Assembly (NCBI RefSeq): GCF_014207595.1
Contig: NZ_JACHGY010000001.1
Location: 2,300,836-2,364,835, forward strand
Length of the DNA: 64,000 nucleotides
Direction of reading: 5' to 3'
From: Algisphaera agarilytica
GTDB taxonomy: Bacteria; Planctomycetota; Phycisphaerae; Phycisphaerales; Phycisphaeraceae
Of the stretch, positions 1-64,000 are shown piece after piece; positions within the stretch are counted from its first letter, which is position 1; the number at the start of each line of letters is the position of its first letter. The notes under the pieces are model-generated. The model saw only the letters and a program-made list of their open reading frames with translations. It was not told the DNA's origin and did no database searches. Both the position numbers and the translations under genes were made by a program.

Positions 1-1065
1 GGGGAAGCGGGACCGCCCGGACTTGCCGGTGGTCGCTTCGACGGGGTTGGTGTTGACGAGTAGGCCGTCGCGTCCGCCGAGCACGATCTCGGGGTCGGTC
101 ACGGCGATACGCTTGCCCGCCCGACGCAGCTGCAGGTCGACCAGCAACTCGCCCGCGCCTTGGCGTGCGACCATCCACAGCTTCCAAGGCTGATCGTTGC
201 CCGCCCAGCGCAAGGGACGCTGGTTGGTACGGTTGTTGGTCTCGTCTTCGTCGAGTTCCACGAAGCATCGGCCGGTGGCGATCAGGCGCTGCAGGAGCAT
301 GCGCTGGCTGCCGGGGGCGATGCGGTAGGTGTGGTGGCCGCGGTCCAGGCGGTAGCTCTGGCTGGCTTCGTTCTGGGTGACCCAGGTCGCGCCGAGCATC
401 ATGCTGACCAGTTCGCGGTCGGCCTTGTCGGCCAGGGTGTCGATCGTGTCCAGCCCGACGCGCAGCGGCTTGGGCTTGCTCCACCCCGAGGCAATCGCGG
501 TGCGTTGCTGCAGGTCGACGACCAGGCCGTTGTGGCGGTTGGAGAGCTCGGGCAGGATGACGTAGCAGACCTGACGCTGGGTCGGGAAGATGGAAACGGC
601 GTCGGAGTTTTCCGCGTCGTTCTCCGCGGAGGTGGGGCGGAGCAGCGAGAGCCGTCCGATCCACTGCGGCTCGGCGCTGCGGACCGGGCGGGCCGAGTCG
701 TCGCGCTTGCGGGCCTTGGGGGCGCGGAGGCGCAGGCGGGCGAGGTCGCTGATGGTGACGCCCTCGTGGTCGTCGTCGGTGTCGTGTTCGTTGAGGTCGA
801 GCAGGACCGCCCAGATGTGCCGGCAGAACGCCCCGGCGGCGAAGTCGTCACAGGTGCACTCGGCGACGGCGTAACGCTTGTCTTCCTTGGTGATCTCGAC
901 GGTGTGGACCTCGCCGTTGTCCTTCACCTCGGCCCGCAGGAGCACATCGTCCCCGGAGTCGTCGGTGGGTTTGAGGCGCTGCACGGCCCCGGCGAGCTGC
1001 AGAGCTCTCCCCTGCATACGGACGTGGCTTTGAAAAAACGGCGACCAAGACGGCAATACGAGCAT
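1..1065 (-). CDS. SWIM zinc-finger protein, probable SNF2-type helicase N-terminus (partial)
   Basis: An uninterrupted minus-strand frame runs from an ATG at 1065 to the left edge (355 codons, no stop), so the C-terminus is outside the window. Residues about 50-68 read AECTCDDFAAGAFCRH, a CxCx(n)CxH SWIM zinc finger that binds nucleic acid or protein. The frame is strongly GC3-biased and the opposite-strand frames are low-complexity shadows. SWIM domains of this layout commonly precede SNF2/DEAD helicase domains in bacteria, which would lie to the left; that part is inferred. Met16 is an alternative start, and no clear ribosome site was seen. Confidence 0.8.
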   Translation of the reverse strand, partial: MLVLPSWSPFFQSHVRMQGRALQLAGAVQRLKPTDDSGDDVLLRAEVKDNGEVHTVEITKEDKRYAVAECTCDDFAAGAFCRHIWAVLLDLNEHDTDDDHEGVTISDLARLRLRAPKARKRDDSARPVRSAEPQWIGRLSLLRPTSAENDAENSDAVSIFPTQRQVCYVILPELSNRHNGLVVDLQQRTAIASGWSKPKPLRVGLDTIDTLADKADRELVSMMLGATWVTQNEASQSYRLDRGHHTYRIAPGSQRMLLQRLIATGRCFVELDEDETNNRTNQRPLRWAGNDQPWKLWMVARQGAGELLVDLQLRRAGKRIAVTDPEIVLGGRDGLLVNTNPVEATTGKSGRSRFP

Positions 1066-1166
1066 GGAATTCCCAAAGTCGGTGAGACGAGCAACCGCGA
1101 ATCACTCAGTTTAGGTAACCTCGCTTCATCATTCAACGTGCCTCAGACCCTCAGGAACCGTGAATT

Positions 1167-2048
1167 TTGATTCAAAGTCTGTTCAACCTGGCCGCCCCAA
1201 CGCTCGGGGCTGAAGAGGTGCCGCCTTGGCCCGACGGCGCGATCTGGGGCGCGGCGTTGGTGGTCATCCTGGCGATGGTGGTCGTCGCGGTGAAGATGCA
1301 GGGCCCGATGCTGCGACGCGGACCGCTGCGCGAGATCGATTTCACCCACGCAGACATCGTCATCGGCTTCGGCCTGGTCGGGATGATCTTTCTCGACAAG
1401 GTTTTGATCGGGTTGGGCGGACAGTTCATCGACTGGCCCAAGAACGTGTCGCTGGGCATCCAGCAAGTCTCCGCACTGGCGCTCATCGGCGGGGCGGTGT
1501 TCTTCTTCGGCAAGGCGTGGATGACCGAGGCGGGGCTACGCAAGGCGGGCTTTGTGCCGCGTCAGCCCGGGCGGGACCTGGTCTACACCTTGGTCAGTAC
1601 GCCGGTGGGGGTGCTGTTTACCTTTGCGACGCTGCTCACGGTCAACGGCGTGGCGACCGCGGCGGGCCACCCGTCTCCCGAAGTGAACCACGGGATGCTC
1701 AAGCAGTTGGAAGACGCCGACCTCCAACTCAAGATCACGATCATCGTCACGGCGGTGGTGGTGGGACCGTTCCTGGAAGAGATCGTCTTCCGCGGGCTGC
1801 TGCAGACGCTGCTGCTCGAGGTGCTGGGGCGTAAAGCCCGGTGGGCGACCATCCTGATCGCCTCGGCGATCTTCGCGTTTGTGCACATTGGAGCGGTGTC
1901 GTGGCACGCGTTGCCCGGGCTCATGATGCTGGGGATCGTGTTGGGGTGGATGTACGAGAAGACGGGGAGTTTGCTGCCGGTTTACCTTGTGCACGCGGCG
2001 TTCAACGGGCTGAACATCCTGATCGTGCTGCAGGGGTGGTCGGAGTAG
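1167..2048 (+). CDS. CPBP family intramembrane metalloprotease
   Basis: A 293-residue membrane protein starting at a TTG with AGGA about 11 bases upstream. It has about seven hydrophobic segments. The CPBP/CAAX-protease (Abi) hallmarks are visible: PFLEEIVFRG near residue 205 (the EExxxR motif), FAFVHIGAV about 30 residues later, and VHAAFNGLN near the C-terminus supplying the further metal-ligand and Asn positions. Family members are zinc-dependent proteases inside the inner membrane, some processing prenylated or bacteriocin peptides; the substrate here is unknown. It converges with the superoxide dismutase gene across a shared terminator-like hairpin. Confidence 0.85.
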   Translation: MIQSLFNLAAPTLGAEEVPPWPDGAIWGAALVVILAMVVVAVKMQGPMLRRGPLREIDFTHADIVIGFGLVGMIFLDKVLIGLGGQFIDWPKNVSLGIQQVSALALIGGAVFFFGKAWMTEAGLRKAGFVPRQPGRDLVYTLVSTPVGVLFTFATLLTVNGVATAAGHPSPEVNHGMLKQLEDADLQLKITIIVTAVVVGPFLEEIVFRGLLQTLLLEVLGRKARWATILIASAIFAFVHIGAVSWHALPGLMMLGIVLGWMYEKTGSLLPVYLVHAAFNGLNILIVLQGWSE

Positions 2049-2107
2049 TGGGTTCGACGCCGCTTGCGGCTTAGCGTGGACAGGCCATTGAGTGGGCGCA
2101 AAAAAGA

Positions 2108-2140
2108 ACCCGCGGAAGGCTGCGCCATCCGCGGGCTTTC
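2108..2140. terminator. Bidirectional hairpin, palindromic family P1
   Basis: CCCGCGGA and TCCGCGGG arms surround a short loop between two convergent genes. On the minus strand the stem is followed by TTCTTTTTT, a good rho-independent terminator for the superoxide dismutase transcript; the plus side has only CTTTCG. The sequence follows the same plan as the hairpins at 7774-7802 and 14217-14247 (AACCCGC, a GAAG-CTGCGC loop, GCGGGCTTT), so it belongs to a dispersed repeat family. Confidence 0.7.
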
Positions 2141-2159
2141 GTGAAATCATCGTGGGACT

Positions 2160-2930
2160 TTACTTTGTGTTGGCGACACCGATGACGCCCTGCGAGATGC
2201 GGGCCCCGGCGTTGCCGGTGGGTTGGCCGCCGTCGTCGGGCTGGGCGTGGATGATCACGCCGCGGCCAATGATGGGGTTGAAGTCGTCGTCGAAGACACT
2301 GATGTTGTCGAAGGTCTGGTCGAAGGTCGCGTTTCCGTCCGCGTCGGCCTGGAGGTTCCCCAGGTCCCCGGCGTGTCGCGCGTGGGCATGACCGTGGCCG
2401 GCCCCATGGTCGTGGGGCAGGGCGTGGTCGTGGCCTTGCGGGTTGTAGTGGCCGCCGGTGGCTTTGCCCGCGGGGTCGGAGATATCGCCGAACTCGTGGA
2501 TGTGGAAGCCGTGCTTCTGGTTGGGGTTGAGCCCCGACACGCTGGCCGTGACGCGGACGCCCATCTTGGTCTGATCAAAGCGGATCACGCCGCGGACGTT
2601 GTTGCCCTCGGTGGGGATCATGATGGCGACCGCGTGATCGACTTCCACCTCGAACTCGTCGTCGTCATCATCATCATCATCGTCGTCGTGGTGCTTGCCG
2701 TGGCTGTGATCGTCGTGCTTCGCGTGATCGTGATGGTCGTCATGGCTGGCGTGTTCATCGTGCTTCTCGTGCCCCTCGGCTTCCTTCGCGATTTCTTCCG
2801 ACTTCGACTCGGCGGCGTCGCGGGTTTCGTTGGCGGCCTGCTTGATCTGCGACAGCGGGTTGCCTTGGGCGATAACAACAAACAGCCCAACAGCAAGCAG
2901 GGCAACACAAAGCGAGAAGGTGCGGTTCAT
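2160..2930 (-). CDS. sodC: Secreted Cu-Zn superoxide dismutase with His/Asp-rich linker
   Basis: A 256-residue protein starting at ATG 2930 with AGGAGA five bases upstream; a longer frame to 2963 lacks this site. An N-terminal signal peptide is followed by a His/Asp/Lys/Glu-rich linker (about residues 30-90) with a ten-Asp run encoded by GAC/GAT triplets, then the dismutase domain. Metal ligands are present: GFHIHEFGD, GGHYNP, RHAGDLGN and VIIHAQPDD, plus the active-site Arg in GARIS. The two cysteines of the usual intrasubunit disulfide are absent: HEFGDISDPAG replaces the Cys-containing loop and ARISQG replaces ARIACG. The linker may bind or store metal. It should detoxify superoxide in the periplasm. 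Confidence 0.93.
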   Translation of the reverse strand: MNRTFSLCVALLAVGLFVVIAQGNPLSQIKQAANETRDAAESKSEEIAKEAEGHEKHDEHASHDDHHDHAKHDDHSHGKHHDDDDDDDDDDEFEVEVDHAVAIMIPTEGNNVRGVIRFDQTKMGVRVTASVSGLNPNQKHGFHIHEFGDISDPAGKATGGHYNPQGHDHALPHDHGAGHGHAHARHAGDLGNLQADADGNATFDQTFDNISVFDDDFNPIIGRGVIIHAQPDDGGQPTGNAGARISQGVIGVANTK

Positions 2931-3009
2931 GGCGGTCTCCTGAATAAATGATCGTGGGTCCACCTGATGTTACGGCCAACCCAAGAAAAAACGATGTGAA
3001 ATCACGGAC

Positions 3010-3903
3010 TCAGAGCAGCACGCCCGCCAACGGCACCACCGCGTCCATCAACTCGTCCCGCGTGTAGCTGCACGACAGATCGATCGGCAGGGCGACGCCG
3101 TGGTTGTGGTCCGACGCGATGATCAGCGTGTTGTCCGCCACGGGCTCGCAGCCCATCTCCGCGGGCTGGTGGCCGACGACAAACGCCCGCACGCCCCACG
3201 CCTCGGCGAGCTCGTCGGTGATCTTCTTGTTCTGGTGTCGGCCCCAGACCATGTCGTACGCCGAGCCCTTGGGCGCGGTGTCTTGCTCGGTGGATTCGCG
3301 GTCCAGCACGGTCTTATCGAAGGCTTCGATGCGCCGAGGTGCGGGCAGGCTGTGGCTGAGCATCACGCCGTTGGCGCACTTGATCGCCAGCGGCAGCGAC
3401 TGGACATACTCATCGAACGCCTCGCGGATGTCCTCGGCGGCCTGGGCGTAGAGGTTTTCGATGCCCTGGTCGAAGACATCGCAGACGCTGATGCCTTCTT
3501 TGGTAATGCCCTCGTTGCGAAGCTGGGCCAGCTCGTGGTTCGAGAGCAGGCTGTGGAAGTGGCTGGGGTAGCGGAGCTTGAGGTCGGCACAACGGGCGAT
3601 CATGCGGATGGAGAAATCCATGCCGCTGAAGGTGGGCGGGCCGTGGATCACTTCGTGCAGGACCAGGTGCTGATCCACGGTTTGCCCGGCGTCGTCGGTT
3701 TCGCCGAGTTGGCTGAATTTCAGGAGGCGTTGGAAGTTCAGCGCGTTATCGTGGAGGTCGCCGGTGGCGGTGAGTCGGCCGTGGTCGGGCAGGTGGATCG
3801 TGTTGCCCCGGCGGAGGGGGCAGTCGCGAAACGCCTCAGCCGCGCCGCGGAACAGGGCGATGACGTGATGGGGGTCGCTCAGATCGGGGGATTCGTAAGC
3901 CAA
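3010..3903 (-). CDS. Calcineurin-like metallophosphoesterase
   Basis: A 297-residue cytoplasmic protein. Metallophosphoesterase motifs are visible in order: GDLHDN near residue 48, SNHE near 125, a SHSLP segment in the middle, and VVGHQPAE near 245 followed by ASDHNHG. These supply the Asp, His and Asn ligands of a two-metal phosphoesterase centre. The usual first Asp-x-His motif is weakly represented by GRLTATGDLH. Substrate is unknown. It is transcribed alone, divergent from the sigma-factor gene. Confidence 0.8.
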   Translation of the reverse strand: MAYESPDLSDPHHVIALFRGAAEAFRDCPLRRGNTIHLPDHGRLTATGDLHDNALNFQRLLKFSQLGETDDAGQTVDQHLVLHEVIHGPPTFSGMDFSIRMIARCADLKLRYPSHFHSLLSNHELAQLRNEGITKEGISVCDVFDQGIENLYAQAAEDIREAFDEYVQSLPLAIKCANGVMLSHSLPAPRRIEAFDKTVLDRESTEQDTAPKGSAYDMVWGRHQNKKITDELAEAWGVRAFVVGHQPAEMGCEPVADNTLIIASDHNHGVALPIDLSCSYTRDELMDAVVPLAGVLL

Positions 3904-4037
3904 GGCGGGATATTGTATGGTTAATCCAAGTTCAGTGAAGCAGTTAGAGGATCATGGGGAACTCGGGTTTTCCCCGGATTTTGGCCGGGGGTTGCAATAA
4001 CCCGCCGGGGCGTGCGTTAGACGCTTCAGGAGCGTGT

Positions 4038-4679
4038 ATGCCAGAGTTGGATGTAGCCCAGACGCTCCGGACCGCCTCGTCGGGAGACCCCGATGCGTGG
4101 CGTGACCTGGTCACCGCGTACAGCGGCCGTGTGTTTGGCTTGCTGGTTAAACATTGTGGTGACCGTGAGTTAGCGGAAGAGCTCACTCAGATCACGTTCG
4201 TCAAGCTGGTGGACCAGCTCGGGGCCAAGGACGGCTACGCGGAACAGGGGCGATTCGAGTCCTGGCTGTTTCGGATCGCCATGAACAAGCTGCGGGACGA
4301 GATGCGTCGCCGCAAACGGCAGGCCCGGCCAACGGATATGACCCCCGGGGCCGGCCGAGGCGAATCGCCGAGTGGCGAAGCGAACACCGGGGGATTGGGC
4401 GTCTTCGCGGCGTCGAGCGACGAGGGCGGGCTGGGCGAAGACCCGGCCGAGCGATTGAGCCGGGCCGAGCAGGTCGGCCGGCTGCAAGAAGCCATCGCGG
4501 GACTGCCCGAAGCCGACCGCGAGATCCTGCACCTCCGGCACACCGCTGGGCTGAGTTTCGCCCAGATCGCCGAAACACTGGACCAACCCCTGGGCACCGT
4601 GCTCGCCCGGGGACACCGAGCCTTGGGCAAACTCAAGAAGCTGATGACCGAAGAAGAACCCGAGAGAAAACGAGCGTAA
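4038..4679 (+). CDS. ECF-type sigma-70 family RNA polymerase sigma factor
   Basis: A 213-residue protein starting at ATG 4038 with AGGAG five bases upstream; a longer frame to 3954 lacks support. Region 2 is seen in LAEELTQITFVKL and RFESWLFRIAMNKLRDEMRRRKR, region 4 in LPEADREILHLRHTAGLSFAQIAETL. Between them is a long Gly/Ser/Glu linker (about residues 98-140). Part of that linker is encoded by a palindrome-rich stretch at 4350-4395 that looks like a small repeat insertion, but no second copy was found in the window. It is followed after 4 bases by a putative anti-sigma gene, suggesting an operon that senses envelope stress. Confidence 0.9.
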   Translation: MPELDVAQTLRTASSGDPDAWRDLVTAYSGRVFGLLVKHCGDRELAEELTQITFVKLVDQLGAKDGYAEQGRFESWLFRIAMNKLRDEMRRRKRQARPTDMTPGAGRGESPSGEANTGGLGVFAASSDEGGLGEDPAERLSRAEQVGRLQEAIAGLPEADREILHLRHTAGLSFAQIAETLDQPLGTVLARGHRALGKLKKLMTEEEPERKRA

Positions 4680-4683
4680 CCCC

Positions 4684-5229
4684 GTGAACGACTTCAACCC
4701 CGACAACCTGACCGAATCGACGCCGACCGACCCCCGGCTGGACGCGTTGTTGGACGACGCGTTGGCCCCGGCCGATCTGCCCGTGGGACTCAACGACCGG
4801 ATCCTCGCGGCCACCGCCGACCGTCTGCCCGGCGGGAAGAGTGAGACCTTTGAAGAAGCGCCCGCCGTCATCGGCCGCATCGGCGGCGGGGTGCCTTGGC
4901 GCTCCATCGCCGCGGTGCTGCTGTTCGCCCTGGTCATCGGCGGGGTGTGGGTGGCGAACCAGGAATCCGATACGACCGATCCGGTTCCACCTACACACAA
5001 TGTTGCAGGCGTGGATCCTAGCGTCGCGCTCGAATCGCTCCTGGCCGAGCTCGCCGAAACCGAAAACGAAGTCGAGTGGATCGACGACCGCATTGATATG
5101 CTGTCGATGCAGGTCACCCTGGCTCAGGACACCGAAGGCTGGGGCGACGAGGCGTTGGATGCGCTCGACAACGCGATCGCGATGGACACGTTCGACGACA
5201 TCGCCGACGAGTTGGAGTGGTACTTCTAA
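4684..5229 (+). CDS. Putative membrane-anchored anti-sigma factor
   Basis: A 181-residue protein with a GTG start four bases after the sigma-factor stop. It has an acidic cytoplasmic N-terminus (about residues 1-70), one transmembrane helix (SIAAVLLFALVIGGVWVA, about 77-94) and an acidic C-terminal region with heptad-like Leu/Glu spacing. There is no recognisable zinc-binding HxxxCxxC motif. The anti-sigma role rests on position and topology, not on homology. The C-terminal region would face the periplasm and could act as sensor. Confidence 0.6.
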   Translation: MNDFNPDNLTESTPTDPRLDALLDDALAPADLPVGLNDRILAATADRLPGGKSETFEEAPAVIGRIGGGVPWRSIAAVLLFALVIGGVWVANQESDTTDPVPPTHNVAGVDPSVALESLLAELAETENEVEWIDDRIDMLSMQVTLAQDTEGWGDEALDALDNAIAMDTFDDIADELEWYF

Positions 5230-5273
5230 ACCCCGGTTCGCGGATTGACCGCGGCCTAGCCGATTGAGCTCCT

Positions 5274-5939
5274 ATGAAGATCAACTTCAAACGCTGGACC
5301 GCTTTGTCGACGCTGGCACTCACGCTGTCGGCGGTCTGTGTCATCAGTTGGGCCCAACGCGGTCCCGGGGGTGATGGAGATGGTTTTGGCCCGCGCGAGG
5401 GCGGCCCTCCCATCGTGGAAGGCGATCGAGAAGGGCGTGACGGCCGAGACCGAGATCGCCGCGGTCCCCGTATGAGTGACGAAGACCTCGACGCCGCCTA
5501 CGGCATCCTTGTCCGCCTCTACCCGAATATGGCGGAGAAGCTCGAAGCTCAGCGCGATGAAGACCCCGAGAAATTCAAAAAGACCCTCGAGCGCAGCTTC
5601 CCCCGTATCCGTTTCCTCGTACAGCTCCAAAAACGAGACCCGGACATGTTCGAGCTGCGCATGCAGGACATCAGCCTCGATCAGCAGACCAAGCAGTTGG
5701 TCAAGCAGATGCGCGAAGCACGCAAGGCCGACGATAAAAAGCTGTACAAAGAGTATTACGAGCAACTCGAAACCAAAGTTGCGGAGCAGTTCGACGTCCG
5801 CCAGCAGATCCGTGCGATGGAAATCGAGGCCCTGAAGAAGAAGCTCGAAGAACTCGAGCAGAGCCTCGATGACCGCGACGACGACCGCAAAGACCTCATC
5901 GAGCAGCGCATCAACGAACTCGCCGGTCCCGAGTGGTAA
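5274..5939 (+). CDS. Secreted charged coiled-coil protein of the sigma operon
   Basis: A 221-residue protein with a signal peptide (LSTLALTLSAVCVISWAQ), then a Gly/Arg/Asp-rich segment (about 30-65) and a long, highly charged alpha-helical region (about 65-221) with coiled-coil heptads near ALKKKLEELEQSLDD. It sits 44 bases after the anti-sigma gene in the same direction and ends before a terminator. Its build recalls periplasmic Spy/CpxP-like helical proteins, but the LTXXQ signature is not seen, so the function is unknown. It may be a partner or output of the sigma/anti-sigma pair. Confidence 0.6.
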   Translation: MKINFKRWTALSTLALTLSAVCVISWAQRGPGGDGDGFGPREGGPPIVEGDREGRDGRDRDRRGPRMSDEDLDAAYGILVRLYPNMAEKLEAQRDEDPEKFKKTLERSFPRIRFLVQLQKRDPDMFELRMQDISLDQQTKQLVKQMREARKADDKKLYKEYYEQLETKVAEQFDVRQQIRAMEIEALKKKLEELEQSLDDRDDDRKDLIEQRINELAGPEW

Positions 5940-5976
5940 GCTCGTTGATCTGATCACTCAATCACAACCGTTTAGC

Positions 5977-6004
5977 CAGCGATCGCAGATCGCTGCTGTT
6001 TTTC
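5977..6004 (+). terminator. Rho-independent terminator of the sigma operon
   Basis: Perfect arms CAGCGATC and GATCGCTG around a GCA loop, followed by CTGTTTTTCG, 38 bases after the stop codon of the coiled-coil gene. Confidence 0.75.
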
Positions 6005-6039
6005 GTTGCGTGATCGAATCAACCCGCAGTGTGCCGCAA

Positions 6040-6080
6040 TACATAAGCCGCTTGCGGCTTAGCCCCTGACGGCCATCAAA
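6040..6080. repeat. CCGCTTGCGGCTTAGC repeat copy
   Basis: GCCGCTTGCGGCTTAGC followed by a GGCCAT stretch closely matches 2062-2085, and an inverted, doubled form lies at 57370-57425. All three copies are intergenic, near gene ends. Confidence 0.55.
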
Positions 6081-6101
6081 CGTTTTTCGTACACGCTGCG
6101 C

Positions 6102-6770
6102 TTACCGCACACCCGCCGGCGCAAACACCGGATCGATCACCCCCGCCGCGCGGAACGCCGCACGACGACGTTGACACGCCGGGCACCCGCCGCACTGCGT
6201 CTCCTGATCCAGCACGCAGCTCCACGCCAACTCCCACGGCACGCCCAGCCCCGTGCCCAGCTCGATCACCTGCAAATCGGTGTAGCTGAGCAGCGGCGTC
6301 ACGAGCTTCGGACCGGCCGGCCCCAACACCCCCGCGGGCGCCTCGGCCTCGGCGAGCTGCTGGATCAACAACTGCTGCTCCTGCGCTTTGGCGGTGGCGT
6401 CCATCTTGCCGTTGACCGCGGCGGGCCAGTGCAGTTCATCAGCCCCGATCTCTGTTGCCGTCGCCAACGCGGCCAACAGCAACTGAGGCGTCGCCAGCGG
6501 CGCTTCGGGTCGGCCATCGGGCTGGTGGTGCGTCGGGTCCTCGTACAGATGCGGCAGCTCGATCTCTTGGGGCTGCGCCAGGGTGTAGTAGTCGGCCTGT
6601 TGACGCAGGTGCTCGACCCGCTGCGGCCCGGCGGCCCGGCCGTCGTGCACATGAATGAGCGTCAGCCGAACGGGTTCGGGTTGGTTCAGCACACGGGCGG
6701 TCGCCACCAGGCTCCGCAGCCCGCCGCTGTGCAGGATCGCGATGTGTCGTCGGCTGGCCATCGACAACAT
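6102..6770 (-). CDS. QueC-like 7-cyano-7-deazaguanine synthase homologue with altered PP-loop
   Basis: A 222-residue protein with the QueC layout: PP-loop near the N-terminus, TPLLSYTDLQVIELG near residue 160, and the zinc site SCVLDQETQCGGCPACQRRRAAF near 182-204 (four Cys). QueC converts 7-carboxy-7-deazaguanine to preQ0 using ATP and ammonia. The SGGxDS motif is changed to HSGGLRSLVA, so the conserved Asp is an Arg. The protein may be catalytically altered or inactive in adenylation. No other queuosine genes are visible nearby; the divergent neighbour is a class I glutamine amidotransferase. Start may be Met1 or Met4. Confidence 0.8.
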   Translation of the reverse strand: MLSMASRRHIAILHSGGLRSLVATARVLNQPEPVRLTLIHVHDGRAAGPQRVEHLRQQADYYTLAQPQEIELPHLYEDPTHHQPDGRPEAPLATPQLLLAALATATEIGADELHWPAAVNGKMDATAKAQEQQLLIQQLAEAEAPAGVLGPAGPKLVTPLLSYTDLQVIELGTGLGVPWELAWSCVLDQETQCGGCPACQRRRAAFRAAGVIDPVFAPAGVR

Positions 6771-6825
6771 TATCGGCCACTCGCCGCGGCCCGCCCCAAT
6801 ATCACCGTCATGACGGGCGCTAATG

Positions 6826-6930
6826 ATCCCCCTCCCTTGAGGGAGGGGCTAGGGGAGGGTGCCGAGCACTCGAAACATCACCAGGACTCCGCACCTCCAC
6901 CCGTCCTCCCCCTCAAGGGGGAGGAGTAAG
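6826..6930. repeat. Palindromic intergenic repeat, CTCCC/GGGAG type
   Basis: Two hairpin units (CCCTCCCTTGAGGGAGGG and CTCCCCCTCAAGGGGGAG) flank about 70 bases between divergent genes. This is a variant of the family at 23365, 30912, 38246, 42604 and 49544. Confidence 0.55.
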
Positions 6931-6986
6931 GCATCAAGCCGCGACTGGCGATCCGCTCCTCAATCCCGATCTGATAGACTCCGGTC

Positions 6987-7751
6987 ATGGCTATTGTCGT
7001 CTTTGAACACCACCCCCTCGAAACCGCCGGCCGACTCGGCAACGTGCTCAACGAGCACGGCCACAAGCTGCGCATCATCCAGCTCCACAACGGCGATTCG
7101 GTGCCGTTCGACCTCGACGACGTCGACGGCGTCATCTGCATGGGCGGCCCGCAGAACACCGACGAAGTCGACCAACACGACTGGATGCAGCCCGAGCTCG
7201 ACTTCATCAAGAACGCCCACGACGCCGACCTGCCCGTGGTGGGCATCTGCCTCGGTGCCCAACTCATCGCCACCTCGCTTGGCGGCGAAGTCGGCCACAT
7301 GGACACCCCCGAGATCGGCTTCGGCGAAGTCGAGTCCACCTTCTTCGGCACCACCGACCCGGTCCTCATCGGTGTGCCCTGGAAAACCACCATGTTCCAC
7401 GCCCACGGCTGCGAGGTCACCAAGGCCCCGCCCGGCGGCACCCCCATCCCTCTCCAGGGCAGCAAAGCCTGCAAGTGCCAGGCCTTCAAAGTCGGCCTCA
7501 ACACCTACGGCTTCCAGTACCACTTCGAGTGGACCCGCCAGATGCTCGACATGATCCTCGTCGACGACCCCGACTTCTACGGCTCGGGCACCGCGACCGT
7601 AGACGACCTCACCCTCAGCCTCGACCAACACTACGACACCTACCGCCACCTCGGCGACCGCATCTGCAACAACCTCGCCACGCTGATGTTCCCGCTCGAC
7701 AAACGCCTGCCCCCCAGCGGCGCCAACGTCGACAACTTCCACGCGTCGTAA
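6987..7751 (+). CDS. Class I glutamine amidotransferase (GMP synthase-like)
   Basis: A 254-residue stand-alone GATase domain. The nucleophile elbow GICLGAQLIA carries the catalytic Cys near residue 88, and GFQYHFEWT near residue 175 provides the His and Glu of the triad (the second position of the usual FQxHPE is Phe here). CMGGPQNTD matches the oxyanion-loop region. Family members release ammonia from glutamine or hydrolyse gamma-glutamyl bonds; the acceptor partner is not identified. It diverges from the QueC-like gene, whose reaction also consumes ammonia, but a functional link is only a guess. Confidence 0.85.
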   Translation: MAIVVFEHHPLETAGRLGNVLNEHGHKLRIIQLHNGDSVPFDLDDVDGVICMGGPQNTDEVDQHDWMQPELDFIKNAHDADLPVVGICLGAQLIATSLGGEVGHMDTPEIGFGEVESTFFGTTDPVLIGVPWKTTMFHAHGCEVTKAPPGGTPIPLQGSKACKCQAFKVGLNTYGFQYHFEWTRQMLDMILVDDPDFYGSGTATVDDLTLSLDQHYDTYRHLGDRICNNLATLMFPLDKRLPPSGANVDNFHAS

Positions 7752-7773
7752 GTTCAACTTTTTAATCAACCCT

Positions 7774-7802
7774 AAAGCCCGCCGATGCAAAGCTTCGGCG
7801 GG
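7774..7802 (-). repeat. Palindromic family P1, intergenic copy
   Basis: Read on the minus strand, CCCGCCGA, an AGCTTTGCA loop, TCGGCGGG, then CTTT. It matches the copy at 14217-14247 except in the loop, and could also act as a terminator after the GATase gene. Confidence 0.7.
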
Positions 7803-7822
7803 ATAAGTTTTCATGCCTCGTT

Positions 7823-7875
7823 CGCCTCCGCGGCGAGCGGCAGGGGCTCTGCCCCTGCCGCTCGCCGCGGAGGCG
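7823..7875. repeat. Perfect 25-bp inverted repeat with 3-base loop
   Basis: The arms 7823-7847 and 7851-7875 are exact reverse complements around TCT. It sits 55 bases before the start of the glycosylase gene and would form a very stable hairpin in RNA or a cruciform in DNA. Confidence 0.85.
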
Positions 7876-7929
7876 CTCCGCCGTCTAAAATCTCGCAGCC
7901 ACGACACATCACAACGTGAAATCATAAAG

Positions 7930-8886
7930 ATGCCCACCACGCTAACCGTCACACCCCCATCCAAGTGTTTCGACCTCCACCGCGCCGTCTGCTCCTACGG
8001 CTACTTCATCCTCGCCCCCAACCACTGGCTCATCGACAAGAAAGTCCTGCACCGCCCGCTCCGCACCTCCGCCGGAAGATTGGTGCATACCGTCATCCGC
8101 CAACGCAAAGACGGCAAGCTCGCCATTCAATGCGACCGTGACGTCCCCCGCAAAGACCACGACACCCTCAAGCAACAAGTCGCCCGCATGTTCCGCTTCG
8201 GCGAAGACTACCGCGGCTGGCGGAAGGTCCACCCCCAGGCGAAGAGGCGCCGCTTCGACCGCATGTTCCGCTCGCCCTCGCTCTTCGAAGACATGGTCAA
8301 GACCATCACGTCCTGCAACGTCACCTGGCGCAACACCATCGTCATGAACCAGCGCATGGTCCAACACGTCGGCCACGGCGGCTTCCCCACACCCGAGCAA
8401 CTCGCCGACTTCGGCGAACAACGCCTCAAAGACCTTTGCCGCGTCGGCTACCGGGCCGACCGCATCATCCGCCTCGCCCGCATGGTCGCCGACGGCGATC
8501 TCGACCTGGACTGGTTCGAAGCCCCCGCCGCCGAGCGCAACTCCGACGAGATCTACGAGGGCTTCCTCGAACTCCACGGCTTCGGCCCCTACGCCGCGGC
8601 CAACCTCTGCCACCTCGTCGGCCGCTACGACAAGCTCGCCATCGACACCGAGACCTACCGCCACTTCTGCCTGCACTACAACGTCAAACGCCCCAAGGGC
8701 GATAACGCCGCCGGCCTCAAACGCCTGCACGCAAAAATAGAAAAACACTACGGCCAGTTCGCCCCCTACCAATTCCTCGCCTACTGGTTCGAACTCTGGG
8801 AGGACTACCAAACCCGCTACGGCCCCGCCTGGCGCTGGGACCGCGACACCACCGGTACCCAATTCACCGCCGCGGTGTTGAAGTGA
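7930..8886 (+). CDS. HhH-GPD superfamily DNA glycosylase (AlkA/OGG1-like)
   Basis: A 318-residue protein. I start at ATG 7930; the longer frame to 7813 would translate the perfect inverted repeat and is rejected. The N-terminal third resembles the OGG1/AlkA N-terminal fold. The HhH-GPD core is at about 170-240: GFGPYAAANLCHLVGRYDKLAIDTETY gives the hairpin and the catalytic Asp (quoted region residues about 219-245, key residues G, G, P, D). The Lys that defines bifunctional OGG1 enzymes is replaced by Tyr, so a monofunctional base-excision glycosylase for alkylated or oxidised purines is more likely. Confidence 0.82.
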   Translation: MPTTLTVTPPSKCFDLHRAVCSYGYFILAPNHWLIDKKVLHRPLRTSAGRLVHTVIRQRKDGKLAIQCDRDVPRKDHDTLKQQVARMFRFGEDYRGWRKVHPQAKRRRFDRMFRSPSLFEDMVKTITSCNVTWRNTIVMNQRMVQHVGHGGFPTPEQLADFGEQRLKDLCRVGYRADRIIRLARMVADGDLDLDWFEAPAAERNSDEIYEGFLELHGFGPYAAANLCHLVGRYDKLAIDTETYRHFCLHYNVKRPKGDNAAGLKRLHAKIEKHYGQFAPYQFLAYWFELWEDYQTRYGPAWRWDRDTTGTQFTAAVLK

Positions 8887-8972
8887 AGTATCACCAGCTA
8901 TATTTATGGACTAATTTCGGGTGATCATCGATTTAGTCGATGCTGGCAAAGCCTTCTGGAGGTACATGAATC

Positions 8973-9431
8973 GTGTCTAAGAAAGATGTTGACCGGTTAA
9001 GAGAAAAACTTCCCTTGCCTCCATTGCTTATGTCACTGATTCAAGCCGGCCGGTGGAGTAATCCTGGTGATGAGGTGATGCTCCGCAAGATTCCTTTTAT
9101 CCATGATCCAATCATATTTCTGACTACTCGGGAATCTATGGATTTTAATTCAGGCCCTTTGATGGGGCCGGATGAATCAGAGCATGCTTATTTCTCTGAA
9201 TATCGAGGGGCATTGGTAGGCGAACGTGAGCTTCCGTGGGCGGATGTGGAGAAACTCATATTTATTGTGGTGAATGAGCGTCCCGGCGATGATGTTGGAA
9301 TTGCTTTGGATTATCGCACGGGTATAGACACGCCTCGTGTGATCGGAATGGATTGGCATTCGGGCAAGAATTGTATTTATCGCGAGATCAGCCAGTCATT
9401 TGAAGAATTTGTTGAGTTGCTCGAAATCTAG
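8973..9431 (+). CDS. Hypothetical SUKH/SMI1-like small protein, low GC
   Basis: A 152-residue protein with a GTG start at 8973 and GGAGGT nine bases upstream. The C-terminal end (GMDWHSGKNCIYREISQSFEEFVELLEI, about residues 125-152; key features the W-H and the SFEEF motif) resembles the last segment of SMI1/KNR4-SUKH domains, often immunity proteins. The assignment is tentative. Base composition and codon use are clearly more AT-rich than neighbours, suggesting recent acquisition. No toxin gene is adjacent. Confidence 0.6.
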   Translation: MSKKDVDRLREKLPLPPLLMSLIQAGRWSNPGDEVMLRKIPFIHDPIIFLTTRESMDFNSGPLMGPDESEHAYFSEYRGALVGERELPWADVEKLIFIVVNERPGDDVGIALDYRTGIDTPRVIGMDWHSGKNCIYREISQSFEEFVELLEI

Positions 9432-9463
9432 CTCGGCAAGTTCGTTTTCGATTAAGCCGACTT

Positions 9464-10324
9464 CTATTCTTGAACTCCAACGATCGCGATGCCCGCATCG
9501 TCGGCGGCTTTCAGCACATCTTCCTTGTCCACAAAAATCACCCGCCCGGCATCGACGGCTAAGCAGCCCGCGCCGGCGGCTTTGAGGTTTTCGATGGTTT
9601 GCAGGCCGATGGTGGGGACGTCGAAGCGGAGGTCTTTTTGGGGGCCAGCGCCCTTGAGCAGGGTCCAGCCGCCGTCTTCTTTTTTGGAGCGGCTGCCGAC
9701 GAGGTCGCCGGCCCGCTTGATCATGGCGTCGGTGCCCTCGATGGCTTCGACGGCGACGACGTCATGGGTGCGGACGGCGATGGCTTGGCCGATCTCCAGA
9801 TCGTTCATGTTCATCAGGATCGGCCAGCCGAAGGCGATGTCTTCCTGCTGGGTCTTGGTGGGCGGGTGGGTGGTCATCACGCCGGCGTCGGCGAGGTGCT
9901 CGGGGATGTAGTGGGTGCTGTCCATGAGTTCGATGCCTGCCTTGCGCAGCTCCTCGGCCACGGCCGTGAGCAGCGTTTGGCTGCGTTTGTCGTGTCGCAA
10001 GATACGGTACCACAGCTTCGCCACCGTCCAGTCGGGCCGCATCACCAGCACCCGTTTCCAGAACGGCATGAACATCAGCGACGCCTTGTCCACCCCGCCG
10101 ACCATCACCGCCCGGGACACGCCCATCCGCTTGAGTTTCCGCGCCCACTCGCCGACGCGCAGCACGCCGACCTTGACGAAGTCGTCGCTGACGCCCGGCA
10201 GGGCGTCTTCGTACTGCCCCGCCATCCCCGCGATGACGACCCGATGCCCCGCCGCCCGCATGCCCTGGGCGGTGAGCCGAGGCAACTGCCCGTTGCCCGC
10301 GATGATTCCTAGCGGTTCAGCCAT
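9464..10324 (-). CDS. lpxI: UDP-2,3-diacylglucosamine pyrophosphatase LpxI
   Basis: A 286-residue protein starting at MAEPLGIIAGNGQLPRLTAQ; the longer frame to 11086 overlaps other genes and is rejected. The N-terminal LGIIAGNGQLP, the central MVGGVDKASLMF and DSTHYIPEHLADAGV, and the C-terminal DVPTIGLQTIENL and FVDKEDVLKAAD are typical of LpxI (formerly DUF1009). LpxI hydrolyses UDP-2,3-diacylglucosamine to lipid X in the cytoplasm, the fourth step of lipid A synthesis, replacing LpxH. Its presence supports a lipid A-bearing outer membrane in this organism. Confidence 0.93.
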   Translation of the reverse strand: MAEPLGIIAGNGQLPRLTAQGMRAAGHRVVIAGMAGQYEDALPGVSDDFVKVGVLRVGEWARKLKRMGVSRAVMVGGVDKASLMFMPFWKRVLVMRPDWTVAKLWYRILRHDKRSQTLLTAVAEELRKAGIELMDSTHYIPEHLADAGVMTTHPPTKTQQEDIAFGWPILMNMNDLEIGQAIAVRTHDVVAVEAIEGTDAMIKRAGDLVGSRSKKEDGGWTLLKGAGPQKDLRFDVPTIGLQTIENLKAAGAGCLAVDAGRVIFVDKEDVLKAADDAGIAIVGVQE

Positions 10325-10534
10325 CGGGGTAGTGTAATCCAACGCTGGGGTGAGGCGTGAGGGTTGAGGAGCGAGGCATGAGGCGTGAGTGGTGAGACGT
10401 GAGGCGGGGGCAACTGGTCTGGTTTTGGTGGCCTGGCCTGGCTCCAGACCAGTTCCGGACCGCAAGCAGACCACCTTGGCCCGGACGCGTGGGGTGTCGG
10501 GACGGGAAGCGGGGGCCGGTTTAGAATCGGGGCG

Positions 10535-11047
10535 ATGCAAGACGCAAACCCCGGCACCGAAACCCACAGCCCCGAGCCCGGGCGTCCCGCGGCGGGGGGC
10601 GAGGCGGAGCGCATCCTGCGGCTGGCGGCGGATCCGCAGGCCAAGACGGTGCACGACATTTTGTGTGGTCAGTTCGACGTGTTGCATAGCCGGGCGGGGG
10701 TGTTGCTGACGTTTTGTGCGGTGGTGATCACGACCACGGGGTTCTCGGGCCGGATCATCGCGGGGACGAACCGCTTGGCCCAGGGGCTGATCATCCTGGG
10801 CGTGGCGACGGTGATGGCCGCGGCGTGGTTCGTCTTCGCAAAGGTGACGCGGATCCAATGGGTCACCGGCGAAGTACTCGACGAAGGCTTGCCGGGCGTC
10901 CGGTCGGTGCTCGCTGAGCGCGACCGCCGCCGACAGGCGCTCCGCCGAGCGACGGGCCTGGCGCTGGTGGGCATGACGTTCTACGTCGTCGCGATCATGA
11001 TCATGCTGTGGTTCCCCGGTAAGGATGCGGTGGAGTTGGATCGGTAA
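10535..11047 (+). CDS. Hypothetical membrane protein, three transmembrane helices
   Basis: A 170-residue protein with a polar Pro/Gly-rich N-terminus (1-45), two helices at about 57-75 and 82-102, a charged cytoplasmic-type segment (103-140) and a third helix at about 142-162. The order soluble segment, helix pair, soluble segment, helix recalls small Pycsar-type membrane effectors, but I see no signature and no cyclase gene nearby. Function unknown. It diverges from lpxI across a 210-base GAGGCGTGAG-rich direct-repeat stretch. Confidence 0.65.
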   Translation: MQDANPGTETHSPEPGRPAAGGEAERILRLAADPQAKTVHDILCGQFDVLHSRAGVLLTFCAVVITTTGFSGRIIAGTNRLAQGLIILGVATVMAAAWFVFAKVTRIQWVTGEVLDEGLPGVRSVLAERDRRRQALRRATGLALVGMTFYVVAIMIMLWFPGKDAVELDR

Positions 11048-11087
11048 ACGGGAGTGGTGCGGCTGGCAAGGCTTGGGATGCCGCACT

Positions 11088-11594
11088 TTATGCGGGCTCC
11101 CAGCCGCCGCGGGCTTGGTTTTCCCAGGTCAGGGCATCACCCTCGGGCACGCCCTCGACGCCAAGCCTTCGGAGCATGAACAGCAGTTGGGCCCGGTGGT
11201 GCATCGCGTGGGTCGCCAGATGCACGATGCAGCCGCCGAAGGTCTTGCGTCGGGGCGGATCCATCCAGTGGTCGATAAACGTTTCGTTCAGCCGGTTGTT
11301 GTCCTCGATGTCCTTGGCAAACGCATAAAGCTCTTCGCATACCGCATCATGCCGCTTGATGAGTTCCGCCACCGAAATATCTGCACGCCAGTTCTCATCC
11401 CGAGCGGGCCGACCCTTCATCTGATCCAGCCAGGATTCGTGGCAATCGATCATGTGCCAGAAGGTCTTTCGCAGCGTGTCGAGCCCGAGGTCAAAGGTTC
11501 TATCCAAGTCTTCATCGCTCAATCCCGCCGCGAGTTGCAGCAACTTCCGCGTCGTGTCGGCATCGTGTCGAAGTAGGCGGTCAAGGATGTTCAT
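11088..11594 (-). CDS. DinB family protein
   Basis: A 168-residue four-helix protein. The three metal-binding His of the DinB/YfiT fold are seen in FWHMIDCHESW (about residue 47) and HLATHAMHHRAQLLFMLRRLG (about 125-145; ligands are in the HLATHAMHH segment). Members are often thiol transferases or S-transferases using bacillithiol or mycothiol; the substrate here cannot be told. It converges with the membrane protein gene with about 40 bases between. Confidence 0.85.
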   Translation of the reverse strand: MNILDRLLRHDADTTRKLLQLAAGLSDEDLDRTFDLGLDTLRKTFWHMIDCHESWLDQMKGRPARDENWRADISVAELIKRHDAVCEELYAFAKDIEDNNRLNETFIDHWMDPPRRKTFGGCIVHLATHAMHHRAQLLFMLRRLGVEGVPEGDALTWENQARGGWEPA

Positions 11595-11640
11595 GTGGAA
11601 TGGGAGTTGATTGCTATAACTCCAAAAAGGCTTTGAGCCG

Positions 11641-12402
11641 CTAGCGGCGTCTGAATAGATTCAAGAAACGTTGGGCAAGTGTCTGCTTGTTGGCGGTGGA
11701 ACTTAGTTGATCCGGAAGCTCAAATAAGTGGAGGTTGCGGGTCTGGAACGAGCCGACATCGGGGTGTACACCCAGGGCGGACATGAAGTCGAAAATTTGG
11801 TCGTAATCGCCGATCGTAAACTTGTCCCCTGGATAGGCCCGTGTGTCGGTCGGCTTGGTGCGAGGCGAAAGGGCTTGCTCCAAGTCTAGTTTTTGAACGG
11901 TCACCCCTGGACTAACTTCGGTGGATGGATCATCTTCATCAATCGTTTCAGGCCAGCAATGGAGGTAGCGGTTGATTTCCGTTACATCCATATCCCAGAG
12001 CGATGCCAGTTCCTTGGGATTTCCACGGCGTGACTTTTGTTCTTGAGCAGAGAATCCCCAGTACCAGGGTGCACAGCTGAAACAGTGTCGATGCTGATTG
12101 CCGAGGTAAAGGGAGTAATCCCAGTGATGACCTTCCTGGATGCGTAACTCGAGCCAAGGGAGTTTCAAGACTTCACCAAGCCGTTCTCGGAATTGAAAGT
12201 CCAAGCTCTGGTAAGGCATTTGGACCGTATGGACTACGCCTTGATGCGTGATTTCTATCCAGGGGTCAGGGGCATCCTTCAGATCGGTAGGAGAGCGACG
12301 TATAAAAGTTGCATTGAAGTCCAAGCAAACAGAATCCAGGGCAGCATTGAATTGTTCAACGCTACACCCTCGATACACGCCCCAGATAGCTCGCATGCCC
12401 AT
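11641..12402 (-). CDS. Hypothetical protein
   Basis: A 253-residue soluble protein with no signal peptide. It has a Trp/His/Cys-rich centre (EGHHWDYSLYLGNQHRHCFS and APWYWGF, about residues 90-120). Codon use is noticeably less GC-rich than neighbours, as in the gene at 8973. The more probable start is Met3. I recognise no family. It may be an isolated acquired gene. Confidence 0.6.
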   Translation of the reverse strand: MGMRAIWGVYRGCSVEQFNAALDSVCLDFNATFIRRSPTDLKDAPDPWIEITHQGVVHTVQMPYQSLDFQFRERLGEVLKLPWLELRIQEGHHWDYSLYLGNQHRHCFSCAPWYWGFSAQEQKSRRGNPKELASLWDMDVTEINRYLHCWPETIDEDDPSTEVSPGVTVQKLDLEQALSPRTKPTDTRAYPGDKFTIGDYDQIFDFMSALGVHPDVGSFQTRNLHLFELPDQLSSTANKQTLAQRFLNLFRRR

Positions 12403-12443
12403 TGAAAAGTCTCAACGCTTAGCGTAAATCGATCTGATGAATC

Positions 12444-13070
12444 TCAATAGGTCCGCACGACCCCGATGCAGGTTCCTTGAATTTGGACTTCTTCGGGTTG
12501 GCAGTAGCGGGGTTCGTATTTGTCGTTGGCGGGTTGGAGGCGGATGCGGCCGTCTTTTTCGCGGTAGAGTTTTTTGAGGGTGGCTTCGCCGGTGTCGAGG
12601 AGGGCGACGACGGTTTCGCCGTTGCGGGCGGCGTTTCGTTTTTCGCAGATGACGAAGTCGCCGTCGCGGATGTGTTCGTCGATCATGGAGTCACCGCGGA
12701 CTTTGAGGACGAAGGTGTTGCCGCCGACGGTGCCGCGGGGCGGGGCGAAGATCTCGGCGAGGTCGAGGTGCTCGCGGTCTTCGATGGCGTCGATGGGGGA
12801 GCCGGCGGCGATGGAGCCGACCAGGGGGAGCTTGGTGTTGGAGGTTTCGTCGGGGAGGTCCAGGTCAGGCGACACTTCCAAAGAGCGGGCTTTGTTGGCC
12901 TGCCGTTTGAGGGCTCCTTTTTTGATCAGCGCTTCGACGTGTTCGAAGACGGTGACCTTGGAGACGCCCAGCTCGTCGGCGAGTTCCTGCATCGTCGGCG
13001 AATAGCCGCGGGTCAAGCGGGTTTCGCGGATGCGGTTGAGGATTTTGAGCTGTTTGGGCGTGAGGTTCAT
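12444..13070 (-). CDS. lexA: LexA repressor
   Basis: A 208-residue protein with GGAGAG seven bases before the ATG. The winged helix is at 1-65 (MNLTPKQLKILNRI, SPTMQELADELGVSKVTVFEHV). The self-cleavage bond is Ala-Gly in VGSIAAGSPID near residue 92; the catalytic Ser is in GDSMID and the Lys in GEATLKKLY. LexA represses SOS genes and is cleaved on RecA-filament contact. The start codon lies inside the frame of the repeat-bearing gene upstream, suggesting cotranscription. A palindrome at 13947-13968 in the upstream region is a possible operator. Confidence 0.95.
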   Translation of the reverse strand: MNLTPKQLKILNRIRETRLTRGYSPTMQELADELGVSKVTVFEHVEALIKKGALKRQANKARSLEVSPDLDLPDETSNTKLPLVGSIAAGSPIDAIEDREHLDLAEIFAPPRGTVGGNTFVLKVRGDSMIDEHIRDGDFVICEKRNAARNGETVVALLDTGEATLKKLYREKDGRIRLQPANDKYEPRYCQPEEVQIQGTCIGVVRTY

Positions 13071-13734
13071 TGGGGTCTCTCCGGGTGGGTGAGGTCTGGG
13101 GGGTGAGGGGTTGGGGGTTGGGGGATGAGGTGTTGGGGATCCGGGGCTTTGTCGCGTTGCTCCTCAGCCCTCGGCTTGGGGTGGGGGCGAGGGCGGGGGC
13201 GTCGACGAAGTCGACGGGGACGGGGGTGATGGCGATGCGCGGGGCGGGTTGTTGGGCGCGGAGCTTGGCTTTGGCGGCGCGGAGGGCTCGGACGAAGGCG
13301 GGTTGTTGGGGTTGGTCGGGGGTGAGGGTTTTGGGTTGGGGGATCCGGGGCTTTGTCGCGTTGCTCCGCAGCCCTTGGCTTGGGTTGGGGGTGGGGGTGG
13401 GGAGGGCGGCGGCGAGTTGGTGGTGGGTCTGGGCGAGGTCGCTTAGGGTGAGGGATTGGAGTTGGAGCCAGGCGGCGGCGGCGTGGAGGGGGGCGGTGAG
13501 GTTGAAGGTGTCGGACTCGCGGTGGGGACGCGATGAATCGCGTCGCTTCGTGGGGGAGAATTTGCCGCGGTTGAAGGTTTGGCGGTGGTAGCCGAAGTGG
13601 TTGGGGGCCTGGTCGGGGTCGGGGTTGGTGGAGGTGTTGCCCTGAGGTCCCTTGGTCTTGATCAGACGGGTGCCTTTGACGTTGAGGCGGGTGGCGTAGT
13701 CGCCGGAGCCGAGCATGACGAGGGGGGTGGGCAT
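12865..13734 (-). CDS. Hypothetical protein upstream of lexA carrying three in-frame repeat insertions
   Basis: The frame opens at MPTPLVMLGSGDYATRLNVK, almost every codon down to about 13480 ends in C or G, so it is really coding. No stop occurs before lexA, so the frame runs 206 bases into lexA; the last 68 residues look like a lexA shadow and the true C-terminus may have been lost. Three inserts are visible: TKRRDSSRPH from the palindrome at 13527-13544, and GLRSNATKPRIP twice from 31-base elements at 13344-13374 and 13140-13170. The remainder is Pro/Ala/Gln-rich. No family is recognised. Being upstream of lexA in the same direction, it may be SOS-controlled. Confidence 0.55.
   Translation of the reverse strand: MPTPLVMLGSGDYATRLNVKGTRLIKTKGPQGNTSTNPDPDQAPNHFGYHRQTFNRGKFSPTKRRDSSRPHRESDTFNLTAPLHAAAAWLQLQSLTLSDLAQTHHQLAAALPTPTPNPSQGLRSNATKPRIPQPKTLTPDQPQQPAFVRALRAAKAKLRAQQPAPRIAITPVPVDFVDAPALAPTPSRGLRSNATKPRIPNTSSPNPQPLTPQTSPTRRDPNEPHAQTAQNPQPHPRNPLDPRLFADDAGTRRRAGRLQGHRLRTRRSADQKRSPQTAGQQSPLFGSVA
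13140..13170 (-). repeat. Coding element P2 (GLRSNATKPR), copy 1
   Basis: A 31-base element, GGGCTGCGGAG or variant, four variable bases, GCGACAAAGCCCCGGA (minus strand). It differs from the copy at 13344-13374 by one base (GAGGAGC for GCGGAGC) and is read in the same frame. Confidence 0.8.
13344..13374 (-). repeat. Coding element P2 (GLRSNATKPR), copy 2
   Basis: The same 31-base element, on the minus strand, in frame in the gene upstream of lexA. It shares 27 of 31 bases with the mnmA copy at 62706-62736. Confidence 0.8.
13527..13544. repeat. Palindrome family P3, copy inside coding sequence
   Basis: GACGCGAT-GA-ATCGCGTC, followed by GCTTCGTG. It encodes the RRDSSR part of the gene upstream of lexA. 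The second copy is at 13797-13814. Confidence 0.75.
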
Positions 13735-13796
13735 GGTGGAAGTCGCTTTCTGGGAGCCGGGGTTAGGGTGACGGTCGAGGTTTGGGTTTTGGGGGG

Positions 13797-13814
13797 GACG
13801 CGATGAATCGCGTC
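13797..13814. repeat. Palindrome family P3, intergenic copy
   Basis: GACGCGATGAATCGCGTC followed by GCTTTGTG, matching 13527-13552 except for one base in the flank. Confidence 0.75.
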
Positions 13815-13946
13815 GCTTTGTGTGGCCTGCCCCTTGATTGTGGGATGAACATTGTGTTGCCCCAAGATGTTGGGGTCGGGGTGTTCTTGGCCGCTTTAGT
13901 CTTCGACGGTCGGGGGTTGGCTCCTTGAGGGAAAAAGCGAAAATCT

Positions 13947-13968
13947 GTTCGGTAGACGTTAACCGAAC
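13947..13968. promoter_or_regulatory. Candidate operator (dyad GTTCGGT-N8-ACCGAAC), possibly LexA
   Basis: Perfect seven-base arms separated by eight bases, centred about 225 bases upstream of the repeat-bearing gene that leads into lexA. It lies in an unusually AT-richer patch of the region. LexA commonly represses itself through such dyads, but this exact sequence is not a consensus I know, so the link is inference. Confidence 0.35.
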
Positions 13969-14216
13969 GGGTTCCAGACGTCAAGGATTGGTTCAAGGTT
14001 TTTTAAAAGCGGGGGTTAGGGCGTTTGTTTGGGAAATGAGCGGTTATACAGGGGGGGTGGGGGTTATGGGACTTGGGTGCGATTGGGGGGTGGGAGTGGG
14101 GTTATTGGGACATGGCGGTTCGGCTTTGTCTTGGCGTTGGGGTGGGGGTGCGATTGTGGGGGGGGTGCATGCGGGCTGAAGCCCGCACGCCGGGAGGGGG
14201 TGCACGGGTTAGTTGG

Positions 14217-14247
14217 AACCCGCCGAAGCTGCGCATCGGCGGGCTTT
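14217..14247 (+). repeat. Palindromic family P1, intergenic copy before pheS
   Basis: AACCCGCCGA, loop AGCTGCGCA, TCGGCGGGCTTT. It ends 24 bases before the pheS start. The same arms and GGGCTTT tail recur inside pheS. Confidence 0.75.
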
Positions 14248-14271
14248 AGGGCGGGAGGGTATCTTGGGGGG

Positions 14272-15324
14272 ATGTTGACGAAGATTGATGAATTGACGGC
14301 GGCGGCGACGGCGGACCTCGAGGCGGTGGGGGACGCGGAGGCGCTGGAGGCGTTCCGGATCAAGTACCTGGGCTCGAAGGGGGCGGTCAAGGGGCTGATG
14401 GGGCTGATTAAGGATGTGCCCGGGCCGGACAAGCGGGAGTTTGGGCAGAAGGCGAACGCGGCGCGGGCGGCGGTGGAAGAGGCGTTTAAGGCGAAGTCGG
14501 AGGCGTTGGGGGGCGGCTCGGGTGGGGGTAACCGCGCCGCAGCTTCGCAGCGGCGGGCTTTGGTGGATGTGACGCAGCCCGCGGCGGGGGCGGTCTTGGG
14601 GCGTCGGCATGTGATTGCGCAGACGATCGAAGAATTGGTCGAGGTGTTTGGGCGGATGGGGTTTGATGTGGAGACGGGGCCGGAGGTTGAGGATGACTAT
14701 CACAACTTTGTGGCGCTGAATATTCCCGAGACGCATCCGGCGCGGGACCCGTTGGATAACTTTTATTTGAAGAAGGGAGCCGCATCGCAGCTTCGCAGCG
14801 ATGGGCTTTCGGAGTCGCCGGCGTTGATGCGGTCGCAGACGTCGACGGTGCAGATCCGGGTGATGGAGAACGTGAAGCCGCCGGTGCGGATCATTTCGAC
14901 CGGGCGGGTGTATCGGCCGGACGAACACGACGCGACGCACTCTTCGATGTTCCACCAGATCGAAGGGCTCTACGTCGACAAGAACGTGAGCATGGTGGAC
15001 CTCAAGACCACGCTGATCCAGTTCGCCAAGGCGTACTGGGGCGAGGACGCGGAGGTGAAGCTGGTGCCGAGCTACTTCCCGTTCACTGAGCCGAGTGCCG
15101 AGCTGTACGTCAAGATCGACCTGGGCAAGGGCCTGGAGTGGATGGAGGTCGGCGGGTGCGGCATGGTCGACCCGGCGGTGTTCGAGCATGTGGGCTACGA
15201 CCCGGAAGAATGGACCGGCTTTGCGTTCGGCCTGGGTATCGAACGGCTGGCCATGCGCAAGCACAACATCGCGGATATCCGCTGGCTGTATGAAGGCGAT
15301 GTGCGGTTCCTGCGGCAGTTCTGA
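14272..15324 (+). CDS. pheS: Phenylalanine-tRNA ligase alpha subunit with two in-frame repeat insertions
   Basis: A 350-residue protein starting MLTKIDELTAAATADLEAVG; the longer frame to 14029 translates repeats. Class II motifs are visible: VFGRMGFDVETGPEVEDDYHNFVALN, the motif-2 region RVYRPDEHDATHSSMFHQIEG (quoted by key residues R, H, H, F, Q, E) and the motif-3 end FAFGLGIERLAMRKHNIADIR. It charges tRNA-Phe together with PheT, which is not in the window. Two stretches are foreign to the family: RAAASQRRAL (about 88-97) and GAASQLRSDGLSE (about 169-181), both encoded by P1 palindromes. They lie in loops before the catalytic motifs. Confidence 0.95.
   Translation: MLTKIDELTAAATADLEAVGDAEALEAFRIKYLGSKGAVKGLMGLIKDVPGPDKREFGQKANAARAAVEEAFKAKSEALGGGSGGGNRAAASQRRALVDVTQPAAGAVLGRRHVIAQTIEELVEVFGRMGFDVETGPEVEDDYHNFVALNIPETHPARDPLDNFYLKKGAASQLRSDGLSESPALMRSQTSTVQIRVMENVKPPVRIISTGRVYRPDEHDATHSSMFHQIEGLYVDKNVSMVDLKTTLIQFAKAYWGEDAEVKLVPSYFPFTEPSAELYVKIDLGKGLEWMEVGGCGMVDPAVFEHVGYDPEEWTGFAFGLGIERLAMRKHNIADIRWLYEGDVRFLRQF
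14530..14561 (+). repeat. Palindromic family P1 inserted in pheS, copy 1
   Basis: CGCCGC arm, AGCTTCGCA loop, GCGGCG arm, GGGCTTT tail. It is in frame and lengthens the PheS linker after the N-terminal coiled coil. Confidence 0.75.
14779..14809 (+). repeat. Palindromic family P1 inserted in pheS, copy 2
   Basis: CATCGC arm, the identical AGCTTCGCA loop, GCGATG arm and GGGCTTT tail, in frame between FYLKK and the LMRSQTSTVQIR segment that normally follows within a few residues. Confidence 0.75.
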
Positions 15325-15564
15325 TCGGTGAGATTCAATCGTTTCGGGGGTAGGCGATCAGCGTCCTGGAAACGGAGCGCGGTGGCTGTGGTTTTGCTGA
15401 TCCGCACGACCGTTACAGGCGTAACGTTTGGCAGAGTCGCACGAGATTCACAGATCGCGCGGTGGTGGGGTTGGCGTCGCGCGGGGCTGGATGCGTAGCT
15501 TGCGGGATGTGAAGGTCGGGTCCCCAAGCCATACGCAATGTGTGGCGGAAGCGGAGACAACACG

Positions 15565-17079
15565 ATGAACCGTCCAGGAAACCAATCGATTGAAACGACT
15601 GCGGCCAAGCCGACGACGGCGTGGGTGCTCCGGTGTTTGTTTGCCGGGGTCACGGTTTGTGGCGCGGCGGCGGGGTTGACGCTGTCGCAGTTCGAGCCGG
15701 CGTCGGTGTTGGCGTCTGCTTCGGGGGAGTATGACGCTGCGCCGGTGGTGGCCTTGGCGGATGGTGGTGCAGTGTCAATGGATTGGCCCGCGGCGGTGGA
15801 AGGGGTGAGAAGTTCCGAGCCGAGGGTGGCGGAGCGGGCCGGGGGGATGGTGTACATGGTGGAGGGCGGAAGCGTGTTGCCCGCCGCGTCGGGTGATGAG
15901 CCGCGGGTGGTAGACCTGCCGCCACATCCCGGGGATATGGGCGGTGGCTCGGCTGTGACGTATGTGGGTGTTGAGCCTGCGGGTGATACGGGCGCGGTGG
16001 TGCCGGCTACCGAAGAGCTTCAGCCGAGCACACGGCGTCGGCGGACTGCGGGCAGCTCGTCGCGCACCGCTGAAGATGTGCTGGTTCCGGAAAGTCCTGA
16101 ACGAGATGCTGAAGTGGTCGCGCCTTCGCCGGTGGATGCAGAGCCCGTTGCGGAAGCGCCGGTTGTCGAAGAAGCGTCGGAGCCCGAACCGGAAACGTCT
16201 GCGGAGCCGGACCCCGCGTTGATCGAAAAGTACCGCCAACAGCTCACGGCGTATTTTCTGATTGGCAACAGCTCGACGCGTCTGGATCGTCGGACGGTGG
16301 GGTGGAATCTTGCGGCGAGTGGTTGGCCGGGCTTCCGGACGCGTTACGTTGAGCCGGCGTTGGACTACGGGTTCCGTCGGGTGCACCTGCACAACCCGTT
16401 TGGCGAAGATGGCCAGTGGCCGATGGAACTCGATCAGGTGATCCGTGCCCGCGAGGCGGGGCTGGACTGGTTGGTGGATGACTTCGTCGAGACCTGGCTG
16501 CCGGTCACGCGGGGCGACCTGACCGGGGGCGAGCCGGTTGAAGTGATCGCGTATTTCGGCACGGCCCGGCTGGATGAGTTCGAAACCCTGGAAGCCGCGG
16601 GCGACTGGGACGGCTGGATGGCCCGGGCCGAGGAAAGCATACGCCCGGCACTCGACGCAGGGATGAGTATCGCTTTCGATTCGTTTTCCGTGGCGCCCGA
16701 GGGCAGCTACAGCCACCAGTTTGCGGAGATGATCAAGCAGCGGGGCGTGCGGGTGTACATCGAGACCTGGCCCAACCGCGACGCTCCCCACTGGAAAGAC
16801 ACGCACATCGTGGTGGAAGAACGCTGGTACCTGCGCAACCACCGCCACCCCAACGTGTTTCGGCGGAACGAACTCAGCGGCGAGGTCGTTCGGCTGCTCC
16901 ATTCCCAGATGACGCCCGACCCGATCGATAACCCCAAGCCGCACAGCCAACGCGTGGTAGAAGCGATGGTGCAGGGTTATACGATCGCGATCCAGCCGCG
17001 TTGGCTGTGGGAAGAGTCGCCGGATCTGGATGAACTGCTCGCCGAGGCGGTCCGCGCCGCCGAGCTGACGTACGACTGA
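15565..17079 (+). CDS. Hypothetical secreted or anchored protein with TIM-barrel-like C-terminal domain
   Basis: A 504-residue protein starting at ATG 15565 (GGAG ten bases upstream). One hydrophobic helix (about 20-40) is followed by a low-complexity Ala/Glu/Pro/Val region (about 50-225) and a folded C-terminal domain (about 230-504). Segments such as GFRRVHLHNPFGEDGQWPM, IAFDSFSVAPEGSY and VRVYIETWPNRDAPHW alternate in a way typical of alpha/beta barrels of glycoside-hydrolase type, but no catalytic signature is recognised. It likely acts outside the cytoplasm. Confidence 0.65.
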   Translation: MNRPGNQSIETTAAKPTTAWVLRCLFAGVTVCGAAAGLTLSQFEPASVLASASGEYDAAPVVALADGGAVSMDWPAAVEGVRSSEPRVAERAGGMVYMVEGGSVLPAASGDEPRVVDLPPHPGDMGGGSAVTYVGVEPAGDTGAVVPATEELQPSTRRRRTAGSSSRTAEDVLVPESPERDAEVVAPSPVDAEPVAEAPVVEEASEPEPETSAEPDPALIEKYRQQLTAYFLIGNSSTRLDRRTVGWNLAASGWPGFRTRYVEPALDYGFRRVHLHNPFGEDGQWPMELDQVIRAREAGLDWLVDDFVETWLPVTRGDLTGGEPVEVIAYFGTARLDEFETLEAAGDWDGWMARAEESIRPALDAGMSIAFDSFSVAPEGSYSHQFAEMIKQRGVRVYIETWPNRDAPHWKDTHIVVEERWYLRNHRHPNVFRRNELSGEVVRLLHSQMTPDPIDNPKPHSQRVVEAMVQGYTIAIQPRWLWEESPDLDELLAEAVRAAELTYD

Positions 17080-17109
17080 TCGGCCAAGTACACGGGTTGC
17101 TGTTCGGGG

Positions 17110-18330
17110 CTAGGCGAGGGCGGCCTGCACGCCGTTGGGCGTGTGCTGAATGGTCAGGCTCGATCGGTCGCCCTCGAAGCAGAGGGCGGTGCTTCGCGCC
17201 GCGTCGTTGCGGTGGTCGGGGTTGAGGGGCAGCAGGGTTTCGAGCTGCGTTTGGAAGAACGTGCGGAGGCTCAGGCCCAGGCCGTGGTCGAGGGATTTGA
17301 CGTAGCGGCCGTCGATGTCGGCTTGGGTAAAGATTTTCATCGTGGCGTCGAGGCCCCGCTTCTGCAACGCTTCGACGTAGGCCTGTTTCTCGTCGGTCGG
17401 GGCGATGATGTCGTTCGGGGCGTGGACACAACGCAAGGCTGCGGGGCGGGAGACGTCGGCATAGCTCGTGTCGAGATGCGCGGGGTGGGCGAGGTCGCGG
17501 AGCCGGCGGGCGTCGTCGTGGTAGGCGTTGTCGGCCTGCGGGTCGAGGCTCCACCCGGAAGCCACGAAGTAGGCGAAGCGGAACGTGGGCGAGTGATTTT
17601 CGAAGAAGTCGGGCCCGGCGTTGGCGGTGCGGCTGTCGACGTAACGCAGCGGCAGGGCGGCGTAGGCCGAGTTGTCGAAGACCGCACGCAGGGTATTGGG
17701 GGCGAGCTTGTTGATGAGTCCCGCGAGGTAGCCGCCGTGGGAACTGCCCAGGGCGATGACGTTGGCGGGATCGAAGGGGTGGTGTTGATGCAGGTCGTGC
17801 AGGGCGGCGAGGTGGTCGAGGGCCTGGGGCAGGCCGAGGTTGATCGGGCCGTCGGGGCTGCGGAGGCCGCAGGTGAGGATGATCGTTTGCAGAGGTTGGC
17901 CCTGGGCTTGCGCCTGGGCGTTGCGCTGGTTGTGCATGTGGTCGAGTCGGCCCATGAACTGCATGAGGTCGGGCACCTCGGGGGGCTGGGGCCAGGCGAT
18001 GCCGTGGTCTTGGCAGAAGTGGGCCAGGCGGATGAGGTCGTCCTGGGCGAACAGGCGCTCGGCCCCTTGCTGCGGGCGGTTGTGGATGCCGTGGTAGCTC
18101 ACGGTCACACAACCCATGCCGAACTGCTCAGCAACCCATTCGCGGAACGCGCGCAGGTAACCGTCGTCGTTGTCCTGCCCAAACCCGGGGATGAGCAGCA
18201 GCAGCCCGGGGAGTTGGTTGTTGTCACGCGCCTCCGGCCAGGCCACGTCGTAACGCAACGGCTTCGCACGCGGCAACCCGAGCTCGACATCCGGCGGGGC
18301 GGGGCAGTGATAGACGTGATGCGTCGGCAC
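17110..18330 (-). CDS. Alpha/beta hydrolase, DUF2920-like
   Basis: A 406-residue soluble protein. LLLLIPGFGQDNDDGYLRAF gives the oxyanion strand, VIALGSSHGGYLAGLINKLAP near residue 195 is the nucleophile elbow (Ser in GSSHGG), VHAPNDIIAPTDEKQAYVEA carries the Asp, and SLDHGLGLSLRTFF the His. The arrangement fits DUF2920 proteins, of unknown substrate. It converges with the barrel protein gene. Confidence 0.75.
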   Translation of the reverse strand: MPTHHVYHCPAPPDVELGLPRAKPLRYDVAWPEARDNNQLPGLLLLIPGFGQDNDDGYLRAFREWVAEQFGMGCVTVSYHGIHNRPQQGAERLFAQDDLIRLAHFCQDHGIAWPQPPEVPDLMQFMGRLDHMHNQRNAQAQAQGQPLQTIILTCGLRSPDGPINLGLPQALDHLAALHDLHQHHPFDPANVIALGSSHGGYLAGLINKLAPNTLRAVFDNSAYAALPLRYVDSRTANAGPDFFENHSPTFRFAYFVASGWSLDPQADNAYHDDARRLRDLAHPAHLDTSYADVSRPAALRCVHAPNDIIAPTDEKQAYVEALQKRGLDATMKIFTQADIDGRYVKSLDHGLGLSLRTFFQTQLETLLPLNPDHRNDAARSTALCFEGDRSSLTIQHTPNGVQAALA

Positions 18331-18357
18331 GAGGGTAGGGTAACGCGAAAAGAGAAA

Positions 18358-18386
18358 GAGCCCGTCCGCGGGGAGCAGACGGGCTC
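18358..18386 (-). terminator. Rho-independent terminator
   Basis: GAGCCCGTC and GACGGGCTC arms; on the minus strand the stem is followed by TTTCTCTTTTT. It lies between the SnoaL-like gene and the hydrolase gene. Confidence 0.65.
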
Positions 18387-18402
18387 GTTTGAGAGTGGGG
18401 TT

Positions 18403-18469
18403 GTAGGGTGGGCAATGCCCACCGCATGTTGGGTGACGACCGATACGTGGTGGGCGGTGCCCACCCTAT
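18403..18469. repeat. Palindromic family P4 (TAGGGTGGGC...GCCCACCCTA), composite copy
   Basis: A TAGGGTGGGCAATGCCCACC unit and its inverted partner are separated by 25 bases. The same two-unit arrangement occurs at 23513-23575 and 37331-37394; single units lie at 21654 and 34400. Confidence 0.8.
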
Positions 18470-18483
18470 GATGGAGAAACGCC

Positions 18484-18846
18484 TTACGCGTTGCCGGTGT
18501 CGTAGTAGAAACGCTCGCTGACGATCTTGCCGTCTTTCCATTGCTGGACGACGGTTTGTTCGACGTGGATGTCGTTGCCGTTGACGTCGGTCCAGTCCAT
18601 GACGTTTTCGTACAGCCCGGCGGTGCCGCTGACCGCGACGGCGGGGGTTTCGAAGTTCTTGAACTCAGCGACGGAGGCGACGAACTTTTCTTCACGTTCG
18701 AGGTTGGCCGCGAGGCCGACGGTGTCGCCGTAGGCGGGCTCGGACATGACCACGTCGTCGGCGTAGAACTCGCGCATCGCGTCCATGATGCGGCCGTTGC
18801 GGATGAAGTCGAGCAGTTCGTGGAGGCGGACGTTGGGGGTGGACAT
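18484..18846 (-). CDS. SnoaL-like (NTF2 superfamily) protein
   Basis: A 120-residue cone-shaped fold protein: LHELLDFIRNGRIMDAMREFYADDVVMSEP at the N-terminus and VEQTVVQQWKDGKIVSERFYYDTG at the C-terminus are typical of SnoaL-like domains. Members are small isomerases, hydrolases or ligand binders; no catalytic pair is identified. It is on the same strand as the DoxX gene, 98 bases downstream of it, so the two may share the MarR-controlled transcript. Confidence 0.78.
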   Translation of the reverse strand: MSTPNVRLHELLDFIRNGRIMDAMREFYADDVVMSEPAYGDTVGLAANLEREEKFVASVAEFKNFETPAVAVSGTAGLYENVMDWTDVNGNDIHVEQTVVQQWKDGKIVSERFYYDTGNA

Positions 18847-18944
18847 AGCGTTTTCCTTTGTTTCTGCGGGTGGGCTGGATTCAGGATTGATTCGGTCATT
18901 AGCTGCGACGCCACGCGTCGCTGGGTTTTACGGACTTGGATGGT

Positions 18945-19454
18945 TTACGCGCTCACCGCGATCGCCGAAGCATGCTTGGCTTGCAGCGCAATGCGCTTCG
19001 AACCGATGAGGCGTAGCAGCGGCGTGGTCAGGTTGAATCGACCCGGGCCGGTGAGCACCAGCGCCACGGCCACGAGGCCCAGCGCCAGCGGGTACTCGCC
19101 CCCGCCTCCCTGAGCGCTCAGCTGCGCCCCCTTGGCGGTGAAGAACGCCACCGCCATCGTGAACGCCAGCGGGATCGACGCCAGCCGGGTGAATAGGCCC
19201 AGCGCCACCGCCACGCCCGCGACGACTTCGGTGCCCGCCGCGAGGTAGGCGTTGAGCAGCGGGAAGGGTACGCCGAGGCTGTCGAGGTAGCCCGCGAAGC
19301 CGTCGATGCCGGCGGTGAACTTGGCGCTGCCGTGGAAAACGAACAGGCCGCCGAGCGTCACGCGGATCAGGAGCAGCCCCGTGTCGCGGGCGGGCTCGGC
19401 GATGCGGGTGGGCAGGGTCAGGCGATCGGTGGTGTTGGGGGTCGTGGTGCTCAT
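18945..19454 (-). CDS. DoxX family membrane protein
   Basis: A 169-residue protein starting MSTTTPNTTDRLTLPTRI with GGAGA before the ATG at 19454. Four transmembrane helices are visible; LLLIRVTLGGLFVFHGSAKF and the AGTEVVAGVAVALGLFTRLA segments are the DoxX signature regions. DoxX proteins are linked to thiol and redox stress or membrane quinone reactions. Two tandem 12-base dyads directly upstream, next to a marR gene on the same strand, suggest repression by that MarR protein. Confidence 0.85.
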   Translation of the reverse strand: MSTTTPNTTDRLTLPTRIAEPARDTGLLLIRVTLGGLFVFHGSAKFTAGIDGFAGYLDSLGVPFPLLNAYLAAGTEVVAGVAVALGLFTRLASIPLAFTMAVAFFTAKGAQLSAQGGGGEYPLALGLVAVALVLTGPGRFNLTTPLLRLIGSKRIALQAKHASAIAVSA

Positions 19455-19496
19455 GGCGGGTCTCCGTGGTGTTCGGTGGGGGGGAGGGTAATGTAA

Positions 19497-19528
19497 TTGT
19501 TTAAACAACTATATGCTTGTTGAAACAA
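19497..19528. promoter_or_regulatory. Two tandem MarR operator-like dyads before doxX
   Basis: TTGTTTAAACAA (19497-19508, perfect palindrome) and TTGTTGAAACAA (19517-19528, one mismatch) have centres 20 bases apart, two helical turns. A related TGTTTCAAC half occurs before the marR gene. Binding by the MarR protein is inferred from position. Confidence 0.6.
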
Positions 19529-19604
19529 ATATCAAGCGCCAGCGAAAAAATTTTTGACCCCCCGTTTCTTGATCAGACCCCCCATTTTCAGCCAGCGGTT
19601 ATAC

Positions 19605-19800
19605 GGGAGGGCGAGGCTCCTGCCGAGCCGCGTGTCGCCGAAACGTCGGGTGGCCGGGGCTGAGGCTTGGCGAAGCCCGGAAGCGAATGCATTCAACTCT
19701 GCCCTGGTGACACGTTCCGGGGCATCGCGGACTCTGCCCCGGCCACCCCCGGGCTACGTGTCAACGAAACGACTCGGCTCGGCAGGAGCCTCGCCCTCCC
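19605..19800. repeat. Nested inverted-repeat element, 26-bp perfect outer arms
   Basis: Outer arms 19605-19630 and 19775-19800 are exact reverse complements (GGGAGGGCGAGGCTCC begins the left arm). Inside them lies the 101-base element 19648-19748. It reads as one repeat that has received another. No transposase is encoded. Confidence 0.85.
19648..19748 (+). mobile_element. MITE-like 101-base element, copy 1
   Basis: Ends are GGGTGGCCGGGGC and GCCCCGGCCACCC, perfect 13-base terminal inverted repeats. A second 101-base copy in the opposite orientation is at 46905-47005, with conserved outer thirds and a divergent centre. There is no coding capacity, so movement would need a transposase elsewhere. 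Confidence 0.7.
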
Positions 19801-19859
19801 CGTCAGAACCGAGGGCGATACAACAGAACCGTGTGCGATCAAATTCCCCGGAACAGGCT

Positions 19860-20360
19860 TTAACAATCGTCGGCGTCCGCCATCGGCTGCCGGGCTTTTT
19901 CCAGCAGGCGGTTGAGCTCCGTCAGTTCTTTGCAGGACAGGTGCCCGAGCTGCTTCTCGTGCAGCTGGCGGATGGGCTTGTCGAGCTTGCGCAGCAGCGC
20001 CAGCCCCTCGGAGGTGATGCTGACGATGACCACCCGGCGGTCCGCGTCGTCCCGGGTCCGTCGGGCCAGGCCCGCCTGAATCAGCCGGTCGACCAGCCGG
20101 GTGATGTCCGGCACCCGGGTCACCAGACGCTCAGCCACCTCCAGGCTAGGCAGCCCGGGCAGGCCCTCGACCTTCTGGGCCCCACGCAGGATCCGAAGCA
20201 CGTTGTACGTCGACTCGGACAAGCAGTTTGCCTTGAACAGCTGATTGAACTCACCGCACAACGCCCCGGCCGTGCGCGCGAGATTGAGGTACGCCTCTTC
20301 CGCGGGGCAGTCGAAGGGCTGCTGCTTCTTGAGTTCGTGTTGGAGGCTGGGTGGGGTCAT
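19860..20360 (-). CDS. MarR family transcriptional regulator
   Basis: A 166-residue winged-helix protein. LSESTYNVLRILRGA leads into the recognition part SLEVAERLVTRVPDITRLVDRLIQAGLARRTRDDADRR (about 90-127), with the wing at DADRRVVIVSITSEG. CxxC-like cysteines are at residues about 18, 35 and 46, which could sense redox state. A TGTTTCAAC element at 20397-20405 in its own promoter and two related dyads before doxX suggest autoregulation plus doxX control. Confidence 0.88.
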   Translation of the reverse strand: MTPPSLQHELKKQQPFDCPAEEAYLNLARTAGALCGEFNQLFKANCLSESTYNVLRILRGAQKVEGLPGLPSLEVAERLVTRVPDITRLVDRLIQAGLARRTRDDADRRVVIVSITSEGLALLRKLDKPIRQLHEKQLGHLSCKELTELNRLLEKARQPMADADDC

Positions 20361-20396
20361 TGTGGGAGTCTAGGGGCGGTGGCAGGTTCAATTAAG

Positions 20397-20405
20397 TGTT
20401 TCAAC
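20397..20405. promoter_or_regulatory. Partial MarR operator-like element before marR
   Basis: TGTTTCAAC matches nine bases of the inverted form of the doxX upstream dyad TTGTTGAAACAA. It is 37 bases upstream of the marR start. Confidence 0.45.
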
Positions 20406-20520
20406 GATTATTTTAGACGCCCGATTCCACATTTCCAGTTTTTTGCGCGCGGGATGCGGTATCGTTGTCGTTTTGGCGGGACCACGCGACCCGTTAGACC
20501 TCTAACCCACCGAGCCGACC

Positions 20521-21462
20521 GTGACCCAAACCCTCATGCAATCCGACCTGCCCCTGGACAACCACCGCCAAGGCAAGGTCCGCGATGTCTACGACGCCAC
20601 CACCACCGACGGCCAACCCGTCACCCTGCTCATCGCCTCGGACCGCCTCTCGGCCTTCGACGTGGTCATGCCCACCGGCATCCCCGACAAGGGACGCGTC
20701 CTCACCCAGCTCTCCAAGTTTTGGTTCGCCAAGATCGGCCAGGAACTCGGCGACCGCTTGTCGCACCACCTCATCTCCACCGACGCCAACGACATCGCGG
20801 GCCTCGACGAGGCGCAACGCGCCGCGCTCCGGGGCCGGGTCATGCTCGGCCGGCGCTGCGAAGTCGTGCCCATCGAATGCGTCGCCCGGGGCTACCTCGC
20901 GGGCAGCGGCTGGAAGGAGTACCAGAAGACCCAAAGCGTCTGCGGCGTCGCGCTGCCCGAAGGGCTGCAGCAATGCGAGAAGCTGCCCTCGCCGATCTTC
21001 ACCCCCGCGACCAAAGCCGAAGAAGGGCATGATGAGAACATCAGCTTCGAACGCGCCTGCGAACTCGTCGGCGAAGAACTCATGACCACGCTGCGTGACC
21101 TGACGCTGACCCTCTACCAACTCGGCCACGACCACGCCGCGAAGCACGGCATTATCCTCGCCGACACCAAGTTCGAGTTCGGAATCCCCGTCGATAGCGA
21201 ATCGAAGCAACCTATCCTCATCGACGAAGCCATGACCCCCGACAGCTCACGATTCTGGCCCGCGGATGACTACGAAGTCGGCCGTGATCAATCCAGCTTC
21301 GACAAGCAGTACGTGCGCAACCACCTCCAAGCGCTCGTGGATGCGGGACAGTGGGGCAAAGAACCGCCTGGCCCCGCGCTGCCCGATGACGTCGTGGCCA
21401 ACACCGCAAATAAATACCGTCAAGCGTATGAAGTCTTGACCGGAAGCGCGTTGGATGATTAA
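20521..21462 (+). CDS. purC: Phosphoribosylaminoimidazole-succinocarboxamide synthase
   Basis: A 313-residue SAICAR synthase with a GTG start. GKVRDVYDA, ASDRLSAFDVVMPTGIPDKG, ECVARGYLAGSGWKEY, PIFTPATKAEEGHDENIS and ADTKFEFG are all PurC signatures covering the ATP and CAIR sites; DEAMTPDSSRFWPADDY near the C-terminus completes it. It joins CAIR and aspartate in purine synthesis. The length matches the longer (eukaryote-like/300-residue) bacterial form. Upstream is an AT-richer promoter region shared with marR, transcribed divergently. Confidence 0.96.
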   Translation: MTQTLMQSDLPLDNHRQGKVRDVYDATTTDGQPVTLLIASDRLSAFDVVMPTGIPDKGRVLTQLSKFWFAKIGQELGDRLSHHLISTDANDIAGLDEAQRAALRGRVMLGRRCEVVPIECVARGYLAGSGWKEYQKTQSVCGVALPEGLQQCEKLPSPIFTPATKAEEGHDENISFERACELVGEELMTTLRDLTLTLYQLGHDHAAKHGIILADTKFEFGIPVDSESKQPILIDEAMTPDSSRFWPADDYEVGRDQSSFDKQYVRNHLQALVDAGQWGKEPPGPALPDDVVANTANKYRQAYEVLTGSALDD

Positions 21463-21922
<460 letters not shown>

Positions 21923-21996
21923 TTGAACGAAGTGAAAGCGGGATGCCGCATCGCGGCCCTAAGCATCGCTTCGCGTGACGGATTCCGTGAGAACGC

Positions 21997-22014
21997 AATC
22001 CTGTCACCCCGATT
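21997..22014 (+). repeat. Duplicate of the tRNA-Pro 3' end
   Basis: AATCCTGTCACCCCGATT is an exact 18-base direct repeat of 21907-21924. It sits directly before the terminator hairpin at 22017-22036, so about 90 bases have been placed between the tRNA and its terminator. Confidence 0.85.
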
Positions 22015-22016
22015 CC

Positions 22017-22036
22017 GCCGCTTCACGCGGCTTTTT
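22017..22036 (+). terminator. Terminator after tRNA-Pro
   Basis: GCCGC, loop TTCAC, GCGGC, then TTTTT. Confidence 0.7.
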
Positions 22037-22084
22037 CATTGCCGACGGCGTCGGCAGCCCCAGGCCGGCAACAGGGATGCACCT

Positions 22085-23401
22085 TTGTCCGAACCTCCAG
22101 CGTTCCATCCCGTTGTCCTCCTGCCCACGTACAACAACGCCCCCAAGCTCATCGGCGTGCTCGAGCAGGTGGTGGCGTTGGGTCATACGGCGCTCGTCGT
22201 GAACGATGGCTGTACCGACGACACCGCGGAGTTGCTCGAGGGGTTTATCGCCGAATTGGCTGATGTGAGTTCGGTCACGGTGGTGCACCACGAGCGCAAC
22301 CGCGGCAAGGGGGCGGCGCTGAGGACCGGGTTTAACGAAGCCCGCAAGCTCGGGTACACCCACGCGCTCTCGATGGATACCGATGGCCAACACGACCCCG
22401 CCGACGCCGCGGCGTTACTCAATGCAACTGAAGCGCAGCCGACCGCGTTGGTGCTGGGCACGCGTGACGCCAACGACCCCGACTACCCGTCTGCGAACCG
22501 GGTCGGGCGGGTGTTCTCGAACCTGTGCATTTTCATCGGCTCGGGCCGACGGATCGAAGACAGCCAGTCGGGCTACCGCGTGTACCCCTTGGGGCTGGTC
22601 GAAACGATTCAGTGTCGGGCGGGGCGGTACGGGTACGAAGCCGAGATTCTGACGCGCTCGGGCTGGGCGGGTTGTCCGCTGGTGCAGCTGCCGATCCGCG
22701 TGATCTATCCGCCGGGGGAGGAGCGGATCAGCCACTTTCGGCCGTGGATGGATTCGTTGCGCAGCGCGGCGTTGCACCTTCGGCTGTTCGTGCGGGCGGT
22801 GTTGCCGCTGCCGTTCAAGAAGTGGCCGCCCCCGGAAGAAGTCAAAGACGAAGCGGACGCTCTGCCCAAGCAAGCGTGGTGGAAGCGCGTCTTGCTGTGG
22901 TTCGATCCGCGGGAGTTGGTGCGCAGCGCACGCCGAGACCGGGTGAGTCAGATGAGTGTCGCGGCGGGCTTGGGGGTGGGCGCATTTGTCGCCAACCTGC
23001 CGGTGTATCCCGTGCAGACGCTGGTGGCGGTGTACCTCGCCAAGCGGCTGCACCTGCACCCGGTGTCGACGGTGGCGGGTTCGCAGCTGGCGTTTCCGCC
23101 GGTGGGGTTGGCGCTCATCTTCGCGGCGATCTATCTGGGGCACTTTGTGCTCACGGGCGAGCCGCCACGCTGGTCGGATTTCAGCGAGTTGGGCTCGCTG
23201 AGCTTCAGCGAGATCCGCGGGCTGATGCACGAGTATTTCCTGTCGTGGTGGATCGGCGGCGTGACACTCGGGACTGTGATTGGCTTGGCGACCTTTGCCC
23301 TGGGCATCATGCTGCTCAAGTGGGTGCCGGTGGAGAGTGAGGGTGTGGTGGTGGCTTCCAACCGCTCTCCCTCTGGGGGAGCTGTCGCCGAAGGCGACTG
23401 A
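22085..23401 (+). CDS. GT2 family glycosyltransferase fused to DUF2062 membrane domain
   Basis: About 438 residues. The frame is open from 21923, through the tRNA tail, so the start is uncertain; I choose TTG 22085, giving LSEPPAFHPVVLLPTYNNAP. GT2 motifs: VVNDGCTDDT, RGKGAALRTGF, SMDTDGQHDP (DxD-like), DSQSGYRVYP. The C-terminal part has DUF2062-like membrane helices (MSVAAGLGVGAFVANLPVYP; PPVGLALIFAAIYLG). The last 13 residues (NRSPSGGAVAEGD) and the stop codon come from a P5 repeat. It probably makes a polyprenyl-linked or surface glycan, and may serve the cell-envelope cluster next door. Confidence 0.85.
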   Translation: MSEPPAFHPVVLLPTYNNAPKLIGVLEQVVALGHTALVVNDGCTDDTAELLEGFIAELADVSSVTVVHHERNRGKGAALRTGFNEARKLGYTHALSMDTDGQHDPADAAALLNATEAQPTALVLGTRDANDPDYPSANRVGRVFSNLCIFIGSGRRIEDSQSGYRVYPLGLVETIQCRAGRYGYEAEILTRSGWAGCPLVQLPIRVIYPPGEERISHFRPWMDSLRSAALHLRLFVRAVLPLPFKKWPPPEEVKDEADALPKQAWWKRVLLWFDPRELVRSARRDRVSQMSVAAGLGVGAFVANLPVYPVQTLVAVYLAKRLHLHPVSTVAGSQLAFPPVGLALIFAAIYLGHFVLTGEPPRWSDFSELGSLSFSEIRGLMHEYFLSWWIGGVTLGTVIGLATFALGIMLLKWVPVESEGVVVASNRSPSGGAVAEGD

Positions 23402-23491
23402 GGGGGAAGGTGAGTACGGATTCGCTTGGTACTTGGGCGTTCCCCCTCCGACCCGCTTTGCGGGCCACCTCCCCCGGCGGGGGAGGGGTTG
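23365..23491. repeat. Palindromic repeat family P5, copy overlapping the GT2 3' end
   Basis: Starts CTCTCCCTCTGGGGGAGCTG, has the CGCCGAAGGCG hairpin, GACTGAGGGGGAAGGTGAGT, and ends CCACCTCCCCCGGCGGGGGA. Copies at 30912-31042 and 42604-42745 (inverted) share this order. The TGA of GACTGAGG is the glycosyltransferase stop. Confidence 0.75.
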
Positions 23492-23512
23492 GGTTTTGAT
23501 GTACCGATAGGA

Positions 23513-23575
23513 GTAGGGTGGGCAGTGCCCACCGGCGGGTTTGATGGCGTACGGGGTGGGCGGTGCCCACCCTAC
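23513..23575. repeat. Palindromic family P4, composite copy
   Basis: Two inverted TAGGGTGGGC-type units 21 bases apart. The right unit supplies the TAG stop codon of the polysaccharide deacetylase gene on the minus strand. Confidence 0.8.
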
Positions 23576-24321
23576 TGATATGCCGGAAGGTCGAGCAGTT
23601 CGTCGAGCCGGACGATCTCGAATCCCTTGTCACGCAATTGATTGACCAACGGCACCACCGCCTCGGCGGTCACGCTGCGTGACGCGGGGTACTCCGGCTC
23701 GTGGCCGTCGTGGAGCAGCAGCACATCGCCGTCGCGGGCCTTGGTCAGGCGTTTGAGGATCTTGGTTTTCTTGGGCGGATTCTTTTTGCCGTCGAGTGCT
23801 TTGCGGGACCATGTGACGACGGTGTGTCCGCCGAACTTGGCCTCCTGCATCATGTGCCAGTGCTTGAGTCCCATCGGCGGGCGGAACATCGCCGGGCGTT
23901 TGCCCAGGAGGTCGTAGACCGCGTCGTCCGTCAGGTCGATCTGGCGACGCCAGAACGCGTTGAGGCCCCACAGGCCCTGACGGTCGTGGTCGAAGGTGTG
24001 GTTCGCGATGAGGTGGCCCTCGTCGTGGATGCGTCGCAACAGGTGCGGGTGCCGTTGGACGTTGCGCCCGATCACGAAGAACGCGGCGGGGGCGTCGACG
24101 GACTTAAGCGCATCCAGTACAGCTGGCGTGCTGTCGGGCGTCGGTCCATCATCAAAAGTCAGCGCCACGCGTGGCTTCTGGTTCTCGCCCACCGGCCAAC
24201 CGCGGTGCACGAGCGCCCCCATGATCCGGCTGCGCGGGTGCACCATCCCCCAGCCCAGCAAACTGCCGCCGAAGAGCGCCGCCGGGGCGATGATGGTGAA
24301 CCAGGTGGAGGGGACGTCCAT
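23572..24321 (-). CDS. Polysaccharide deacetylase (NodB/CE4 family)
   Basis: A 249-residue protein with an N-terminal hydrophobic segment (about 8-26) that may anchor it. CE4 motifs: VALTFDDGPTPDSTPAVL (catalytic base and metal Asp), ANHTFDHDRQG (the H-xxx-H metal pair), FRPPMGLKHWHM and LLLHDGHEPEYP. It should deacetylate an N-acetyl sugar polymer or lipid-linked sugar in the envelope. It converges with the GT2-DUF2062 gene; the stop codon is within a P4 repeat. Confidence 0.92.
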   Translation of the reverse strand: MDVPSTWFTIIAPAALFGGSLLGWGMVHPRSRIMGALVHRGWPVGENQKPRVALTFDDGPTPDSTPAVLDALKSVDAPAAFFVIGRNVQRHPHLLRRIHDEGHLIANHTFDHDRQGLWGLNAFWRRQIDLTDDAVYDLLGKRPAMFRPPMGLKHWHMMQEAKFGGHTVVTWSRKALDGKKNPPKKTKILKRLTKARDGDVLLLHDGHEPEYPASRSVTAEAVVPLVNQLRDKGFEIVRLDELLDLPAYQ

Positions 24322-24329
24322 CCGGAGAG

Positions 24330-24436
24330 TTTAGAGGTTCCGTCGCTACGCGCGTAACGCATCACCCATAGCCGGGCGGCTACGCCGCCCTGGACCAGCG
24401 ACGCGTAGCGTCGCGGTTACTTGATCAGATGGGTTT
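24330..24436. repeat. Palindromic intergenic repeat
   Basis: GTCGCTACGCG is mirrored by CGCGTAGCGTCGC, and between them is GGGCGGCTACGCCGCCC. It separates the deacetylase gene from the last gene of the large cluster. Confidence 0.55.
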
Positions 24437-24440
24437 GTAG

Positions 24441-25916
24441 TTACTCACTAGCGGGCGAAACAATCGGCGGGACCCAGCCCGGCTCGACCGCGTCCATCGT
24501 CTCCGCCGCACGCAGCGGGCCTTCGACCGGACGCTTGGTCGTCATCAGAAACGCCGCGGAGTTGACCTGGTTCAGCCCGCCGTGCGTCGACAGCGGGTCG
24601 ATGACCCAGGTGAACCACTCGATACCCGCGCAGTACCCGTCGCGGAGTGTGACCATGACCTGCGGGTTGTTGCGGGTCTGCCCGTGGAATGCGTCCCACA
24701 GCCGCGCGGGAGCATCCGGGAAGAGGTGGTCCGCGGTGCGTTCGAACCATTCGTCTCGGCTGAGCGGCACGTTCGAGAGTTCGCTGCCGTAGTCCAGCGG
24801 GTCGCCGTCTTGCAGGGCGTAGGTCAGGCGTTGGTCGGCCATCGTGATCCGCGCGGTACCGCCGACATTCCGCACCACGACATCGGGGCCGTCCATGGTC
24901 GCGATCGTCTCGATCTCGGGCACCTCGGCGAGTAGCGCCTCGCTCACCGCTTCGGGTTGCGAGGTGTGCACGCCGAACCAGGTCATGAGTCCGTCCATCT
25001 CGACGAACACGTCGTCGGCCTGTTTGAGTTTGTCGGTGATGCGGAACCCGGCCTGCTCCAGCTTTTCTTCGACATCGATCCAGGCGGTCTCGGCCAGGTT
25101 GTGCCCGTGGTCGGACATGACGGTGATCTGCACCGCGCCCTTGCGTTCGTACATGACCTGAAGCAAGAAGCGTTCGAGTTCATTGAGCGTTTCGTCGAGG
25201 CCCGGCTGGCCGTACTTCATGATCATCGCCGAGGCGGTGGCGATGTAGACGATGGTGGTGCGGTCGGGGCTGGCGTCGAAGGCCTGGCGGGCGCGTTCGA
25301 ACTCGACGCCGAGCCACGGCCGGGGCTTGAGCCAGGCCGAAGAGTTGTCCGAGTAGTCGATGTTGTAGTGCAGGCGTTGCTGCCAGGGGTTGCGGTAGCC
25401 GCCCAGGCGTTTGTTGATGAGGTTGTTCACGCCGTTGTGCTGCGGGCGGGGGTCGTAGTGCTTGTTGATCGCCCCGGGCATCGGCGGGGCGTGGAGGATG
25501 TCGCTGAAACACACGGCCGACATGCTGGGGTAAGGCGCGATGACTTTCACCGGCCGGTGGAACGCGCCCCACACGCTCGGCGGCCGTTGGGCGAGGCTGC
25601 GCATCAGCGCGTCGTACGGGATCGAATCGATCAGCACGATCAGGTGCGGCACCTCGTCGGGGTCGTAGTCGGCCAGGCGGTAGAGCCGGTCGGGTTGACC
25701 GTCCCGGTCGTCGTCGTACGCCAGCGATTCGAGTCGGCCTTCGTCGTTGTGGGCTAGCGCGAAGTCGGGCGTGTCGTCGCGGTTGGTGTCGTACCAGGTC
25801 TCGAAGCCTTGGGTGTGCGTGGGCGCATCGGGGAAGTGCAGCCGATCGCCGGGTACACAACCCATGCACAAGGCCAGACCAACCAAGACCGGTAGCAGTA
25901 GGGTCAGACGTGTCAT
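24441..25916 (-). CDS. Lipoprotein with alkaline-phosphatase-superfamily (nucleotide pyrophosphatase-like) domain
   Basis: A 491-residue protein starting MTRLTLLLPVLVGLALCMGC; the lipobox LCMGC gives lipidation at about Cys20. An EF-hand-like DTNRDDTPDFALAHNDEGR and a further DDDRDGQPDRLYRL look like calcium loops (about 45-80). The catalytic fold shows HLIVLIDSIPYDALM (metal Asp), YPSMSAVCFSDIL (possible nucleophile Ser/Thr region) and TVMSDHGHNLAETAW (metal Asp-His). It overlaps the exporter stop by four bases (ATGA), so it is the last gene of the pigment-type operon. A role in trimming or transferring an envelope head group is possible. Confidence 0.8.
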   Translation of the reverse strand: MTRLTLLLPVLVGLALCMGCVPGDRLHFPDAPTHTQGFETWYDTNRDDTPDFALAHNDEGRLESLAYDDDRDGQPDRLYRLADYDPDEVPHLIVLIDSIPYDALMRSLAQRPPSVWGAFHRPVKVIAPYPSMSAVCFSDILHAPPMPGAINKHYDPRPQHNGVNNLINKRLGGYRNPWQQRLHYNIDYSDNSSAWLKPRPWLGVEFERARQAFDASPDRTTIVYIATASAMIMKYGQPGLDETLNELERFLLQVMYERKGAVQITVMSDHGHNLAETAWIDVEEKLEQAGFRITDKLKQADDVFVEMDGLMTWFGVHTSQPEAVSEALLAEVPEIETIATMDGPDVVVRNVGGTARITMADQRLTYALQDGDPLDYGSELSNVPLSRDEWFERTADHLFPDAPARLWDAFHGQTRNNPQVMVTLRDGYCAGIEWFTWVIDPLSTHGGLNQVNSAAFLMTTKRPVEGPLRAAETMDAVEPGWVPPIVSPASE

Positions 25917-28558
25917 GCCAGAGTCGTCTCCAGCGTATCCAGGGAGGACTTGCGCGGGTACAGCAGGATCAGCACCGGCAGCAGGGTAAGGACCGACGCG
26001 GCCCACGCGGCGCCGACGCCCATCGCGGTGAACCAGCCCAGCGACCGGATGGCGGGGACGCTGGTGAAGGCGAGTGAGCCGAAGGCGAGGCCGGTGGTGA
26101 CGCTGGTCATGGTGATCGCGTGGGCGCTGGCGGCGAGGTGATCGATCAGCACACGCCGGTTCTCGCCAAGCTTTCGACAACGCCGGGCGATGGCGACCAG
26201 GAAGATGCCGTCGTCCACGCCGATGCCCACGACCAGTGGCATCGCGATGAGGTTGATCGCGTTGAGCGTCAAGCCGAACACCTCGGCACAGGTCACCAGC
26301 GCTAAGACCCCGGCAAACGAAGGCACGAGCGCCAGCACCAGATCGCCCGGCCGACGGAAGAAGATCAGCAGCCAGGCCAGCACGAGGCCCGCGGCGATGA
26401 GCAGCAGCTTGGTGAGGTGGTCGCCGATGGCTTGCTGGGTGTCGTAGCCGACGACGGTGATGCCGGTGAGCGTGGCCGAGCCGCGAGGCGGGTGGTGCGA
26501 CGAGATCATTTCGATCATGCCGAGTTTTTCTCGCGCTGCTTCGATCGTGGCGTCGCGATCGTCCACCGTCATCCACGGCCGACTCAGCGTGACCAGGACT
26601 AAGCCCTCGGTGGGCGGGTGTTGACCACGCGGCAGCACCATGCCCGCGAGTTCGGGGTAGGCCGACAGGTCTTCAAACGTTGGCGGACCGCTGGTCAGCA
26701 GCGTACGCAGGAAGTCTTCGGTTTCGCCAAAGGCCCCGGCGTTGAAGCCCGCCGCGTCGGCCGAGGCACGCAGGTCGTCGATCACGCGTTGCACTTCGTT
26801 ATCGTTCCACGCCAAATCGGCATCCAGAGGTGCGGGCAGCAGCGTGCCGGGGCCGACCACCCCCGCGACGCCGGAGGGGATCGGCTCGCCCGCGGTGAGC
26901 AGGTGCTGCGCCTGGCGTGCGGTGCTGAGCATCGTCTCGGGCGAATCACCTTCGACCAGGATCATCAACGAATCCTGCGCCGCGCCAAACACCTCGGCCA
27001 GGGTTTCTTGCGTGTCCAGCGGCGGGTGGGGGCGGGGGTGCAAGGCATGAAGGTCGCTGTCGAAGGCGAGTGGCGAGTGCCAGCCCGTCTCCCGATCGAT
27101 CGAGCCCAGCACGACCGTGAACCCCGCGGCGACGATCACCACCGCGCTCAGCCAGACGTAGCGCTTGGGGTGGCGGGCGACGTGGCGGACGGTGGGGGCG
27201 AGGTCGAAGCGGGTGGCGGAGAGGCCGTGCTTGGCGAAGCGGGTGGGGCCGAGGGTGGCGAGCAGGGCGGGCAACACGGTGATGGACGCGAGCAGGGCCA
27301 GGCCGAGCCCGAGCATGCCCAGCAAGGCGAACTCGCGCAGCGACTGCACGCTCGAGCTCAGCACCGCGCCGAAGCCGATGAGCGAGGTGACACATGCCGC
27401 CATCACGGCTGGGCCTACGGCCGCGACGGTGTGCACCCCCGCCGCGCGGTCGTCGCCGTCTTTACGAGACCGCTTCACCGCTTCGTGGTGTGACAGTACG
27501 TGGACGCAGTAGTCGATGCCCAGCCCGGCGAGCACCGCGCCCGCGACGGCGGTGACGGGGGTGAGTCGACCCGACAAGACGCCGTAGACGCCGAAGGCGG
27601 TGACGATCGCCGCGTACACCGGCAGCTTCAGCAGCCAGAACGCCATGGGGTGGCGGTACACCACGATGAAGACGACAACGAGCAGCAGGATCGACCCCGT
27701 GCAGCTGCGGATCATGTCGGCCCGGGTCTGCGACGCGCTGAGCTCGGCGATCGCGTAGGCCCCGGTGTAGTCAATCCGTAATTCGCCGTCGGGGTTCGCG
27801 GCGGCAACTGCTTCACGGATGCGCGGCATGAACTCGGCCGTGAAATCCAAGTCCCCGGCCGACTCACGGCCCATGATGCGGATCATGATCGCACTGCCGT
27901 CGCGGCTGACCATCGCGCCCGTGCCTTCCATGAACTCGCCGCCCCCGCCCCCGGACGAAAACTGCCCGGCGTTCTCCGAAAGAAAATCGCGCAGCCGAAG
28001 CGGGTCGCGGATCAATTCTTTGGCGAGTCGGCCCGCGGCGGGCCCGGGCGCGGCGATCATCGCGGCGTTCTGTGCAAACTGCTCGTCCATCGCGGCGCGG
28101 GTCAGGCGTTGTTGCAACGCCGCCCGCTGGTCTTGGTCGAGGTAGTACAGCCCGTGCGGGATCACGACTTCTTCGATGAACGCCGCGGCCTGCTCGGAGG
28201 AGCGGTAACGCAGCGAGGCCACCATCGGGTCGTCGGCGAGTTCCTGTTCGAGACGCTCGGCAAATCCGATCAGCCGGTCCGGGTCAGATTCGCTGTCGTG
28301 CATAGGCAGGCGGGCCAACACGATCAGGTCGTCGACCAGGGCGTAGTTGCCCACAACCTTGCCCAGCGCGACCGCGGAGGGCTGATCGTCGGCGAGCATG
28401 TCCTGCACGCCGGTGGCGGGTTTGATCTGTAACGCGATGAGCAGGCCTGCGGTCGAGAGCAGGAGCGTGATGAGCAGCGTCGCGAGCGGCCGGGCTGTCA
28501 CCAGCCGGGCCCACGCCGCGAACAGCCCGCGTGGCTCGTGGGTCGGCGTCTCGCTCAC
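25913..28558 (-). CDS. MMPL/RND-type lipid exporter of the cluster
   Basis: An 881-residue membrane protein in two similar halves, each with one helix, a large periplasmic loop and five or six helices (first helix about 27-47; second block about 268-420; third about 465; last block about 715-865). GIDYCVHVLSHHEA and GVDDGIFLVAIARR are the paired Asp-containing helices expected for proton-driven MMPL/HpnN-type transporters. A GTG start overlaps the lipoprotein stop by four bases. Aryl polyene and xanthomonadin clusters encode such exporters to move the lipid-like product outward. Confidence 0.9.
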   Translation of the reverse strand: MSETPTHEPRGLFAAWARLVTARPLATLLITLLLSTAGLLIALQIKPATGVQDMLADDQPSAVALGKVVGNYALVDDLIVLARLPMHDSESDPDRLIGFAERLEQELADDPMVASLRYRSSEQAAAFIEEVVIPHGLYYLDQDQRAALQQRLTRAAMDEQFAQNAAMIAAPGPAAGRLAKELIRDPLRLRDFLSENAGQFSSGGGGGEFMEGTGAMVSRDGSAIMIRIMGRESAGDLDFTAEFMPRIREAVAAANPDGELRIDYTGAYAIAELSASQTRADMIRSCTGSILLLVVVFIVVYRHPMAFWLLKLPVYAAIVTAFGVYGVLSGRLTPVTAVAGAVLAGLGIDYCVHVLSHHEAVKRSRKDGDDRAAGVHTVAAVGPAVMAACVTSLIGFGAVLSSSVQSLREFALLGMLGLGLALLASITVLPALLATLGPTRFAKHGLSATRFDLAPTVRHVARHPKRYVWLSAVVIVAAGFTVVLGSIDRETGWHSPLAFDSDLHALHPRPHPPLDTQETLAEVFGAAQDSLMILVEGDSPETMLSTARQAQHLLTAGEPIPSGVAGVVGPGTLLPAPLDADLAWNDNEVQRVIDDLRASADAAGFNAGAFGETEDFLRTLLTSGPPTFEDLSAYPELAGMVLPRGQHPPTEGLVLVTLSRPWMTVDDRDATIEAAREKLGMIEMISSHHPPRGSATLTGITVVGYDTQQAIGDHLTKLLLIAAGLVLAWLLIFFRRPGDLVLALVPSFAGVLALVTCAEVFGLTLNAINLIAMPLVVGIGVDDGIFLVAIARRCRKLGENRRVLIDHLAASAHAITMTSVTTGLAFGSLAFTSVPAIRSLGWFTAMGVGAAWAASVLTLLPVLILLYPRKSSLDTLETTLA

Positions 28559-29337
28559 GGCGACATCGTCTCCGCTTGCTCGTCATCCAGGGTGTCGATC
28601 CGCACCGCCCGCCGCGAGGGCTTGAACGCGCGGGGGTTGAGTTCGCCGTTGAGTTCGACGTCGCGGAAGGTCATCTCGACGGTGCCGAAGTCGCCCTCTA
28701 CCACTACGCGTTGATACCAATACAACGTTTCGTAGATTGAAAAGTTAGTTTCAACGCCAACGGAAGGCTCGGATGGGTTTGTACTGCCGAACGCAGAGTT
28801 TTCTGGAACAAGGGAACGCTGATTGATCTGTGTGTATCCTTCGGGCCAAGTCGCGAAAATCGCAGATTCCGATGTGGGTACATCCGAGCCCAAAAGCGGG
28901 TTAATCAAACTCATACTGGCTTGGCGATAGTCTGGTCCGCGCAACAGCTTGCCGAGTTGATCGGTCAATTTCGCCAGGTCTTGCTCAGCATCCGGCGCTT
29001 GCTTCTTCATCTCCTCGTTCGCCACGATGAACGTGCCGTCGGGTGTCGCGGTGAGGTCGAAGACGGTTTGGTTGAGTTTCCACGCCCGCATGCGGAAGCG
29101 GTCGTCGCCCTGGATCACCAGCGCCGCGTCGAGCGTGTTGGTCTGCTCGTCCGGGGCGGGGGTGGTGATCTTGAGTTTGAGCTGGGCCTGCACCGATTCG
29201 ATGGCGTTCTGCCGATCGATCAGGATCTGGCGGGCGTCTTCGAGCGTGTCCCATTCGACGGCCGGCAGCGGCGGGGCGGTGGTGACACAGCCCGGCAGCA
29301 CCGCGATCGCCGCCAGCAGCAAAGCCCCCCATTTCAT
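28555..29337 (-). CDS. LolA/LolB-like outer membrane lipoprotein of the cluster
   Basis: A 260-residue lipoprotein: AAIAVLPGCVTTAPPL gives a clear lipobox at about Cys16. The remainder is beta-strand-rich with alternating hydrophobics (VQAQLKLKITTPAP, TLDAALVIQGDDRFRMRAWKL, VVVEGDFGTVEMTFRDVELN) like LolA/LolB-type half-barrels. The start overlaps the AMP-ligase stop (ATGA) and its stop overlaps the exporter start. It likely receives a lipid-like product in the periplasm. Confidence 0.75.
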   Translation of the reverse strand: MKWGALLLAAIAVLPGCVTTAPPLPAVEWDTLEDARQILIDRQNAIESVQAQLKLKITTPAPDEQTNTLDAALVIQGDDRFRMRAWKLNQTVFDLTATPDGTFIVANEEMKKQAPDAEQDLAKLTDQLGKLLRGPDYRQASMSLINPLLGSDVPTSESAIFATWPEGYTQINQRSLVPENSAFGSTNPSEPSVGVETNFSIYETLYWYQRVVVEGDFGTVEMTFRDVELNGELNPRAFKPSRRAVRIDTLDDEQAETMSP

Positions 29338-30803
29338 GCGGGCACCTGGACCTTCCGCCGCAGCACCTTGCCGGTCGGGCTTTTGGGTAACGCGGCGCGG
29401 ACCTCGAACGTGCGCGGGACTTTGTGCGCGGCGAGGCGTTCGCGGAGGAACGAACGCAAGACGTGTTGATCGACCTCGCCGTTGGCTGCGGTGAGCACGG
29501 CCTTAACGCGGTTGATCGTCGGCGAAACCGGGTCGGGCACGACGACACACTCAGCGACCTGCGGATGGCTGACGAGCACCTGCTCGACTTCGATCGGGTT
29601 GACCTTCACGCCGCCGACGTCGATGAGCAGCTTGAGTCGGCCGGTGATTTGGAGGGCGCCATCCGCGTCGAGTCGGCCGAGGTCGCCGGTGAGGAAGTAG
29701 CCGTCGGTCAGGCTGTCGGCCGTGAGTTCGTCGGGGCCGAGGTATCGGCTGAACATCGACGGGCCGCGGACTGCGACGTGGCCTTCCTGTCCGTCGGGCA
29801 GCGGGAGCGAGGGGTCGGGCTGCTCGGGGGCGAGGATGCGGATGTCGACGCCGGTCATGGGCTTGCCGACGTGGTGGGGTTCGCGGTCGAAGGTGACCGA
29901 GCCGATCTCGGTGCTGCCGTAGAGCTGGCCGAGGCGGAGGCCGTCGCGTTCTTCGAGTCGGTTGGCCAGGGCCGGCGGGAGCGTCGCGCCCGCCGAGTAG
30001 GCGAGGCGTAGCTTGCCACGGCCCGCGCCCATGCGGTCGATCATCTCGAACATCGCGGGCACGCCGGGCAGGACCGTCGCGCCGCTGGTGACGGCCAACG
30101 TCGGGTCGAACCCGCGCCCAGGTTGGTCAGCAGGAACCACGTGATGCAACGCACACGCCCCGGCGACGATCGGCGCGAGCATGCCGTTCTCGATGCCGTA
30201 GGAATGGGACAAAGGTACGGCCGCGACCACACGGTCATCCCGCCGAAGCCCGACGGCCTCGGCGACGTTGTGGGCCACCGCGTCGAGCGACGGGCCCGAG
30301 CGTTTGACGATCTTGGGGCCGCCGGTGGTGCCCGAGCTCTGCAGGAGCAGCCAGGCGTCGTTGCTGCGGTCGGTGGGGCGGGGCGTTGGCTCGGTGTCGT
30401 GTTGCAGCAGGTCGTCGGTGCGGATCACGGGCACGCCCACCGATTCGAGCCGGGGCAGGACGACGTCGTCGGCGATGATGGCGTCGACGTCGGCGCGATC
30501 CACAAGCTGCTGGAATTCGATCGCGGTCAGCGACGCATCGACCGGGAAGACGGTTCGGCCCGAATGCAGCACCCCCAGAAACACCGGCACGCGGGACGGG
30601 CGGTTGTGGCCGAGGACCATCACGACCGCGTCTTGGGGGAGTTGATCGCCGAGCTGCGCGGCCACGGCACCGACTTGCCGATCGAGCTGCGCCCACGTCA
30701 GATCGGGATGCTCGTCGGCCAACGGCCCGATCACCCGCACCGCCGCCTCGTCGCCCCGTTGGGTGGCGTGGTCGCGTAGCGTGGCAAACAGATCAAGGCC
30801 CAT
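29334..30803 (-). CDS. AMP-dependent acyl/aryl-CoA or ACP ligase of the cluster
   Basis: A 489-residue ANL-family enzyme. WLLLQSSGTTGGPKIVKRSG is the ATP-phosphate loop, LGQLYGSTEIGSVTF the A5-like motif, YFLTGDLGRLDADG the A7 Asp, and PKSPTGKVLRRK the C-terminal catalytic Lys. In xanthomonadin and aryl polyene loci this enzyme activates a hydroxybenzoate or cinnamate-type starter for loading onto ACP; the chorismatase gene in the same operon could provide 3-hydroxybenzoate. Substrate is inference from context. Confidence 0.88.
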   Translation of the reverse strand: MGLDLFATLRDHATQRGDEAAVRVIGPLADEHPDLTWAQLDRQVGAVAAQLGDQLPQDAVVMVLGHNRPSRVPVFLGVLHSGRTVFPVDASLTAIEFQQLVDRADVDAIIADDVVLPRLESVGVPVIRTDDLLQHDTEPTPRPTDRSNDAWLLLQSSGTTGGPKIVKRSGPSLDAVAHNVAEAVGLRRDDRVVAAVPLSHSYGIENGMLAPIVAGACALHHVVPADQPGRGFDPTLAVTSGATVLPGVPAMFEMIDRMGAGRGKLRLAYSAGATLPPALANRLEERDGLRLGQLYGSTEIGSVTFDREPHHVGKPMTGVDIRILAPEQPDPSLPLPDGQEGHVAVRGPSMFSRYLGPDELTADSLTDGYFLTGDLGRLDADGALQITGRLKLLIDVGGVKVNPIEVEQVLVSHPQVAECVVVPDPVSPTINRVKAVLTAANGEVDQHVLRSFLRERLAAHKVPRTFEVRAALPKSPTGKVLRRKVQVPA

Positions 30804-30906
30804 GGCGGTCTCGAAAGGATCAACCGGTCACGCGGGCACCACGCCCACGCTGAGGCTTTCGATTATACGTTGCGTGGCGAACCACTCGGCCATCTGCGGA
30901 GCGGGT

Positions 30907-32370
30907 TTAAACTGCTCCCCTTTCGGGGGAGCTGTCGCTGAAAGCGACTGAGGGGGAAGGTGAGTACTCGGCCGCTTGGTATTCGGGCTGCCCCCTCCGA
31001 CCGGCTTCGCCAGCCACCTCCCCCGACGGGGGAGGGGTTGTCGCGAGTTCTGCGGACTGGGGACTCGTTGCGGGCTGCGGTGTCTCGGCGAGCAGCGAGA
31101 ACCCGGGGCGACGCGGCACAAGCGGCAGCCATTGCTGCAACGCGACACAGGCGTAAAACGCCCGCATCCGCCAACGCACCGCCCACGACGGCCGGGGGAA
31201 GACCTGCCCAGCCAACACGGCGATGACGGCGCGGTGCATCGACAGCGGGCCTTCGCCGTTGAGGAACAGATCGCGGAACCGCGGGTTGTAGTACGCGCGG
31301 ATCAAGCGGAAGAAGTGCCGGGTACCGTTGCGGAGGAACTGGGTGTATTGCTGCTGGGCCTTGACGGGCGAGGTTTTCTCGTCCAGCAAGCGGTCGATCT
31401 GGTGCGCCGCTTCGTTGGCCCCTTCGAGCCCGAGGAAGATGCCGGTGGAGAACACGGGGTCGAGGAACGTCGCCGCGTCGCCCACGAGGAAGTAGCCCGG
31501 CCCGGCAAACGGGGCGCAGGTGTAGGAGTAGTCGCTGATCGAGTTGTTCGTCGGCGGGTGCACGGCGTGCTTCACGCGGTCGCGCACCAGCGGGCAGCGT
31601 TCGATGCCCCAGGCCAGCATCTGGTTGGCGGGGCGTTTGACCTGCTTGGCGACCGCGGCGTCGAGCACGAGGCCGATGCTCGTGCGGGTCTCGTCGATGG
31701 GGATCATCCAGAACCAGCCCTCGTCGCAGAGGACCATGGTGATCTCGTCTTCGCCCAGCGCGTTGTCGCGGTCGACGTGTTCGAAGTGGCCGAAGTAGGC
31801 GATCTTTTGCAGCGACGGGTCGGTGTAGTTCTGCCGGGTCTTGAGGTGTCGGCCGACGACGGTCGATTGCCCGGTGGCGTCGACGAGGTACTTGCCACGC
31901 AGTTCGCCTTGGGCGGTCTGCACGCGGACGTCGCCGTCTTGCAGCTGCAGGATCTTCTCCACCCGGCAGTCGCAGCGCACCTCGGCCCCGGCGCGCCGCG
32001 CCGCGCTGAGCATCGCGTCGTCCAGCACGGCCCGTTCGATGTTGAACGTTTCTTTCGCCCCGGGTGTGAGCGACTGAGCGAACTTGATCCGGCTGCCCGC
32101 AGAGTTGTCGCCCAACGCGAACTCAACGCCGTTTTTCTTGAAGCGGGGCAGCGATTCAAATTCTTCGAGCAGCCCGAGTTCTTCGAAGACTTTCATGTCC
32201 TCGGGGATCAGCGACTCGCCGACGTGGAAACGCGGGAAGGTGGTCTTCTCCAGCACGACCACCCGCCGGCCTTTTCGGGCCAGGATCAACGCCGCGGCAG
32301 CGCCCGCCGGGCCGCCACCGAGCACGATGGTGTCGTACACCTCCGGGAGCTTGTCGTCGGGCGGGTTCAT
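30907..32370 (-). CDS. Flavin-dependent halogenase-like oxidoreductase with repeat-derived C-terminus
   Basis: A 487-residue FAD protein. Motifs: IVLGGGPAGAAAALILARKG (Rossmann), FPRFHVGESLIP, GWFWMIPID (matches the WxWxIP halogenase signature) and ATFLDPVFSTGIFLG (matches FxxPxxSxG). These mark the flavin-dependent halogenase / geranylgeranyl-reductase-like group, so halogenation of an aromatic ring is plausible, as brominated xanthomonadins are known. From about residue 440 (ATTPPPSGEVAGEAGRRG to the end) the protein is encoded by a P5 repeat, so the native C-terminus was replaced or extended. Confidence 0.82.
   Translation of the reverse strand: MNPPDDKLPEVYDTIVLGGGPAGAAAALILARKGRRVVVLEKTTFPRFHVGESLIPEDMKVFEELGLLEEFESLPRFKKNGVEFALGDNSAGSRIKFAQSLTPGAKETFNIERAVLDDAMLSAARRAGAEVRCDCRVEKILQLQDGDVRVQTAQGELRGKYLVDATGQSTVVGRHLKTRQNYTDPSLQKIAYFGHFEHVDRDNALGEDEITMVLCDEGWFWMIPIDETRTSIGLVLDAAVAKQVKRPANQMLAWGIERCPLVRDRVKHAVHPPTNNSISDYSYTCAPFAGPGYFLVGDAATFLDPVFSTGIFLGLEGANEAAHQIDRLLDEKTSPVKAQQQYTQFLRNGTRHFFRLIRAYYNPRFRDLFLNGEGPLSMHRAVIAVLAGQVFPRPSWAVRWRMRAFYACVALQQWLPLVPRRPGFSLLAETPQPATSPQSAELATTPPPSGEVAGEAGRRGQPEYQAAEYSPSPSVAFSDSSPERGAV
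30912..31042. repeat. Palindromic repeat family P5, copy inside halogenase 3' end
   Basis: CTCCCCTTTCGGGGGAGCTG, a CGCTGAAAGCG hairpin, GACTGAGGGGGAAGGTGAGT and CCACCTCCCCCGACGGGGGA in the same order and spacing as 23365-23491. Confidence 0.8.
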
Positions 32371-32387
32371 AGGGTGACTTTAGGCGT

Positions 32388-33188
32388 TTACCGGGCGTCG
32401 GCCATGCCCTCGATCTCGACGCCGAGGTCGGGGCGGCAGAGCGGGGCGTGGACCATTTCGATGCGCCCGACCAGGTGCGGCAGGCGTTGGTGCACGTGTT
32501 CGAGGATTGCGTCGGCGTCTTTTTCGTGGACGTGGTAGACGCGGACGTCGTGCAGGTCTTCCAGGCCGTTGGCCCCGGCCTCGCAGAGCAGGGCATCGAT
32601 GTTGTCGAGGGTTTCGCGGGTCTGTTCGGGCAGGTTGCCGACGTGGACCGAGTCTTCGCCGAGGATGCTCGACGTGCCGCCGACCAAAACGCGGCGGGTG
32701 TCGGAACGCGCGTCGTCGGCGACGAGCGTGGCGCGGGCGAAGCAGGGCGGCAGCGGGCCGTAGGCCTGCGAGTACCGGTAGGCGGCGCACTGACGCGGGT
32801 TCTCGATGGGTCGGCCCGGCAGGCGGTCGGCCAGGCAGTGGACGATCAGGTCCGTGCCGCTGTGTCCAACGCCCGTGGCGGTGGCGATGTGCGGGGCCAG
32901 GCGGTCGCGGTCGGCGGCGCAGAACCAGTCGGAGAACGCAGCAAAGCGGCCGGCGTTGAAGACCATGTAGCGGTCCAGGCCGTCTGCGGCGGCGGCGTCG
33001 ACGATGCCGGGGATGAAGTTCCAGAAGCGGACGGGGTGGTGGGCCAGGCCTTCGTCCAGGGCGCGACGCACCATGCGGTAGGCCGCGGTCGAGGCGTGCT
33101 GGAGTTCGAGGTCGGGGAGGATGTCGGCGTGGGCGACGCGGACCACCGCGTGGGTGAACCGTGGGCCGTAGCTGACCCGGCCGACCAT
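32388..33188 (-). CDS. Chorismatase (FkbO/Hyg5/XanB2-like), start uncertain
   Basis: At least 266 residues. RFWNFIPGIVDAAAADGLDRY, ATGVGHSGTDLIVHCLA, ENPRQCAAYRYSQAYGPLPP followed by CFARATLVADD, and the C-terminal VEIEGMADAR are family features. Chorismatases split chorismate to a hydroxybenzoate or dihydroxy acid plus pyruvate. The coding frame continues upstream of Met 33188 with family-like WVQEWVGPPSDVRTLDQRDS to an in-frame stop near 33318, but contains no ATG, GTG or TTG; a CTG near 33308 or an ATT start is possible. It lies between the halogenase and KS-CLF genes. Confidence 0.85.
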   Translation of the reverse strand: MVGRVSYGPRFTHAVVRVAHADILPDLELQHASTAAYRMVRRALDEGLAHHPVRFWNFIPGIVDAAAADGLDRYMVFNAGRFAAFSDWFCAADRDRLAPHIATATGVGHSGTDLIVHCLADRLPGRPIENPRQCAAYRYSQAYGPLPPCFARATLVADDARSDTRRVLVGGTSSILGEDSVHVGNLPEQTRETLDNIDALLCEAGANGLEDLHDVRVYHVHEKDADAILEHVHQRLPHLVGRIEMVHAPLCRPDLGVEIEGMADAR

Positions 33189-33378
33189 GGTCAGGCCGCT
33201 GTCCCGCTGGTCGAGCGTCCGGACGTCGGATGGGGGGCCGACCCACTCCTGAACCCATCGGGGCGCAGACGGGGTGGGTCGAATTGGGGTCGTGGTGGCG
33301 ATCAGTGTGCTATCTCACATGTCGGGGCGTCGTGACGCCGTGATGCCCGGCCCTGGGCGCTTACGCGACCATAACATT

Positions 33379-35685
33379 CTAATGCATGGGCAAGCGGATG
33401 CGAGCGCAAGATGTGAGACCGTTGAAGTCCGTGCCCAGCACCGCGACCCGCTCGGGCGTCGAGTGGGTTTCGGAGCCGGGTGCACCCCCGAGCAGTGCCG
33501 CCGCCACGCCCGCCAACGGCCCGGCACTGAAACTCTCCGCCAGCGAGCCGCTCAAATCGGTCATCGTCACGCCGGACCGGCGGATCGCCGCTTTCTCGAC
33601 GCGGTCGAGCCAGGTCCCGTGGTGTGAGCCGATCGCCTGACTCACGCCAAGGCCGTGTTGCTGTTCGAGCAGTGTCCGCAGGCCGCTGACTCCCAGCGCG
33701 ATGCGCCGGTTGAAGTGGACCTGCGAACTGGATTCCACGACGCCACGGCAGCGTGCCCCGCGCGCCTCGGCGGACGCTTGGCTCTCCAGGATCAGCGTCA
33801 CCGCGGCAGCACAGGTCTGCATCGGCAGGCCCAGTTCGGCGTAGCAGCGATCGACCAGTTCGTCGTGCTCTTCGCCCGCGCACACCACGGCCCGGTCCCA
33901 CTGCCCCTCGGCGATGCGCAGCGACGCGAGCCGCAATGCATCGAGTCCCGCGGTCCGCGAGCCGATGATCGACTGGCACGCCCCGCGGAGCTTGAACGAC
34001 ATGCTCAGGTGCGCCGCCCCGGCATTCGGAACGCCCTCGGCGAAGAGCATCGGGTTGGCGGTGTTGAGTCCGTCGTCGACGATGCCGCGGTAGTAGTCGT
34101 AGCTGTAGTGCGTCGAGCCGTGCGCGGTGCCGAGGATCGCTGAGCAGTTGGCGGTGAAGGCTTCGCGCTGGTCTTCGGTGATCTGCGCATCCTCGAACGC
34201 GAGCGTCGCGGCGGCGAGGGTGAGCTTGACGTAGTCGCTTAGTCGGCGGACCCGGCGGGCGTTGAGCAGGTGCAGATAGTCGTCCTCGGCCACGGGGCCC
34301 GTGATCGCGGGGCGTTGCTCGGCGAGGTGCGCGGCAAAGGCTTCGTTGCCGACGCAGCCCGGAGCGATGACGCCCACGCCGGTGATCCAGACCTCGTTTG
34401 TAGGGTGGGCACCGCCCACCAAACGGGATGCTGCCGGCTGGTCGCTGACGACGACGCAGGTGTTCGCGCCGCCGAAGCCGAGCGAGGTGTTGACGGTGGT
34501 GTGGATCGCCGCGGGTTGGCTGTCGCCCGCCGAGAGCTTGAAGTTCTCAAAGTCCACATCGCCCGGCGTGGTGGTGGCGGTGGTGGGCTGCATCTGATCG
34601 CGGACCGCGAGGCCCGCGAAGATCAGCTCCGCCGCGCCCGCCGCACCGAGTGTGTGGCCGAGTCGACTTTTCAGTCCGGCCACGGGTTTGTCGGGCATGG
34701 CGTCGCCGAACACCGAGGAGAGCGCGGCGACTTCGGCGGCGTCGTTGTCGGGGGTGCCGGTGGCGTGGGCGACGATGAGGTCGATGTCGTGGGGTGTTGT
34801 GTCGGCCTGGCTCATCGCCTGGGTGATGGCGCGGGCGGCGCCGCTGCCGTCTTGCACGGGCTGCGTGAGGTGGTGGGCATCCGCCGACTCGCCGCCGCCG
34901 CGCAGATAGAGGAACGCTCGGCCGCCGCGTTGTTGCAGGTCGCTTTCGCGTTCGACGGTCACGATGCCGTAGCCTTCGGAGACTTTCATCCCCGCGCGGT
35001 CACGGGCAAAGGGGCGGGGCAAGCGTTCATCCACCAAGCGCAGGCTGTTGAAACCCGCGTAGGCGTATTCGCTGATCGGGTCGTAGCCCCCGGCGATCAC
35101 CAGGTCGAGTTCGCCTGTGCGCAAGAGCGTCGCGGCGAGGAGGATGCTGCCCAGGCCCGAGGAGCAGGCCGAGCAGGTCGTGGCGTTGAAGCCTTCCAGC
35201 CGCAGGTGGGTCGTGGCCCGCGCGGCGACAGCGGGCGCAAGGAAATCGACCAGGGGCGCGGCGGAGTTCTGCCGGACCATCTTGCCCGCGGCGGTCATGC
35301 CGTGGAGCGTGGTGCCGAGCATGAGGCCGCAGCGCTCGGGGGCGTAGGGCCAAGACGATGGATCTTCGGGGTCTAGCCCCGCGTCACGCAGCGCTTCATC
35401 GATCGCAAAACGCAGGTAGGCGGGCTCACGTGGTTCTTCGGGGTCGGCGGGGTTGGGGTAGACGCCCGGGGCTTGAGCGACTTCGCCGCCGCCGCGGTCG
35501 GCTTGCTGGGGGTCTTCGATGGCGGTGTACGGCCCCAGGCCGATCTTGCCCGCCCGCAACGCTTCCCACGACGCCTCACGCCCGACGCCCAGGCTGATGG
35601 CGAGCCCGGCGCCGCTGATCACGATTCCCGTAGATTCCGATGCCAAATCCAAAACCCTCAATAACGGTCGGCCACGTCGCCCCAC
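33379..35685 (-). CDS. Fused beta-ketoacyl synthase and chain-length-factor-like protein
   Basis: A 768-residue protein with two thiolase-fold KS halves. KS1 (about 18-415) has the full triad: Cys174 in SACSSG, His307 in VAHATGTPDND, His344 in KSRLGHTLG. KS2 (about 432-768) has GSRTAG where ACSSG should be, so Cys is Arg577, and no triad His motifs, as expected of a chain-length factor. Residues about 422-429 of the linker come from a P4 repeat. The frame begins at GTG 35685; a TTG at 35652 with GAGGG upstream is an equally good start. Expected to elongate a polyene chain on ACP. Confidence 0.88.
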   Translation of the reverse strand: MGRRGRPLLRVLDLASESTGIVISGAGLAISLGVGREASWEALRAGKIGLGPYTAIEDPQQADRGGGEVAQAPGVYPNPADPEEPREPAYLRFAIDEALRDAGLDPEDPSSWPYAPERCGLMLGTTLHGMTAAGKMVRQNSAAPLVDFLAPAVAARATTHLRLEGFNATTCSACSSGLGSILLAATLLRTGELDLVIAGGYDPISEYAYAGFNSLRLVDERLPRPFARDRAGMKVSEGYGIVTVERESDLQQRGGRAFLYLRGGGESADAHHLTQPVQDGSGAARAITQAMSQADTTPHDIDLIVAHATGTPDNDAAEVAALSSVFGDAMPDKPVAGLKSRLGHTLGAAGAAELIFAGLAVRDQMQPTTATTTPGDVDFENFKLSAGDSQPAAIHTTVNTSLGFGGANTCVVVSDQPAASRLVGGAHPTNEVWITGVGVIAPGCVGNEAFAAHLAEQRPAITGPVAEDDYLHLLNARRVRRLSDYVKLTLAAATLAFEDAQITEDQREAFTANCSAILGTAHGSTHYSYDYYRGIVDDGLNTANPMLFAEGVPNAGAAHLSMSFKLRGACQSIIGSRTAGLDALRLASLRIAEGQWDRAVVCAGEEHDELVDRCYAELGLPMQTCAAAVTLILESQASAEARGARCRGVVESSSQVHFNRRIALGVSGLRTLLEQQHGLGVSQAIGSHHGTWLDRVEKAAIRRSGVTMTDLSGSLAESFSAGPLAGVAAALLGGAPGSETHSTPERVAVLGTDFNGLTSCARIRLPMH
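34400..34420. repeat. Palindromic family P4, single unit in KS-CLF linker
   Basis: TAGGGTGGGCACCGCCCACC, identical to the intergenic unit at 21655-21674. It encodes LVGGAHPT on the minus strand, between the two KS domains. Confidence 0.85.
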
Positions 35686-35724
35686 TGTATCGACTCACTC
35701 GGAAAACATCGATTCCGTGTCGCG

Positions 35725-36684
35725 TCATTCCGCGGCGTCTTCCACGAACGCGTGGTGCAAGACGTGCCATTGCTCGGGGTGCTCGTCCACGATCTGCTCG
35801 ATCGCACGGCCCACCGCGAGCGTTGCCGACTCCACCGCGCCCGCGTCGGGCACTTCGATCGGCTCTCCCAGGACAATACGCACCTCACCCGAGTCGGCTG
35901 CGCGGGACTTGGATTTTTCGGCGGGCACCCGGACCGCGAACACCGGGATCAGCGGCGCCCCGGTCATCATCGCCAGCTTGGCCGGGCCGATGGGTAGCGA
36001 AAGGTGGCCATCAAAGAACGGCACGTCCAGCCCACGCTGGCCCGGCATCACGCGGTCGCCCTGCAGCATCACCACCGCGTTGTCCTGCAACGCGTCACGC
36101 AGTGCCAGCCAGCTCGCCATGCCGTCGTCGATCGGCGTTTCGATGATCCCGAGGTTACGGTGCAGTTCGCTGCGGATGCGTTCGAAGCGCGATTGCTGAT
36201 CGCGTTGGAAGACGACGTGGACGCGCTCTTCGATCTCACGCATCGCTGCGAGGCCGACTTCGAAGTTGCCGAAGTGGGCGGTCACCAGGATCGCGCCGCG
36301 TTGGTTTTTGCGCTCGGCCAGGAACGGCTCTTTGCCTTCGATCTCGACGATACGCGACAGCAACTCGTCGAACGAACGGTCGTGGTTCGCCCCGATCTCG
36401 CAGACGAAGTCGTAGAAGCTGGCGACCACGCTTTTCCCCACCCGATCGACCTCGGCCCTGCTGGCTTGCGCTCCCAGAACGCGTCGCAGGTTGGCCCGCA
36501 CCGCGTGGCGCATCGAGCTCGCCGCGTGCCATGCGCCACTGACGAACAGCGGCCGCGACAGTTTGAGCAGCCAGGGTGTTCGCCTGGCCAGGCCGAAGAA
36601 GATTGATAGCCAGAAGTCGTTGAGCCGTTGGCCCAACGCGGGTGGTGGTGAAGCTTGCGTTGTGGGTTCATCCGGGGCGTTCAC
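35725..36684 (-). CDS. LpxL/HtrB-like lysophospholipid acyltransferase of the cluster
   Basis: A 319-residue protein. The HX4E catalytic motif is in ILVTAHFGNFEVGLAAM near residue 137; VMLQGDRVMPGQRGLDVPFFDG is the substrate-pocket motif and LIPVFAVR the following strand. A weak N-terminal membrane segment is at about 24-50. It would acylate a lipid or glycolipid acceptor with the polyketide-type chain, as proposed for XanF/ApeJ-type enzymes. The GTG start overlaps the LolA gene by four bases. Confidence 0.87.
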   Translation of the reverse strand: MNAPDEPTTQASPPPALGQRLNDFWLSIFFGLARRTPWLLKLSRPLFVSGAWHAASSMRHAVRANLRRVLGAQASRAEVDRVGKSVVASFYDFVCEIGANHDRSFDELLSRIVEIEGKEPFLAERKNQRGAILVTAHFGNFEVGLAAMREIEERVHVVFQRDQQSRFERIRSELHRNLGIIETPIDDGMASWLALRDALQDNAVVMLQGDRVMPGQRGLDVPFFDGHLSLPIGPAKLAMMTGAPLIPVFAVRVPAEKSKSRAADSGEVRIVLGEPIEVPDAGAVESATLAVGRAIEQIVDEHPEQWHVLHHAFVEDAAE

Positions 36685-37412
36685 TGGCCGACCGCCTCCA
36701 GGGGGCGGATCACCTTGGTGCCTTCGGGCACGGCGAGCTCCAGCTCGGCCGGGTCGAGCTCGGGGTTGAGCTGGATGTCGTGGAAGTGCATCACGGTGGT
36801 CTCGCCGTCGAGGTCGGTCATGGACAGGCGACGCATCGAGCCGAGCGCGGGGTCGATGTCGACGGCCACTTCTTCGAGCGCGTCGAGCATCTGCTCGGAC
36901 TTGGGCACCAGCGTGAGGGTGTAGAGTTTGTTGCCCTTGGTCCAGCCGGACGATTCGATCTCGAAGTTTTCTCTGAGCACCGCGAGGTCGGGCACGGGCG
37001 ACGCGGCGAGGGCGTCGAGCCGATCGCCCAGTTCGTAGATCTCGAGGATTTGCTGGTCGGGGTAGTACAAACGCAGCTCGCCGTCGGCGACGAGCATGGT
37101 CGAGGCGTAGGGCGGGTCGGTGTCCCAGCGCGAGACGCCGCCGTCTTCGCCCTCGGTGATCCAGACCCGGCCGGTGGATTCGATGGGGTCGCGCAGCAGC
37201 GGCGTGAATTTTTCCTGCCGGAACTGGGCGGTGTAGGTGGTGATGGGCTCACGGCCCGCTGCGATCTGCTCCAACTCTTCCCAGGCCGTGGTGTCGTCTG
37301 CCAAGACCGGCGTGCCGAGCAGAAGCATCAGTAGGGCGGGCACCGCCCACCACGTGAGCTTTGAACTTCCTGAGGTGGGCGGTGCCCACCCTGCAGCGGA
37401 TGGGTGTATCAC
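36681..37412 (-). CDS. LolA family carrier with repeat-encoded signal-peptide region
   Basis: A 243-residue protein. GTG 37412 overlaps the dehydratase stop (GTGA). The signal peptide ends LLMLLLGTPVLADD. Residues 7-27 (AGWAPPTSGSSKLTWWAVPA and one more) are encoded by a complete two-unit P4 repeat at 37331-37394, so the N-region is repeat-derived while the hydrophobic core is largely outside it. The mature part shows LolA features: TYTAQFRQEKFTPLLRDPIESTGRVW (residues about 61-86; key FRQEK) and TLTLVPKSEQMLDALEEVAVDID. It should carry a lipid-like product across the periplasm. Confidence 0.85.
   Translation of the reverse strand: MIHPSAAGWAPPTSGSSKLTWWAVPALLMLLLGTPVLADDTTAWEELEQIAAGREPITTYTAQFRQEKFTPLLRDPIESTGRVWITEGEDGGVSRWDTDPPYASTMLVADGELRLYYPDQQILEIYELGDRLDALAASPVPDLAVLRENFEIESSGWTKGNKLYTLTLVPKSEQMLDALEEVAVDIDPALGSMRRLSMTDLDGETTVMHFHDIQLNPELDPAELELAVPEGTKVIRPLEAVGQ
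37331..37394. repeat. Palindromic family P4, composite copy inside lolA-like gene
   Basis: TAGGGCGGGCACCGCCCACC and its inverted partner, 22 bases apart, wholly inside the coding sequence. Same layout as 18403-18469 and 23513-23575. Confidence 0.85.
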
Positions 37413-37852
37413 AAGGCGTCCTTCATGACCGTCGCGATGGTGAGCGAGCCCTTGGCCACGAGCTTGCTATCGCAACGGGCGATCACGTCGAAGTGGGTCA
37501 GTATCCTGACATTACGAACGAGGGTGGCGTGGAGTTCGATCTCGGCGGGGGGGACGACCGGCCGTTTGAGACGCAGATCGATCTGAGCGAGTTGCCCGCC
37601 GGCGTGTTGCTCGGCGTCGGCGTGGGTCAGGGCGACCAGGCCCGCCATCTGCGCCAAGGCTTCGCCCAGGAGCACGCCCGGGACGATCGGGTTGCCGGGG
37701 AAGTGGCCGGCGAAGAACGATTCGGTGCCATCGACACTCCACACGCCGCTGCCGGATTTGCCGGCGTCGAGTTCGGTGATGCGGTCCACGAAGCGGAAGC
37801 CGTCGCCGTGGGGCAGTTGGGTCAGGAGATCGTCGAGTTGGGCTTGGGTCAT
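37409..37852 (-). CDS. FabZ/FabA-like 3-hydroxyacyl-ACP dehydratase of the cluster
   Basis: A 147-residue hot-dog protein starting MTQAQLDDLLTQLPHGDGFR at 37852; the longer frame to 37945 runs through the ACP gap. SFFAGHFPGNPIVPGVLLGE and ALAQMAG carry the FabZ catalytic His and Glu. It would dehydrate the beta-hydroxyacyl-ACP to form the conjugated double bonds. No ketoreductase was found in the cluster to make its substrate, so the fatty-acid enzyme FabG may be borrowed. Confidence 0.88.
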   Translation of the reverse strand: MTQAQLDDLLTQLPHGDGFRFVDRITELDAGKSGSGVWSVDGTESFFAGHFPGNPIVPGVLLGEALAQMAGLVALTHADAEQHAGGQLAQIDLRLKRPVVPPAEIELHATLVRNVRILTHFDVIARCDSKLVAKGSLTIATVMKDAL

Positions 37853-37877
37853 GCGGGTCCGTGAAGAGGGATCGGGC

Positions 37878-38168
37878 CTAGGTGTTGAGATGGGGTTCGA
37901 GATAGTTCGCAAGGGTGGTGACGCTGGTGAAGATCTCCGGGCCAATCTGGTCGTTGGGGATCTTGTAGCCGTGGTCTTTTTCGATGCTGGTGACGACCAT
38001 GAGGAAGTCCAGCGAATCGAGGTCGAGCTCGGAACCCACCAGCGGCATGTCGTCGGTGATCTCGAACGAGCTGCCGAGCTTGAGGTCGCGACGGAGCAGG
38101 TCCTTGACCGTGTCGAGGGTCTGACGCGAAGCGGTGAGTTCGGGTTGGTCGGGGTTTCCGGAGGTCAA
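37878..38168 (-). CDS. Acyl carrier protein of the cluster
   Basis: A 96-residue protein from TTG 38168, with AGGA eight bases upstream; the longer frame to 38405 translates a repeat. ELDLDSLDFLMVVTSIEKDH carries the phosphopantetheine Ser at about residue 52. MPLVGSELDLDS and the helix III region are typical of aryl polyene and type II fatty-acid ACPs. It is the first gene of the same-strand run of eleven genes. Confidence 0.88.
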   Translation of the reverse strand: MTSGNPDQPELTASRQTLDTVKDLLRRDLKLGSSFEITDDMPLVGSELDLDSLDFLMVVTSIEKDHGYKIPNDQIGPEIFTSVTTLANYLEPHLNT

Positions 38169-38245
38169 GGCGGGGTCCTGTGGGATGCGCGTGGTGAATT
38201 CCCGAGTATATCGTGCCCGAGCGAAAGAGTCCGGTGTTGATGGGT

Positions 38246-38370
38246 TGAGCCCCTCCCCCCATCGGGGGAGGTGGCGGGCGGAGCCCGTCGTAGGGGGAGC
38301 GTGAGTTCGCAGTTTGCGTGGGGTGTTGTGAAGGCCTTGTGCTCCATCACCCCAACCCTCTCCCGGAGGG
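38246..38370. repeat. Palindromic repeat family P5, partial copies
   Basis: CCCCTCCCCCCATCGGGGGA with a GGCGGGCGGAGCCCGTCG hairpin, then a CCCTCTCCCGGAGGGAGAGG hairpin at about 38352. It lies between the ACP gene and the SUMF1-type gene, and may terminate the latter's transcript upstream of the cluster promoter. Confidence 0.65.
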
Positions 38371-38404
38371 AGAGGGGGCAAGACGCCGTTACGGTTTCGT
38401 GGCA

Positions 38405-41400
38405 TCAGGGCGTGAGGTACGGCTGGTTCTTCAGCGCCAGCTCCGCCTGCCGGGCGGGCGAGACGAACGGCACCTCGAACGCCAGGCGGATGCCCACGTC
38501 GGCGTAGCCCTTGGCCCCGATGAACACGTTCAGCGGCTGCGGGGCGGTGGGGTTCAGCGAGGCCGGGGACAACGCCGAGGCCCCGAGCACCGCGAACTGG
38601 TTCTTGTGTTCCCGGCGGAAGGCGTCGCGGCGTTGGTCGATGGAGGGTTCATCGTCGATGAGCGGCGTGGGGTCGATCGGGCTGAGCGTGACCAGCTCGG
38701 CCAGGTTGCCCACCAGATGGACCGGCGTGGCCGACGCATCGTCGTGACGGGGCGAAGGCTTGAACCAAAGCGTGGCGTCGTTGATCGGGTGGAAGTCGCC
38801 CACGGGATCGGCGCTGGCCGTGTTGGTCGCGGGGCGGAACACGTCGCTGTTGGCCCAGTCGATCCCCGGGGCGCCGGCCTGGATCAGTTGAGAGACATGC
38901 TGAGCATGACGGGCCCATGTCGTGTCGCGCAGGTTCGGCACGGTGCGCGGCGGGACGGGGAAACGCTGCATCGCCGTGGTCCATTGGCCCACGGTCGGCA
39001 GGCGGCAGCCCAGGCGTGCGGCGAGATAGGATGCGCTCTCCGCCGTGACGTAGTTGATCGGGTAGTCCGGGCGGGGCGGTGATGGGGTGAGGTCGTTGAG
39101 GTACGCCGCGGGGGTGCGTAGCCAGTTGCGCGGATTGATCTCCAGCGACGACTCGCCGTGCACCCAGACGCTCGGCCCCTTGCGGGTGTCTTCTTCGCCA
39201 CGCTCGGGCATCACGGCCAACAGCTCGTCTTCGACGCCGTCCCACCGGGCCAGGTCGATTGCCAGCCCCACGGGCAGCTCGGTCGTGCACAGGTAGAAGG
39301 GGTCGCCCCGCTCGGGATCGATGCGCACAAACGTCAGCGCCCAGTCGCCGCGGGTGAACGTCACGGATTGCCCGCCGTCGTGGGCCTGGGCTTTCCACCC
39401 CCGAGCCGCGGGCCCGGCCTCGGCCAGCATCTCGCGGGGCGAGGCGTTTTGCGCGGTCAACCCGTCGAGCGTTTCGAGCATTGGCGTGAGCTTCGGGTCT
39501 TCGTCCATCGCCCGGACCTGATCCGAAAACGCCCGAGCCATGGTGAGGATCTCGGCGTCGCGCTGCGGGCCGGGGGCGGTCGGCAGCGTGCCCAGGGCCG
39601 ACTGCATGCGGTACAGCCGAACGTTGAACTGGGCGTGGATCGGCAGTCCTTGAACCTCGACGTTCATGCTCTGGGCCATCGCGGCGATGGCGTCGATCTC
39701 GGCCTGATCGCCCGCGGCGTTCATGGCCAGCAGCCAACGCGCCGGCCGCGCCTCGGCGAGTTCGGCGACGAGGGCTTCGCCCCGCTCGCGGTCGCGCTGC
39801 GCGATGGCCCGCGCGTGTTGGGTGAGTTGCTTCTGCAGTGCGAACTCGGCGGTGAGCGTCGCGCTGCGTCCGGGCCAATCGACCTCGGCCAGGTGACGCC
39901 ACATCGCAAACGCCAGCGCCGGCTCGTGGCTCTGCGTCGCCGCCTCGTACAACGGCACCCAGCTTTCGAAGCTCTTGGCCACCGCCGTGATCGCTTCCAC
40001 GCGGGCCCATACCGGATCGACGGCCTCGGCCACGCTGGGATCGCGCATCAGGGCCGACTTCTTGCCGGCGTCGACCTCGGCGGCCAGCCCGCCTTCGGCA
40101 GTACTGACCGCGGGGTCGTCGAGGCGGTACGCCCCGGCGGTGGCCCGCTCGATGCGGGTGGCCAGGTCGGCCAGGGCTTCGGTGGCTTTGAGCTGTTTGG
40201 CGTAGCCGCGTTGGAGCTTCGACCAGCGCGTGGTATCGATCGGCAGGCCGTCACCCAACGCCACGGCGAAGGTGGCCTGACGCTGCTCGGCCGAGCGGGT
40301 CTGCAACACCTCCAACAACTTCGCGGTGGTGAAGTCGTGGCGGTTGAGGTCGAACGTCGCGGCGGGCGGCAGGCTCTGGGGCGAGTTGGAGTCGTTCAAC
40401 GCGAGAAGCGTTTGCCGGGCGGTCTCCAGGTCGGCCGCGGCGGCGGCGAGGTCGTTGTCCTTCTCGAGTTTTTGCGCCAGCCTTTGCCGCTCCGCGAGCC
40501 AGGCGTTTTCGATCGCGGGGGAACGCTTGCCCGCTTGGGGGATCAGCGGCGTGGTGGCGCGGAGTTGGTCGGCGGTCTGTTGCGCGGCCAGGGCCTGCTC
40601 GAGTTTTTCGGCCGAGGCGACCGTGTCGCGGACATCGCGCTCGATGAGGTTGCGCTGGATCTGGAGCTCGTTGGCGAGCCCTTCTTGATTGGGGGAGTCG
40701 AGCACCGAGTCGATTCGCGAGTGGAGCTCTTCGATGCGGTTGGCCAGGGGCTTGGCGGTCAGGTGGTCGGCGGCCTGCAGCTTGCGGAGCGGCGGGGTGG
40801 TTTGGGCCAGCGCCTCACGCTGCTGCTTGGCCCAGGCCGGCCGCCAGTCTTCCTCGGCGACGCCGCGGTAGTTGTCGACCTCGGCGAGCCAGGTCCGGAA
40901 GATGTCGCTGTGTGGGTGCTCGCCCTGGGCGAGCATGGTGTAGGCCCGGCCGGTCTCGCGGAAGCGGGCGTGGTCGATGGTGTCCCACTGATCGCTCTCG
41001 ACCATCCGTTTGAACCGGTTGGCAAACGCTTCGAGGGCGCCCAACGTTTCGGTCAGCCCCGCGAGCTGCGGCGAGTAGGGCGCATCGCCGTTGGTTTGCG
41101 AACGGGGTGCGGTGGGGGGCTCGTGGTCCAGGTCACGCACCGCCTGGGCGAGCGCATCAAAGACCGGGTCGTTGTACGGGGCGAGCACGGCGAGTTCTTC
41201 TTCGAGCAGTTTGACCGCATGGGCGATGCTGGTGGTTTGCGCTTCGAGGCGCTGGAGCTTCATCAGCGTCTGGCCGACCGGGGCCTTGCCGTAGGGCGGG
41301 GCGTCTTTGAGGTGGAGCTCGACGAACTCCGCGGCGCGGTCCCAGCCGTGGTCCTTGAACATGACGTGGTGGGACTCGAGCGCGACGATGGTGGGCCACT

Positions 41401-41974
41401 TCGCGAAGGCGGCTTCGATACGGCTCAGTGCGGCGACGGCTTGGCTGGTCGCGCCGATGGCCTGCGGGGTCTTGGCCGAGGCGGGCGGCTCCTGGCCGAT
41501 CGCCGCGAGGTTGCTGCCCGGGCGTTCGGCGATGAAGCGTGGGTCGAACTTCTCCGCGTCCGCGAGGATGTCCACCACCGAGCTCAGGCCTACGTCACGC
41601 AGGACCGTTTTGTCCTGGTGCTCAATCGATCCCTCCAGGGGCGAAAACCACTTGGCGTAGTCCGTGCACAGGGCCTGCCACTGGGCCCGGGCGGTCTCGT
41701 CAAACGGGCTGCCGCGGAACACCAAGGCGAGTACGAGGCCGAGCACGATCGCCCCGCCCCCGATGAAGCCGTAGCGCAGCCAGCGGTGGTCGACCTTGAC
41801 CTGCACCTTCGGGAGCTGGGGCAGGTTCGGCCGGCCGGGCTCGACCTTCTTGCGGATGCGATCGGGGATCGGCGGCGGGTCCGGGGCCATCCACGAGGTG
41901 TCGGTCGACTCGCCCTCGCGGGGGTCGATCTGCCCTAACGGCTCGGGGTCGGGATGGTTGGAGTCATCGCGCAT
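38405..41974 (-). CDS. Very large membrane-anchored protein with C-terminal SUMF1/formylglycine-generating-enzyme-like domain
   Basis: About 1,189 residues from MRDDSNHPDPEP (ATG 41974; the frame extends three codons to a TTG). A Pro-rich cytoplasmic N-terminus (1-65) is followed by one helix (YGFIGGGAIVLGLVLALVF, about 68-87), then roughly 800 residues of alpha-helical, Ala/Glu/Gln-rich repeat-like sequence, and a C-terminal domain (about 900-1189) with PINYVTAESASYLAARLGC, RLPTVGQWTTAMQ and ADVGIRLAFEVP, which are SUMF1-family landmarks. The copper-binding cysteines of true formylglycine enzymes are not evident, so a binding role is likelier. It precedes the pigment-type operon on the same strand. 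Confidence 0.78.
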   Translation of the reverse strand: MRDDSNHPDPEPLGQIDPREGESTDTSWMAPDPPPIPDRIRKKVEPGRPNLPQLPKVQVKVDHRWLRYGFIGGGAIVLGLVLALVFRGSPFDETARAQWQALCTDYAKWFSPLEGSIEHQDKTVLRDVGLSSVVDILADAEKFDPRFIAERPGSNLAAIGQEPPASAKTPQAIGATSQAVAALSRIEAAFAKWPTIVALESHHVMFKDHGWDRAAEFVELHLKDAPPYGKAPVGQTLMKLQRLEAQTTSIAHAVKLLEEELAVLAPYNDPVFDALAQAVRDLDHEPPTAPRSQTNGDAPYSPQLAGLTETLGALEAFANRFKRMVESDQWDTIDHARFRETGRAYTMLAQGEHPHSDIFRTWLAEVDNYRGVAEEDWRPAWAKQQREALAQTTPPLRKLQAADHLTAKPLANRIEELHSRIDSVLDSPNQEGLANELQIQRNLIERDVRDTVASAEKLEQALAAQQTADQLRATTPLIPQAGKRSPAIENAWLAERQRLAQKLEKDNDLAAAAADLETARQTLLALNDSNSPQSLPPAATFDLNRHDFTTAKLLEVLQTRSAEQRQATFAVALGDGLPIDTTRWSKLQRGYAKQLKATEALADLATRIERATAGAYRLDDPAVSTAEGGLAAEVDAGKKSALMRDPSVAEAVDPVWARVEAITAVAKSFESWVPLYEAATQSHEPALAFAMWRHLAEVDWPGRSATLTAEFALQKQLTQHARAIAQRDRERGEALVAELAEARPARWLLAMNAAGDQAEIDAIAAMAQSMNVEVQGLPIHAQFNVRLYRMQSALGTLPTAPGPQRDAEILTMARAFSDQVRAMDEDPKLTPMLETLDGLTAQNASPREMLAEAGPAARGWKAQAHDGGQSVTFTRGDWALTFVRIDPERGDPFYLCTTELPVGLAIDLARWDGVEDELLAVMPERGEEDTRKGPSVWVHGESSLEINPRNWLRTPAAYLNDLTPSPPRPDYPINYVTAESASYLAARLGCRLPTVGQWTTAMQRFPVPPRTVPNLRDTTWARHAQHVSQLIQAGAPGIDWANSDVFRPATNTASADPVGDFHPINDATLWFKPSPRHDDASATPVHLVGNLAELVTLSPIDPTPLIDDEPSIDQRRDAFRREHKNQFAVLGASALSPASLNPTAPQPLNVFIGAKGYADVGIRLAFEVPFVSPARQAELALKNQPYLTP

Positions 41975-42265
41975 GCAGCTCAATCGCTTCGTGGGAGCGC
42001 CGGTCGGGAGTACGTGTACTTATTTTTCGGCAAGAAAGGCCCCAGCCCACGCACCCAATATAGCCGGATTCGCGGTAAACCCCTATATCTTTGGGTCCTG
42101 GGGCACTATCGGACACAAACCCACCCATCCCCCGATGCTGTCGGCCGGGTGGCTGTCAATACCCCGGCGGGCTTAATCGGCCCCGCGAGGTGCCCGATGG
42201 AAACGGTAAGGGGTGTTTGAATCCGCCCCGATACGCCGCCGCGGACCTTCCGCAGGAGCCCGACC

Positions 42266-42577
42266 ATGAACCGTCGCACCTTTGCCGTTCTCTCCTCGAC
42301 CACCGCTGCGCTCGGCCTGACGCTGGGCGGGTGCTCGACGTCCTCGCTCCATCAGGCCACGGTCGACCAGCCGATGCCCGAGCACCTCGAGATCGCGATG
42401 GCCAGCCCGATGCCCACCTTCGGCGTCGGCGATGAACTGGGTTGGTTGGCGTTCGGCGATCTGGCGTTGGCCCCGATGCCCGGCGAGCCGACCGACGTCC
42501 TGGTGATCGTTAAGGCCGAGCCGATCGATCCCCAGACTTTCGACTGGGTCGGCCAATACCTCGCCCTGGCGGACTGA
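42266..42577 (+). CDS. Small hypothetical lipoprotein
   Basis: A 103-residue protein with AGGAG upstream. The signal sequence MNRRTFAVLSSTTAALGLTL ends in a lipobox GGCS (Cys at about 23). The mature part is acidic and Pro-rich with no recognised domain. It diverges from the SUMF1-type gene; the 290 bases between hold a promoter-like AT-richer stretch near 42010-42100. Confidence 0.7.
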   Translation: MNRRTFAVLSSTTAALGLTLGGCSTSSLHQATVDQPMPEHLEIAMASPMPTFGVGDELGWLAFGDLALAPMPGEPTDVLVIVKAEPIDPQTFDWVGQYLALAD

Positions 42578-42603
42578 ATCACTAATCGACCAATGATGAC
42601 CGC

Positions 42604-42745
42604 ATAACTCCTCCCCCACCGGGGGAGGTGGCCCGCGCAGCGGGTCGGAGGGGGCACTTGCCATCACTCTGCATCCGAACGAGAGGGCTTAACTTCCCCC
42701 TCAGTCGCCTTCGGCGACAGCTCCCCCGAGGGGGAGCGGTTGGCG
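42604..42745. repeat. Palindromic repeat family P5, inverted full copy
   Basis: CTCCCCCACCGGGGGAGGTG at the left and CTTCCCCCTCAGTCGCCTTC then a CTCCCCCGAGGGGGAG hairpin at the right, the reverse order of 23365-23491. It separates the small lipoprotein and tpsA-like genes. Confidence 0.78.
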
Positions 42746-42779
42746 TAACTCTACTTGTGCTTGTGAACAAACGCGGTGA

Positions 42780-44597
42780 TCAGTTGCTGCCCGCCGCGGC
42801 GACGAGTTCGTCGAGGGTGCGGAGGCTGACGCCTTGCGGGGCGATCTTGCCGTAGGTCCACGCCTTGAAGTTCTCGAGTTCCGCCGCACCCAGACCGAGG
42901 TTGGGCATCGCTTCGTTGACCAGTTCGTCCAGGCCTGACAACGCTTCGAGCGTTTCGGGGTCCTGCTTCTTGAGCCATTGGACAAACTCGATCGGGTCGA
43001 TGTCGGTGACCTCGGCATCGGCCATGTAGCGGTCGGCCGACTGCTGGATCATCGAGCGCACCTGCTGGGTCTGGTCCACCGGCGAGGTGGCCGCCGCGCG
43101 GTCCGCGGCGTTGGCCCCGGCCGCGTCGCCCGCCGCCAGGCTGCTGCCCGCGCCCGAGGCGTTGTCCGCGCCCGCGTTCACGAAGAACACGTCTTCATAC
43201 GCTCCGACCGCTTGCTGAGCGGCCTGGTAGTCCAGCCGGTTGGCGCTGACCCGGGTCGTGCCCGGCGTGGCGTTGCCGGTGGGAGAGAGGTTCAGGTCGT
43301 TGAGCACGGTCGCGGCGACCAGGTACTCGAGCAGCGGCTGCTCGTCGAAGTCTTTGACCTTGATGCCCAGCCCGTCTTGCAGCGACGAGGCCAGGCCCGC
43401 ATCCACGGTGGGCGGGCTCACGCTCGCGGTCGTCAGGGGGTCGGTCGGGAGGAAGCGGGCGTAGGCGTCGACGAAGCTGCTGTTCGTGCCCGAGCCAGCA
43501 TCGCCACCGTCGCCGTTGTCTCCACCGTCGCCGTTATCGCCACCATCGCCGTTGTCGCCGCCGTCGCCGTTATCGCCACCGTCCCCGTTATCCCCGCCGT
43601 CGCCGGGGGGGAAGGGTTGGCCGTTGACGATCGACGGGCCCTGGTTGGGGTCGCCGTCGATGTTGATGAAGCCGTCGGGTGCGTTGAGGATCAGTCGATC
43701 GTTGGGGGCCGAGCCGGCGTGGTAGGCGAGCTGGCGGGTGTTGATGGTGATGGTGGCGTCGTCGCTGAAGTTGCCGAAGGCCGAGCTGTCGGTGGAGAGC
43801 GTCAACGATTCGTCGCCGGTGTCGAGGGTGATCTCGCCCGCTTCGACCTGGCCGCTGCGGAACACCGACAGGCCCAGCAGGTCGCCGGCACCGAGGTAGA
43901 CCTGGCCGTCGCTGCCCGCGTCCACGGTGCCGTTGTTGGTGAGCTTGCTTTGTCGTCCGTCGGTCGTGCCGAAGCCTTCGAGCTTGATCAGGATCTGGCC
44001 GTCGGGCCCGTCCTGCAGCAAGATGTCTTGTCCGCTGACCAGCACGATGGTGCCGTTGTCGGAGGAGATCGTGCCGTCGTTGGTGACGTTCTTGCCGACC
44101 AGCACCACGCCCTCACGACCGAACAGGTTGTCCGACAGGTTGGTCATCCGCCCGGTGGCGTCGGTGAAGCGGTCGATGCCGCTGAGGAAGTCGGCGTTGT
44201 CCATGTTCGCCCCGGCCGCGACGATCCGGCCGACGTTGACCACGGCCGTCGGCGAGAACGACACGCCCGCCGGGTTCACGAGGTACACCTGCCCGTTGCT
44301 GCCGAGGAAGCCCTGGATGTTGGTGTGCTGCCCGCCGGTGATGCGGTTGAGCACCGCCGAGTTCGCGTTGGGCTGGTTGAACACGACGCGTTCGGAGTTG
44401 CCGATGTTGAACTGGGTGAACTCGAGGATGGTCCGCTGGGACGTGGTGGTGATCGTCGTGTTCTTGCCGACGGTATCGATCGTGGCGCTGCCGGAGATCA
44501 CCGTGCCGCCTTCGGGTGCGGCGTGGAGGGGCAAAGCGACCGCCGCCGCGACGAGGGCGGTGCCCAGACCGAGCGTGGATTGGATGTGAGGTGTCAT
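42780..44597 (-). CDS. TpsA-like exoprotein with filamentous hemagglutinin N-terminal secretion domain
   Basis: A 605-residue secreted protein. After a signal peptide, the TPS domain shows ILEFTQFNIGNSERVVFNQP, AVLNRITGGQHTNIQGFLGS and VYLVNPAGVSFSPTAVVNVG, which are hallmark residues of two-partner secretion substrates (beta-helix nucleation). A run of NGDGGD repeats (18-base units, about residues 335-370) links to an Ala/Asp-rich C-terminal half. It lies 149 bases downstream of the TpsB-like gene, from which a strong inverted repeat separates it. Probable surface or released adhesin-like protein. Confidence 0.9.
   Translation of the reverse strand: MTPHIQSTLGLGTALVAAAVALPLHAAPEGGTVISGSATIDTVGKNTTITTTSQRTILEFTQFNIGNSERVVFNQPNANSAVLNRITGGQHTNIQGFLGSNGQVYLVNPAGVSFSPTAVVNVGRIVAAGANMDNADFLSGIDRFTDATGRMTNLSDNLFGREGVVLVGKNVTNDGTISSDNGTIVLVSGQDILLQDGPDGQILIKLEGFGTTDGRQSKLTNNGTVDAGSDGQVYLGAGDLLGLSVFRSGQVEAGEITLDTGDESLTLSTDSSAFGNFSDDATITINTRQLAYHAGSAPNDRLILNAPDGFINIDGDPNQGPSIVNGQPFPPGDGGDNGDGGDNGDGGDNGDGGDNGDGGDNGDGGDAGSGTNSSFVDAYARFLPTDPLTTASVSPPTVDAGLASSLQDGLGIKVKDFDEQPLLEYLVAATVLNDLNLSPTGNATPGTTRVSANRLDYQAAQQAVGAYEDVFFVNAGADNASGAGSSLAAGDAAGANAADRAAATSPVDQTQQVRSMIQQSADRYMADAEVTDIDPIEFVQWLKKQDPETLEALSGLDELVNEAMPNLGLGAAELENFKAWTYGKIAPQGVSLRTLDELVAAAGSN
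43496..43606 (-). repeat. 18-base tandem minisatellite coding NGDGGD
   Basis: About six units of GGCGACGGTGGCGATAAC-type sequence (minus-strand reading), differing in single bases, inside the TpsA-like gene. Copy number may vary between strains. Confidence 0.8.
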
Positions 44598-44665
44598 GGG
44601 GTCTCTCTTTCTCGTTCTCCACCAGCCATTTTAGCGGCGTTTATCCCAATCTCGAAGCGGTTTGT

Positions 44666-44731
44666 GTAGGTCAGGTCTTCGACCTGACGGGGTGTGTCTT
44701 GAGTGGATGTCAGGTCGAAGACCTGACCTAC
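44666..44731. repeat. Perfect 23-bp inverted repeat between tpsB and tpsA
   Basis: Arms 44666-44688 and 44709-44731 are exact reverse complements separated by 20 bases. Each arm contains a smaller palindrome, GTCAGGTCTTCGACCTGAC. It could attenuate or stabilise the tpsB-tpsA transcript. Confidence 0.85.
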
Positions 44732-44746
44732 AAGGCGGTTACGTGT

Positions 44747-46699
44747 TTAGTACAGCAGCGTAAAACTGAAGTGAAACTGGGAAGAGCCAGCCGTGGTGCC
44801 CGCGGCGTCTTCCAGCGCTACGCCGTAGTCGATGCGGAAGTTCGCGTTGCGTTTGAACAGCAGGTCGACGCCGACGCCGGCGCCGACGAGGGTTTCGTTC
44901 TGCTCGAAGAACAGGCGGTCGTTGTTGAGGCTGCGGCCGGCGTCGATGAACGCCTTGGCGACCAGATCCCAGTCGGCGCTGCCGTAGGGCTCTTGCGGGA
45001 ACGTGCGGAACGGCTCGCCGAACATCTGCGTGACCGGGCGTTGCTGGCCCGGGGTCGGGGTGAACAGCCGGGGGATGTGCAGGCGGTACTCGGCGGTGGC
45101 GATCAGCACGGTGTCGCCGGCGGTGATGGCTTCGTCGTAGCCGCGGACGGTGTAGAGCCCGCCGAGGACTTCCTGGGCCTGGGGGTTCAGCCGGGAGTCG
45201 GGCACGTACTGGCCGCGGAAGGCGAAGAACAACTCGTGGGCCAGCGTCGAGCCGGGCGTGGAGATGTTCAGCCAGTCGTCGCGGTTGAAGATCGGCTCGA
45301 GGTAGAACGAATGGGTCAGGCTGAAGGGGAACTTCACCCAGTCCGCGTCGGTGTTGAGCCGGCCCAGCCCGTCGATGTCCGGCGAGTCGGTGCCGGCCAC
45401 GCCGTCGAGGTTGAACTCCACGCCGAGGTAGGCCGTGGTGGTGTTCACTTGGGTCGTGTTCTCGAACGCCACGCCGAGGTAAGGCACGAAGAACGGCTCG
45501 GTCTCTTCGATCGCGGCGAACTGGTTATCGACGTAGACCGATTCCCAGCGGGCCCCGCCGACCAGGTCGAGGAAGCTCGGGCCCTTCTGCCAGAAGTTCC
45601 AGATCAGCTCGCCGCCGATGCCGTACTCGGTGCCGTCGAAGTCGGCGCCGGGTGCACCGACGTCGGACGCGGTGAAGTCCTGGAACGTGCCGTAGGTCCG
45701 CCAGTGCAGGCGGTCGTTGGACTCGAAGGGGCGCTCGTAGCTGATGAACAGGGCGTGGGATTCTTCGAAGCCCGCGGTGACGTACTCGATGCTGAAGATG
45801 TCATCGTTGCCGGTGAACTGGGTATCGAGGTAGCCGAAGCGTTCGCGCCAGACGCGGGTGTCGGCGGTGCCGGTGTTGGACAGGTTGAAGAACGCGGTCC
45901 ACGGCTTGGCCTCGCTGACGAGGTAGTCCAGCACGGTGTCGCCCTGCGCCGGGTTTAGCCCGGTGGACACGGCCACGGCGGCGTTGCGGCCGGGGTGGCG
46001 GTTGAGGTCGAACAGGTAGTCGTCGATCTGCCGGCGGTTCACCAGGTCGCCCACGCCGACGGGCGAGTTGGCGAGGATGCGGCGGTGGTTGGGGTGGTTC
46101 ACGCGCTGGCCGTCGGTGATGCGGTCGCCGCTGGCGACGGTGCGCATCTCGCTGACGACGTTGGTGCGGACCAGCAGGCGCAGCGTCGTGTTGCCATCGG
46201 CTCGGAGGTCGCCGCCCCAGACGGCGGTGCCCTGGTCGGTGAAGTCGACGCGGATTTCGTTGGGGTCGGGCGAGACGAGCACGCCGATGATGCCGCGGTC
46301 GTTGAAGTCGCGGACCACGGCGGCGGCGACGTGGTTGGCGGCGCTGGCGTGGAGGGTGTCCAGGGGCAGGGTGTTCAGGTCGCCGAGGCGGACGGGGGTG
46401 TTCGCCGAGCCGGGGCGGGGGGCGACGTAGCCGGTGGGTGTTTCGAGGAACTCGACGACGATGTTGTTCAGGTCGTCCTGAGTGGGCAGGCCCGGCAGGT
46501 CGCGGAGCATGACAAAGTCGAACGCGGTGATCTCGTAGGCCGGCCCGTCCGCGGCGGCGGCCTGGGGCCCGGCCTGATCGCTGCGGAGGGTGGTCGCGTC
46601 GGTGCCGCTGAGCGGGGCTTCCTGGGCGACGGTCCACCACACGCCCGCCATCGAGCCGACGGCGGCCAGGACCTGGGTGCTGGTGCGGAGAAGTTTCAT
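44747..46699 (-). CDS. TpsB/ShlB-type outer membrane transporter
   Basis: A 650-residue protein starting MKLLRTSTQVLAAVGSMAGV at 46699; the frame upstream to 46819 is repeat and promoter. Signal peptide about 1-25; POTRA-like segments (about 50-235: YEITAFDFVMLRDLPGLP and AVVRDFNDRGIIGVLVSPDP); a 16-strand-type barrel (about 240-650) with the VRGYDEA motif of the L6 loop near residue 500 and a C-terminal strand ending in aromatic Tyr (FHFSFTLLY). It secretes the TpsA-like protein encoded next. TpsB-TpsA order on one strand supports an operon. Confidence 0.9.
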   Translation of the reverse strand: MKLLRTSTQVLAAVGSMAGVWWTVAQEAPLSGTDATTLRSDQAGPQAAAADGPAYEITAFDFVMLRDLPGLPTQDDLNNIVVEFLETPTGYVAPRPGSANTPVRLGDLNTLPLDTLHASAANHVAAAVVRDFNDRGIIGVLVSPDPNEIRVDFTDQGTAVWGGDLRADGNTTLRLLVRTNVVSEMRTVASGDRITDGQRVNHPNHRRILANSPVGVGDLVNRRQIDDYLFDLNRHPGRNAAVAVSTGLNPAQGDTVLDYLVSEAKPWTAFFNLSNTGTADTRVWRERFGYLDTQFTGNDDIFSIEYVTAGFEESHALFISYERPFESNDRLHWRTYGTFQDFTASDVGAPGADFDGTEYGIGGELIWNFWQKGPSFLDLVGGARWESVYVDNQFAAIEETEPFFVPYLGVAFENTTQVNTTTAYLGVEFNLDGVAGTDSPDIDGLGRLNTDADWVKFPFSLTHSFYLEPIFNRDDWLNISTPGSTLAHELFFAFRGQYVPDSRLNPQAQEVLGGLYTVRGYDEAITAGDTVLIATAEYRLHIPRLFTPTPGQQRPVTQMFGEPFRTFPQEPYGSADWDLVAKAFIDAGRSLNNDRLFFEQNETLVGAGVGVDLLFKRNANFRIDYGVALEDAAGTTAGSSQFHFSFTLLY

Positions 46700-47044
46700 G
46701 GGTGGATTCCTGTCAGAGACGTCCGTCGCCACACGGGGGACTCGCCCGGTCAACGCCAAGGGATCTACTTTTGTTATAGCCCAGGCTGAGCGGCGATCCA
46801 TTCTTTCTGGCCGACGCATGGCAAAGCGTGCGGCGTGTAACGATTATCGGATGTATGCGGGCCCACTCGTGAGCCAACCAGGGGTATTTCAGGGGTTGGC
46901 GTACGGGTGGCCGGGGCAGAGTCCGCGATGCCCCGGAACGAGAGTACAAGGCGGGCGGTCGATGCACGTCTCCGGGGCTTCGCCCAGCCTCAGCCCCGGC
47001 CACCCGTCGGGGTGTGATGGGGCTCAACCGGATAGGATGCGGCC
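46700..47044. other. Gene-free region with MITE-like copy between tpsB and rRNA methyltransferase
   Basis: The divergent promoters for the TPS pair and the methyltransferase must lie here. The right third is the 101-base element at 46905-47005. No coding frame is credible. Confidence 0.5.
46905..47005 (-). mobile_element. MITE-like 101-base element, copy 2
   Basis: GGGTGGCCGGGGC and GCCCCGGCCACCC ends, 101 bases as in 19648-19748, in the opposite orientation. GCAGAGTCCGCGATGCCCCG and GGGGCTTCGCCCAGCCTCAG arms are shared almost exactly; the 30-base centre is different. It ends 39 bases before the methyltransferase start. Confidence 0.75.
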
Positions 47045-47845
47045 ATGACCGAATCGGCCCCCATCACCAGCCTGACCAACCCCCGGGTGAAGCGGGTGGT
47101 GCGTCTGCGCAAGCCCCGGGAACGCCGCCGGGAGGGCGTACTCTTGGCCGAGGGGCACCGCGAGATTAGCCGGGCGGTCGCGGCGGGGCTGGGGCTGGCG
47201 GAATGGTTCGCGTGTCGGGAGATGCTCGACGACCAGCTGGACGGCTGGCCCGAGGCGGAGCCGACGTGGGTGAGCCGCGAGGTCCTTGCGAAGATGGCGT
47301 ACCACGACAAGCCCGAGGGGGCGTTGGCCGTGTTCGAGACGCCGAGCTTTTCGTTGGGCGATCTGCCCGAACGCGAAGCGGGTTTCTACATGGTCGCGGT
47401 GGGCACGGAGAAGCCGGGCAACCTCGGGGCGATGGTGCGGACCGCGGCGGTCGCGGGGTGCGACGCGGTGTTGGCCGTCGGCCCGGCGGTGGACGTGTTC
47501 AACCCCAACGCCATCCGCAACAGCACCGGCGCGGTGTTCGCGTTGCCGACGGTCGTGGTCGAAGACCCGACCGAGGCGGTGGCGTGGCTGCGCGAGCGGG
47601 GCGTCACTGTCGCCGCTGCGCTCGCCGATGGTGGGGCGGACTGTTACCAGCTTGATTGGGCGAAGCCGGGTGAGGCCTTGGCCGTGGTCGTCGGCCCGGA
47701 ACACGCGGGGCTGGACCAAACGTGGCGCGACGCGGCGGACGTGAAACTCACCATCCCCCAAGCCGCCGGTTCGACCGATTCACTCAACGCCTCGAACGCC
47801 GCGGCGGTGCTGCTCTTCGAAGCGGTGCGTCGGCGATCGTGTTAA
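47045..47845 (+). CDS. SpoU/TrmH family RNA 2'-O-methyltransferase
   Basis: A 266-residue SPOUT enzyme. N-terminal substrate-binding domain (1-105: TNPRVKRVVRLRKPRERRRE, LLAEGHREI), then the knot: TEKPGNLGAMVRTAAVAG (motif 1), NPNAIRNSTGAVFALP, VVVGPEHAGL (motif 2) and STDSLNASNAAAVLLFEA (motif 3). It methylates ribose in rRNA or tRNA using S-adenosylmethionine; the target nucleotide is not clear. Confidence 0.92.
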   Translation: MTESAPITSLTNPRVKRVVRLRKPRERRREGVLLAEGHREISRAVAAGLGLAEWFACREMLDDQLDGWPEAEPTWVSREVLAKMAYHDKPEGALAVFETPSFSLGDLPEREAGFYMVAVGTEKPGNLGAMVRTAAVAGCDAVLAVGPAVDVFNPNAIRNSTGAVFALPTVVVEDPTEAVAWLRERGVTVAAALADGGADCYQLDWAKPGEALAVVVGPEHAGLDQTWRDAADVKLTIPQAAGSTDSLNASNAAAVLLFEAVRRRSC

Positions 47846-47886
47846 TTCGGTAACCCCTACATTTATGGGGGGTATCGGGAGCGCGG

Positions 47887-49512
47887 GTGAGCGTACAATT
47901 GAATCGGTCGAGGCGGCAGCGTTTTGCTGGGGAATTGCGGAGTTTGAAGTTGGCCGACGCGAAGAAACACCAACCCGCCGAGAGCCGTTGGCTCAACAAA
48001 CGCCTGGGCAAGTTCCGGCTGCTCAGCCTGCTCGGGCAGGGCGCGATGGGCAAGGTGTTCCTCGCCGAGGACACGACGCTCAAGCGGCAGGTCGCGCTCA
48101 AAGTTGTCGCCACTTCCAAAGATGATCCTAAAGCCCAGGCCAAGGCCCAGCAGTTTGTCCGCGAAGCCCGGGCCGCGGCGAAGCTCAACCACCCCAGCAT
48201 CGTCAACGTGTTGGAGATCGATCAGCAGAAAGACCTGCTCTACATCGCCATGGACCTGGTGCAGGGCGGCGACGTGAAACAGCTCATCAAGAACAGCGGC
48301 CGGATCGCCCCCGCCAAGGCCTGCGACCTCGCCGCGGATGCCGCCGACGCCTTAGCGTTCGGCCACCGGTTGGGCGTCATCCACCGCGACGTGAAGCCCA
48401 GCAACCTGATGCTCACCCGCGAGGGCCGCTGCAAGCTGGCGGACTTCGGCCTGGCCGACCTGGGCGATCCCAACGACGACTTCCGCATGCCCGACGGGAT
48501 CATCGGCACCCCCTCGACCATCGCCCCGGAGGTCGCCCGCGGCCAGCCCGCCCAGCCCGCGTCCGACCAGTACAGCCTGGGCTGCACGGTGTGGTACATG
48601 CTGACGGGGCAGCCGATCTTCAGCGGGAAGAACGTCCGCGAGGTCTTAATCAAGCAGGCCAACGAGCCCACGCCCTCGCTCGCCGAGCACTGCCCCGACC
48701 TGCCCGACGTGTTGATCCAGGGCATCGAGACGGCGTTGTCCAAAGACCCCGAAGAGCGTCACGCCGACTGCGAAGTCTTCGCCCGGCTGCTGCGTGGCCA
48801 CAGCATCGCGATGGGCCCGGCGGGTTCGAGCATGTCGCTCTCCAGCGCGAGTCTGGCCGCGGTGATGCCGCCGGCCGCGGGCCGACGCCAGAAGACGCCG
48901 TGGCTGATCGCCGGGGCGTCCGTCGCGGCGCTGGCGTTGGGTGGGGGCGCGATGATCGCGTTCAGTGGCAACAACCATGAATCACCTCCGGCTACTCCGG
49001 CAGAATCGCAATCGCTCGAGGCCGAGTCGGTTGCCAGAGTGACTGCGCCCGAAACCGAAGCATTGGAGGAGACAACCGCCACCACCACCACCACGACCGA
49101 GCCGCCACCACCGATCGAGACAGCGTCCGTTCCTCCGACGCCTTTCCCCCCGCCCGCCACCGAGCCCGCCGCAGTGAACGCGGACGTGTTGGAGTTTACC
49201 GCCGATCAAACCCAGCAGATCAAGCCGTTGGTCGCGGACGACACCGTGGTCTCGGTCACCGGCCGGGTCCAGTCGGCTCAACTCAGCCAGTCGGGCAAGA
49301 CCTTCATGGTGAAGTTCGAAGGCAACGGCCGGGGAGACTTCCAGGTGATCTGGAAGCCGAGCGCATACGAAAAGATGGGTACCGCGTTTGGAGGATCCCA
49401 CGGAGAACAGCTCGCCGGCCAACGCATCCGCGTGACCGGCGAGCTTTCCTCCATGTTCGGCACGCCGCAGATCCAAGTGACGTCGCCCGAGCAGATCGAG
49501 ATGCTGGATTAA
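47887..49512 (+). CDS. Transmembrane serine/threonine protein kinase with extracytoplasmic OB-like domain
   Basis: A 541-residue protein with GTG start. The kinase domain (about 38-305) has LGQGAMGKVFLAED (glycine loop), VALKVV (Lys), GVIHRDVKPSNLML (catalytic loop), ADFGLADL (DFG) and IAPEVARGQPAQPASDQYSLG (APE-like). One helix lies at about 338-358. A Thr/Pro/Glu linker (about 365-425) leads to a C-terminal beta domain (DTVVSVTGRVQSAQLSQSGK, VKFEGNGRGDFQVIW, RIRVTGELSS) resembling nucleic-acid-type OB folds. It could sense an envelope or extracellular ligand and signal inward. Confidence 0.88.
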   Translation: MSVQLNRSRRQRFAGELRSLKLADAKKHQPAESRWLNKRLGKFRLLSLLGQGAMGKVFLAEDTTLKRQVALKVVATSKDDPKAQAKAQQFVREARAAAKLNHPSIVNVLEIDQQKDLLYIAMDLVQGGDVKQLIKNSGRIAPAKACDLAADAADALAFGHRLGVIHRDVKPSNLMLTREGRCKLADFGLADLGDPNDDFRMPDGIIGTPSTIAPEVARGQPAQPASDQYSLGCTVWYMLTGQPIFSGKNVREVLIKQANEPTPSLAEHCPDLPDVLIQGIETALSKDPEERHADCEVFARLLRGHSIAMGPAGSSMSLSSASLAAVMPPAAGRRQKTPWLIAGASVAALALGGGAMIAFSGNNHESPPATPAESQSLEAESVARVTAPETEALEETTATTTTTTEPPPPIETASVPPTPFPPPATEPAAVNADVLEFTADQTQQIKPLVADDTVVSVTGRVQSAQLSQSGKTFMVKFEGNGRGDFQVIWKPSAYEKMGTAFGGSHGEQLAGQRIRVTGELSSMFGTPQIQVTSPEQIEMLD

Positions 49513-49543
49513 TTGCTAAGAACCAGTGGCGGGCCTTGGCCCC

Positions 49544-49690
49544 CTCTCCCCTCGGGAGAGGGCTGGGGTGAGGGAACTCCGAGTCGTTTCCATCTCGCCG
49601 CAGATGTTTCCTGCCAGCGCCGACACCACGTTCCCCCTCCGACCGGCTACGCCGCCCACCTCCCCCGGCGGGGGAGGGGTTCCACGCCAT
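49544..49690. repeat. Palindromic repeat family P5, variant copy
   Basis: CCCTCTCCCCTCGGGAGAGG followed about 70 bases later by CCCCTCCGACCGGCTACGCC and CACCTCCCCCGGCGGGGGAG. It separates the convergent kinase and YHYH genes. Confidence 0.7.
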
Positions 49691-49724
49691 TCTCCGCACC
49701 GTGGTTCATATTCATCAGTGCAAT

Positions 49725-50768
49725 TTAACGCTGCGGCGGGGGACGGCGGGGGCGTTCGCCGTCTTCACCGCCACGCCGTTCGCCGCGTCGGCGTTCTCCG
49801 CGTTCGCCACGCTCGGTCCCGTGCGGACGGGCCGGTGCGAAGCTGCGGTCGGGGTTGCCGTAGAAGCTGCGGGGGATGAAGGGGTAGTCTTCGGTGATGA
49901 CGTAGTAGTAGGTGCCGTCGGGGTACTCGGGGGTGACGCCGTGTCGGCCGTTGTGCTGATCGAGGTCGCCGAGGCCTTCGACGTATTCCCAGTCCTGGAC
50001 AAAGGTGCCGTCGTACTTGCCGCCGGGCGAGACGTCGCTGCGGGCGGGCCGGCTTCCCTCTTTGACGCGGTAGCTGCTTGAGGGCTTGATGAGCTTGCTG
50101 GCCGGGTCGTTGGGGTCTTCGTGGACCCACACGCCGTAGATCGGGAAGCCGTCGGCGGCGTATCCGATGAGCACCATCTGGTCGGGCACCCGCGAGGCCG
50201 GCTTGCCCGCGGCCTCTTCGTAGACGCCCACGGGCAGCGCGTGGTAGTGGTACGCGCCGGTGTTTTGGACGTGGGCGTTGTGGTCGTCGAGGCCCAGGTT
50301 GATGTTGCCGGTGAGGGCTTCGTAACGCCAGCCGTCTCGGGGGGCGTCGGCCCCGCGGCCCCGGCCGTTGGGTGTCCAGATCTCCGCGGTGCCGGGCTCA
50401 AACGGCACGCCGTTGATCGCCACGCCGAAGAGAAATCGTCCGCGGACCTCGCCGTCGGCGGCCTCGGGGTCGAGCGGCATGCGGAACGTGTAGTTCTGGG
50501 CGGAGATGGTATTCGGGTTGCCACGCGTCGGGAACCTGCCGGGCACGTGGTCGGGGATGCCGTTGGAGGTGATGAAGCGGTAGCCGTCCTTCTCGGTGAT
50601 GAGCGCTTTGTGCTCGAACCCGTTGACGTTGGCGTACAGCGCCTTCATCTCGGGATCGACCTCGGTGTGGTGGTGTTCCTCGTCGTGTTCCGAGGAGAAG
50701 TGGGCCAGCGAAGACCCGGCGGGCAGGAACAGAGCGGCGGCGAGCAGGGGGGTGGCGATTCGTTGCAT
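49725..50768 (-). CDS. YHYH domain-containing secreted protein
   Basis: A 347-residue protein starting MQRIATPLLAAALFLPAGSS at 50768; the longer frame to 50960 is not supported. After the signal peptide come acidic/His segments (HDEEHHHTEVDPE) and the YHYH domain: GRFLFGVAINGVPFEPGTAE, NAHVQNTGAYHYHALP near residue 180, GYAADGFPIYGVWVHEDPND, and YVEGLGDLDQHNGRHGVTPE. Such proteins are common in planctomycetes and marine bacteria; the His-rich site suggests metal binding. An Arg/Gly/Glu-rich tail ends the protein. Function unproven. Confidence 0.88.
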   Translation of the reverse strand: MQRIATPLLAAALFLPAGSSLAHFSSEHDEEHHHTEVDPEMKALYANVNGFEHKALITEKDGYRFITSNGIPDHVPGRFPTRGNPNTISAQNYTFRMPLDPEAADGEVRGRFLFGVAINGVPFEPGTAEIWTPNGRGRGADAPRDGWRYEALTGNINLGLDDHNAHVQNTGAYHYHALPVGVYEEAAGKPASRVPDQMVLIGYAADGFPIYGVWVHEDPNDPASKLIKPSSSYRVKEGSRPARSDVSPGGKYDGTFVQDWEYVEGLGDLDQHNGRHGVTPEYPDGTYYYVITEDYPFIPRSFYGNPDRSFAPARPHGTERGERGERRRGERRGGEDGERPRRPPPQR

Positions 50769-51274
50769 GGGGGGCTCCAGCGGGAGGGGGAGGCGGGGTA
50801 GAGAGCACAACGCCGATTGACGCGGGTTATTGCAGACCCGTCCTCGCTCAGCCCGCAAGGCTCTATCGTCCGCCCCGACCCGCAACGATTCGGCCGCGAG
50901 CCAAAGCATTTGTTTTTCGTTCAGCCCGGCCCGCCTCCCGCGGACGAAGTCGCAAGCCATCGGAGTGGTGGAACGCGTGTTTCACACCCTGCCAGCCCGT
51001 AAGGCGGGTTTTCTCGAGCTTGGCCGGCCGCCCCCCGACGAAGACACCGCCGGGCGATCCCCGCCTCAACCGTCTCATAACCCGAGAACTGAGTTCATAA
51101 CATGTTGACCTGCTTCACGGTCTTGCTATGTTGTTGTGCAAGAGGGAAACCCCACCGCCCAAACGGTGGTCTGCTTGGCAGGAACCAGGACCTAATTCAT
51201 CGCTAACCGAATCATTTGTTTCGATCGGCCCAAGCACCTGGCTTGTCGCTCAATACTGCGATGGAAGGATCACG
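50769..51274. other. Gene-free 506-base region before the glycosyltransferase
   Basis: No frame has GC3 or codon support. It contains a promoter candidate at 51105-51132 and, downstream, a roughly 140-base leader. A short GGGGCTTCG-like stem is not present; nothing else is recognised. Confidence 0.45.
51105..51132 (+). promoter_or_regulatory. Sigma-70-like promoter
   Basis: TTGACC, 16 bases, then TATGTT preceded by TGC (an extended -10). It lies 143 bases before the glycosyltransferase start. Confidence 0.5.
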
Positions 51275-52690
51275 ATGCGCGTTTTCATGCTCGGCTGGGA
51301 GTTCCCCCCCTTTATCAGTGGGGGGCTCGGCACCGCTTGCTACGGACTGACCAAGGCCCTGTCCCGCCAAAACACCGGCGTCACCTTCGTGCTGCCCAAA
51401 ACGGTGGACAGCGATTTCACGTCGCACGTCAAGCTCCTCTCGCCCCAGGCCCCCAAGGCCGCGGTCGGCGATCGGGCCCCCGAATCCGTCGCTAGCTCCT
51501 ATGAGATCGACGCCCCCGTGATGCCGGGTGACAGCGAAGAAGAAGACTTCGAAAACGTCAGCTTCAAGGCCGTGCCCTCGAAGTTCAGCTCGCCCTACGC
51601 CGGCGGGGCCTCGGTCGCCTCCCGCGGCGAGAGCTCGACGGGCGGACCCATCAGCTTCATCAACCCCCAGGCCTCGATCCCCCAGCCCCTCGCGATCACC
51701 CAGGGCGGAGGCACCGCGGTCGCCGAGGCCCCCGAGCCCGAACCCGCCCGCACGCAGGAAGCCCCCGACTACGACGGCGACCTCACCGCCGAGGCCCACC
51801 GCTACGCCAACCTCTGCGTCGACCTGGCCCGCGGCGAAGACTTCGACGTCATCCACGCCCACGACTGGCTGACCTTCCCCGCCGGCATCGCCGTGGCCCG
51901 CGCCACCGGCAAGCCGCTGATCGTCCACGTCCACTCCACCGAATACGACCGCTCCGGCGAAAACGTCAACACCGTCGTCCGCGGCATCGAACACGAGGGC
52001 TGCCACGCCGCGACCCGCATCATCGCCGTGTCCCGCCGCACCAAGTCCGTGCTGGTCGAACGCTACGACCTCCACCCCGACAAGATCGAAGTCGTCTACA
52101 ACGGCATTGAGAACGGCCCGGCCAACCCCGACATCACCATCCCGCCCAAGATCGACAAGGACGACAAGATCGTCCTCTTCCTCGGCCGGGTCACCATGCA
52201 AAAGGGCCCCGAGTACTTCATCCGCGCCGCCAAGCGGGTCCTGGAGATCCTCGACCACGTGAAGTTCGTCGTCGCGGGCACCGGCGACAAGATCCAGGAA
52301 CTCATCGAGATGGCCGCCCGGGCCGGGATCGGGCACAAAGTCGTCTTCACCGGGTTCTTGCGGGGCGATGACGTCGAGCGCGTCTTCAAGATGGCCGACG
52401 TCTACGTCATGCCCAGCGTCAGCGAACCCTTCGGCATCGCGCCGCTCGAAGCGATCGCCCACGACGTGCCGGTGATCATGTCCAAGCAGTCGGGCGTCAG
52501 CGAAGTCATCGAGCACGCCCTGAAGGTCGACTTCTGGGACACCGACGAGATGGCCAACAAGATCGTCGCCGTGCTGCGTCACCCGCCGCTGGGCGCGACC
52601 ATGCGTGAACACGCCGACCTCGAGGTCCGCAAGCTCACGTGGGAAGGCGCTGCCGCGAAGTGCCACGAGGTCTACGAATCGGTGGTGTGA
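51275..52690 (+). CDS. Glycogen synthase-like GT4/GT5 glycosyltransferase
   Basis: A 471-residue protein starting MRVFMLGWEFPPFISGGLGT with GGAAGGA upstream. The KxGG-like loop is PFISGGLGTACYGL. A GT-B fold with an acidic, Pro/Ser-rich insertion (about residues 50-165), IHAHDWLTFPAGIAVARATG, RYDLHPDKIEVVYNGIE, FLGRVTMQKGPEYFIRAA and the E-x7-E motif SEPFGIAPLEAIAHDVPV. It transfers sugar from an NDP-sugar, probably onto a glucan or envelope glycan. The insertion is longer than in typical glycogen synthases. Confidence 0.86.
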   Translation: MRVFMLGWEFPPFISGGLGTACYGLTKALSRQNTGVTFVLPKTVDSDFTSHVKLLSPQAPKAAVGDRAPESVASSYEIDAPVMPGDSEEEDFENVSFKAVPSKFSSPYAGGASVASRGESSTGGPISFINPQASIPQPLAITQGGGTAVAEAPEPEPARTQEAPDYDGDLTAEAHRYANLCVDLARGEDFDVIHAHDWLTFPAGIAVARATGKPLIVHVHSTEYDRSGENVNTVVRGIEHEGCHAATRIIAVSRRTKSVLVERYDLHPDKIEVVYNGIENGPANPDITIPPKIDKDDKIVLFLGRVTMQKGPEYFIRAAKRVLEILDHVKFVVAGTGDKIQELIEMAARAGIGHKVVFTGFLRGDDVERVFKMADVYVMPSVSEPFGIAPLEAIAHDVPVIMSKQSGVSEVIEHALKVDFWDTDEMANKIVAVLRHPPLGATMREHADLEVRKLTWEGAAAKCHEVYESVV

Positions 52691-52834
52691 CCCGCCTGTG
52701 AGTCGACGTATTCCGCCACAGCAAATTTATCCCAGTTTCACCAGGCCGTGCGATCCGGTTATCGGACAACGCAACGGTGTTTCTGCGCCCGATTGATTCC
52801 ACGCGGCGTTGCGGGGTTGCCGATAACTACCGCG

Positions 52835-53443
52835 ATGGAAGATCAATTCACCCGCCGATGGTTTCTCCGGGCCCTGGCCGTTGCGCCCCTCGCCACGCTG
52901 CCCATGGGTTGCGGCGACCCGCAGTCCGCCGCCGCGGCGACACACCGGTCGAAGGTGTCGTCCGGCTCGTTCGACATCGGGCTGCCCGACAAATACCGCC
53001 GCAACCGCGTCTACACCAACTTCGCCGACTCGCACGGCGTGTACCTCGTCTCGGGGCACAAGATGCTCGTCGCCCTTGCCGCCGAATGCACCAGCGACAA
53101 ACACTCCACCTCGGTCGTCCGCTGGGAGCCCGAGGTCGGCATCTTCCGCTGCCCGATCTGCTCGGCCAAGTACACCCGCGACGGCCTGAACCGCGGCAAG
53201 TCCCAAACCAGCCGCCCGCTCGAACGCTGCCGTATCCGTGCCTCGGGCAAGATCTACGACCGCGACACCACGCTTGTGGTCGACCCCGGCAAACGCTTCC
53301 GCCAGGAAGACCAGGAGTGGTCCAAACACACCTCATTCTTCCCCCTCGAAGAGATCGTCCGCAGCCGCGACGAGAAAGAAAAGATCCGCCTCGAAAACGC
53401 CCGCATCATGGAAAAGCCGCCGCTGCTCCGGCATAAAGACTGA
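52835..53443 (+). CDS. Rieske-like iron-sulfur protein with variant ligand set
   Basis: A 202-residue protein from ATG 52835. The N-terminus RRWFLRALAVAPLATLPMGCGD has a twin-arginine-like start and a lipobox. The cluster region is AECTSDKHSTSVVRWEPEVG then FRCPICSAKYTRDG. In classical Rieske proteins the ligands are Cys-x-His and Cys-x2-His; here Cys-x4-His and Cys-x2-Cys are found. The protein may hold a 2Fe-2S cluster with altered ligands or a different metal. It would work in periplasmic electron transfer. No cytochrome b gene is adjacent. Confidence 0.6.
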   Translation: MEDQFTRRWFLRALAVAPLATLPMGCGDPQSAAAATHRSKVSSGSFDIGLPDKYRRNRVYTNFADSHGVYLVSGHKMLVALAAECTSDKHSTSVVRWEPEVGIFRCPICSAKYTRDGLNRGKSQTSRPLERCRIRASGKIYDRDTTLVVDPGKRFRQEDQEWSKHTSFFPLEEIVRSRDEKEKIRLENARIMEKPPLLRHKD

Positions 53444-53461
53444 GGCGGGTTACGGTCATTT

Positions 53462-53524
53462 ATTGATAATTGATAATCAAATATCTGTGAAATAAAGGTT
53501 TACGATAAATCTTATTGATAATCA
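53462..53524. promoter_or_regulatory. Fur/Zur-box-like TTGATAATC repeats before His-rich gene
   Basis: Three TTGATAAT units occur (53463-53470, 53470-53477, 53516-53523) in a sharply AT-rich stretch of 150 bases. The overlapping pair ATTGATAATTGATAATCAA resembles the GATAATGATAATCATTATC pattern of Fur-family operators. Regulation by Zur is suggested by the metal-binding protein downstream. Confidence 0.55.
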
Positions 53525-53613
53525 CCGTCGTGGTTCGTACGATTAGATACCAACTGCGAGCCACATGGATGTTCCCGCGCTCGCCAACCCCGCATGACCG
53601 ACTGGACCCCACC

Positions 53614-53961
53614 ATGAGCTGCAACATCCACGAAAACCACGACCACGAACACGGCCCCGGCTGCGGCCACACCGCCATCAAGCACGGCGACCACGTCGAC
53701 TACCTCCACGATGGCCACCTCCACCATCCCCACGGCGACCACGTGGACGAGCACGTCATCGAAGTCTCAGAAACCAACCCCGACGGCTGCACCGGCGGCC
53801 ACACCTGCTCGGGTCATGATGCCGACCACGTCCACGGCCCCGGCTGCGGCCACGAAGCCGTCCCCCACGGCGACCACATCTGCTACCTCGTGGCTGGCCA
53901 CCTCCACCACCCCCACGACGGCCACTGCGACGACCACGGGCCGATCGAAGTGGTGAAGTGA
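53614..53961 (+). CDS. His/Cys-rich metal-binding protein
   Basis: A 115-residue protein starting MSCNIHENHDHEHGPGCGHT. It has two related halves, each with HGPGCGH, HGDHVDYL or HGDHICYL and HLHHPH. About a quarter of residues are His, with further Asp and Cys. The pattern GPGCGH...HGDHxDYLxxGHLHHPH is seen in a family of small bacterial proteins thought to buffer zinc. It has no signal peptide, so it acts in the cytoplasm. The AT-rich Fur-type boxes 90-150 bases upstream support metal control. Confidence 0.8.
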   Translation: MSCNIHENHDHEHGPGCGHTAIKHGDHVDYLHDGHLHHPHGDHVDEHVIEVSETNPDGCTGGHTCSGHDADHVHGPGCGHEAVPHGDHICYLVAGHLHHPHDGHCDDHGPIEVVK

Positions 53962-53995
53962 GATCGCGGTTTTCCTTACCGCCCATTCGGCGGAA

Positions 53996-55177
53996 CTAAC
54001 TCAGTAAATCCTCAACCGTTTCCATCGCGGACCATGCGGCGGCGTGTACGCTGCTCCAGTCGTGAAACCGCGTGTAGGCATCCCCCGCGAAATACACCCG
54101 GTCATCGACCGAGCCGGCCAGGTGTTGCGAAGTCGATACCGGCGCATCGTCGGCGAGGTACGCGGCGTGGATGTACGGTTCGTCGTTCCAGTTCTGGACG
54201 AGGTGCCGAACGTAGGTGCGGCTTACCTCGCCCTCGAAGACCTCGTCGAGCTCGGCGAGAATCCGCTTGAGTAGTTCGTCCTCGGACAACACCAGGTAGC
54301 TTTCGGCGTGGTGGCCAACGGCGAACAGACCCAAGATGTTTGCTTGGGATTTTTGTCCGTACGCGGCGTCGTAGTAGAGCCGCTGCCCCTGTTTCATTTC
54401 GCTGTCCGGGAACGCCAGCGCTGCGGGGTAAAACTTTTCGGTGAATTCGAGGAAGACTTTGAGCCCGCTCCAAATGTCGGCCGATGCGATCGCGCGGGCG
54501 CGTCGCGGGGGCAGGGCGGGCGTAAAGGCGAGGTCGCCGCGCTGGAGGATCTTGAGCGGCACGGTGACGATCACGCGGTCGGCGACATGGGTTGCGCCCT
54601 TGGCGTCGGTCAACTGGACCGTGTCTCCGGCGTAGTCGATCGCCGTGACCTGCGAGTCGAACGTGATGGCGTCCGCGATGCCGGGGTAGATGTAGGTGTT
54701 AAAGAAGTCGAGCCAGCTCGAGCCGACAAATTTGCGGTCGAGCTCGTCGCCGATGGGCCCGAGCATGAGGCGGCCGTCGTAATAACCGGCGAGGTCGTTG
54801 GGGTCATACGCCCTGACTTTGGTGGTCACGTTCACCGCGGGGTCGTTCACGATCTCATCAAGAATCCCCGGCCCGACATGGACCCACTCGGCCCCGAGCG
54901 AGATCGGGAAATCCGTAAACGTGGTGTGGTGCTTGATCCGCCCGCCGTGCGTGGGCGCCGCTTCGAACACCGCGACCTCAACGCCGTACTGACGGAGCAG
55001 GTGCGCCGCCGTCATCCCCGCCGGCCCCGCCCCCACGATCACGATGCGTTCTCCCAACCGCTCCGCCGCGACCTTCGAGCTCCGGCTGTTACAGCCGACC
55101 AGCAGTGAAGCCAATCCCGCCATCCCCTGGGCGATGAAGCGGCGACGGCCGAGTGGCGTGTTAGGCGAATCGAACAT
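53996..55177 (-). CDS. FAD-dependent amine oxidase, exported
   Basis: A 393-residue protein. RRRFIAQGMAGLASLLVGCN has a twin-arginine motif and a lipobox-like Cys. The Rossmann motif is IVIVGAGPAGMTAAHLLRQYG (about residues 46-66; GxGxxG), followed by VFEAAPTHGGRI and GAEWVHVG, a substrate-site strand IVTVPLKILQRGDL, and the C-terminal FAD segment VYFAGDAYTRFHDWSSVHAA. These fit the monoamine-oxidase/polyamine-oxidase family. Substrate unknown; likely folded in the cytoplasm and exported by Tat. Its C-terminus abuts the His-rich gene. Confidence 0.88.
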   Translation of the reverse strand: MFDSPNTPLGRRRFIAQGMAGLASLLVGCNSRSSKVAAERLGERIVIVGAGPAGMTAAHLLRQYGVEVAVFEAAPTHGGRIKHHTTFTDFPISLGAEWVHVGPGILDEIVNDPAVNVTTKVRAYDPNDLAGYYDGRLMLGPIGDELDRKFVGSSWLDFFNTYIYPGIADAITFDSQVTAIDYAGDTVQLTDAKGATHVADRVIVTVPLKILQRGDLAFTPALPPRRARAIASADIWSGLKVFLEFTEKFYPAALAFPDSEMKQGQRLYYDAAYGQKSQANILGLFAVGHHAESYLVLSEDELLKRILAELDEVFEGEVSRTYVRHLVQNWNDEPYIHAAYLADDAPVSTSQHLAGSVDDRVYFAGDAYTRFHDWSSVHAAAWSAMETVEDLLS

Positions 55178-55248
55178 GGTCTGAGCAGTATAAATCTACG
55201 GATCAGATAACGTTTTCTGGAACCTTACCTTTCCCCAGATGCAATGCT

Positions 55249-55545
55249 TCATACATCTCGGGTAAGTTCCCTTTTAATAAACTGACTGGCATCGATCCGC
55301 CAGTCACCATCCACAAAATGTGCGTCAACCTTACCTATCTCTGTCGCTAGCGATACCTTGCCTGATTCGATCGACCCGGAAATGATAGACACGACGTATG
55401 AATCGGTAATCGCCATAAGTTGGCCGGCTACACCAGGAGGCGTACCATCTCCACGCCATAACACTGCGGCGTCAGGGTGTGCCAAAATCAATGGCTCAAT
55501 TAATGCTCGATCTGACGAGTAGCGAGCGGCAGGGACTGACGCCAA
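55249..55545 (-). CDS. Hypothetical small protein (doubtful start)
   Basis: A frame of 98 codons from a TTG, overlapping the previous minus-strand gene by 46 bases; a start further in (near LIEPLILAHPDAAVLW) is as likely. Content such as YVVSIISGSIESGKVSLATE and GKVDAHFVDGDWRIDASQF looks like a beta-rich C-terminal domain. Codon use is AT-richer than the surroundings. The gene could be the second half of the upstream gene after a frameshift. Confidence 0.4.
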   Translation of the reverse strand: MASVPAARYSSDRALIEPLILAHPDAAVLWRGDGTPPGVAGQLMAITDSYVVSIISGSIESGKVSLATEIGKVDAHFVDGDWRIDASQFIKRELTRDV

Positions 55546-55922
55546 ACTTTTGCTTGCTCCGGTTCGACGTGTGTATCTCGTATTTGGGCGGCCAGTTTAC
55601 GAATTTCGTTCAGCGATTTGGTTTGCCGTAGCTTGGCGTACTCGACAAGCAGTTCGCGAAGCCTTGTTATTGCTGTCTCATCGTCGTCGCAGACCAATCG
55701 AATCGCACCGGCCCACCCATATTTATCGGGAACCAGAAGTCGAGCGTTTACGAATAGGTTTAGCGTTCGCTTGTTATCGTCTGCGATTGGGGAATCGGAA
55801 GAAGCGATCTGTATTCCAGTGAATAACGCTGCAACCTCACCGAACGTACCGTTCACGGTGTACATCTTCGGACGGCGGCAAATGCTATCGACGAGTTTGA
55901 TGAATTGCTCTGTCTCGTCCAT
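55500..55922 (-). CDS. Hypothetical protein, AT-richer codon use
   Basis: A 140-residue soluble protein, MDETEQFIKLVDSICRRPKM at its start. No family is recognised. Its coding region, like the one downstream that it overlaps, is less GC-rich than neighbours, so both may have been acquired together. An immunity or accessory role is possible but unsupported. Confidence 0.6.
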   Translation of the reverse strand: MDETEQFIKLVDSICRRPKMYTVNGTFGEVAALFTGIQIASSDSPIADDNKRTLNLFVNARLLVPDKYGWAGAIRLVCDDDETAITRLRELLVEYAKLRQTKSLNEIRKLAAQIRDTHVEPEQAKVWRQSLPLATRQIEH

Positions 55923-55972
55923 ACCTCTGCTTCAGGACAGTTGATTAGCTAGTTTATATTTACCGGGGCGAC

Positions 55973-57307
55973 TCACATCACCCGGAAACCGATGTCGCGG
56001 CGGAACTGAGCGCCTTCGAATTTGATCTTGTCGCAGGCAGTGTTGGCTTTGGTTTGGGCTTCCTTCAGCGTGTCGCCCAGGGCGCAGACGCCCAGGACGC
56101 GGCCGCCGTCGGTGACCAGGGCATTCTCGCGGGTGAGCTTGGTGCCGGCGTGGAAGACGGTGACGTCCGGATCGCTCTCGGCATCTTCAATGCCGGTGAT
56201 GGGCTTGCCTTTTTCGTAGTCGCCGGGGTAGCCGCCGCTGGCCATGACGACGCAGCAGCAGACACCTTGGTCCCAGGAGAGGTCGACCTCGTCGAGCTTG
56301 CCGGTCGCGGTGGCGAGCATGGCGTGCATGAGGTCGCCCTTGAGGCGCATCATCAGCGGCTGGGTTTCGGGGTCGCCGAAGCGGGTGTTGAACTCCAGCG
56401 TTTTGGGCCCGCCGGCGGTGAGCATGAGGCCGGCGTAGAGCACGCCCTTGAAGTCGATGCCGTCGCGGCGCATCGCGTCGACCGCGGGGACGAGGACCTC
56501 GGTCTGGATCTGGGTGAGCAGCTCTTCGGTGATGAGCGGGGTGGGGCAGTACACGCCCATGCCGCCGGTGTTCGGGCCGGTGTCGCCCTCGTGGGCCTGC
56601 TTGTGGTCCTGGGACGGGTCGAGGAGGAAGAGGTTGCGGCCGTCGACGAGTGCGAGGATCGAGACCTCTTGGCCGACGAGGCGTTCTTCGACGAGCACGG
56701 TGGTGCCTTCTTCGCCGAACTCTTTGTGGACCATGCAGCGTTCGAGGGCTTCGACGGCTTCTTCGTTGGTCGAGCAGACGATCGCGCCCTTGCCCTTGGC
56801 CAGTCCGGTGGCTTTGACGACGACGGGGGTCTCGCGGGCCTCGACGTAGGTCTTGGCCATCTCGAAGTTGGTGAAGGTCTTGGAGTCGGCGGTCGGGATG
56901 AGCGCGCCCTTCATGAGGTCCTTGGCGTAGGCCTTGTCGCCCTCGAGGCGGGCACCGTCGGCGGTGGGGCCGAAGATGTGTCGGCCCGGTGCGGCGAGGC
57001 GGTCGGCCAGGCCGTGGCAGAGCGGGTCTTCGGGGCCGATGACGATCAGGCCGATGTCGTTGTGGCGGCAGAAGTAGTCGATCGCGTCGACGTTCTTGGT
57101 GTCGACCGGCTCGATCTTGAGGTCGACGTTGGTGCCCAGGGCGGCGGTGCCGCCGTTGCCGGGGGCGAAGAACAGCTTCTTGCAGCGTTTGGACTGCTTG
57201 AGCTTCCAGCCCAGGGCGTGCTCGCGGCCGCCGGCACCGAGGATCAGGACGTTCATGGGGTCGGACGGGAGGCCCGCCCCGGCGTTACCTTTGGTTTTCT
57301 TTGCCAT
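55973..57307 (-). CDS. purD: Phosphoribosylamine-glycine ligase
   Basis: A 444-residue ATP-grasp enzyme. The N-terminal MNVLILGAGGREHALGWKLKQ is preceded by an 17-residue lysine-rich extension; Met18 may be the real start. PTADGARLEGDKAYAKDLM, PVVVKATGLAKGKGAIV, SQDHKQAHEGDTGPNTGGMG, TLEFNTRFGDPETQPLMMRL and CVVMASGGYPGDYEKG are canonical GARS signatures. It makes glycinamide ribonucleotide in purine synthesis, as purC does further left; the two are not linked in an operon here. Confidence 0.97.
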   Translation of the reverse strand: MAKKTKGNAGAGLPSDPMNVLILGAGGREHALGWKLKQSKRCKKLFFAPGNGGTAALGTNVDLKIEPVDTKNVDAIDYFCRHNDIGLIVIGPEDPLCHGLADRLAAPGRHIFGPTADGARLEGDKAYAKDLMKGALIPTADSKTFTNFEMAKTYVEARETPVVVKATGLAKGKGAIVCSTNEEAVEALERCMVHKEFGEEGTTVLVEERLVGQEVSILALVDGRNLFLLDPSQDHKQAHEGDTGPNTGGMGVYCPTPLITEELLTQIQTEVLVPAVDAMRRDGIDFKGVLYAGLMLTAGGPKTLEFNTRFGDPETQPLMMRLKGDLMHAMLATATGKLDEVDLSWDQGVCCCVVMASGGYPGDYEKGKPITGIEDAESDPDVTVFHAGTKLTRENALVTDGGRVLGVCALGDTLKEAQTKANTACDKIKFEGAQFRRDIGFRVM

Positions 57308-57369
57308 CGGCGGCAGGGTAGCGGGATGGGCGGGGATGGCAAGTTTTGGACGGAACCGGGCGCATCGAA

Positions 57370-57430
57370 AAGCCGCTGGCGGCTTGGCGTGGATCGAGGT
57401 CCAGCGCTAAGCCGCAAGCGGCGATTGAAT
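57370..57430. repeat. AAGCCGC repeat pair
   Basis: AAGCCGCTGGCGGCTTGGCG and the inverted GCTAAGCCGCAAGCGGCG flank a short spacer between purD and the chemoreceptor gene. It is related to 2062-2085 and 6040-6080. Confidence 0.55.
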
Positions 57431-57447
57431 GCGTCTTGATGCGGGGC

Positions 57448-60027
57448 TTACAGCTTGAACTGGCCGCAGAGCATCTGGAGCTGCTCGGCCTTCTGGCTGA
57501 GCATGCCGGCGGCGCGGGCGGCCTGTTTCCCGCCGTCGGCGGTCTGCTGGCTGACGGCGGAGATCGACTCGACGCTCCGGGCGACCTGCTCGGACGCGGC
57601 GGACTGCTGCTCGGCAGCGGCGGCGATGGAACGCACCATGCTCGAAACGTCCTGGGCCGAGGCGACGATCTGCTTGAGCGATTCGCCGGCGGCGCTGGCT
57701 TTGTTTACCCCGGTGGTGACCTGGTCGGTGCCGGCGTTCATGCGGTCCACGGCCAGGGTGGTTTCGGTCTGGATGTCGGAGATCGACTGGCTGATCTCTT
57801 CGGTCGCTTGGGTGGTACGGTCGGCGAGCTTGCGGACTTCATCGGCGACGACGGCAAAGCCCCGGCCGTGTTCGCCGGCCCGAGCGGCCTCGATCGCGGC
57901 GTTGAGGGCCAAGAGGTTGGTCTGGTCGGCGATGTCGTTGATGGTGGCAATGATCTCACCGATCTGCTCACCACGCTTACCGAGTTCTTCGACGCTGAGG
58001 GCCGAGGCGGAAACCGCTTCGCTGATGGCGTGCATGCCGTCGATGGTTTCTTGCACCACTTGACCGCCTTCGCTGGCAACCGAGCCGGAGTGTTCGGCCG
58101 AGTTGGCGGCGTCGGAAGACTTGCGCGCCACTTCGATGATCGAAGCGGACATCTCTTCAACGGCGGACGAGACCTGATGGACCTGAGCGGTCTGCTCGTT
58201 CATGCCGTGGGCGATCTCGTCGCTTGAGGCCGCGATCTGCGTCGAAGCCGCGGCAACCTCTTGGCTAGTATGGGCGACTTCCTGGATGAGTTCACGCAGG
58301 GCACCGCTCATCTCGTTCATCGATTCGGTCAGTCGGCCGAACTCGTCTTTGGTCTTTACTGGCAAGGCTTCGCCGGACAGATCACCCTTGGCGATCGCAC
58401 GGGCACGCCCGAGGATCGGAGCGATCGGTTTCACGAGTTTGACCGAGAAAAAGTAGCCGATGAGCGACACGAGGATGGCGATGCCCAGGCCGATGCCGGC
58501 GAGCTCCGCCTTGAGTTTCTTGGAGGGGGCGACGACTTCTTTCATCTCAATGTCGGTGATGATGCCCCATTCCAGGCCCTCGATGTTCAGCGGGCTGAAC
58601 GCCATGAGCAGGTCTTTGCCGTGGTCATGGACCTGCATGACGCCCGATTCTCCGGCGAGCATGGCGGTGACGGCTTTGTCGTCCAGGCCGCCCTTGAGGA
58701 TGGTGGCCGACTCGTCGAAGCGGTCGTTGGAGCGGAGCAGCTTGTCGTGCCCCAGCAGGACCGATTGGCCGGTTTCGCCCAAGCCCTTGGTACCGGACAT
58801 GATTTCGTTGATGTTGTCGACGGGGGCTTGGAACACCGCACAACCGATGAGTTGGCCGTTCCAGAAAACCGGGGCGCTGATGAACGCAGCGGGGGCGCCG
58901 TAGCTCGGCTCATAGAAGTCGAAGTCTTCGATGAACACCTCGCCGGGCGAGTTCGACGCGAGAGCGCTGCGGACGGCGTCAGCGAAGTTGGTGTCTTTGT
59001 ACGGGCCGGTCAGGAAGTTGGTGGCGTAGTCGGTTTCCTTGAAGACCGAGTACGTGAGATTGCCCTTCTTGTCGAACAAGAAGATGTCGTAGTAGCCGAA
59101 GCTCTCGAGGAACCGGCGGATCTGCGGGTGGTACTTGCCGTGGTGCATGTTGTATTGCACCTTCGCGTCGTGCTTGTCGAGTTTGAGCTTCTCGCCGACG
59201 GGGTGGGGGTTGTTGGCGATGTACCAGGACTGAAGCGCGACGCCGGCGCTAGAACGCGGGACATAGGCTTCAGCACCGCGGTAGGTCTGCCCGGCCTCTT
59301 CGGCGCGGGGGCGGAACTGGTTGTCGTAATAGCCGGCCACCGCGCGGTGTGCGTCGCTGCCGGGCCTGGTGTCGAAGTCGATTTCGTAATCGAGGTACTT
59401 GAAAGCTTCGGAGAAGTGGTAGGCCGCTTCGCTGATGCCGCGGTCTTGGCTGAAGTTGACCATCTGCGCACGGATGAACTTGAAGTAGCTCTCGATCTCG
59501 TGCTGACGGCCGTAGTTGATCGCCTCGAGTTCGTGCTTGCGGTCATAGAGCAGCGCTTCGCTGGAGCGGGCGGTGGCGATCGCGCCGACTACGTAGATCG
59601 AAGTCAATCCGACTGAGACGGTCAGCACAATGAGTTTGACCTTGATTGTCATACGCTCCCGCAAGAACCAAATGGCTATCGCGACGCAGGCAAAAGTGAG
59701 AATGGGGAGAACGATGTCGATCAACATGATGTTCCAACTCCTGGATCGTGGCGTGATACCGCCTGAATGGCTTACGGGAGTAATTCGGTCATAGCGTTCA
59801 GGCTCGGGAGCCTGAGGAGCTGCGTCTGGGGATAAATGGGGGGTTCCCCGAGCGGATGTGACGGTTACCGGTTTATTGGACACGGCGACCGCAGGGGCGG
59901 GCTGGGGTTGAGGCAGGGGCGGGCCATAGATGAGTATGTCTTCCGTTGGCGGCGCATAGCTGGGCACACATACCGCTAGCCACATCAGGGCGATCAATAG
60001 ATAGGTGGGGATGCGCGAGGCCGACAT
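57448..60027 (-). CDS. Methyl-accepting chemotaxis protein with large sensor and N-terminal extension
   Basis: An 859-residue protein. A signal-like segment (1-25) and a Pro-rich stretch (26-97) precede two close helices (about 101-122 and 128-152), a 340-residue sensor (dCache-like, about 155-500), another helix (about 508-530), HAMP (about 530-580) and the signalling domain with the conserved hairpin tip [21 protein letters not shown] (about 715-735; tip E-A-A-R-A-G-E). Adaptation sites are likely in the [17 protein letters not shown] region. The N-terminal extension is unusual, and Met101 could be an alternative start. No che genes are nearby. Confidence 0.9.
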
Positions 60028-60142
60028 GCATTCGCTCCGAGCGGGGCAAATAGGCTCCGCTGGTAGCGCAATCGGAAAGAAGTCAGGCAGGATTGAGGGG
60101 CGGCACGAAGGGCCTCGGCGTTATCAGACCGTCCCTGCGAAA

Positions 60143-60172
60143 ACCGGCCGCGTCGTGAAAGACGCGGCCGGT
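60143..60172 (-). terminator. Rho-independent terminator
   Basis: ACCGGCCGCGTC and GACGCGGCCGGT arms around a six-base loop; on the minus strand followed by TTTTCGC, downstream of the secreted-protein gene. Confidence 0.7.
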
Positions 60173-60230
60173 CGAGTGTTTGTGAGATGAACTGATTGTG
60201 TGTGGGACGCGTGAGAAGTCCGGCAACACA

Positions 60231-62114
60231 TCAGTAAGCCCGCGGCGCCCGGGGCGCACCGTCACGGCCGCCCTGGTTCTGCTCGGCGGGGGCGAACTCC
60301 TGGTAGGTGTCCACGCCAAACTTCACGACTTCGTGGGGCACAAACATGCGGAGGGCCAAGGCTTCGCCGTCGGATGCCCCACCCATGCCCAGCGGGGGCA
60401 GGTCGGCGGGGATGTCGAGCTGTTGGCCGTTGGGCGAGAACATCAGCAGGAACGGGTTGGCGGTCTCGGCGATGCCGGCGAGGCTGACGTAGGCCTCCAT
60501 CGACGCGTCGGCGGGCAGGTTATTGTCCCGCATGGTGGCGATGGTGCCGGCCGAGCCGATGCCGTCGTCCTGGCCGATGGCTTGGAGGCCTTGGGTGATG
60601 AGCTGGGTGTCGGCGACGGTGCTGACCAGGACCTTGCCGTCCTTCGCGGCGATGTAGCCGCCGGTGCCGGAGTTGCCCATGAGCATCGCCATCGGGCCGA
60701 ACTGCTGCATCATGGCGGGGGGCAGGTTCATGTTCATCTGGAACTGATCCACCTCGACGCCTTCGATCACCAACGCCTTGTCGGTGTAGGTGGTGGTGAA
60801 GGTGATCTCCTGTTCGCCCTGGCCCGCTTCCATCTCGGGGAGGGTGATCTTCATGCCGCCGAGCTTTTCGAAGTTGGCTTTGTTCTGGGCCTTGAAGGCC
60901 TCGGCGTCGTCCACGTCGTACAGCGTGAGCGAGGTGTAGAAGCCGCCGGCCATCATGGCGGCGGGGTTGGGGGCGTAGAACACGCTGGCGGCACCCTTGA
61001 CGTCCTTCATCATGGCGAAGGATTCGGTGTACATCGCCAGGAACCCGGCGTCTTCACCGCCCAGCACCTCGTCGATCTTCTCGATCATCGCGTTGATGCC
61101 GAGCTGGGTGGAGTCGACCGAGCTGGCGTAGATGTAGGACTTGTCGGGCAGCGTCGCCAGGAGGCCCGCGGCGTTGGTGGAGTCGCCTGCCTTGTCGGTG
61201 GGGGTGAAGTAGCTGGCGAGCTCGCTGTCCTTGGTGAGCATCGACGAGATGGTCAGGCCCAGCCCGCCGTCGCCGAAGTCGGCGCTGAGCAGGACCTTGT
61301 CGTTGCCGTCCACGAGTGTGCGGCCGTAGGCCTCGTAGAAACGGATGATGGTGTCGAGCGTCCCCTTGAACGCGGCGGGAATATCGTTGTTCGGGTCGCC
61401 CATCTCGCGGCCGATCTCTTCCATGGCCCGATCGATCGCCAGGTTCAGCGACGGGGCGAGCGACGCCATGTCGACGTAGATGAGCGCATCGCCGCCGTTG
61501 AGGTATTCGGTAACCAGCGGGCCCATGGCCTTGGTGATGGCCTGGCCTTGCTTGCCGGCGGCATAGGCCTGCACGCTTTCGAGGGTCTCGCCCATGAGGG
61601 CGTAGCCGTTCTGTTCTTTGGAGAAGCCGTCGAAACTGTCGTAGGACACCGAGGTGATATCCGCCATCGGGTCGCCGCCGAGCTGCGCGACGAAGGCTTT
61701 GTAATCGCTGACCGGCACGAGCATCATCGCGCTGGGTTCTTTGTCGCCGTCCTGCACCGCCGAGTCGATGGCGTCGGCCAGATCGGTGATGACGACCAGC
61801 ATCGCGCCCTCGTCATCCACGCCCTCGAGCCAGCCCATCTGACGCTTGAACGCGCCCAGGCCGTCGTCGAGCTCGGGGGCGACTTGGTCCAGGCCGGTCT
61901 CGGTGGCGAAGCCGGCGATGGCTTCGCTGAGCCCGCTCATCGAGGGGATCATGATCACGATCTCGGCGCCCTCGGCGGCCTGGTCGAGCGTGGTGGTGAC
62001 CATCGGCGCGGCGGCCGGCGCATCCTGCGCCCAGGCGGAGGGGCCGGCCAGACACACAGCGGTAGCCGTGGCCACGCCGGCGAGGGTGCGGGTCAGTCGA
62101 GGGGTTGCGAGCAT
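60231..62114 (-). CDS. Hypothetical large secreted protein
   Basis: A 627-residue protein starting MLATPRLTRTLAGVATATAV at 62114 with AAGGAAA before the ATG; the frame to 62294 overlaps mnmA. A signal peptide ends AWAQDAPA. The mature part is acidic and Met-rich with repeated ALMG, LVTEYLNGGDALIYVDM, LLATLPDKSYIYASSVDST patterns and an Arg/Gly tail. It reads like the large DUF-type periplasmic or surface proteins of planctomycetes, with no domain that I recognise. It diverges from mnmA over 102 bases. Confidence 0.72.
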   Translation of the reverse strand: MLATPRLTRTLAGVATATAVCLAGPSAWAQDAPAAAPMVTTTLDQAAEGAEIVIMIPSMSGLSEAIAGFATETGLDQVAPELDDGLGAFKRQMGWLEGVDDEGAMLVVITDLADAIDSAVQDGDKEPSAMMLVPVSDYKAFVAQLGGDPMADITSVSYDSFDGFSKEQNGYALMGETLESVQAYAAGKQGQAITKAMGPLVTEYLNGGDALIYVDMASLAPSLNLAIDRAMEEIGREMGDPNNDIPAAFKGTLDTIIRFYEAYGRTLVDGNDKVLLSADFGDGGLGLTISSMLTKDSELASYFTPTDKAGDSTNAAGLLATLPDKSYIYASSVDSTQLGINAMIEKIDEVLGGEDAGFLAMYTESFAMMKDVKGAASVFYAPNPAAMMAGGFYTSLTLYDVDDAEAFKAQNKANFEKLGGMKITLPEMEAGQGEQEITFTTTYTDKALVIEGVEVDQFQMNMNLPPAMMQQFGPMAMLMGNSGTGGYIAAKDGKVLVSTVADTQLITQGLQAIGQDDGIGSAGTIATMRDNNLPADASMEAYVSLAGIAETANPFLLMFSPNGQQLDIPADLPPLGMGGASDGEALALRMFVPHEVVKFGVDTYQEFAPAEQNQGGRDGAPRAPRAY

Positions 62115-62216
62115 GGGGTTTCCTTTTGATCGGGAAAAGAATCGAAAGTGGATGGTCAAATCATACTCCTTTGGGTCGCTTGAAACCGCGTCAATTGGGC
62201 TACAATCAGGGGTTCC

Positions 62217-63425
62217 ATGCCCAAGAACGGTAAAAAAGTGCTCGTTGCCATGTCCGGCGGCGTCGATTCGTCCGTGGTCGCGGCCCTGCTCCAACAGGAG
62301 GGGTACGAGGTCGTGGGCTGCTTCATGCGCCTGGGCAGCGACGATTCGATCGAAGCGGCCGACGGCTACGACAACATGGCTCCGTGCCCTGTCCCCGGTG
62401 ATACGGGCGGGGGGGACATTGCGTTACCGCAAGTCAAAAAACACAAGCAGGGCTGCTGCTCGGTGAACGACGCGGGAGACGCCCGCCACGTCGCCGCGAT
62501 CCTGGGCATCCCGTTCTACGTGATGAACTTCAAGAAGGACTTCGGCCGGATCATCGACTACTTCGTCGATGAGTACAACGCCGGGCGGACGCCCAACCCC
62601 TGCGTCCGCTGCAACGACTGGCTGAAGTTCGGCAAGCTGCACCAATACGCCAAGAGCATCGACTGCGATTACGTCGCCAGCGGCCACTACGCCCGCATCA
62701 GCCGTGGGCTGCGGAGTGGAGCGACAAAGCCCCGGACCGGCGAAGCGTCTGGTGCCCGCCTGCTCCGCGGCGTCGACCGCTCCAAAGACCAGTCCTACGT
62801 CCTCTTCGGCAGCCCGCGCGACCGCCTCGACCACATGCTCCTGCCCATCGGCGAGATGCAGAAATCCGAGGTCCGCCAGATCGCCGACGACCTGGACCTG
62901 CCGGTGTTCAACAAGCCCGACAGCCAGGAGATATGCTTCGTCCCCGACAACGACTACGCCAAGCTCGTCGAGCGCCGCACCGAGGGCGGCTTCGACACCG
63001 GCGATATCCTCGACACCGACGGCAACGTGCTCGGCCAACACGACGGCCAGCAGCACTTCACCCTCGGCCAGCGCCGCGGCATCGGCGTCGCCGTGGGCAA
63101 GCCGATCTACGTCGTCGACAAAGACCCCGCCACCAACACCGTCACCGTCGGCGGCAAGGACGACCTGCTCGCCGTGGGCTGTACCGCGAGCCAGACCAAC
63201 TGGCTCATCGACCCCAGCGACGTCCCGACCGACTGGCGCGACTGCGAGGTAAAGGTCCGCTACAACTCCCCGCCCACCCCCGGCCGGGTCCGCGTCACCG
63301 GCGACGATGCCCTCGAAGTCGCCTTCACCGACCCGGTCAGCGCCGTCACCCCCGGCCAGGCCGTGGTCTGCTACGACGGCGACACCGTCCTCGGCGGGGG
63401 CTGGATCGATGCGGTCCAAAAATAG
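62217..63425 (+). CDS. mnmA: tRNA-specific 2-thiouridylase with two inserted segments
   Basis: A 402-residue MnmA. PP-loop VLVAMSGGVDSSVVAALL, catalytic Cys pair in NPCVRCNDWLKFG and DSQEICFVPDNDY, DVGHYAR-type DYVASGHYARI, KDQSYVLF, and LGQRRGIGV are present. It thiolates U34 in Lys, Glu and Gln tRNAs. Two stretches are extra: about residues 43-80 (GSDDSIEAADGYDNMAPCPV onward) before GCCSVNDAGDARHV, and about residues 164-180 (GLRSGATKPRTGEASGA), which is the P2 repeat read in frame. The second sits in a surface loop after the GHYARI strand. Confidence 0.95.
   Translation: MPKNGKKVLVAMSGGVDSSVVAALLQQEGYEVVGCFMRLGSDDSIEAADGYDNMAPCPVPGDTGGGDIALPQVKKHKQGCCSVNDAGDARHVAAILGIPFYVMNFKKDFGRIIDYFVDEYNAGRTPNPCVRCNDWLKFGKLHQYAKSIDCDYVASGHYARISRGLRSGATKPRTGEASGARLLRGVDRSKDQSYVLFGSPRDRLDHMLLPIGEMQKSEVRQIADDLDLPVFNKPDSQEICFVPDNDYAKLVERRTEGGFDTGDILDTDGNVLGQHDGQQHFTLGQRRGIGVAVGKPIYVVDKDPATNTVTVGGKDDLLAVGCTASQTNWLIDPSDVPTDWRDCEVKVRYNSPPTPGRVRVTGDDALEVAFTDPVSAVTPGQAVVCYDGDTVLGGGWIDAVQK
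62706..62736 (+). repeat. Coding element P2 inserted in mnmA
   Basis: GGGCTGCGGAGT, GGA, GCGACAAAGCCCCGGA, a 31-base element that shares 27 of 31 bases with 13344-13374 and is read in the same frame, giving GLRSGATKPR. Confidence 0.85.
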
Positions 63426-63513
63426 ACTGGATGGCGCTGGGGATTTCCGCCGATTGAACCCATAGCGTCCAGCGACGTATCATAGAGAGCGGAAACATTC
63501 CCCAAGGACCCCG

Positions 63514-63873
63514 ATGTCCCGACTCCTGCTCATCCTCGTCTTCGTTTGCACCGGCCTGGCCCCCAGCGCCAGCTGCTTCTACGCGGCCGCGGCCCAGCCC
63601 GCGGTGGTGGCCGAGGATTGCAAGATGGCCTGCTGCGGCGCGGCGTGCTGCTGTGTCACGGATGCGCCGACCCCCGCTTCCACCCCCGAAGCCCCCGCCA
63701 CACCGCCGCGCCCGGTCGACACCGCGCCGACGGTGCTCCTCCTGCCCGCCTCCTGGACCCTCGACTGGAGCGATCCGCTCGACCGTCCCACATATCCCCA
63801 GACCGATAGCACCGTTCTCCCCGGGCCGACGCCCCGATCGGTCCACACCATGTACTGCCGCTGGTTGACCTAG
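63514..63873 (+). CDS. Small secreted Cys-rich protein
   Basis: A 119-residue protein with a signal peptide (LLLILVFVCTGLAPSASC). The mature start has CKMACCGAACCCV, six Cys in a row-like cluster, then a Pro/Thr/Ala-rich tail. Similar short Cys-rich secreted proteins often precede copper or heavy-metal efflux genes; the sequence following this gene runs to the window edge without a start, so that neighbour cannot be checked. A metal-binding role is an inference. Confidence 0.65.
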   Translation: MSRLLLILVFVCTGLAPSASCFYAAAAQPAVVAEDCKMACCGAACCCVTDAPTPASTPEAPATPPRPVDTAPTVLLLPASWTLDWSDPLDRPTYPQTDSTVLPGPTPRSVHTMYCRWLT

Positions 63874-64000
63874 CCACCGGGCGGTCGGCTGCGCGCTCAC
63901 TTTATTTTGCCGCTCAACCTGCGAGGTGCGATTTTCGATCGCGCTTCGGTATCTGAGCAATTCGGCATGCCGGACAGACCCGGCGTGCCATCCCCCTGAA
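63874..64000. other. Gene-free right edge
   Basis: 127 bases without a start or long frame. It contains a GCGATTTTCGATCGCGC dyad near 63930. It is probably the leader of a gene beyond the window. Confidence 0.4.

Follow-up and report, generated by a model that had tools for sequence, protein, structure and literature searches.

In this study, a short palindromic element was found interspersed in the genome of Algisphaera agarilytica (designated G000, 4.17 Mb), where most copies lie inside genes, all of these on the sense strand and most in one reading frame. The copies share a conserved hairpin, represent lineage-specific insertions, and show a bias in the composition of their targets. The element is likely a REP-sized, non-autonomous mobile hairpin, probably moved in trans by an enzyme of the HUH/Y1 type, with sense-frame copies presumably being tolerated as loop linkers and copies in most other frames being purged.

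The window, a 64,000-nt stretch of contig NZ_JACHGY010000001.1, was scanned for the 31-base sequence recognized in the first-pass annotation, and exactly three matches with ≤3 mismatches were obtained (0.00 expected from shuffles). Their positions and strands agreed with that annotation, and so did their identities, 30/31 between the two neighbouring copies and 27/31 between the copy at 13344 and the one in mnmA. Alignment of the copies showed that the true repeat unit is 39 nt (AAGCCGAGGGCTGCGGAGCNNNGCGACAAAGCCCCGGAT) and not 31, with flanks that are unrelated from site to site. One copy (62699..62737, plus strand; covariance-model match with an E-value of 1.8e-8, such values being rough owing to a short calibration) lies in frame +1 (SRGLRSGATKPR) in mnmA, the tRNA 2-thiouridylase gene (62217..63425, plus strand; Pfam PF03054/PF20259/PF20258). 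The other two (13343..13381 and 13139..13177, minus strand; both recovered by the scan and by the covariance model) are also in frame +1 (SQGLRSNATKPR and SRGLRSNATKPR, respectively) and are carried by a hypothetical ORF upstream of lexA (12865..13734, minus strand), the second copy being near its 3′ end. This ORF was called on codon bias and overlaps the start of lexA (12444-13070, minus strand); its codon scores were 58.5 and 24.6 over the first 220 codons and -44 in the lexA overlap, and a Pfam search with it gave no match. Local codon scores in frame +1 were positive on both flanks of copy 13343..13381 (25.6 and 26.3), and those around copy 13139..13177 were +23.9 upstream and -7.8 downstream. 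The in-frame reading of each of the three is SxGLRSxATKPR. Translation in the same frame in two unrelated genes had been proposed for them; the frame was indeed observed, but the second gene is only a hypothetical ORF.

The first-pass annotation would have been refuted by a lack of further copies in the genome or by the presence of the residues in MnmA of all relatives, and neither was the case. The pattern had 26 matches in the host genome at ≤3 mismatches, whereas its reversed version, used as a control, had 0, and a covariance model detected 42 copies. These fell into size classes of 33, 39, 45 and 48 nt, plus a single intergenic copy of 44 nt, and the weaker covariance-model matches were size variants with unchanged ends. 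The size variants encode KPRAERSEAPD (33 nt) and the peptides of the 45-nt and 48-nt classes (KPRAAEPLPGGDKAPD). The element core (GAGGAGCNNNGCGACGAAG) may resemble a widespread proteobacterial repeat. No match to the exact pattern was present in the GTDB genome contigs scanned, among which close relatives are perhaps not represented; the element was likewise not detected in viral contigs, nor in plasmids by tblastn with its peptide as the query.

The conserved ends of the element, AAGCCG...CCGGAT, pair to form a stem, CCG(A)GGGCT / AGCCCCGG, with one base bulged. An internal loop separates it from a small apical stem, GC-NNN-GC (apical hairpin GAGC-NNN-GCGA), and the length of the apical hairpin differs between the size classes. 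Four genomes contributed 45 distinct 39-nt copies to a covariation test. Standard pairs filled 94.4% of the pair cells, and 23 pair cells showed changes on both sides, compared with 4.1 in shuffles; when the pairing partner was slid by one column, pairing fell to 44-46%. This covariation indicates that the hairpin, as DNA or RNA, has been maintained through divergence. As in REP-like hairpins, the element is thus an imperfect palindrome within 20-50 nt with a covarying structure; the stem feet, however, are AAG and AT(C) in the alignments, and an unpaired GTAG or CGTC is absent from either foot. The stem supplies short inverted ends, and no target duplication was visible in the flanks.

Genes were called on the stretches around every copy with a codon model trained on the 64-kb window. 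By these calls, 31 of the 42 copies in G000 are inside genes, spread over 23 genes, and all 31 are sense-oriented, with 26 in frame 0, 3 in frame +1 and 2 in frame +2. Frame 0 reads KPRA...APD, its dominant product being KPRAAERSDKAPD. GLRSNATKPR, formerly regarded as the product of the element, belongs to a minority frame, +1, which is used by 3 of the 31 genic copies (the MnmA copy and both copies near lexA); the frame +2 copies are in an FGE-like protein and a DUF5718 protein. Hosts included HisB, HisC (two copies), DnaX, RbfA, PdxH, an E2 acyltransferase, TopA, ValS, MurA, MnmA, KorA, TsaD, Smc (two copies), a Ser/Thr kinase and an ankyrin protein, and a 1045-aa LptC/OstA-like ORF carried six copies, all in the main frame (L126, G000:C1:1413500-1420500). 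Pfam was applied to seven proteins and supplied the names MnmA, ValS, MurA, HisB, TsaD and DUF5718; the remaining names come from sequence reading, and the frames in genes without a family match from the codon-model gene caller alone.

Under a null in which possible targets were weighted by the flank preference of the intergenic copies, the excess of the main sense frame had P=8e-15, and 31/31 sense had P=6e-7. Counting each of the 23 genes once gave 6.5e-11 for the main frame and 2.3e-5 for the strand; these per-gene figures are safer because the copies are not fully independent. Peptides of the main sense frame had a KD of -2.0 with 54% charged residues, and those of the antisense frames were hydrophobic to neutral (KD +0.5, +0.8 and -0.1). 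The variable apical loop is unable to form a stop codon in the main frame.

Insertion sites were aligned with orthologues from the same-genus genomes G001 and G002, both incomplete, and the same-family genomes G005 and G015. At 12 of 12 aligned sites in 10 genes (MnmA, TsaD, HisB, ValS, MurA, HisC at two sites, PdxH, TopA, KorA, and Smc at two sites), the insert was absent from the orthologues, the evidence being weaker for TsaD and one Smc site, where relatives hold other variable residues. The sites are mostly loops that are length-variable among relatives as well. The remark that MnmA otherwise has no such residues was borne out, as they were present in 0 of 71 parsed homologues and were missing from the same-genus MnmA; the solved E. 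coli enzyme (2der) shows a 12-residue gap where the insert sits. AlphaFold places the insert of the host MnmA in a coil that joins strands 159-162 and 181-184, with pLDDT of about 65 at residues 161-180 and ≥95 on either side. The insertion flanks are C-rich at -2, -1 and +1. Uninterrupted TopA and KorA orthologues already have APD at the position of the element's terminal GCCCCGGAT, a coincidence in the protein alignments that may point to target matching or microhomology.

When 51 genomes of the family were searched with the covariance model, 33 copies were found in G015, 21 in G024 and 14 in G008; three other genomes had ≤2 copies each, and none was detected in the two incomplete same-genus genomes. 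Only two further genomes with any copy were found in a phylum sample of 392. Genes of the relatives were called with the codon model trained on G000. By these calls G015 had 24 sense genic copies: 19 read in the main frame, and five, each 38 nt long, were shifted in such a way that the core AEE..DEA stays in frame. Another copy at a gene edge was coding-like, and two genic copies were antisense (SpoU-like and GspF-like). The copies of G015 occupy genes or sites differing from those of G000, and the genic sites of G000 that were examined are empty in G015, indicating a separate origin of both sets. Intergenic copies made up 19/21 in G024 and 7 of the 10 examined in G008.

Y1/RAYT genes are present in G000, G015, G024 and G008. 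Since Y1 genes occur in 46 of the 51 family genomes, their presence or absence is uninformative for the element. In 43 locus records (some overlapping) from G000 and its relatives, no Y1/RAYT gene had the element on its flanks, and the RAYTs examined adjoin other palindromes. The only significant hit, a candidate neighbour of a RAYT in G008 (L259), turned out to lie in frame within an aconitase gene, and the adjacent RAYT has its own palindromes. Inverted pairs of the element were found in intergenic clusters of G000 (2407980/2408038 and 2408677/2408733). At this locus (L124, G000:C1:2406500-2410300), the two pairs (39 nt + 45 nt) are about 600 nt apart and BIME-like, and a small CsrA-like ORF is located just past the second pair.

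Other repeats were observed in the same genomes. A second palindromic family (CCGCNNCGCAGCTTCGCAGCGNNGGGCTTT) was located in the window at 14532-14561 and 14780-14809 (plus strand) and also at 14213-14247; the palindrome is twice in frame in pheS, in two frames (RAAASQRRAL and ASQLRSDGLS), and the family has 11 genome copies, two of which are antisense in other genes. A third palindrome (GCGACGCGATTCATCGCGTC) occurs at 13527-13546 and 13797-13816 (minus strand), in a stretch shared with the hairpin element. A near-identical sequence adjoins a Y1 transposase in G015 (L253:1903-1924), and GCGACGCGATTCATCGCGTC may therefore be a RAYT-linked REP. The palindromes AAAAAGGTTCCAGGAACCTTTTT and AAAGGGGAGCCTCCCCTTT flank RAYT genes of G008 (L258, L260) and seem to constitute separate RAYT-linked REP families. 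Additionally, a tandem repeat of the TCCGAAA type is read in frame as STSEIRN(P/Q)KSEIV in TsaD (L013) and MurA (L019) of G000.

Several explanations of the hairpin element were weighed. Chance similarity or an assembly artefact has practically no likelihood, given the 0 control matches in the genome, the flanks that differ at every site, and the occurrence of related elements in three genera whose genomes were assembled separately. That it is an ordinary REP moved by a resident RAYT, with incidental genic copies, is possible, if somewhat doubtful: the REP-like size, the bulged stem, the intergenic inverted pairs and the Y1 genes of the four genomes agree with this, but none of the checked Y1 loci was flanked by the element and the stem foot carries no GTAG or CGTC tag. 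Moreover, the genic share was 58/75 in G000 and G015 versus 5/31 in G024 and G008 (Fisher 7e-9), and this contrast indicates a more than incidental residence in genes for the former two.

The extreme sense and frame bias, and the hydrophilic core that is in frame even in the 38-nt variants of G015, could also be explained if the element were retained because its peptide, or its hairpin in mRNA, has a function, such as pausing translation or tagging the protein. Such a function appears quite improbable, however, with hosts that are unrelated, same-genus orthologues that have no insert, a patchy distribution, and copies in other frames (the MnmA, FGE-like and DUF5718 proteins) and in intergenic DNA. 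It is also very unlikely that the bias stems from insertion preference for C-rich targets on the coding strand instead of selection. Although the flanks are C-rich and target weighting alone yields 63% sense, the main frame would then be expected in 19% of the copies (target-weighted) versus 84% observed; the two antisense genic copies in G015 show that insertion is possible in both orientations, and the pheS-type palindromes of the same genome, which provide an internal contrast, are 2 sense, 2 antisense and 7 intergenic.

For the preferred reading, a mobile hairpin sifted by selection, the following course is proposed. Copies would land at C-rich targets within and between genes, moving as single-stranded hairpins through an enzyme acting in trans, probably a transposase of the HUH/Y1 type that processes single-strand hairpins. 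Genic copies with a length of 3n and the sense frame KPRA...APD would be retained, tolerated inside genes because this frame encodes a benign loop peptide, a highly charged, proline-bounded linker of 11-16 residues placed in surface loops that vary. Purifying selection would remove copies read in antisense and in most other frames, whose stretches are more hydrophobic, as the frame and strand bias suggests. Selection alone may not be the entire cause of so strict a bias. A selfish hairpin adapted to genes as its usual habitat, with a disordered charged linker, a stop-free loop (CNN NGC codons), genic sizes in steps of three and possibly insertion coupled to the coding strand, is conceivable but rather unlikely.

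Many conserved genes that are unrelated to one another carry in-frame insertions of Rickettsia palindromic elements (RPEs), at solvent-exposed places (PMC10969869, PMC3767692). A likeness to RPEs had been suggested from the window, and it holds in that the element is an interspersed palindrome read through in unrelated genes, as are RPE-1 to RPE-3 (also RPE-4/6/7) and the Wolbachia palindromic elements, the comparison being by described in-frame behaviour and length. The RPE unit, however, is about 100-150 bp, and at 33-48 nt the planctomycete element is outside this length; it also differs in its planctomycete host and in keeping, almost without exception, to one frame of the sense strand. 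Among RPEs, insertions at orthologous positions are often common to several species, whereas 0 were shared among the sites checked here. Di Nocera et al. (2013) described GTAG/CGTC-tagged intragenic REPs in several phyla, with Opitutus terrae holding many of them; REP families have also been described in Planctomycetes (PMC3733652). The former are likewise REP-sized hairpins read within genes, including tRNA-related and DNA-repair genes, but more than half of their genic inserts are dimers or groups, unlike the single units of the planctomycete element (PMC3733652), which also has neither a GTAG or CGTC foot nor, in the loci searched, a flanked RAYT. The earlier statement that no such element had been described is therefore too broad as to kind (PMC3733652), but a literature description of the planctomycete element itself was not found. 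Bacterial MITEs with ORFs (ERIC/RU-1, Correia and YPAL) are small and non-autonomous, with in-frame fusion possible (PMC2229807); they are about 100-200 bp and in several cases have TIR/TSD, whereas no TSD was visible in the flanks of our element.

The element resembles the RAYT-mobilised REP/REPIN sequences in being a short bulged hairpin, interspersed, with some inverted pairs. REPs usually exceed 100 copies, whereas there are about 40 here, mostly genic in G000 and G015, and a linked transposase was not found. Based on its length, the missing GTAG/CGTC tag and the lack of a flanked RAYT in the loci searched, the element does not class with RPE-1 to RPE-3, the tagged REPs or the RAYT-REPs. 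Its sequence and size, the group of its hosts and how strictly it keeps to strand and frame are new with respect to RPEs and intragenic REPs.

Protein-coding palindromes have hitherto been known chiefly from Rickettsiales, in which tolerance could be ascribed to obligate intracellular life and small populations. The planctomycete described here has a 4.2-Mb genome, and a single kind of element occupies about 23 of its genes, many of them housekeeping genes. The insertions provide dozens of natural examples of 11-16 residues added in tolerated loops of core enzymes, and masking REP-like repeats as non-coding in such genomes is unwise. With a related genus that has a separate genic set and two genera with mostly intergenic copies, the family offers a test of element adaptation to coding sequence.

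Follow-up and report, generated by a model that had tools for sequence, protein, structure and literature searches.

Why should a short palindromic repeat, of a kind that normally keeps out of genes, lie in frame within two genes of a single pigment-type operon? The case comes from Algisphaera agarilytica, in a stretch of 64,000 nucleotides analysed as a whole (the window), where copies of the repeat stand inside a gene for a KS-CLF fusion and inside a lolA-like gene (Table 1). The initial annotation saw the repeat but listed it as "P4 repeats", missing both its nature as a GTAG-type REP (repetitive extragenic palindrome) and the resident RAYT gene. We favour, at a probability of about 85%, RAYT-linked spread of REPs, with in-frame insertions surviving only where the protein tolerates them.

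Table 1. REP copies and host or neighbouring genes in the window.
Feature	Position	Strand	Evidence or remark
Intergenic REP pair	18403..18469	.	
Single REP unit between genes, same sequence as the KS-CLF unit	21654..21674	+	
REP pair at gene end	23513..23575	.	Provides the TAG stop for the minus-strand gene 23572-24321
KS-CLF fusion gene, 768 aa	33379..35685	-	Pfam domains; fused orthologues in G001, G024 and G005
Single GTAG-REP unit inside KS-CLF	34400..34420	+	Read on the coding (minus) strand, gives LVGGAHPT in the inter-domain linker
lolA-like gene, 243 aa; its GTG start (37412) overlaps the TGA upstream	36681..37412	-	Pfam LolA; start conserved as ATGA in G001
REP pair inside lolA: two inverted units, 22-base spacer, codons 7-28	37331..37394	.	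Sequence, frame check
FabA-like dehydratase gene upstream of lolA, stop overlapping the lolA start	37409..37945	-	

The repeat family and its RAYT genes

The unit belongs to the GTAG-type REPs and occurs mostly in REPIN-like inverted pairs. It is 21 bases long, GTAGGGYGGGCANNGCCCACC, and consists of a 20-base form, TAGGGTGGGCACCGCCCACC, with an adjoining G. As first annotated, exact copies of the 20-base form stand at 34401-34420 and 21655-21674; the window has eight sites within three mismatches of it, against 0.02 expected from shuffles. A pattern scan of the genome gave 55 matches; once an overlapping one inside the pair at 1015264 is set aside, there are 54 units, distributed over 32 sites. 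The stem is GGTGGGC/GCCCACC and nearly all units carry the GTAG tag, although choosing units by pattern biases these conservation figures upward. Genome-wide, the commonest arrangement is the inverted pair with GTAG outside: 22 clear pairs have starts 41-50 bases apart, and four more have a degenerate partner. Spacers of 20-29 bases separate the paired units; their sequences differ, with a mutual likeness slightly above that of shuffles (z about 4).

The sites are dispersed and mostly extragenic. Genes were called from codon usage, after training on the retrieved regions; the calls cover the window and the stretches around each REP site. The gene caller placed 31 of the 32 sites between genes or at gene ends, KS-CLF being the exception; with the lolA start corrected by hand, the count is 30. 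Only two sites are thus intragenic although genes take up some 80% of the sequence sampled, a strong depletion (P about 1e-19). Divergent gene settings are rare. Besides a RAYT gene, three protein genes take their stop codon from the repeat's TAG: the window gene at 23572-24321, and those ending at G000:C1:479534 and 3246002 (G000 being the present genome). The first of these stops belongs to one of two further window pairs that the initial annotation had described, at 18403 and 23513; both are real. A 19-kb interval around the operon (window 18403-37394) holds five of the 32 sites, which was matched in 9 of 20000 simulations for an interval whose size was picked after seeing the data. (The window also holds dispersed repeats of two further families, D4 and D9, at 23353-23491, 30903-31040, and 49624-49682; CCCCCTCCGACC and CCTCCCCCGGCGGGGGAGGGG are frequent in them.)

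A RAYT of 182 residues is encoded on the minus strand at G000:C1:317317-317865, between REP pairs at 317257 and 317894; the TAG of a flanking pair is its stop codon. The protein scores 168.6 bits with the RAYT equivalog NF047646, whose cut-off is 80. REPs on both sides of a RAYT gene are the usual layout of RAYT-REP systems (PMC2817692, PMC3733652), and this resident Y1/HUH transposase probably mobilises the REPs. A second RAYT gene (179.6 bits; G000:C1:666895-667606) has pairs of another GTAG palindrome, GTAGGTCAGGCATGCNTGCCTGAC, on either side; the genome contains about 70 units of that palindrome, all of them outside the window. That the second RAYT gene has a GTAG-REP family of its own supports RAYT-REP pairing.

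Much of this is familiar. Di Nocera et al. (2013; PMC3733652) describe GTAG REPs in Planctomycetes, including in-frame intragenic copies and copies whose TAG serves as a stop codon, urge caution on N-terminal cases, and suggest that an insert may be neutral when it falls in a flexible linker or loop. The REPs described there share with ours the GTAG tag, the short palindrome, pairs with GTAG outside ("HH dimers"), and a location mostly near gene 3' ends; however, HH dimer spacers are usually conserved there and variable here, and the present genome has only 32 sites. Neither signal peptides nor polyketide or ketoacyl synthases are mentioned in the main text of that paper, which leaves the list of host genes to additional files. 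REP-RAYT systems (Nunvar et al. 2010; PMC2817692) and REPINs (Bertels and Rainey 2011; PMC3116915) likewise have a REP-flanked RAYT gene. The closest unit printed in PMC2817692, GTAGGGTGGGCTTNAGCCCACC of Haemophilus influenzae, differs in its loop and has a host in another phylum. Rickettsia palindromic elements (RPE) also lie in frame in protein-coding genes, but the short elements among them (RPE-4, RPE-6) bear a CGTC tag, and repeats tagged with CGTC show no association with transposase genes.

The exact REP pattern occurs in 10 of 294 sampled genomes of the phylum, with more than 25 units in two besides the present genome, and several further genera carry it in a sample of closer relatives. 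One family-level relative (G025) holds about 100 units, whose starts are often 51 bases apart; the RAYT profile search of that genome listed no match above the curated cut-off.

A single unit in the KS-CLF linker

The first intragenic copy lies in mid-gene, with a ketosynthase domain before it (Pfam ketoacyl-synt and Ketoacyl-synt_C at 21-370) and a second ketosynthase-like domain after it (Ketoacyl-synt_2 at 470-674). A frame check bears out its placement in the linker: the unit forms codons 422-429, within a linker of 21 residues. It is flanked by CGTTT and AAACG (34395-34425), which extend the stem across the GTAG bulge and may be there by chance.

Because the repeat sits exactly at the domain joint, it might be supposed to have created the gene by fusing two that were once separate. 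That supposition is ruled out by relatives in which KS and CLF are fused without it. KS-CLF is one reading frame in G001 (an uncultured Algisphaera, hence a congener; 71% identical), G024, and G005; in G018, the frame continues from KS into the start of CLF. Their linkers are unrelated in sequence and measure 21, 28, 43, and 26 residues in G001, G024, G005, and G018, respectively. The REP pattern was not found in any of these four genomes, all of which carry the same genes, although the G001 assembly is 78% complete and its absence there is not proof. The congener's linker, just as long as ours, contains no REP above chance: its best ungapped match, 13 of 21 bases, is equalled by 15% of shuffles, which gives no support to a decayed REP at this place. 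Orthologues with equal residues over unrelated DNA, which would have told against the initial annotation, are therefore not what this comparison shows. Fused orthologues with REP-free linkers make the fusion independent of the repeat. Judged by these comparisons, the REP neither created the fusion nor lengthened the linker unusually; given the equal length in G001, it may have replaced linker sequence instead.

An inverted pair at the probable front of LolA

The second copy is a full pair. Its codons read AGWAPPT-SGSSKLT-WWAVPALL and are followed by native MLLLGTPVLA-DD, in a protein that scores above the cut-off for Pfam LolA and below the cut-offs for NCBIfam lolA and LolA2_flexi. The pair had been assigned to the front of the signal peptide, and so it appears: it accounts for the bulk of the n-region and for the first part of the hydrophobic stretch, whereas the cleavage end, MLLLGTPVLA, is native.

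This placement depends on where translation begins. The GTG at 37412 has AAGGA six bases upstream and shares four bases (GTGA) with the TGA of the FabA-like gene; the orthologous junction in G001 has the same four-base overlap, as ATGA, which makes 37412 the likely start. A protein begun there carries, beyond Lys18, 20 uncharged residues in a row, the last of them PVLA before Asp-Asp. Alternatively, lolA could be translated from downstream of the repeat (from ATG 37328 or an internal GTG), with the pair serving as a leader or intergenic RNA element. A freely choosing codon model did prefer the ATG after the REP to 37412, but that model penalises REP sequence and ignores both the overlap and the ribosome site. 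The pair forms a strong hairpin, and PMC3733652 cautions that many N-terminal REPs are annotation errors. Against this, ATG 37328 has no such ribosome site before it, and starting there leaves only 10 uncharged residues (MLLLGTPVLA) before Asp-Asp, short for a signal peptide. We judge a start after the repeat, which would have undone the original assignment, quite unlikely. The pair thus likely lies within the lolA coding sequence, in a presumed signal peptide whose processing we infer from sequence. If the repeat codons were taken out, LolA would start with MIHPSA-MLLLGTPVLA, a beginning comparable with MNLPHPLAALALAAALL of G001.

Tolerated insertion or retained function

How, then, were these two copies kept? 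In the reading we favour, REP copies mobilised by the RAYT would have spread, and most copies that hit genes would have been lost. The two in the operon would have survived because the reading frame stayed intact and the sequence was free to vary at both places, a flexible KS-CLF linker and the LolA signal peptide. Among the KS-CLF orthologues, linker length and sequence do vary freely (21-43 residues), and REP-free orthologues have the same gene architecture. Insertion at both genes, and its neutrality, are presumed from comparison across orthologues 54-71% identical rather than near-identical strains. At LolA, the pair measures 64 bases, which three does not divide; its arrival must therefore have been accompanied by some further gain or loss of bases. 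The earlier proposal that domain joints and signal peptides tolerate the insert is plausible, although it draws on two cases, and its linker half already appears in PMC3733652.

The hairpins might instead have been retained for a role in the mRNA, for instance delaying ribosomes between the KS and CLF domains or adjusting the output of LolA relative to that of the upstream gene. The LolA pair has a predicted RNA hairpin of -50 kcal/mol (z -5.1) from nucleotide 19 of the gene, which would be just past the initiating ribosome, and the clustering of sites around the operon (subject to the post hoc interval) points the same way. However, the KS-CLF hairpin is unremarkable (z -1.9), and the linkers of the orthologues are not consistently more structured than expected (z -0.25 to -3.5); no conserved RNA structure was seen across them at the joint. 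Moreover, G001, G005, G018, and G024 keep the same genes in genomes where the REP pattern was absent. Overall, an mRNA role is unlikely; it may apply above all to LolA, and the orthologues offer it no support at the KS-CLF joint. Doubtful, too, is the idea that the pair was recruited into the export signal, contributing its sole n-region lysine and hydrophobic front, and that the REPs clustered at the operon influence its expression.

Tolerated, RAYT-linked insertion leaves the known picture of REPs unchanged. The case is a well-documented new example of phenomena known since 2013 (PMC3733652): intragenic GTAG REPs, REP stop codons, and linker tolerance. It is also well bounded: in an Algisphaera-like planctomycete, a RAYT-linked palindrome has turned into protein sequence, and a congener free of the insertions can be set beside it. 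Linker and signal peptide, in KS-CLF and LolA respectively, provide concrete hosts for studying how proteins absorb such inserts.
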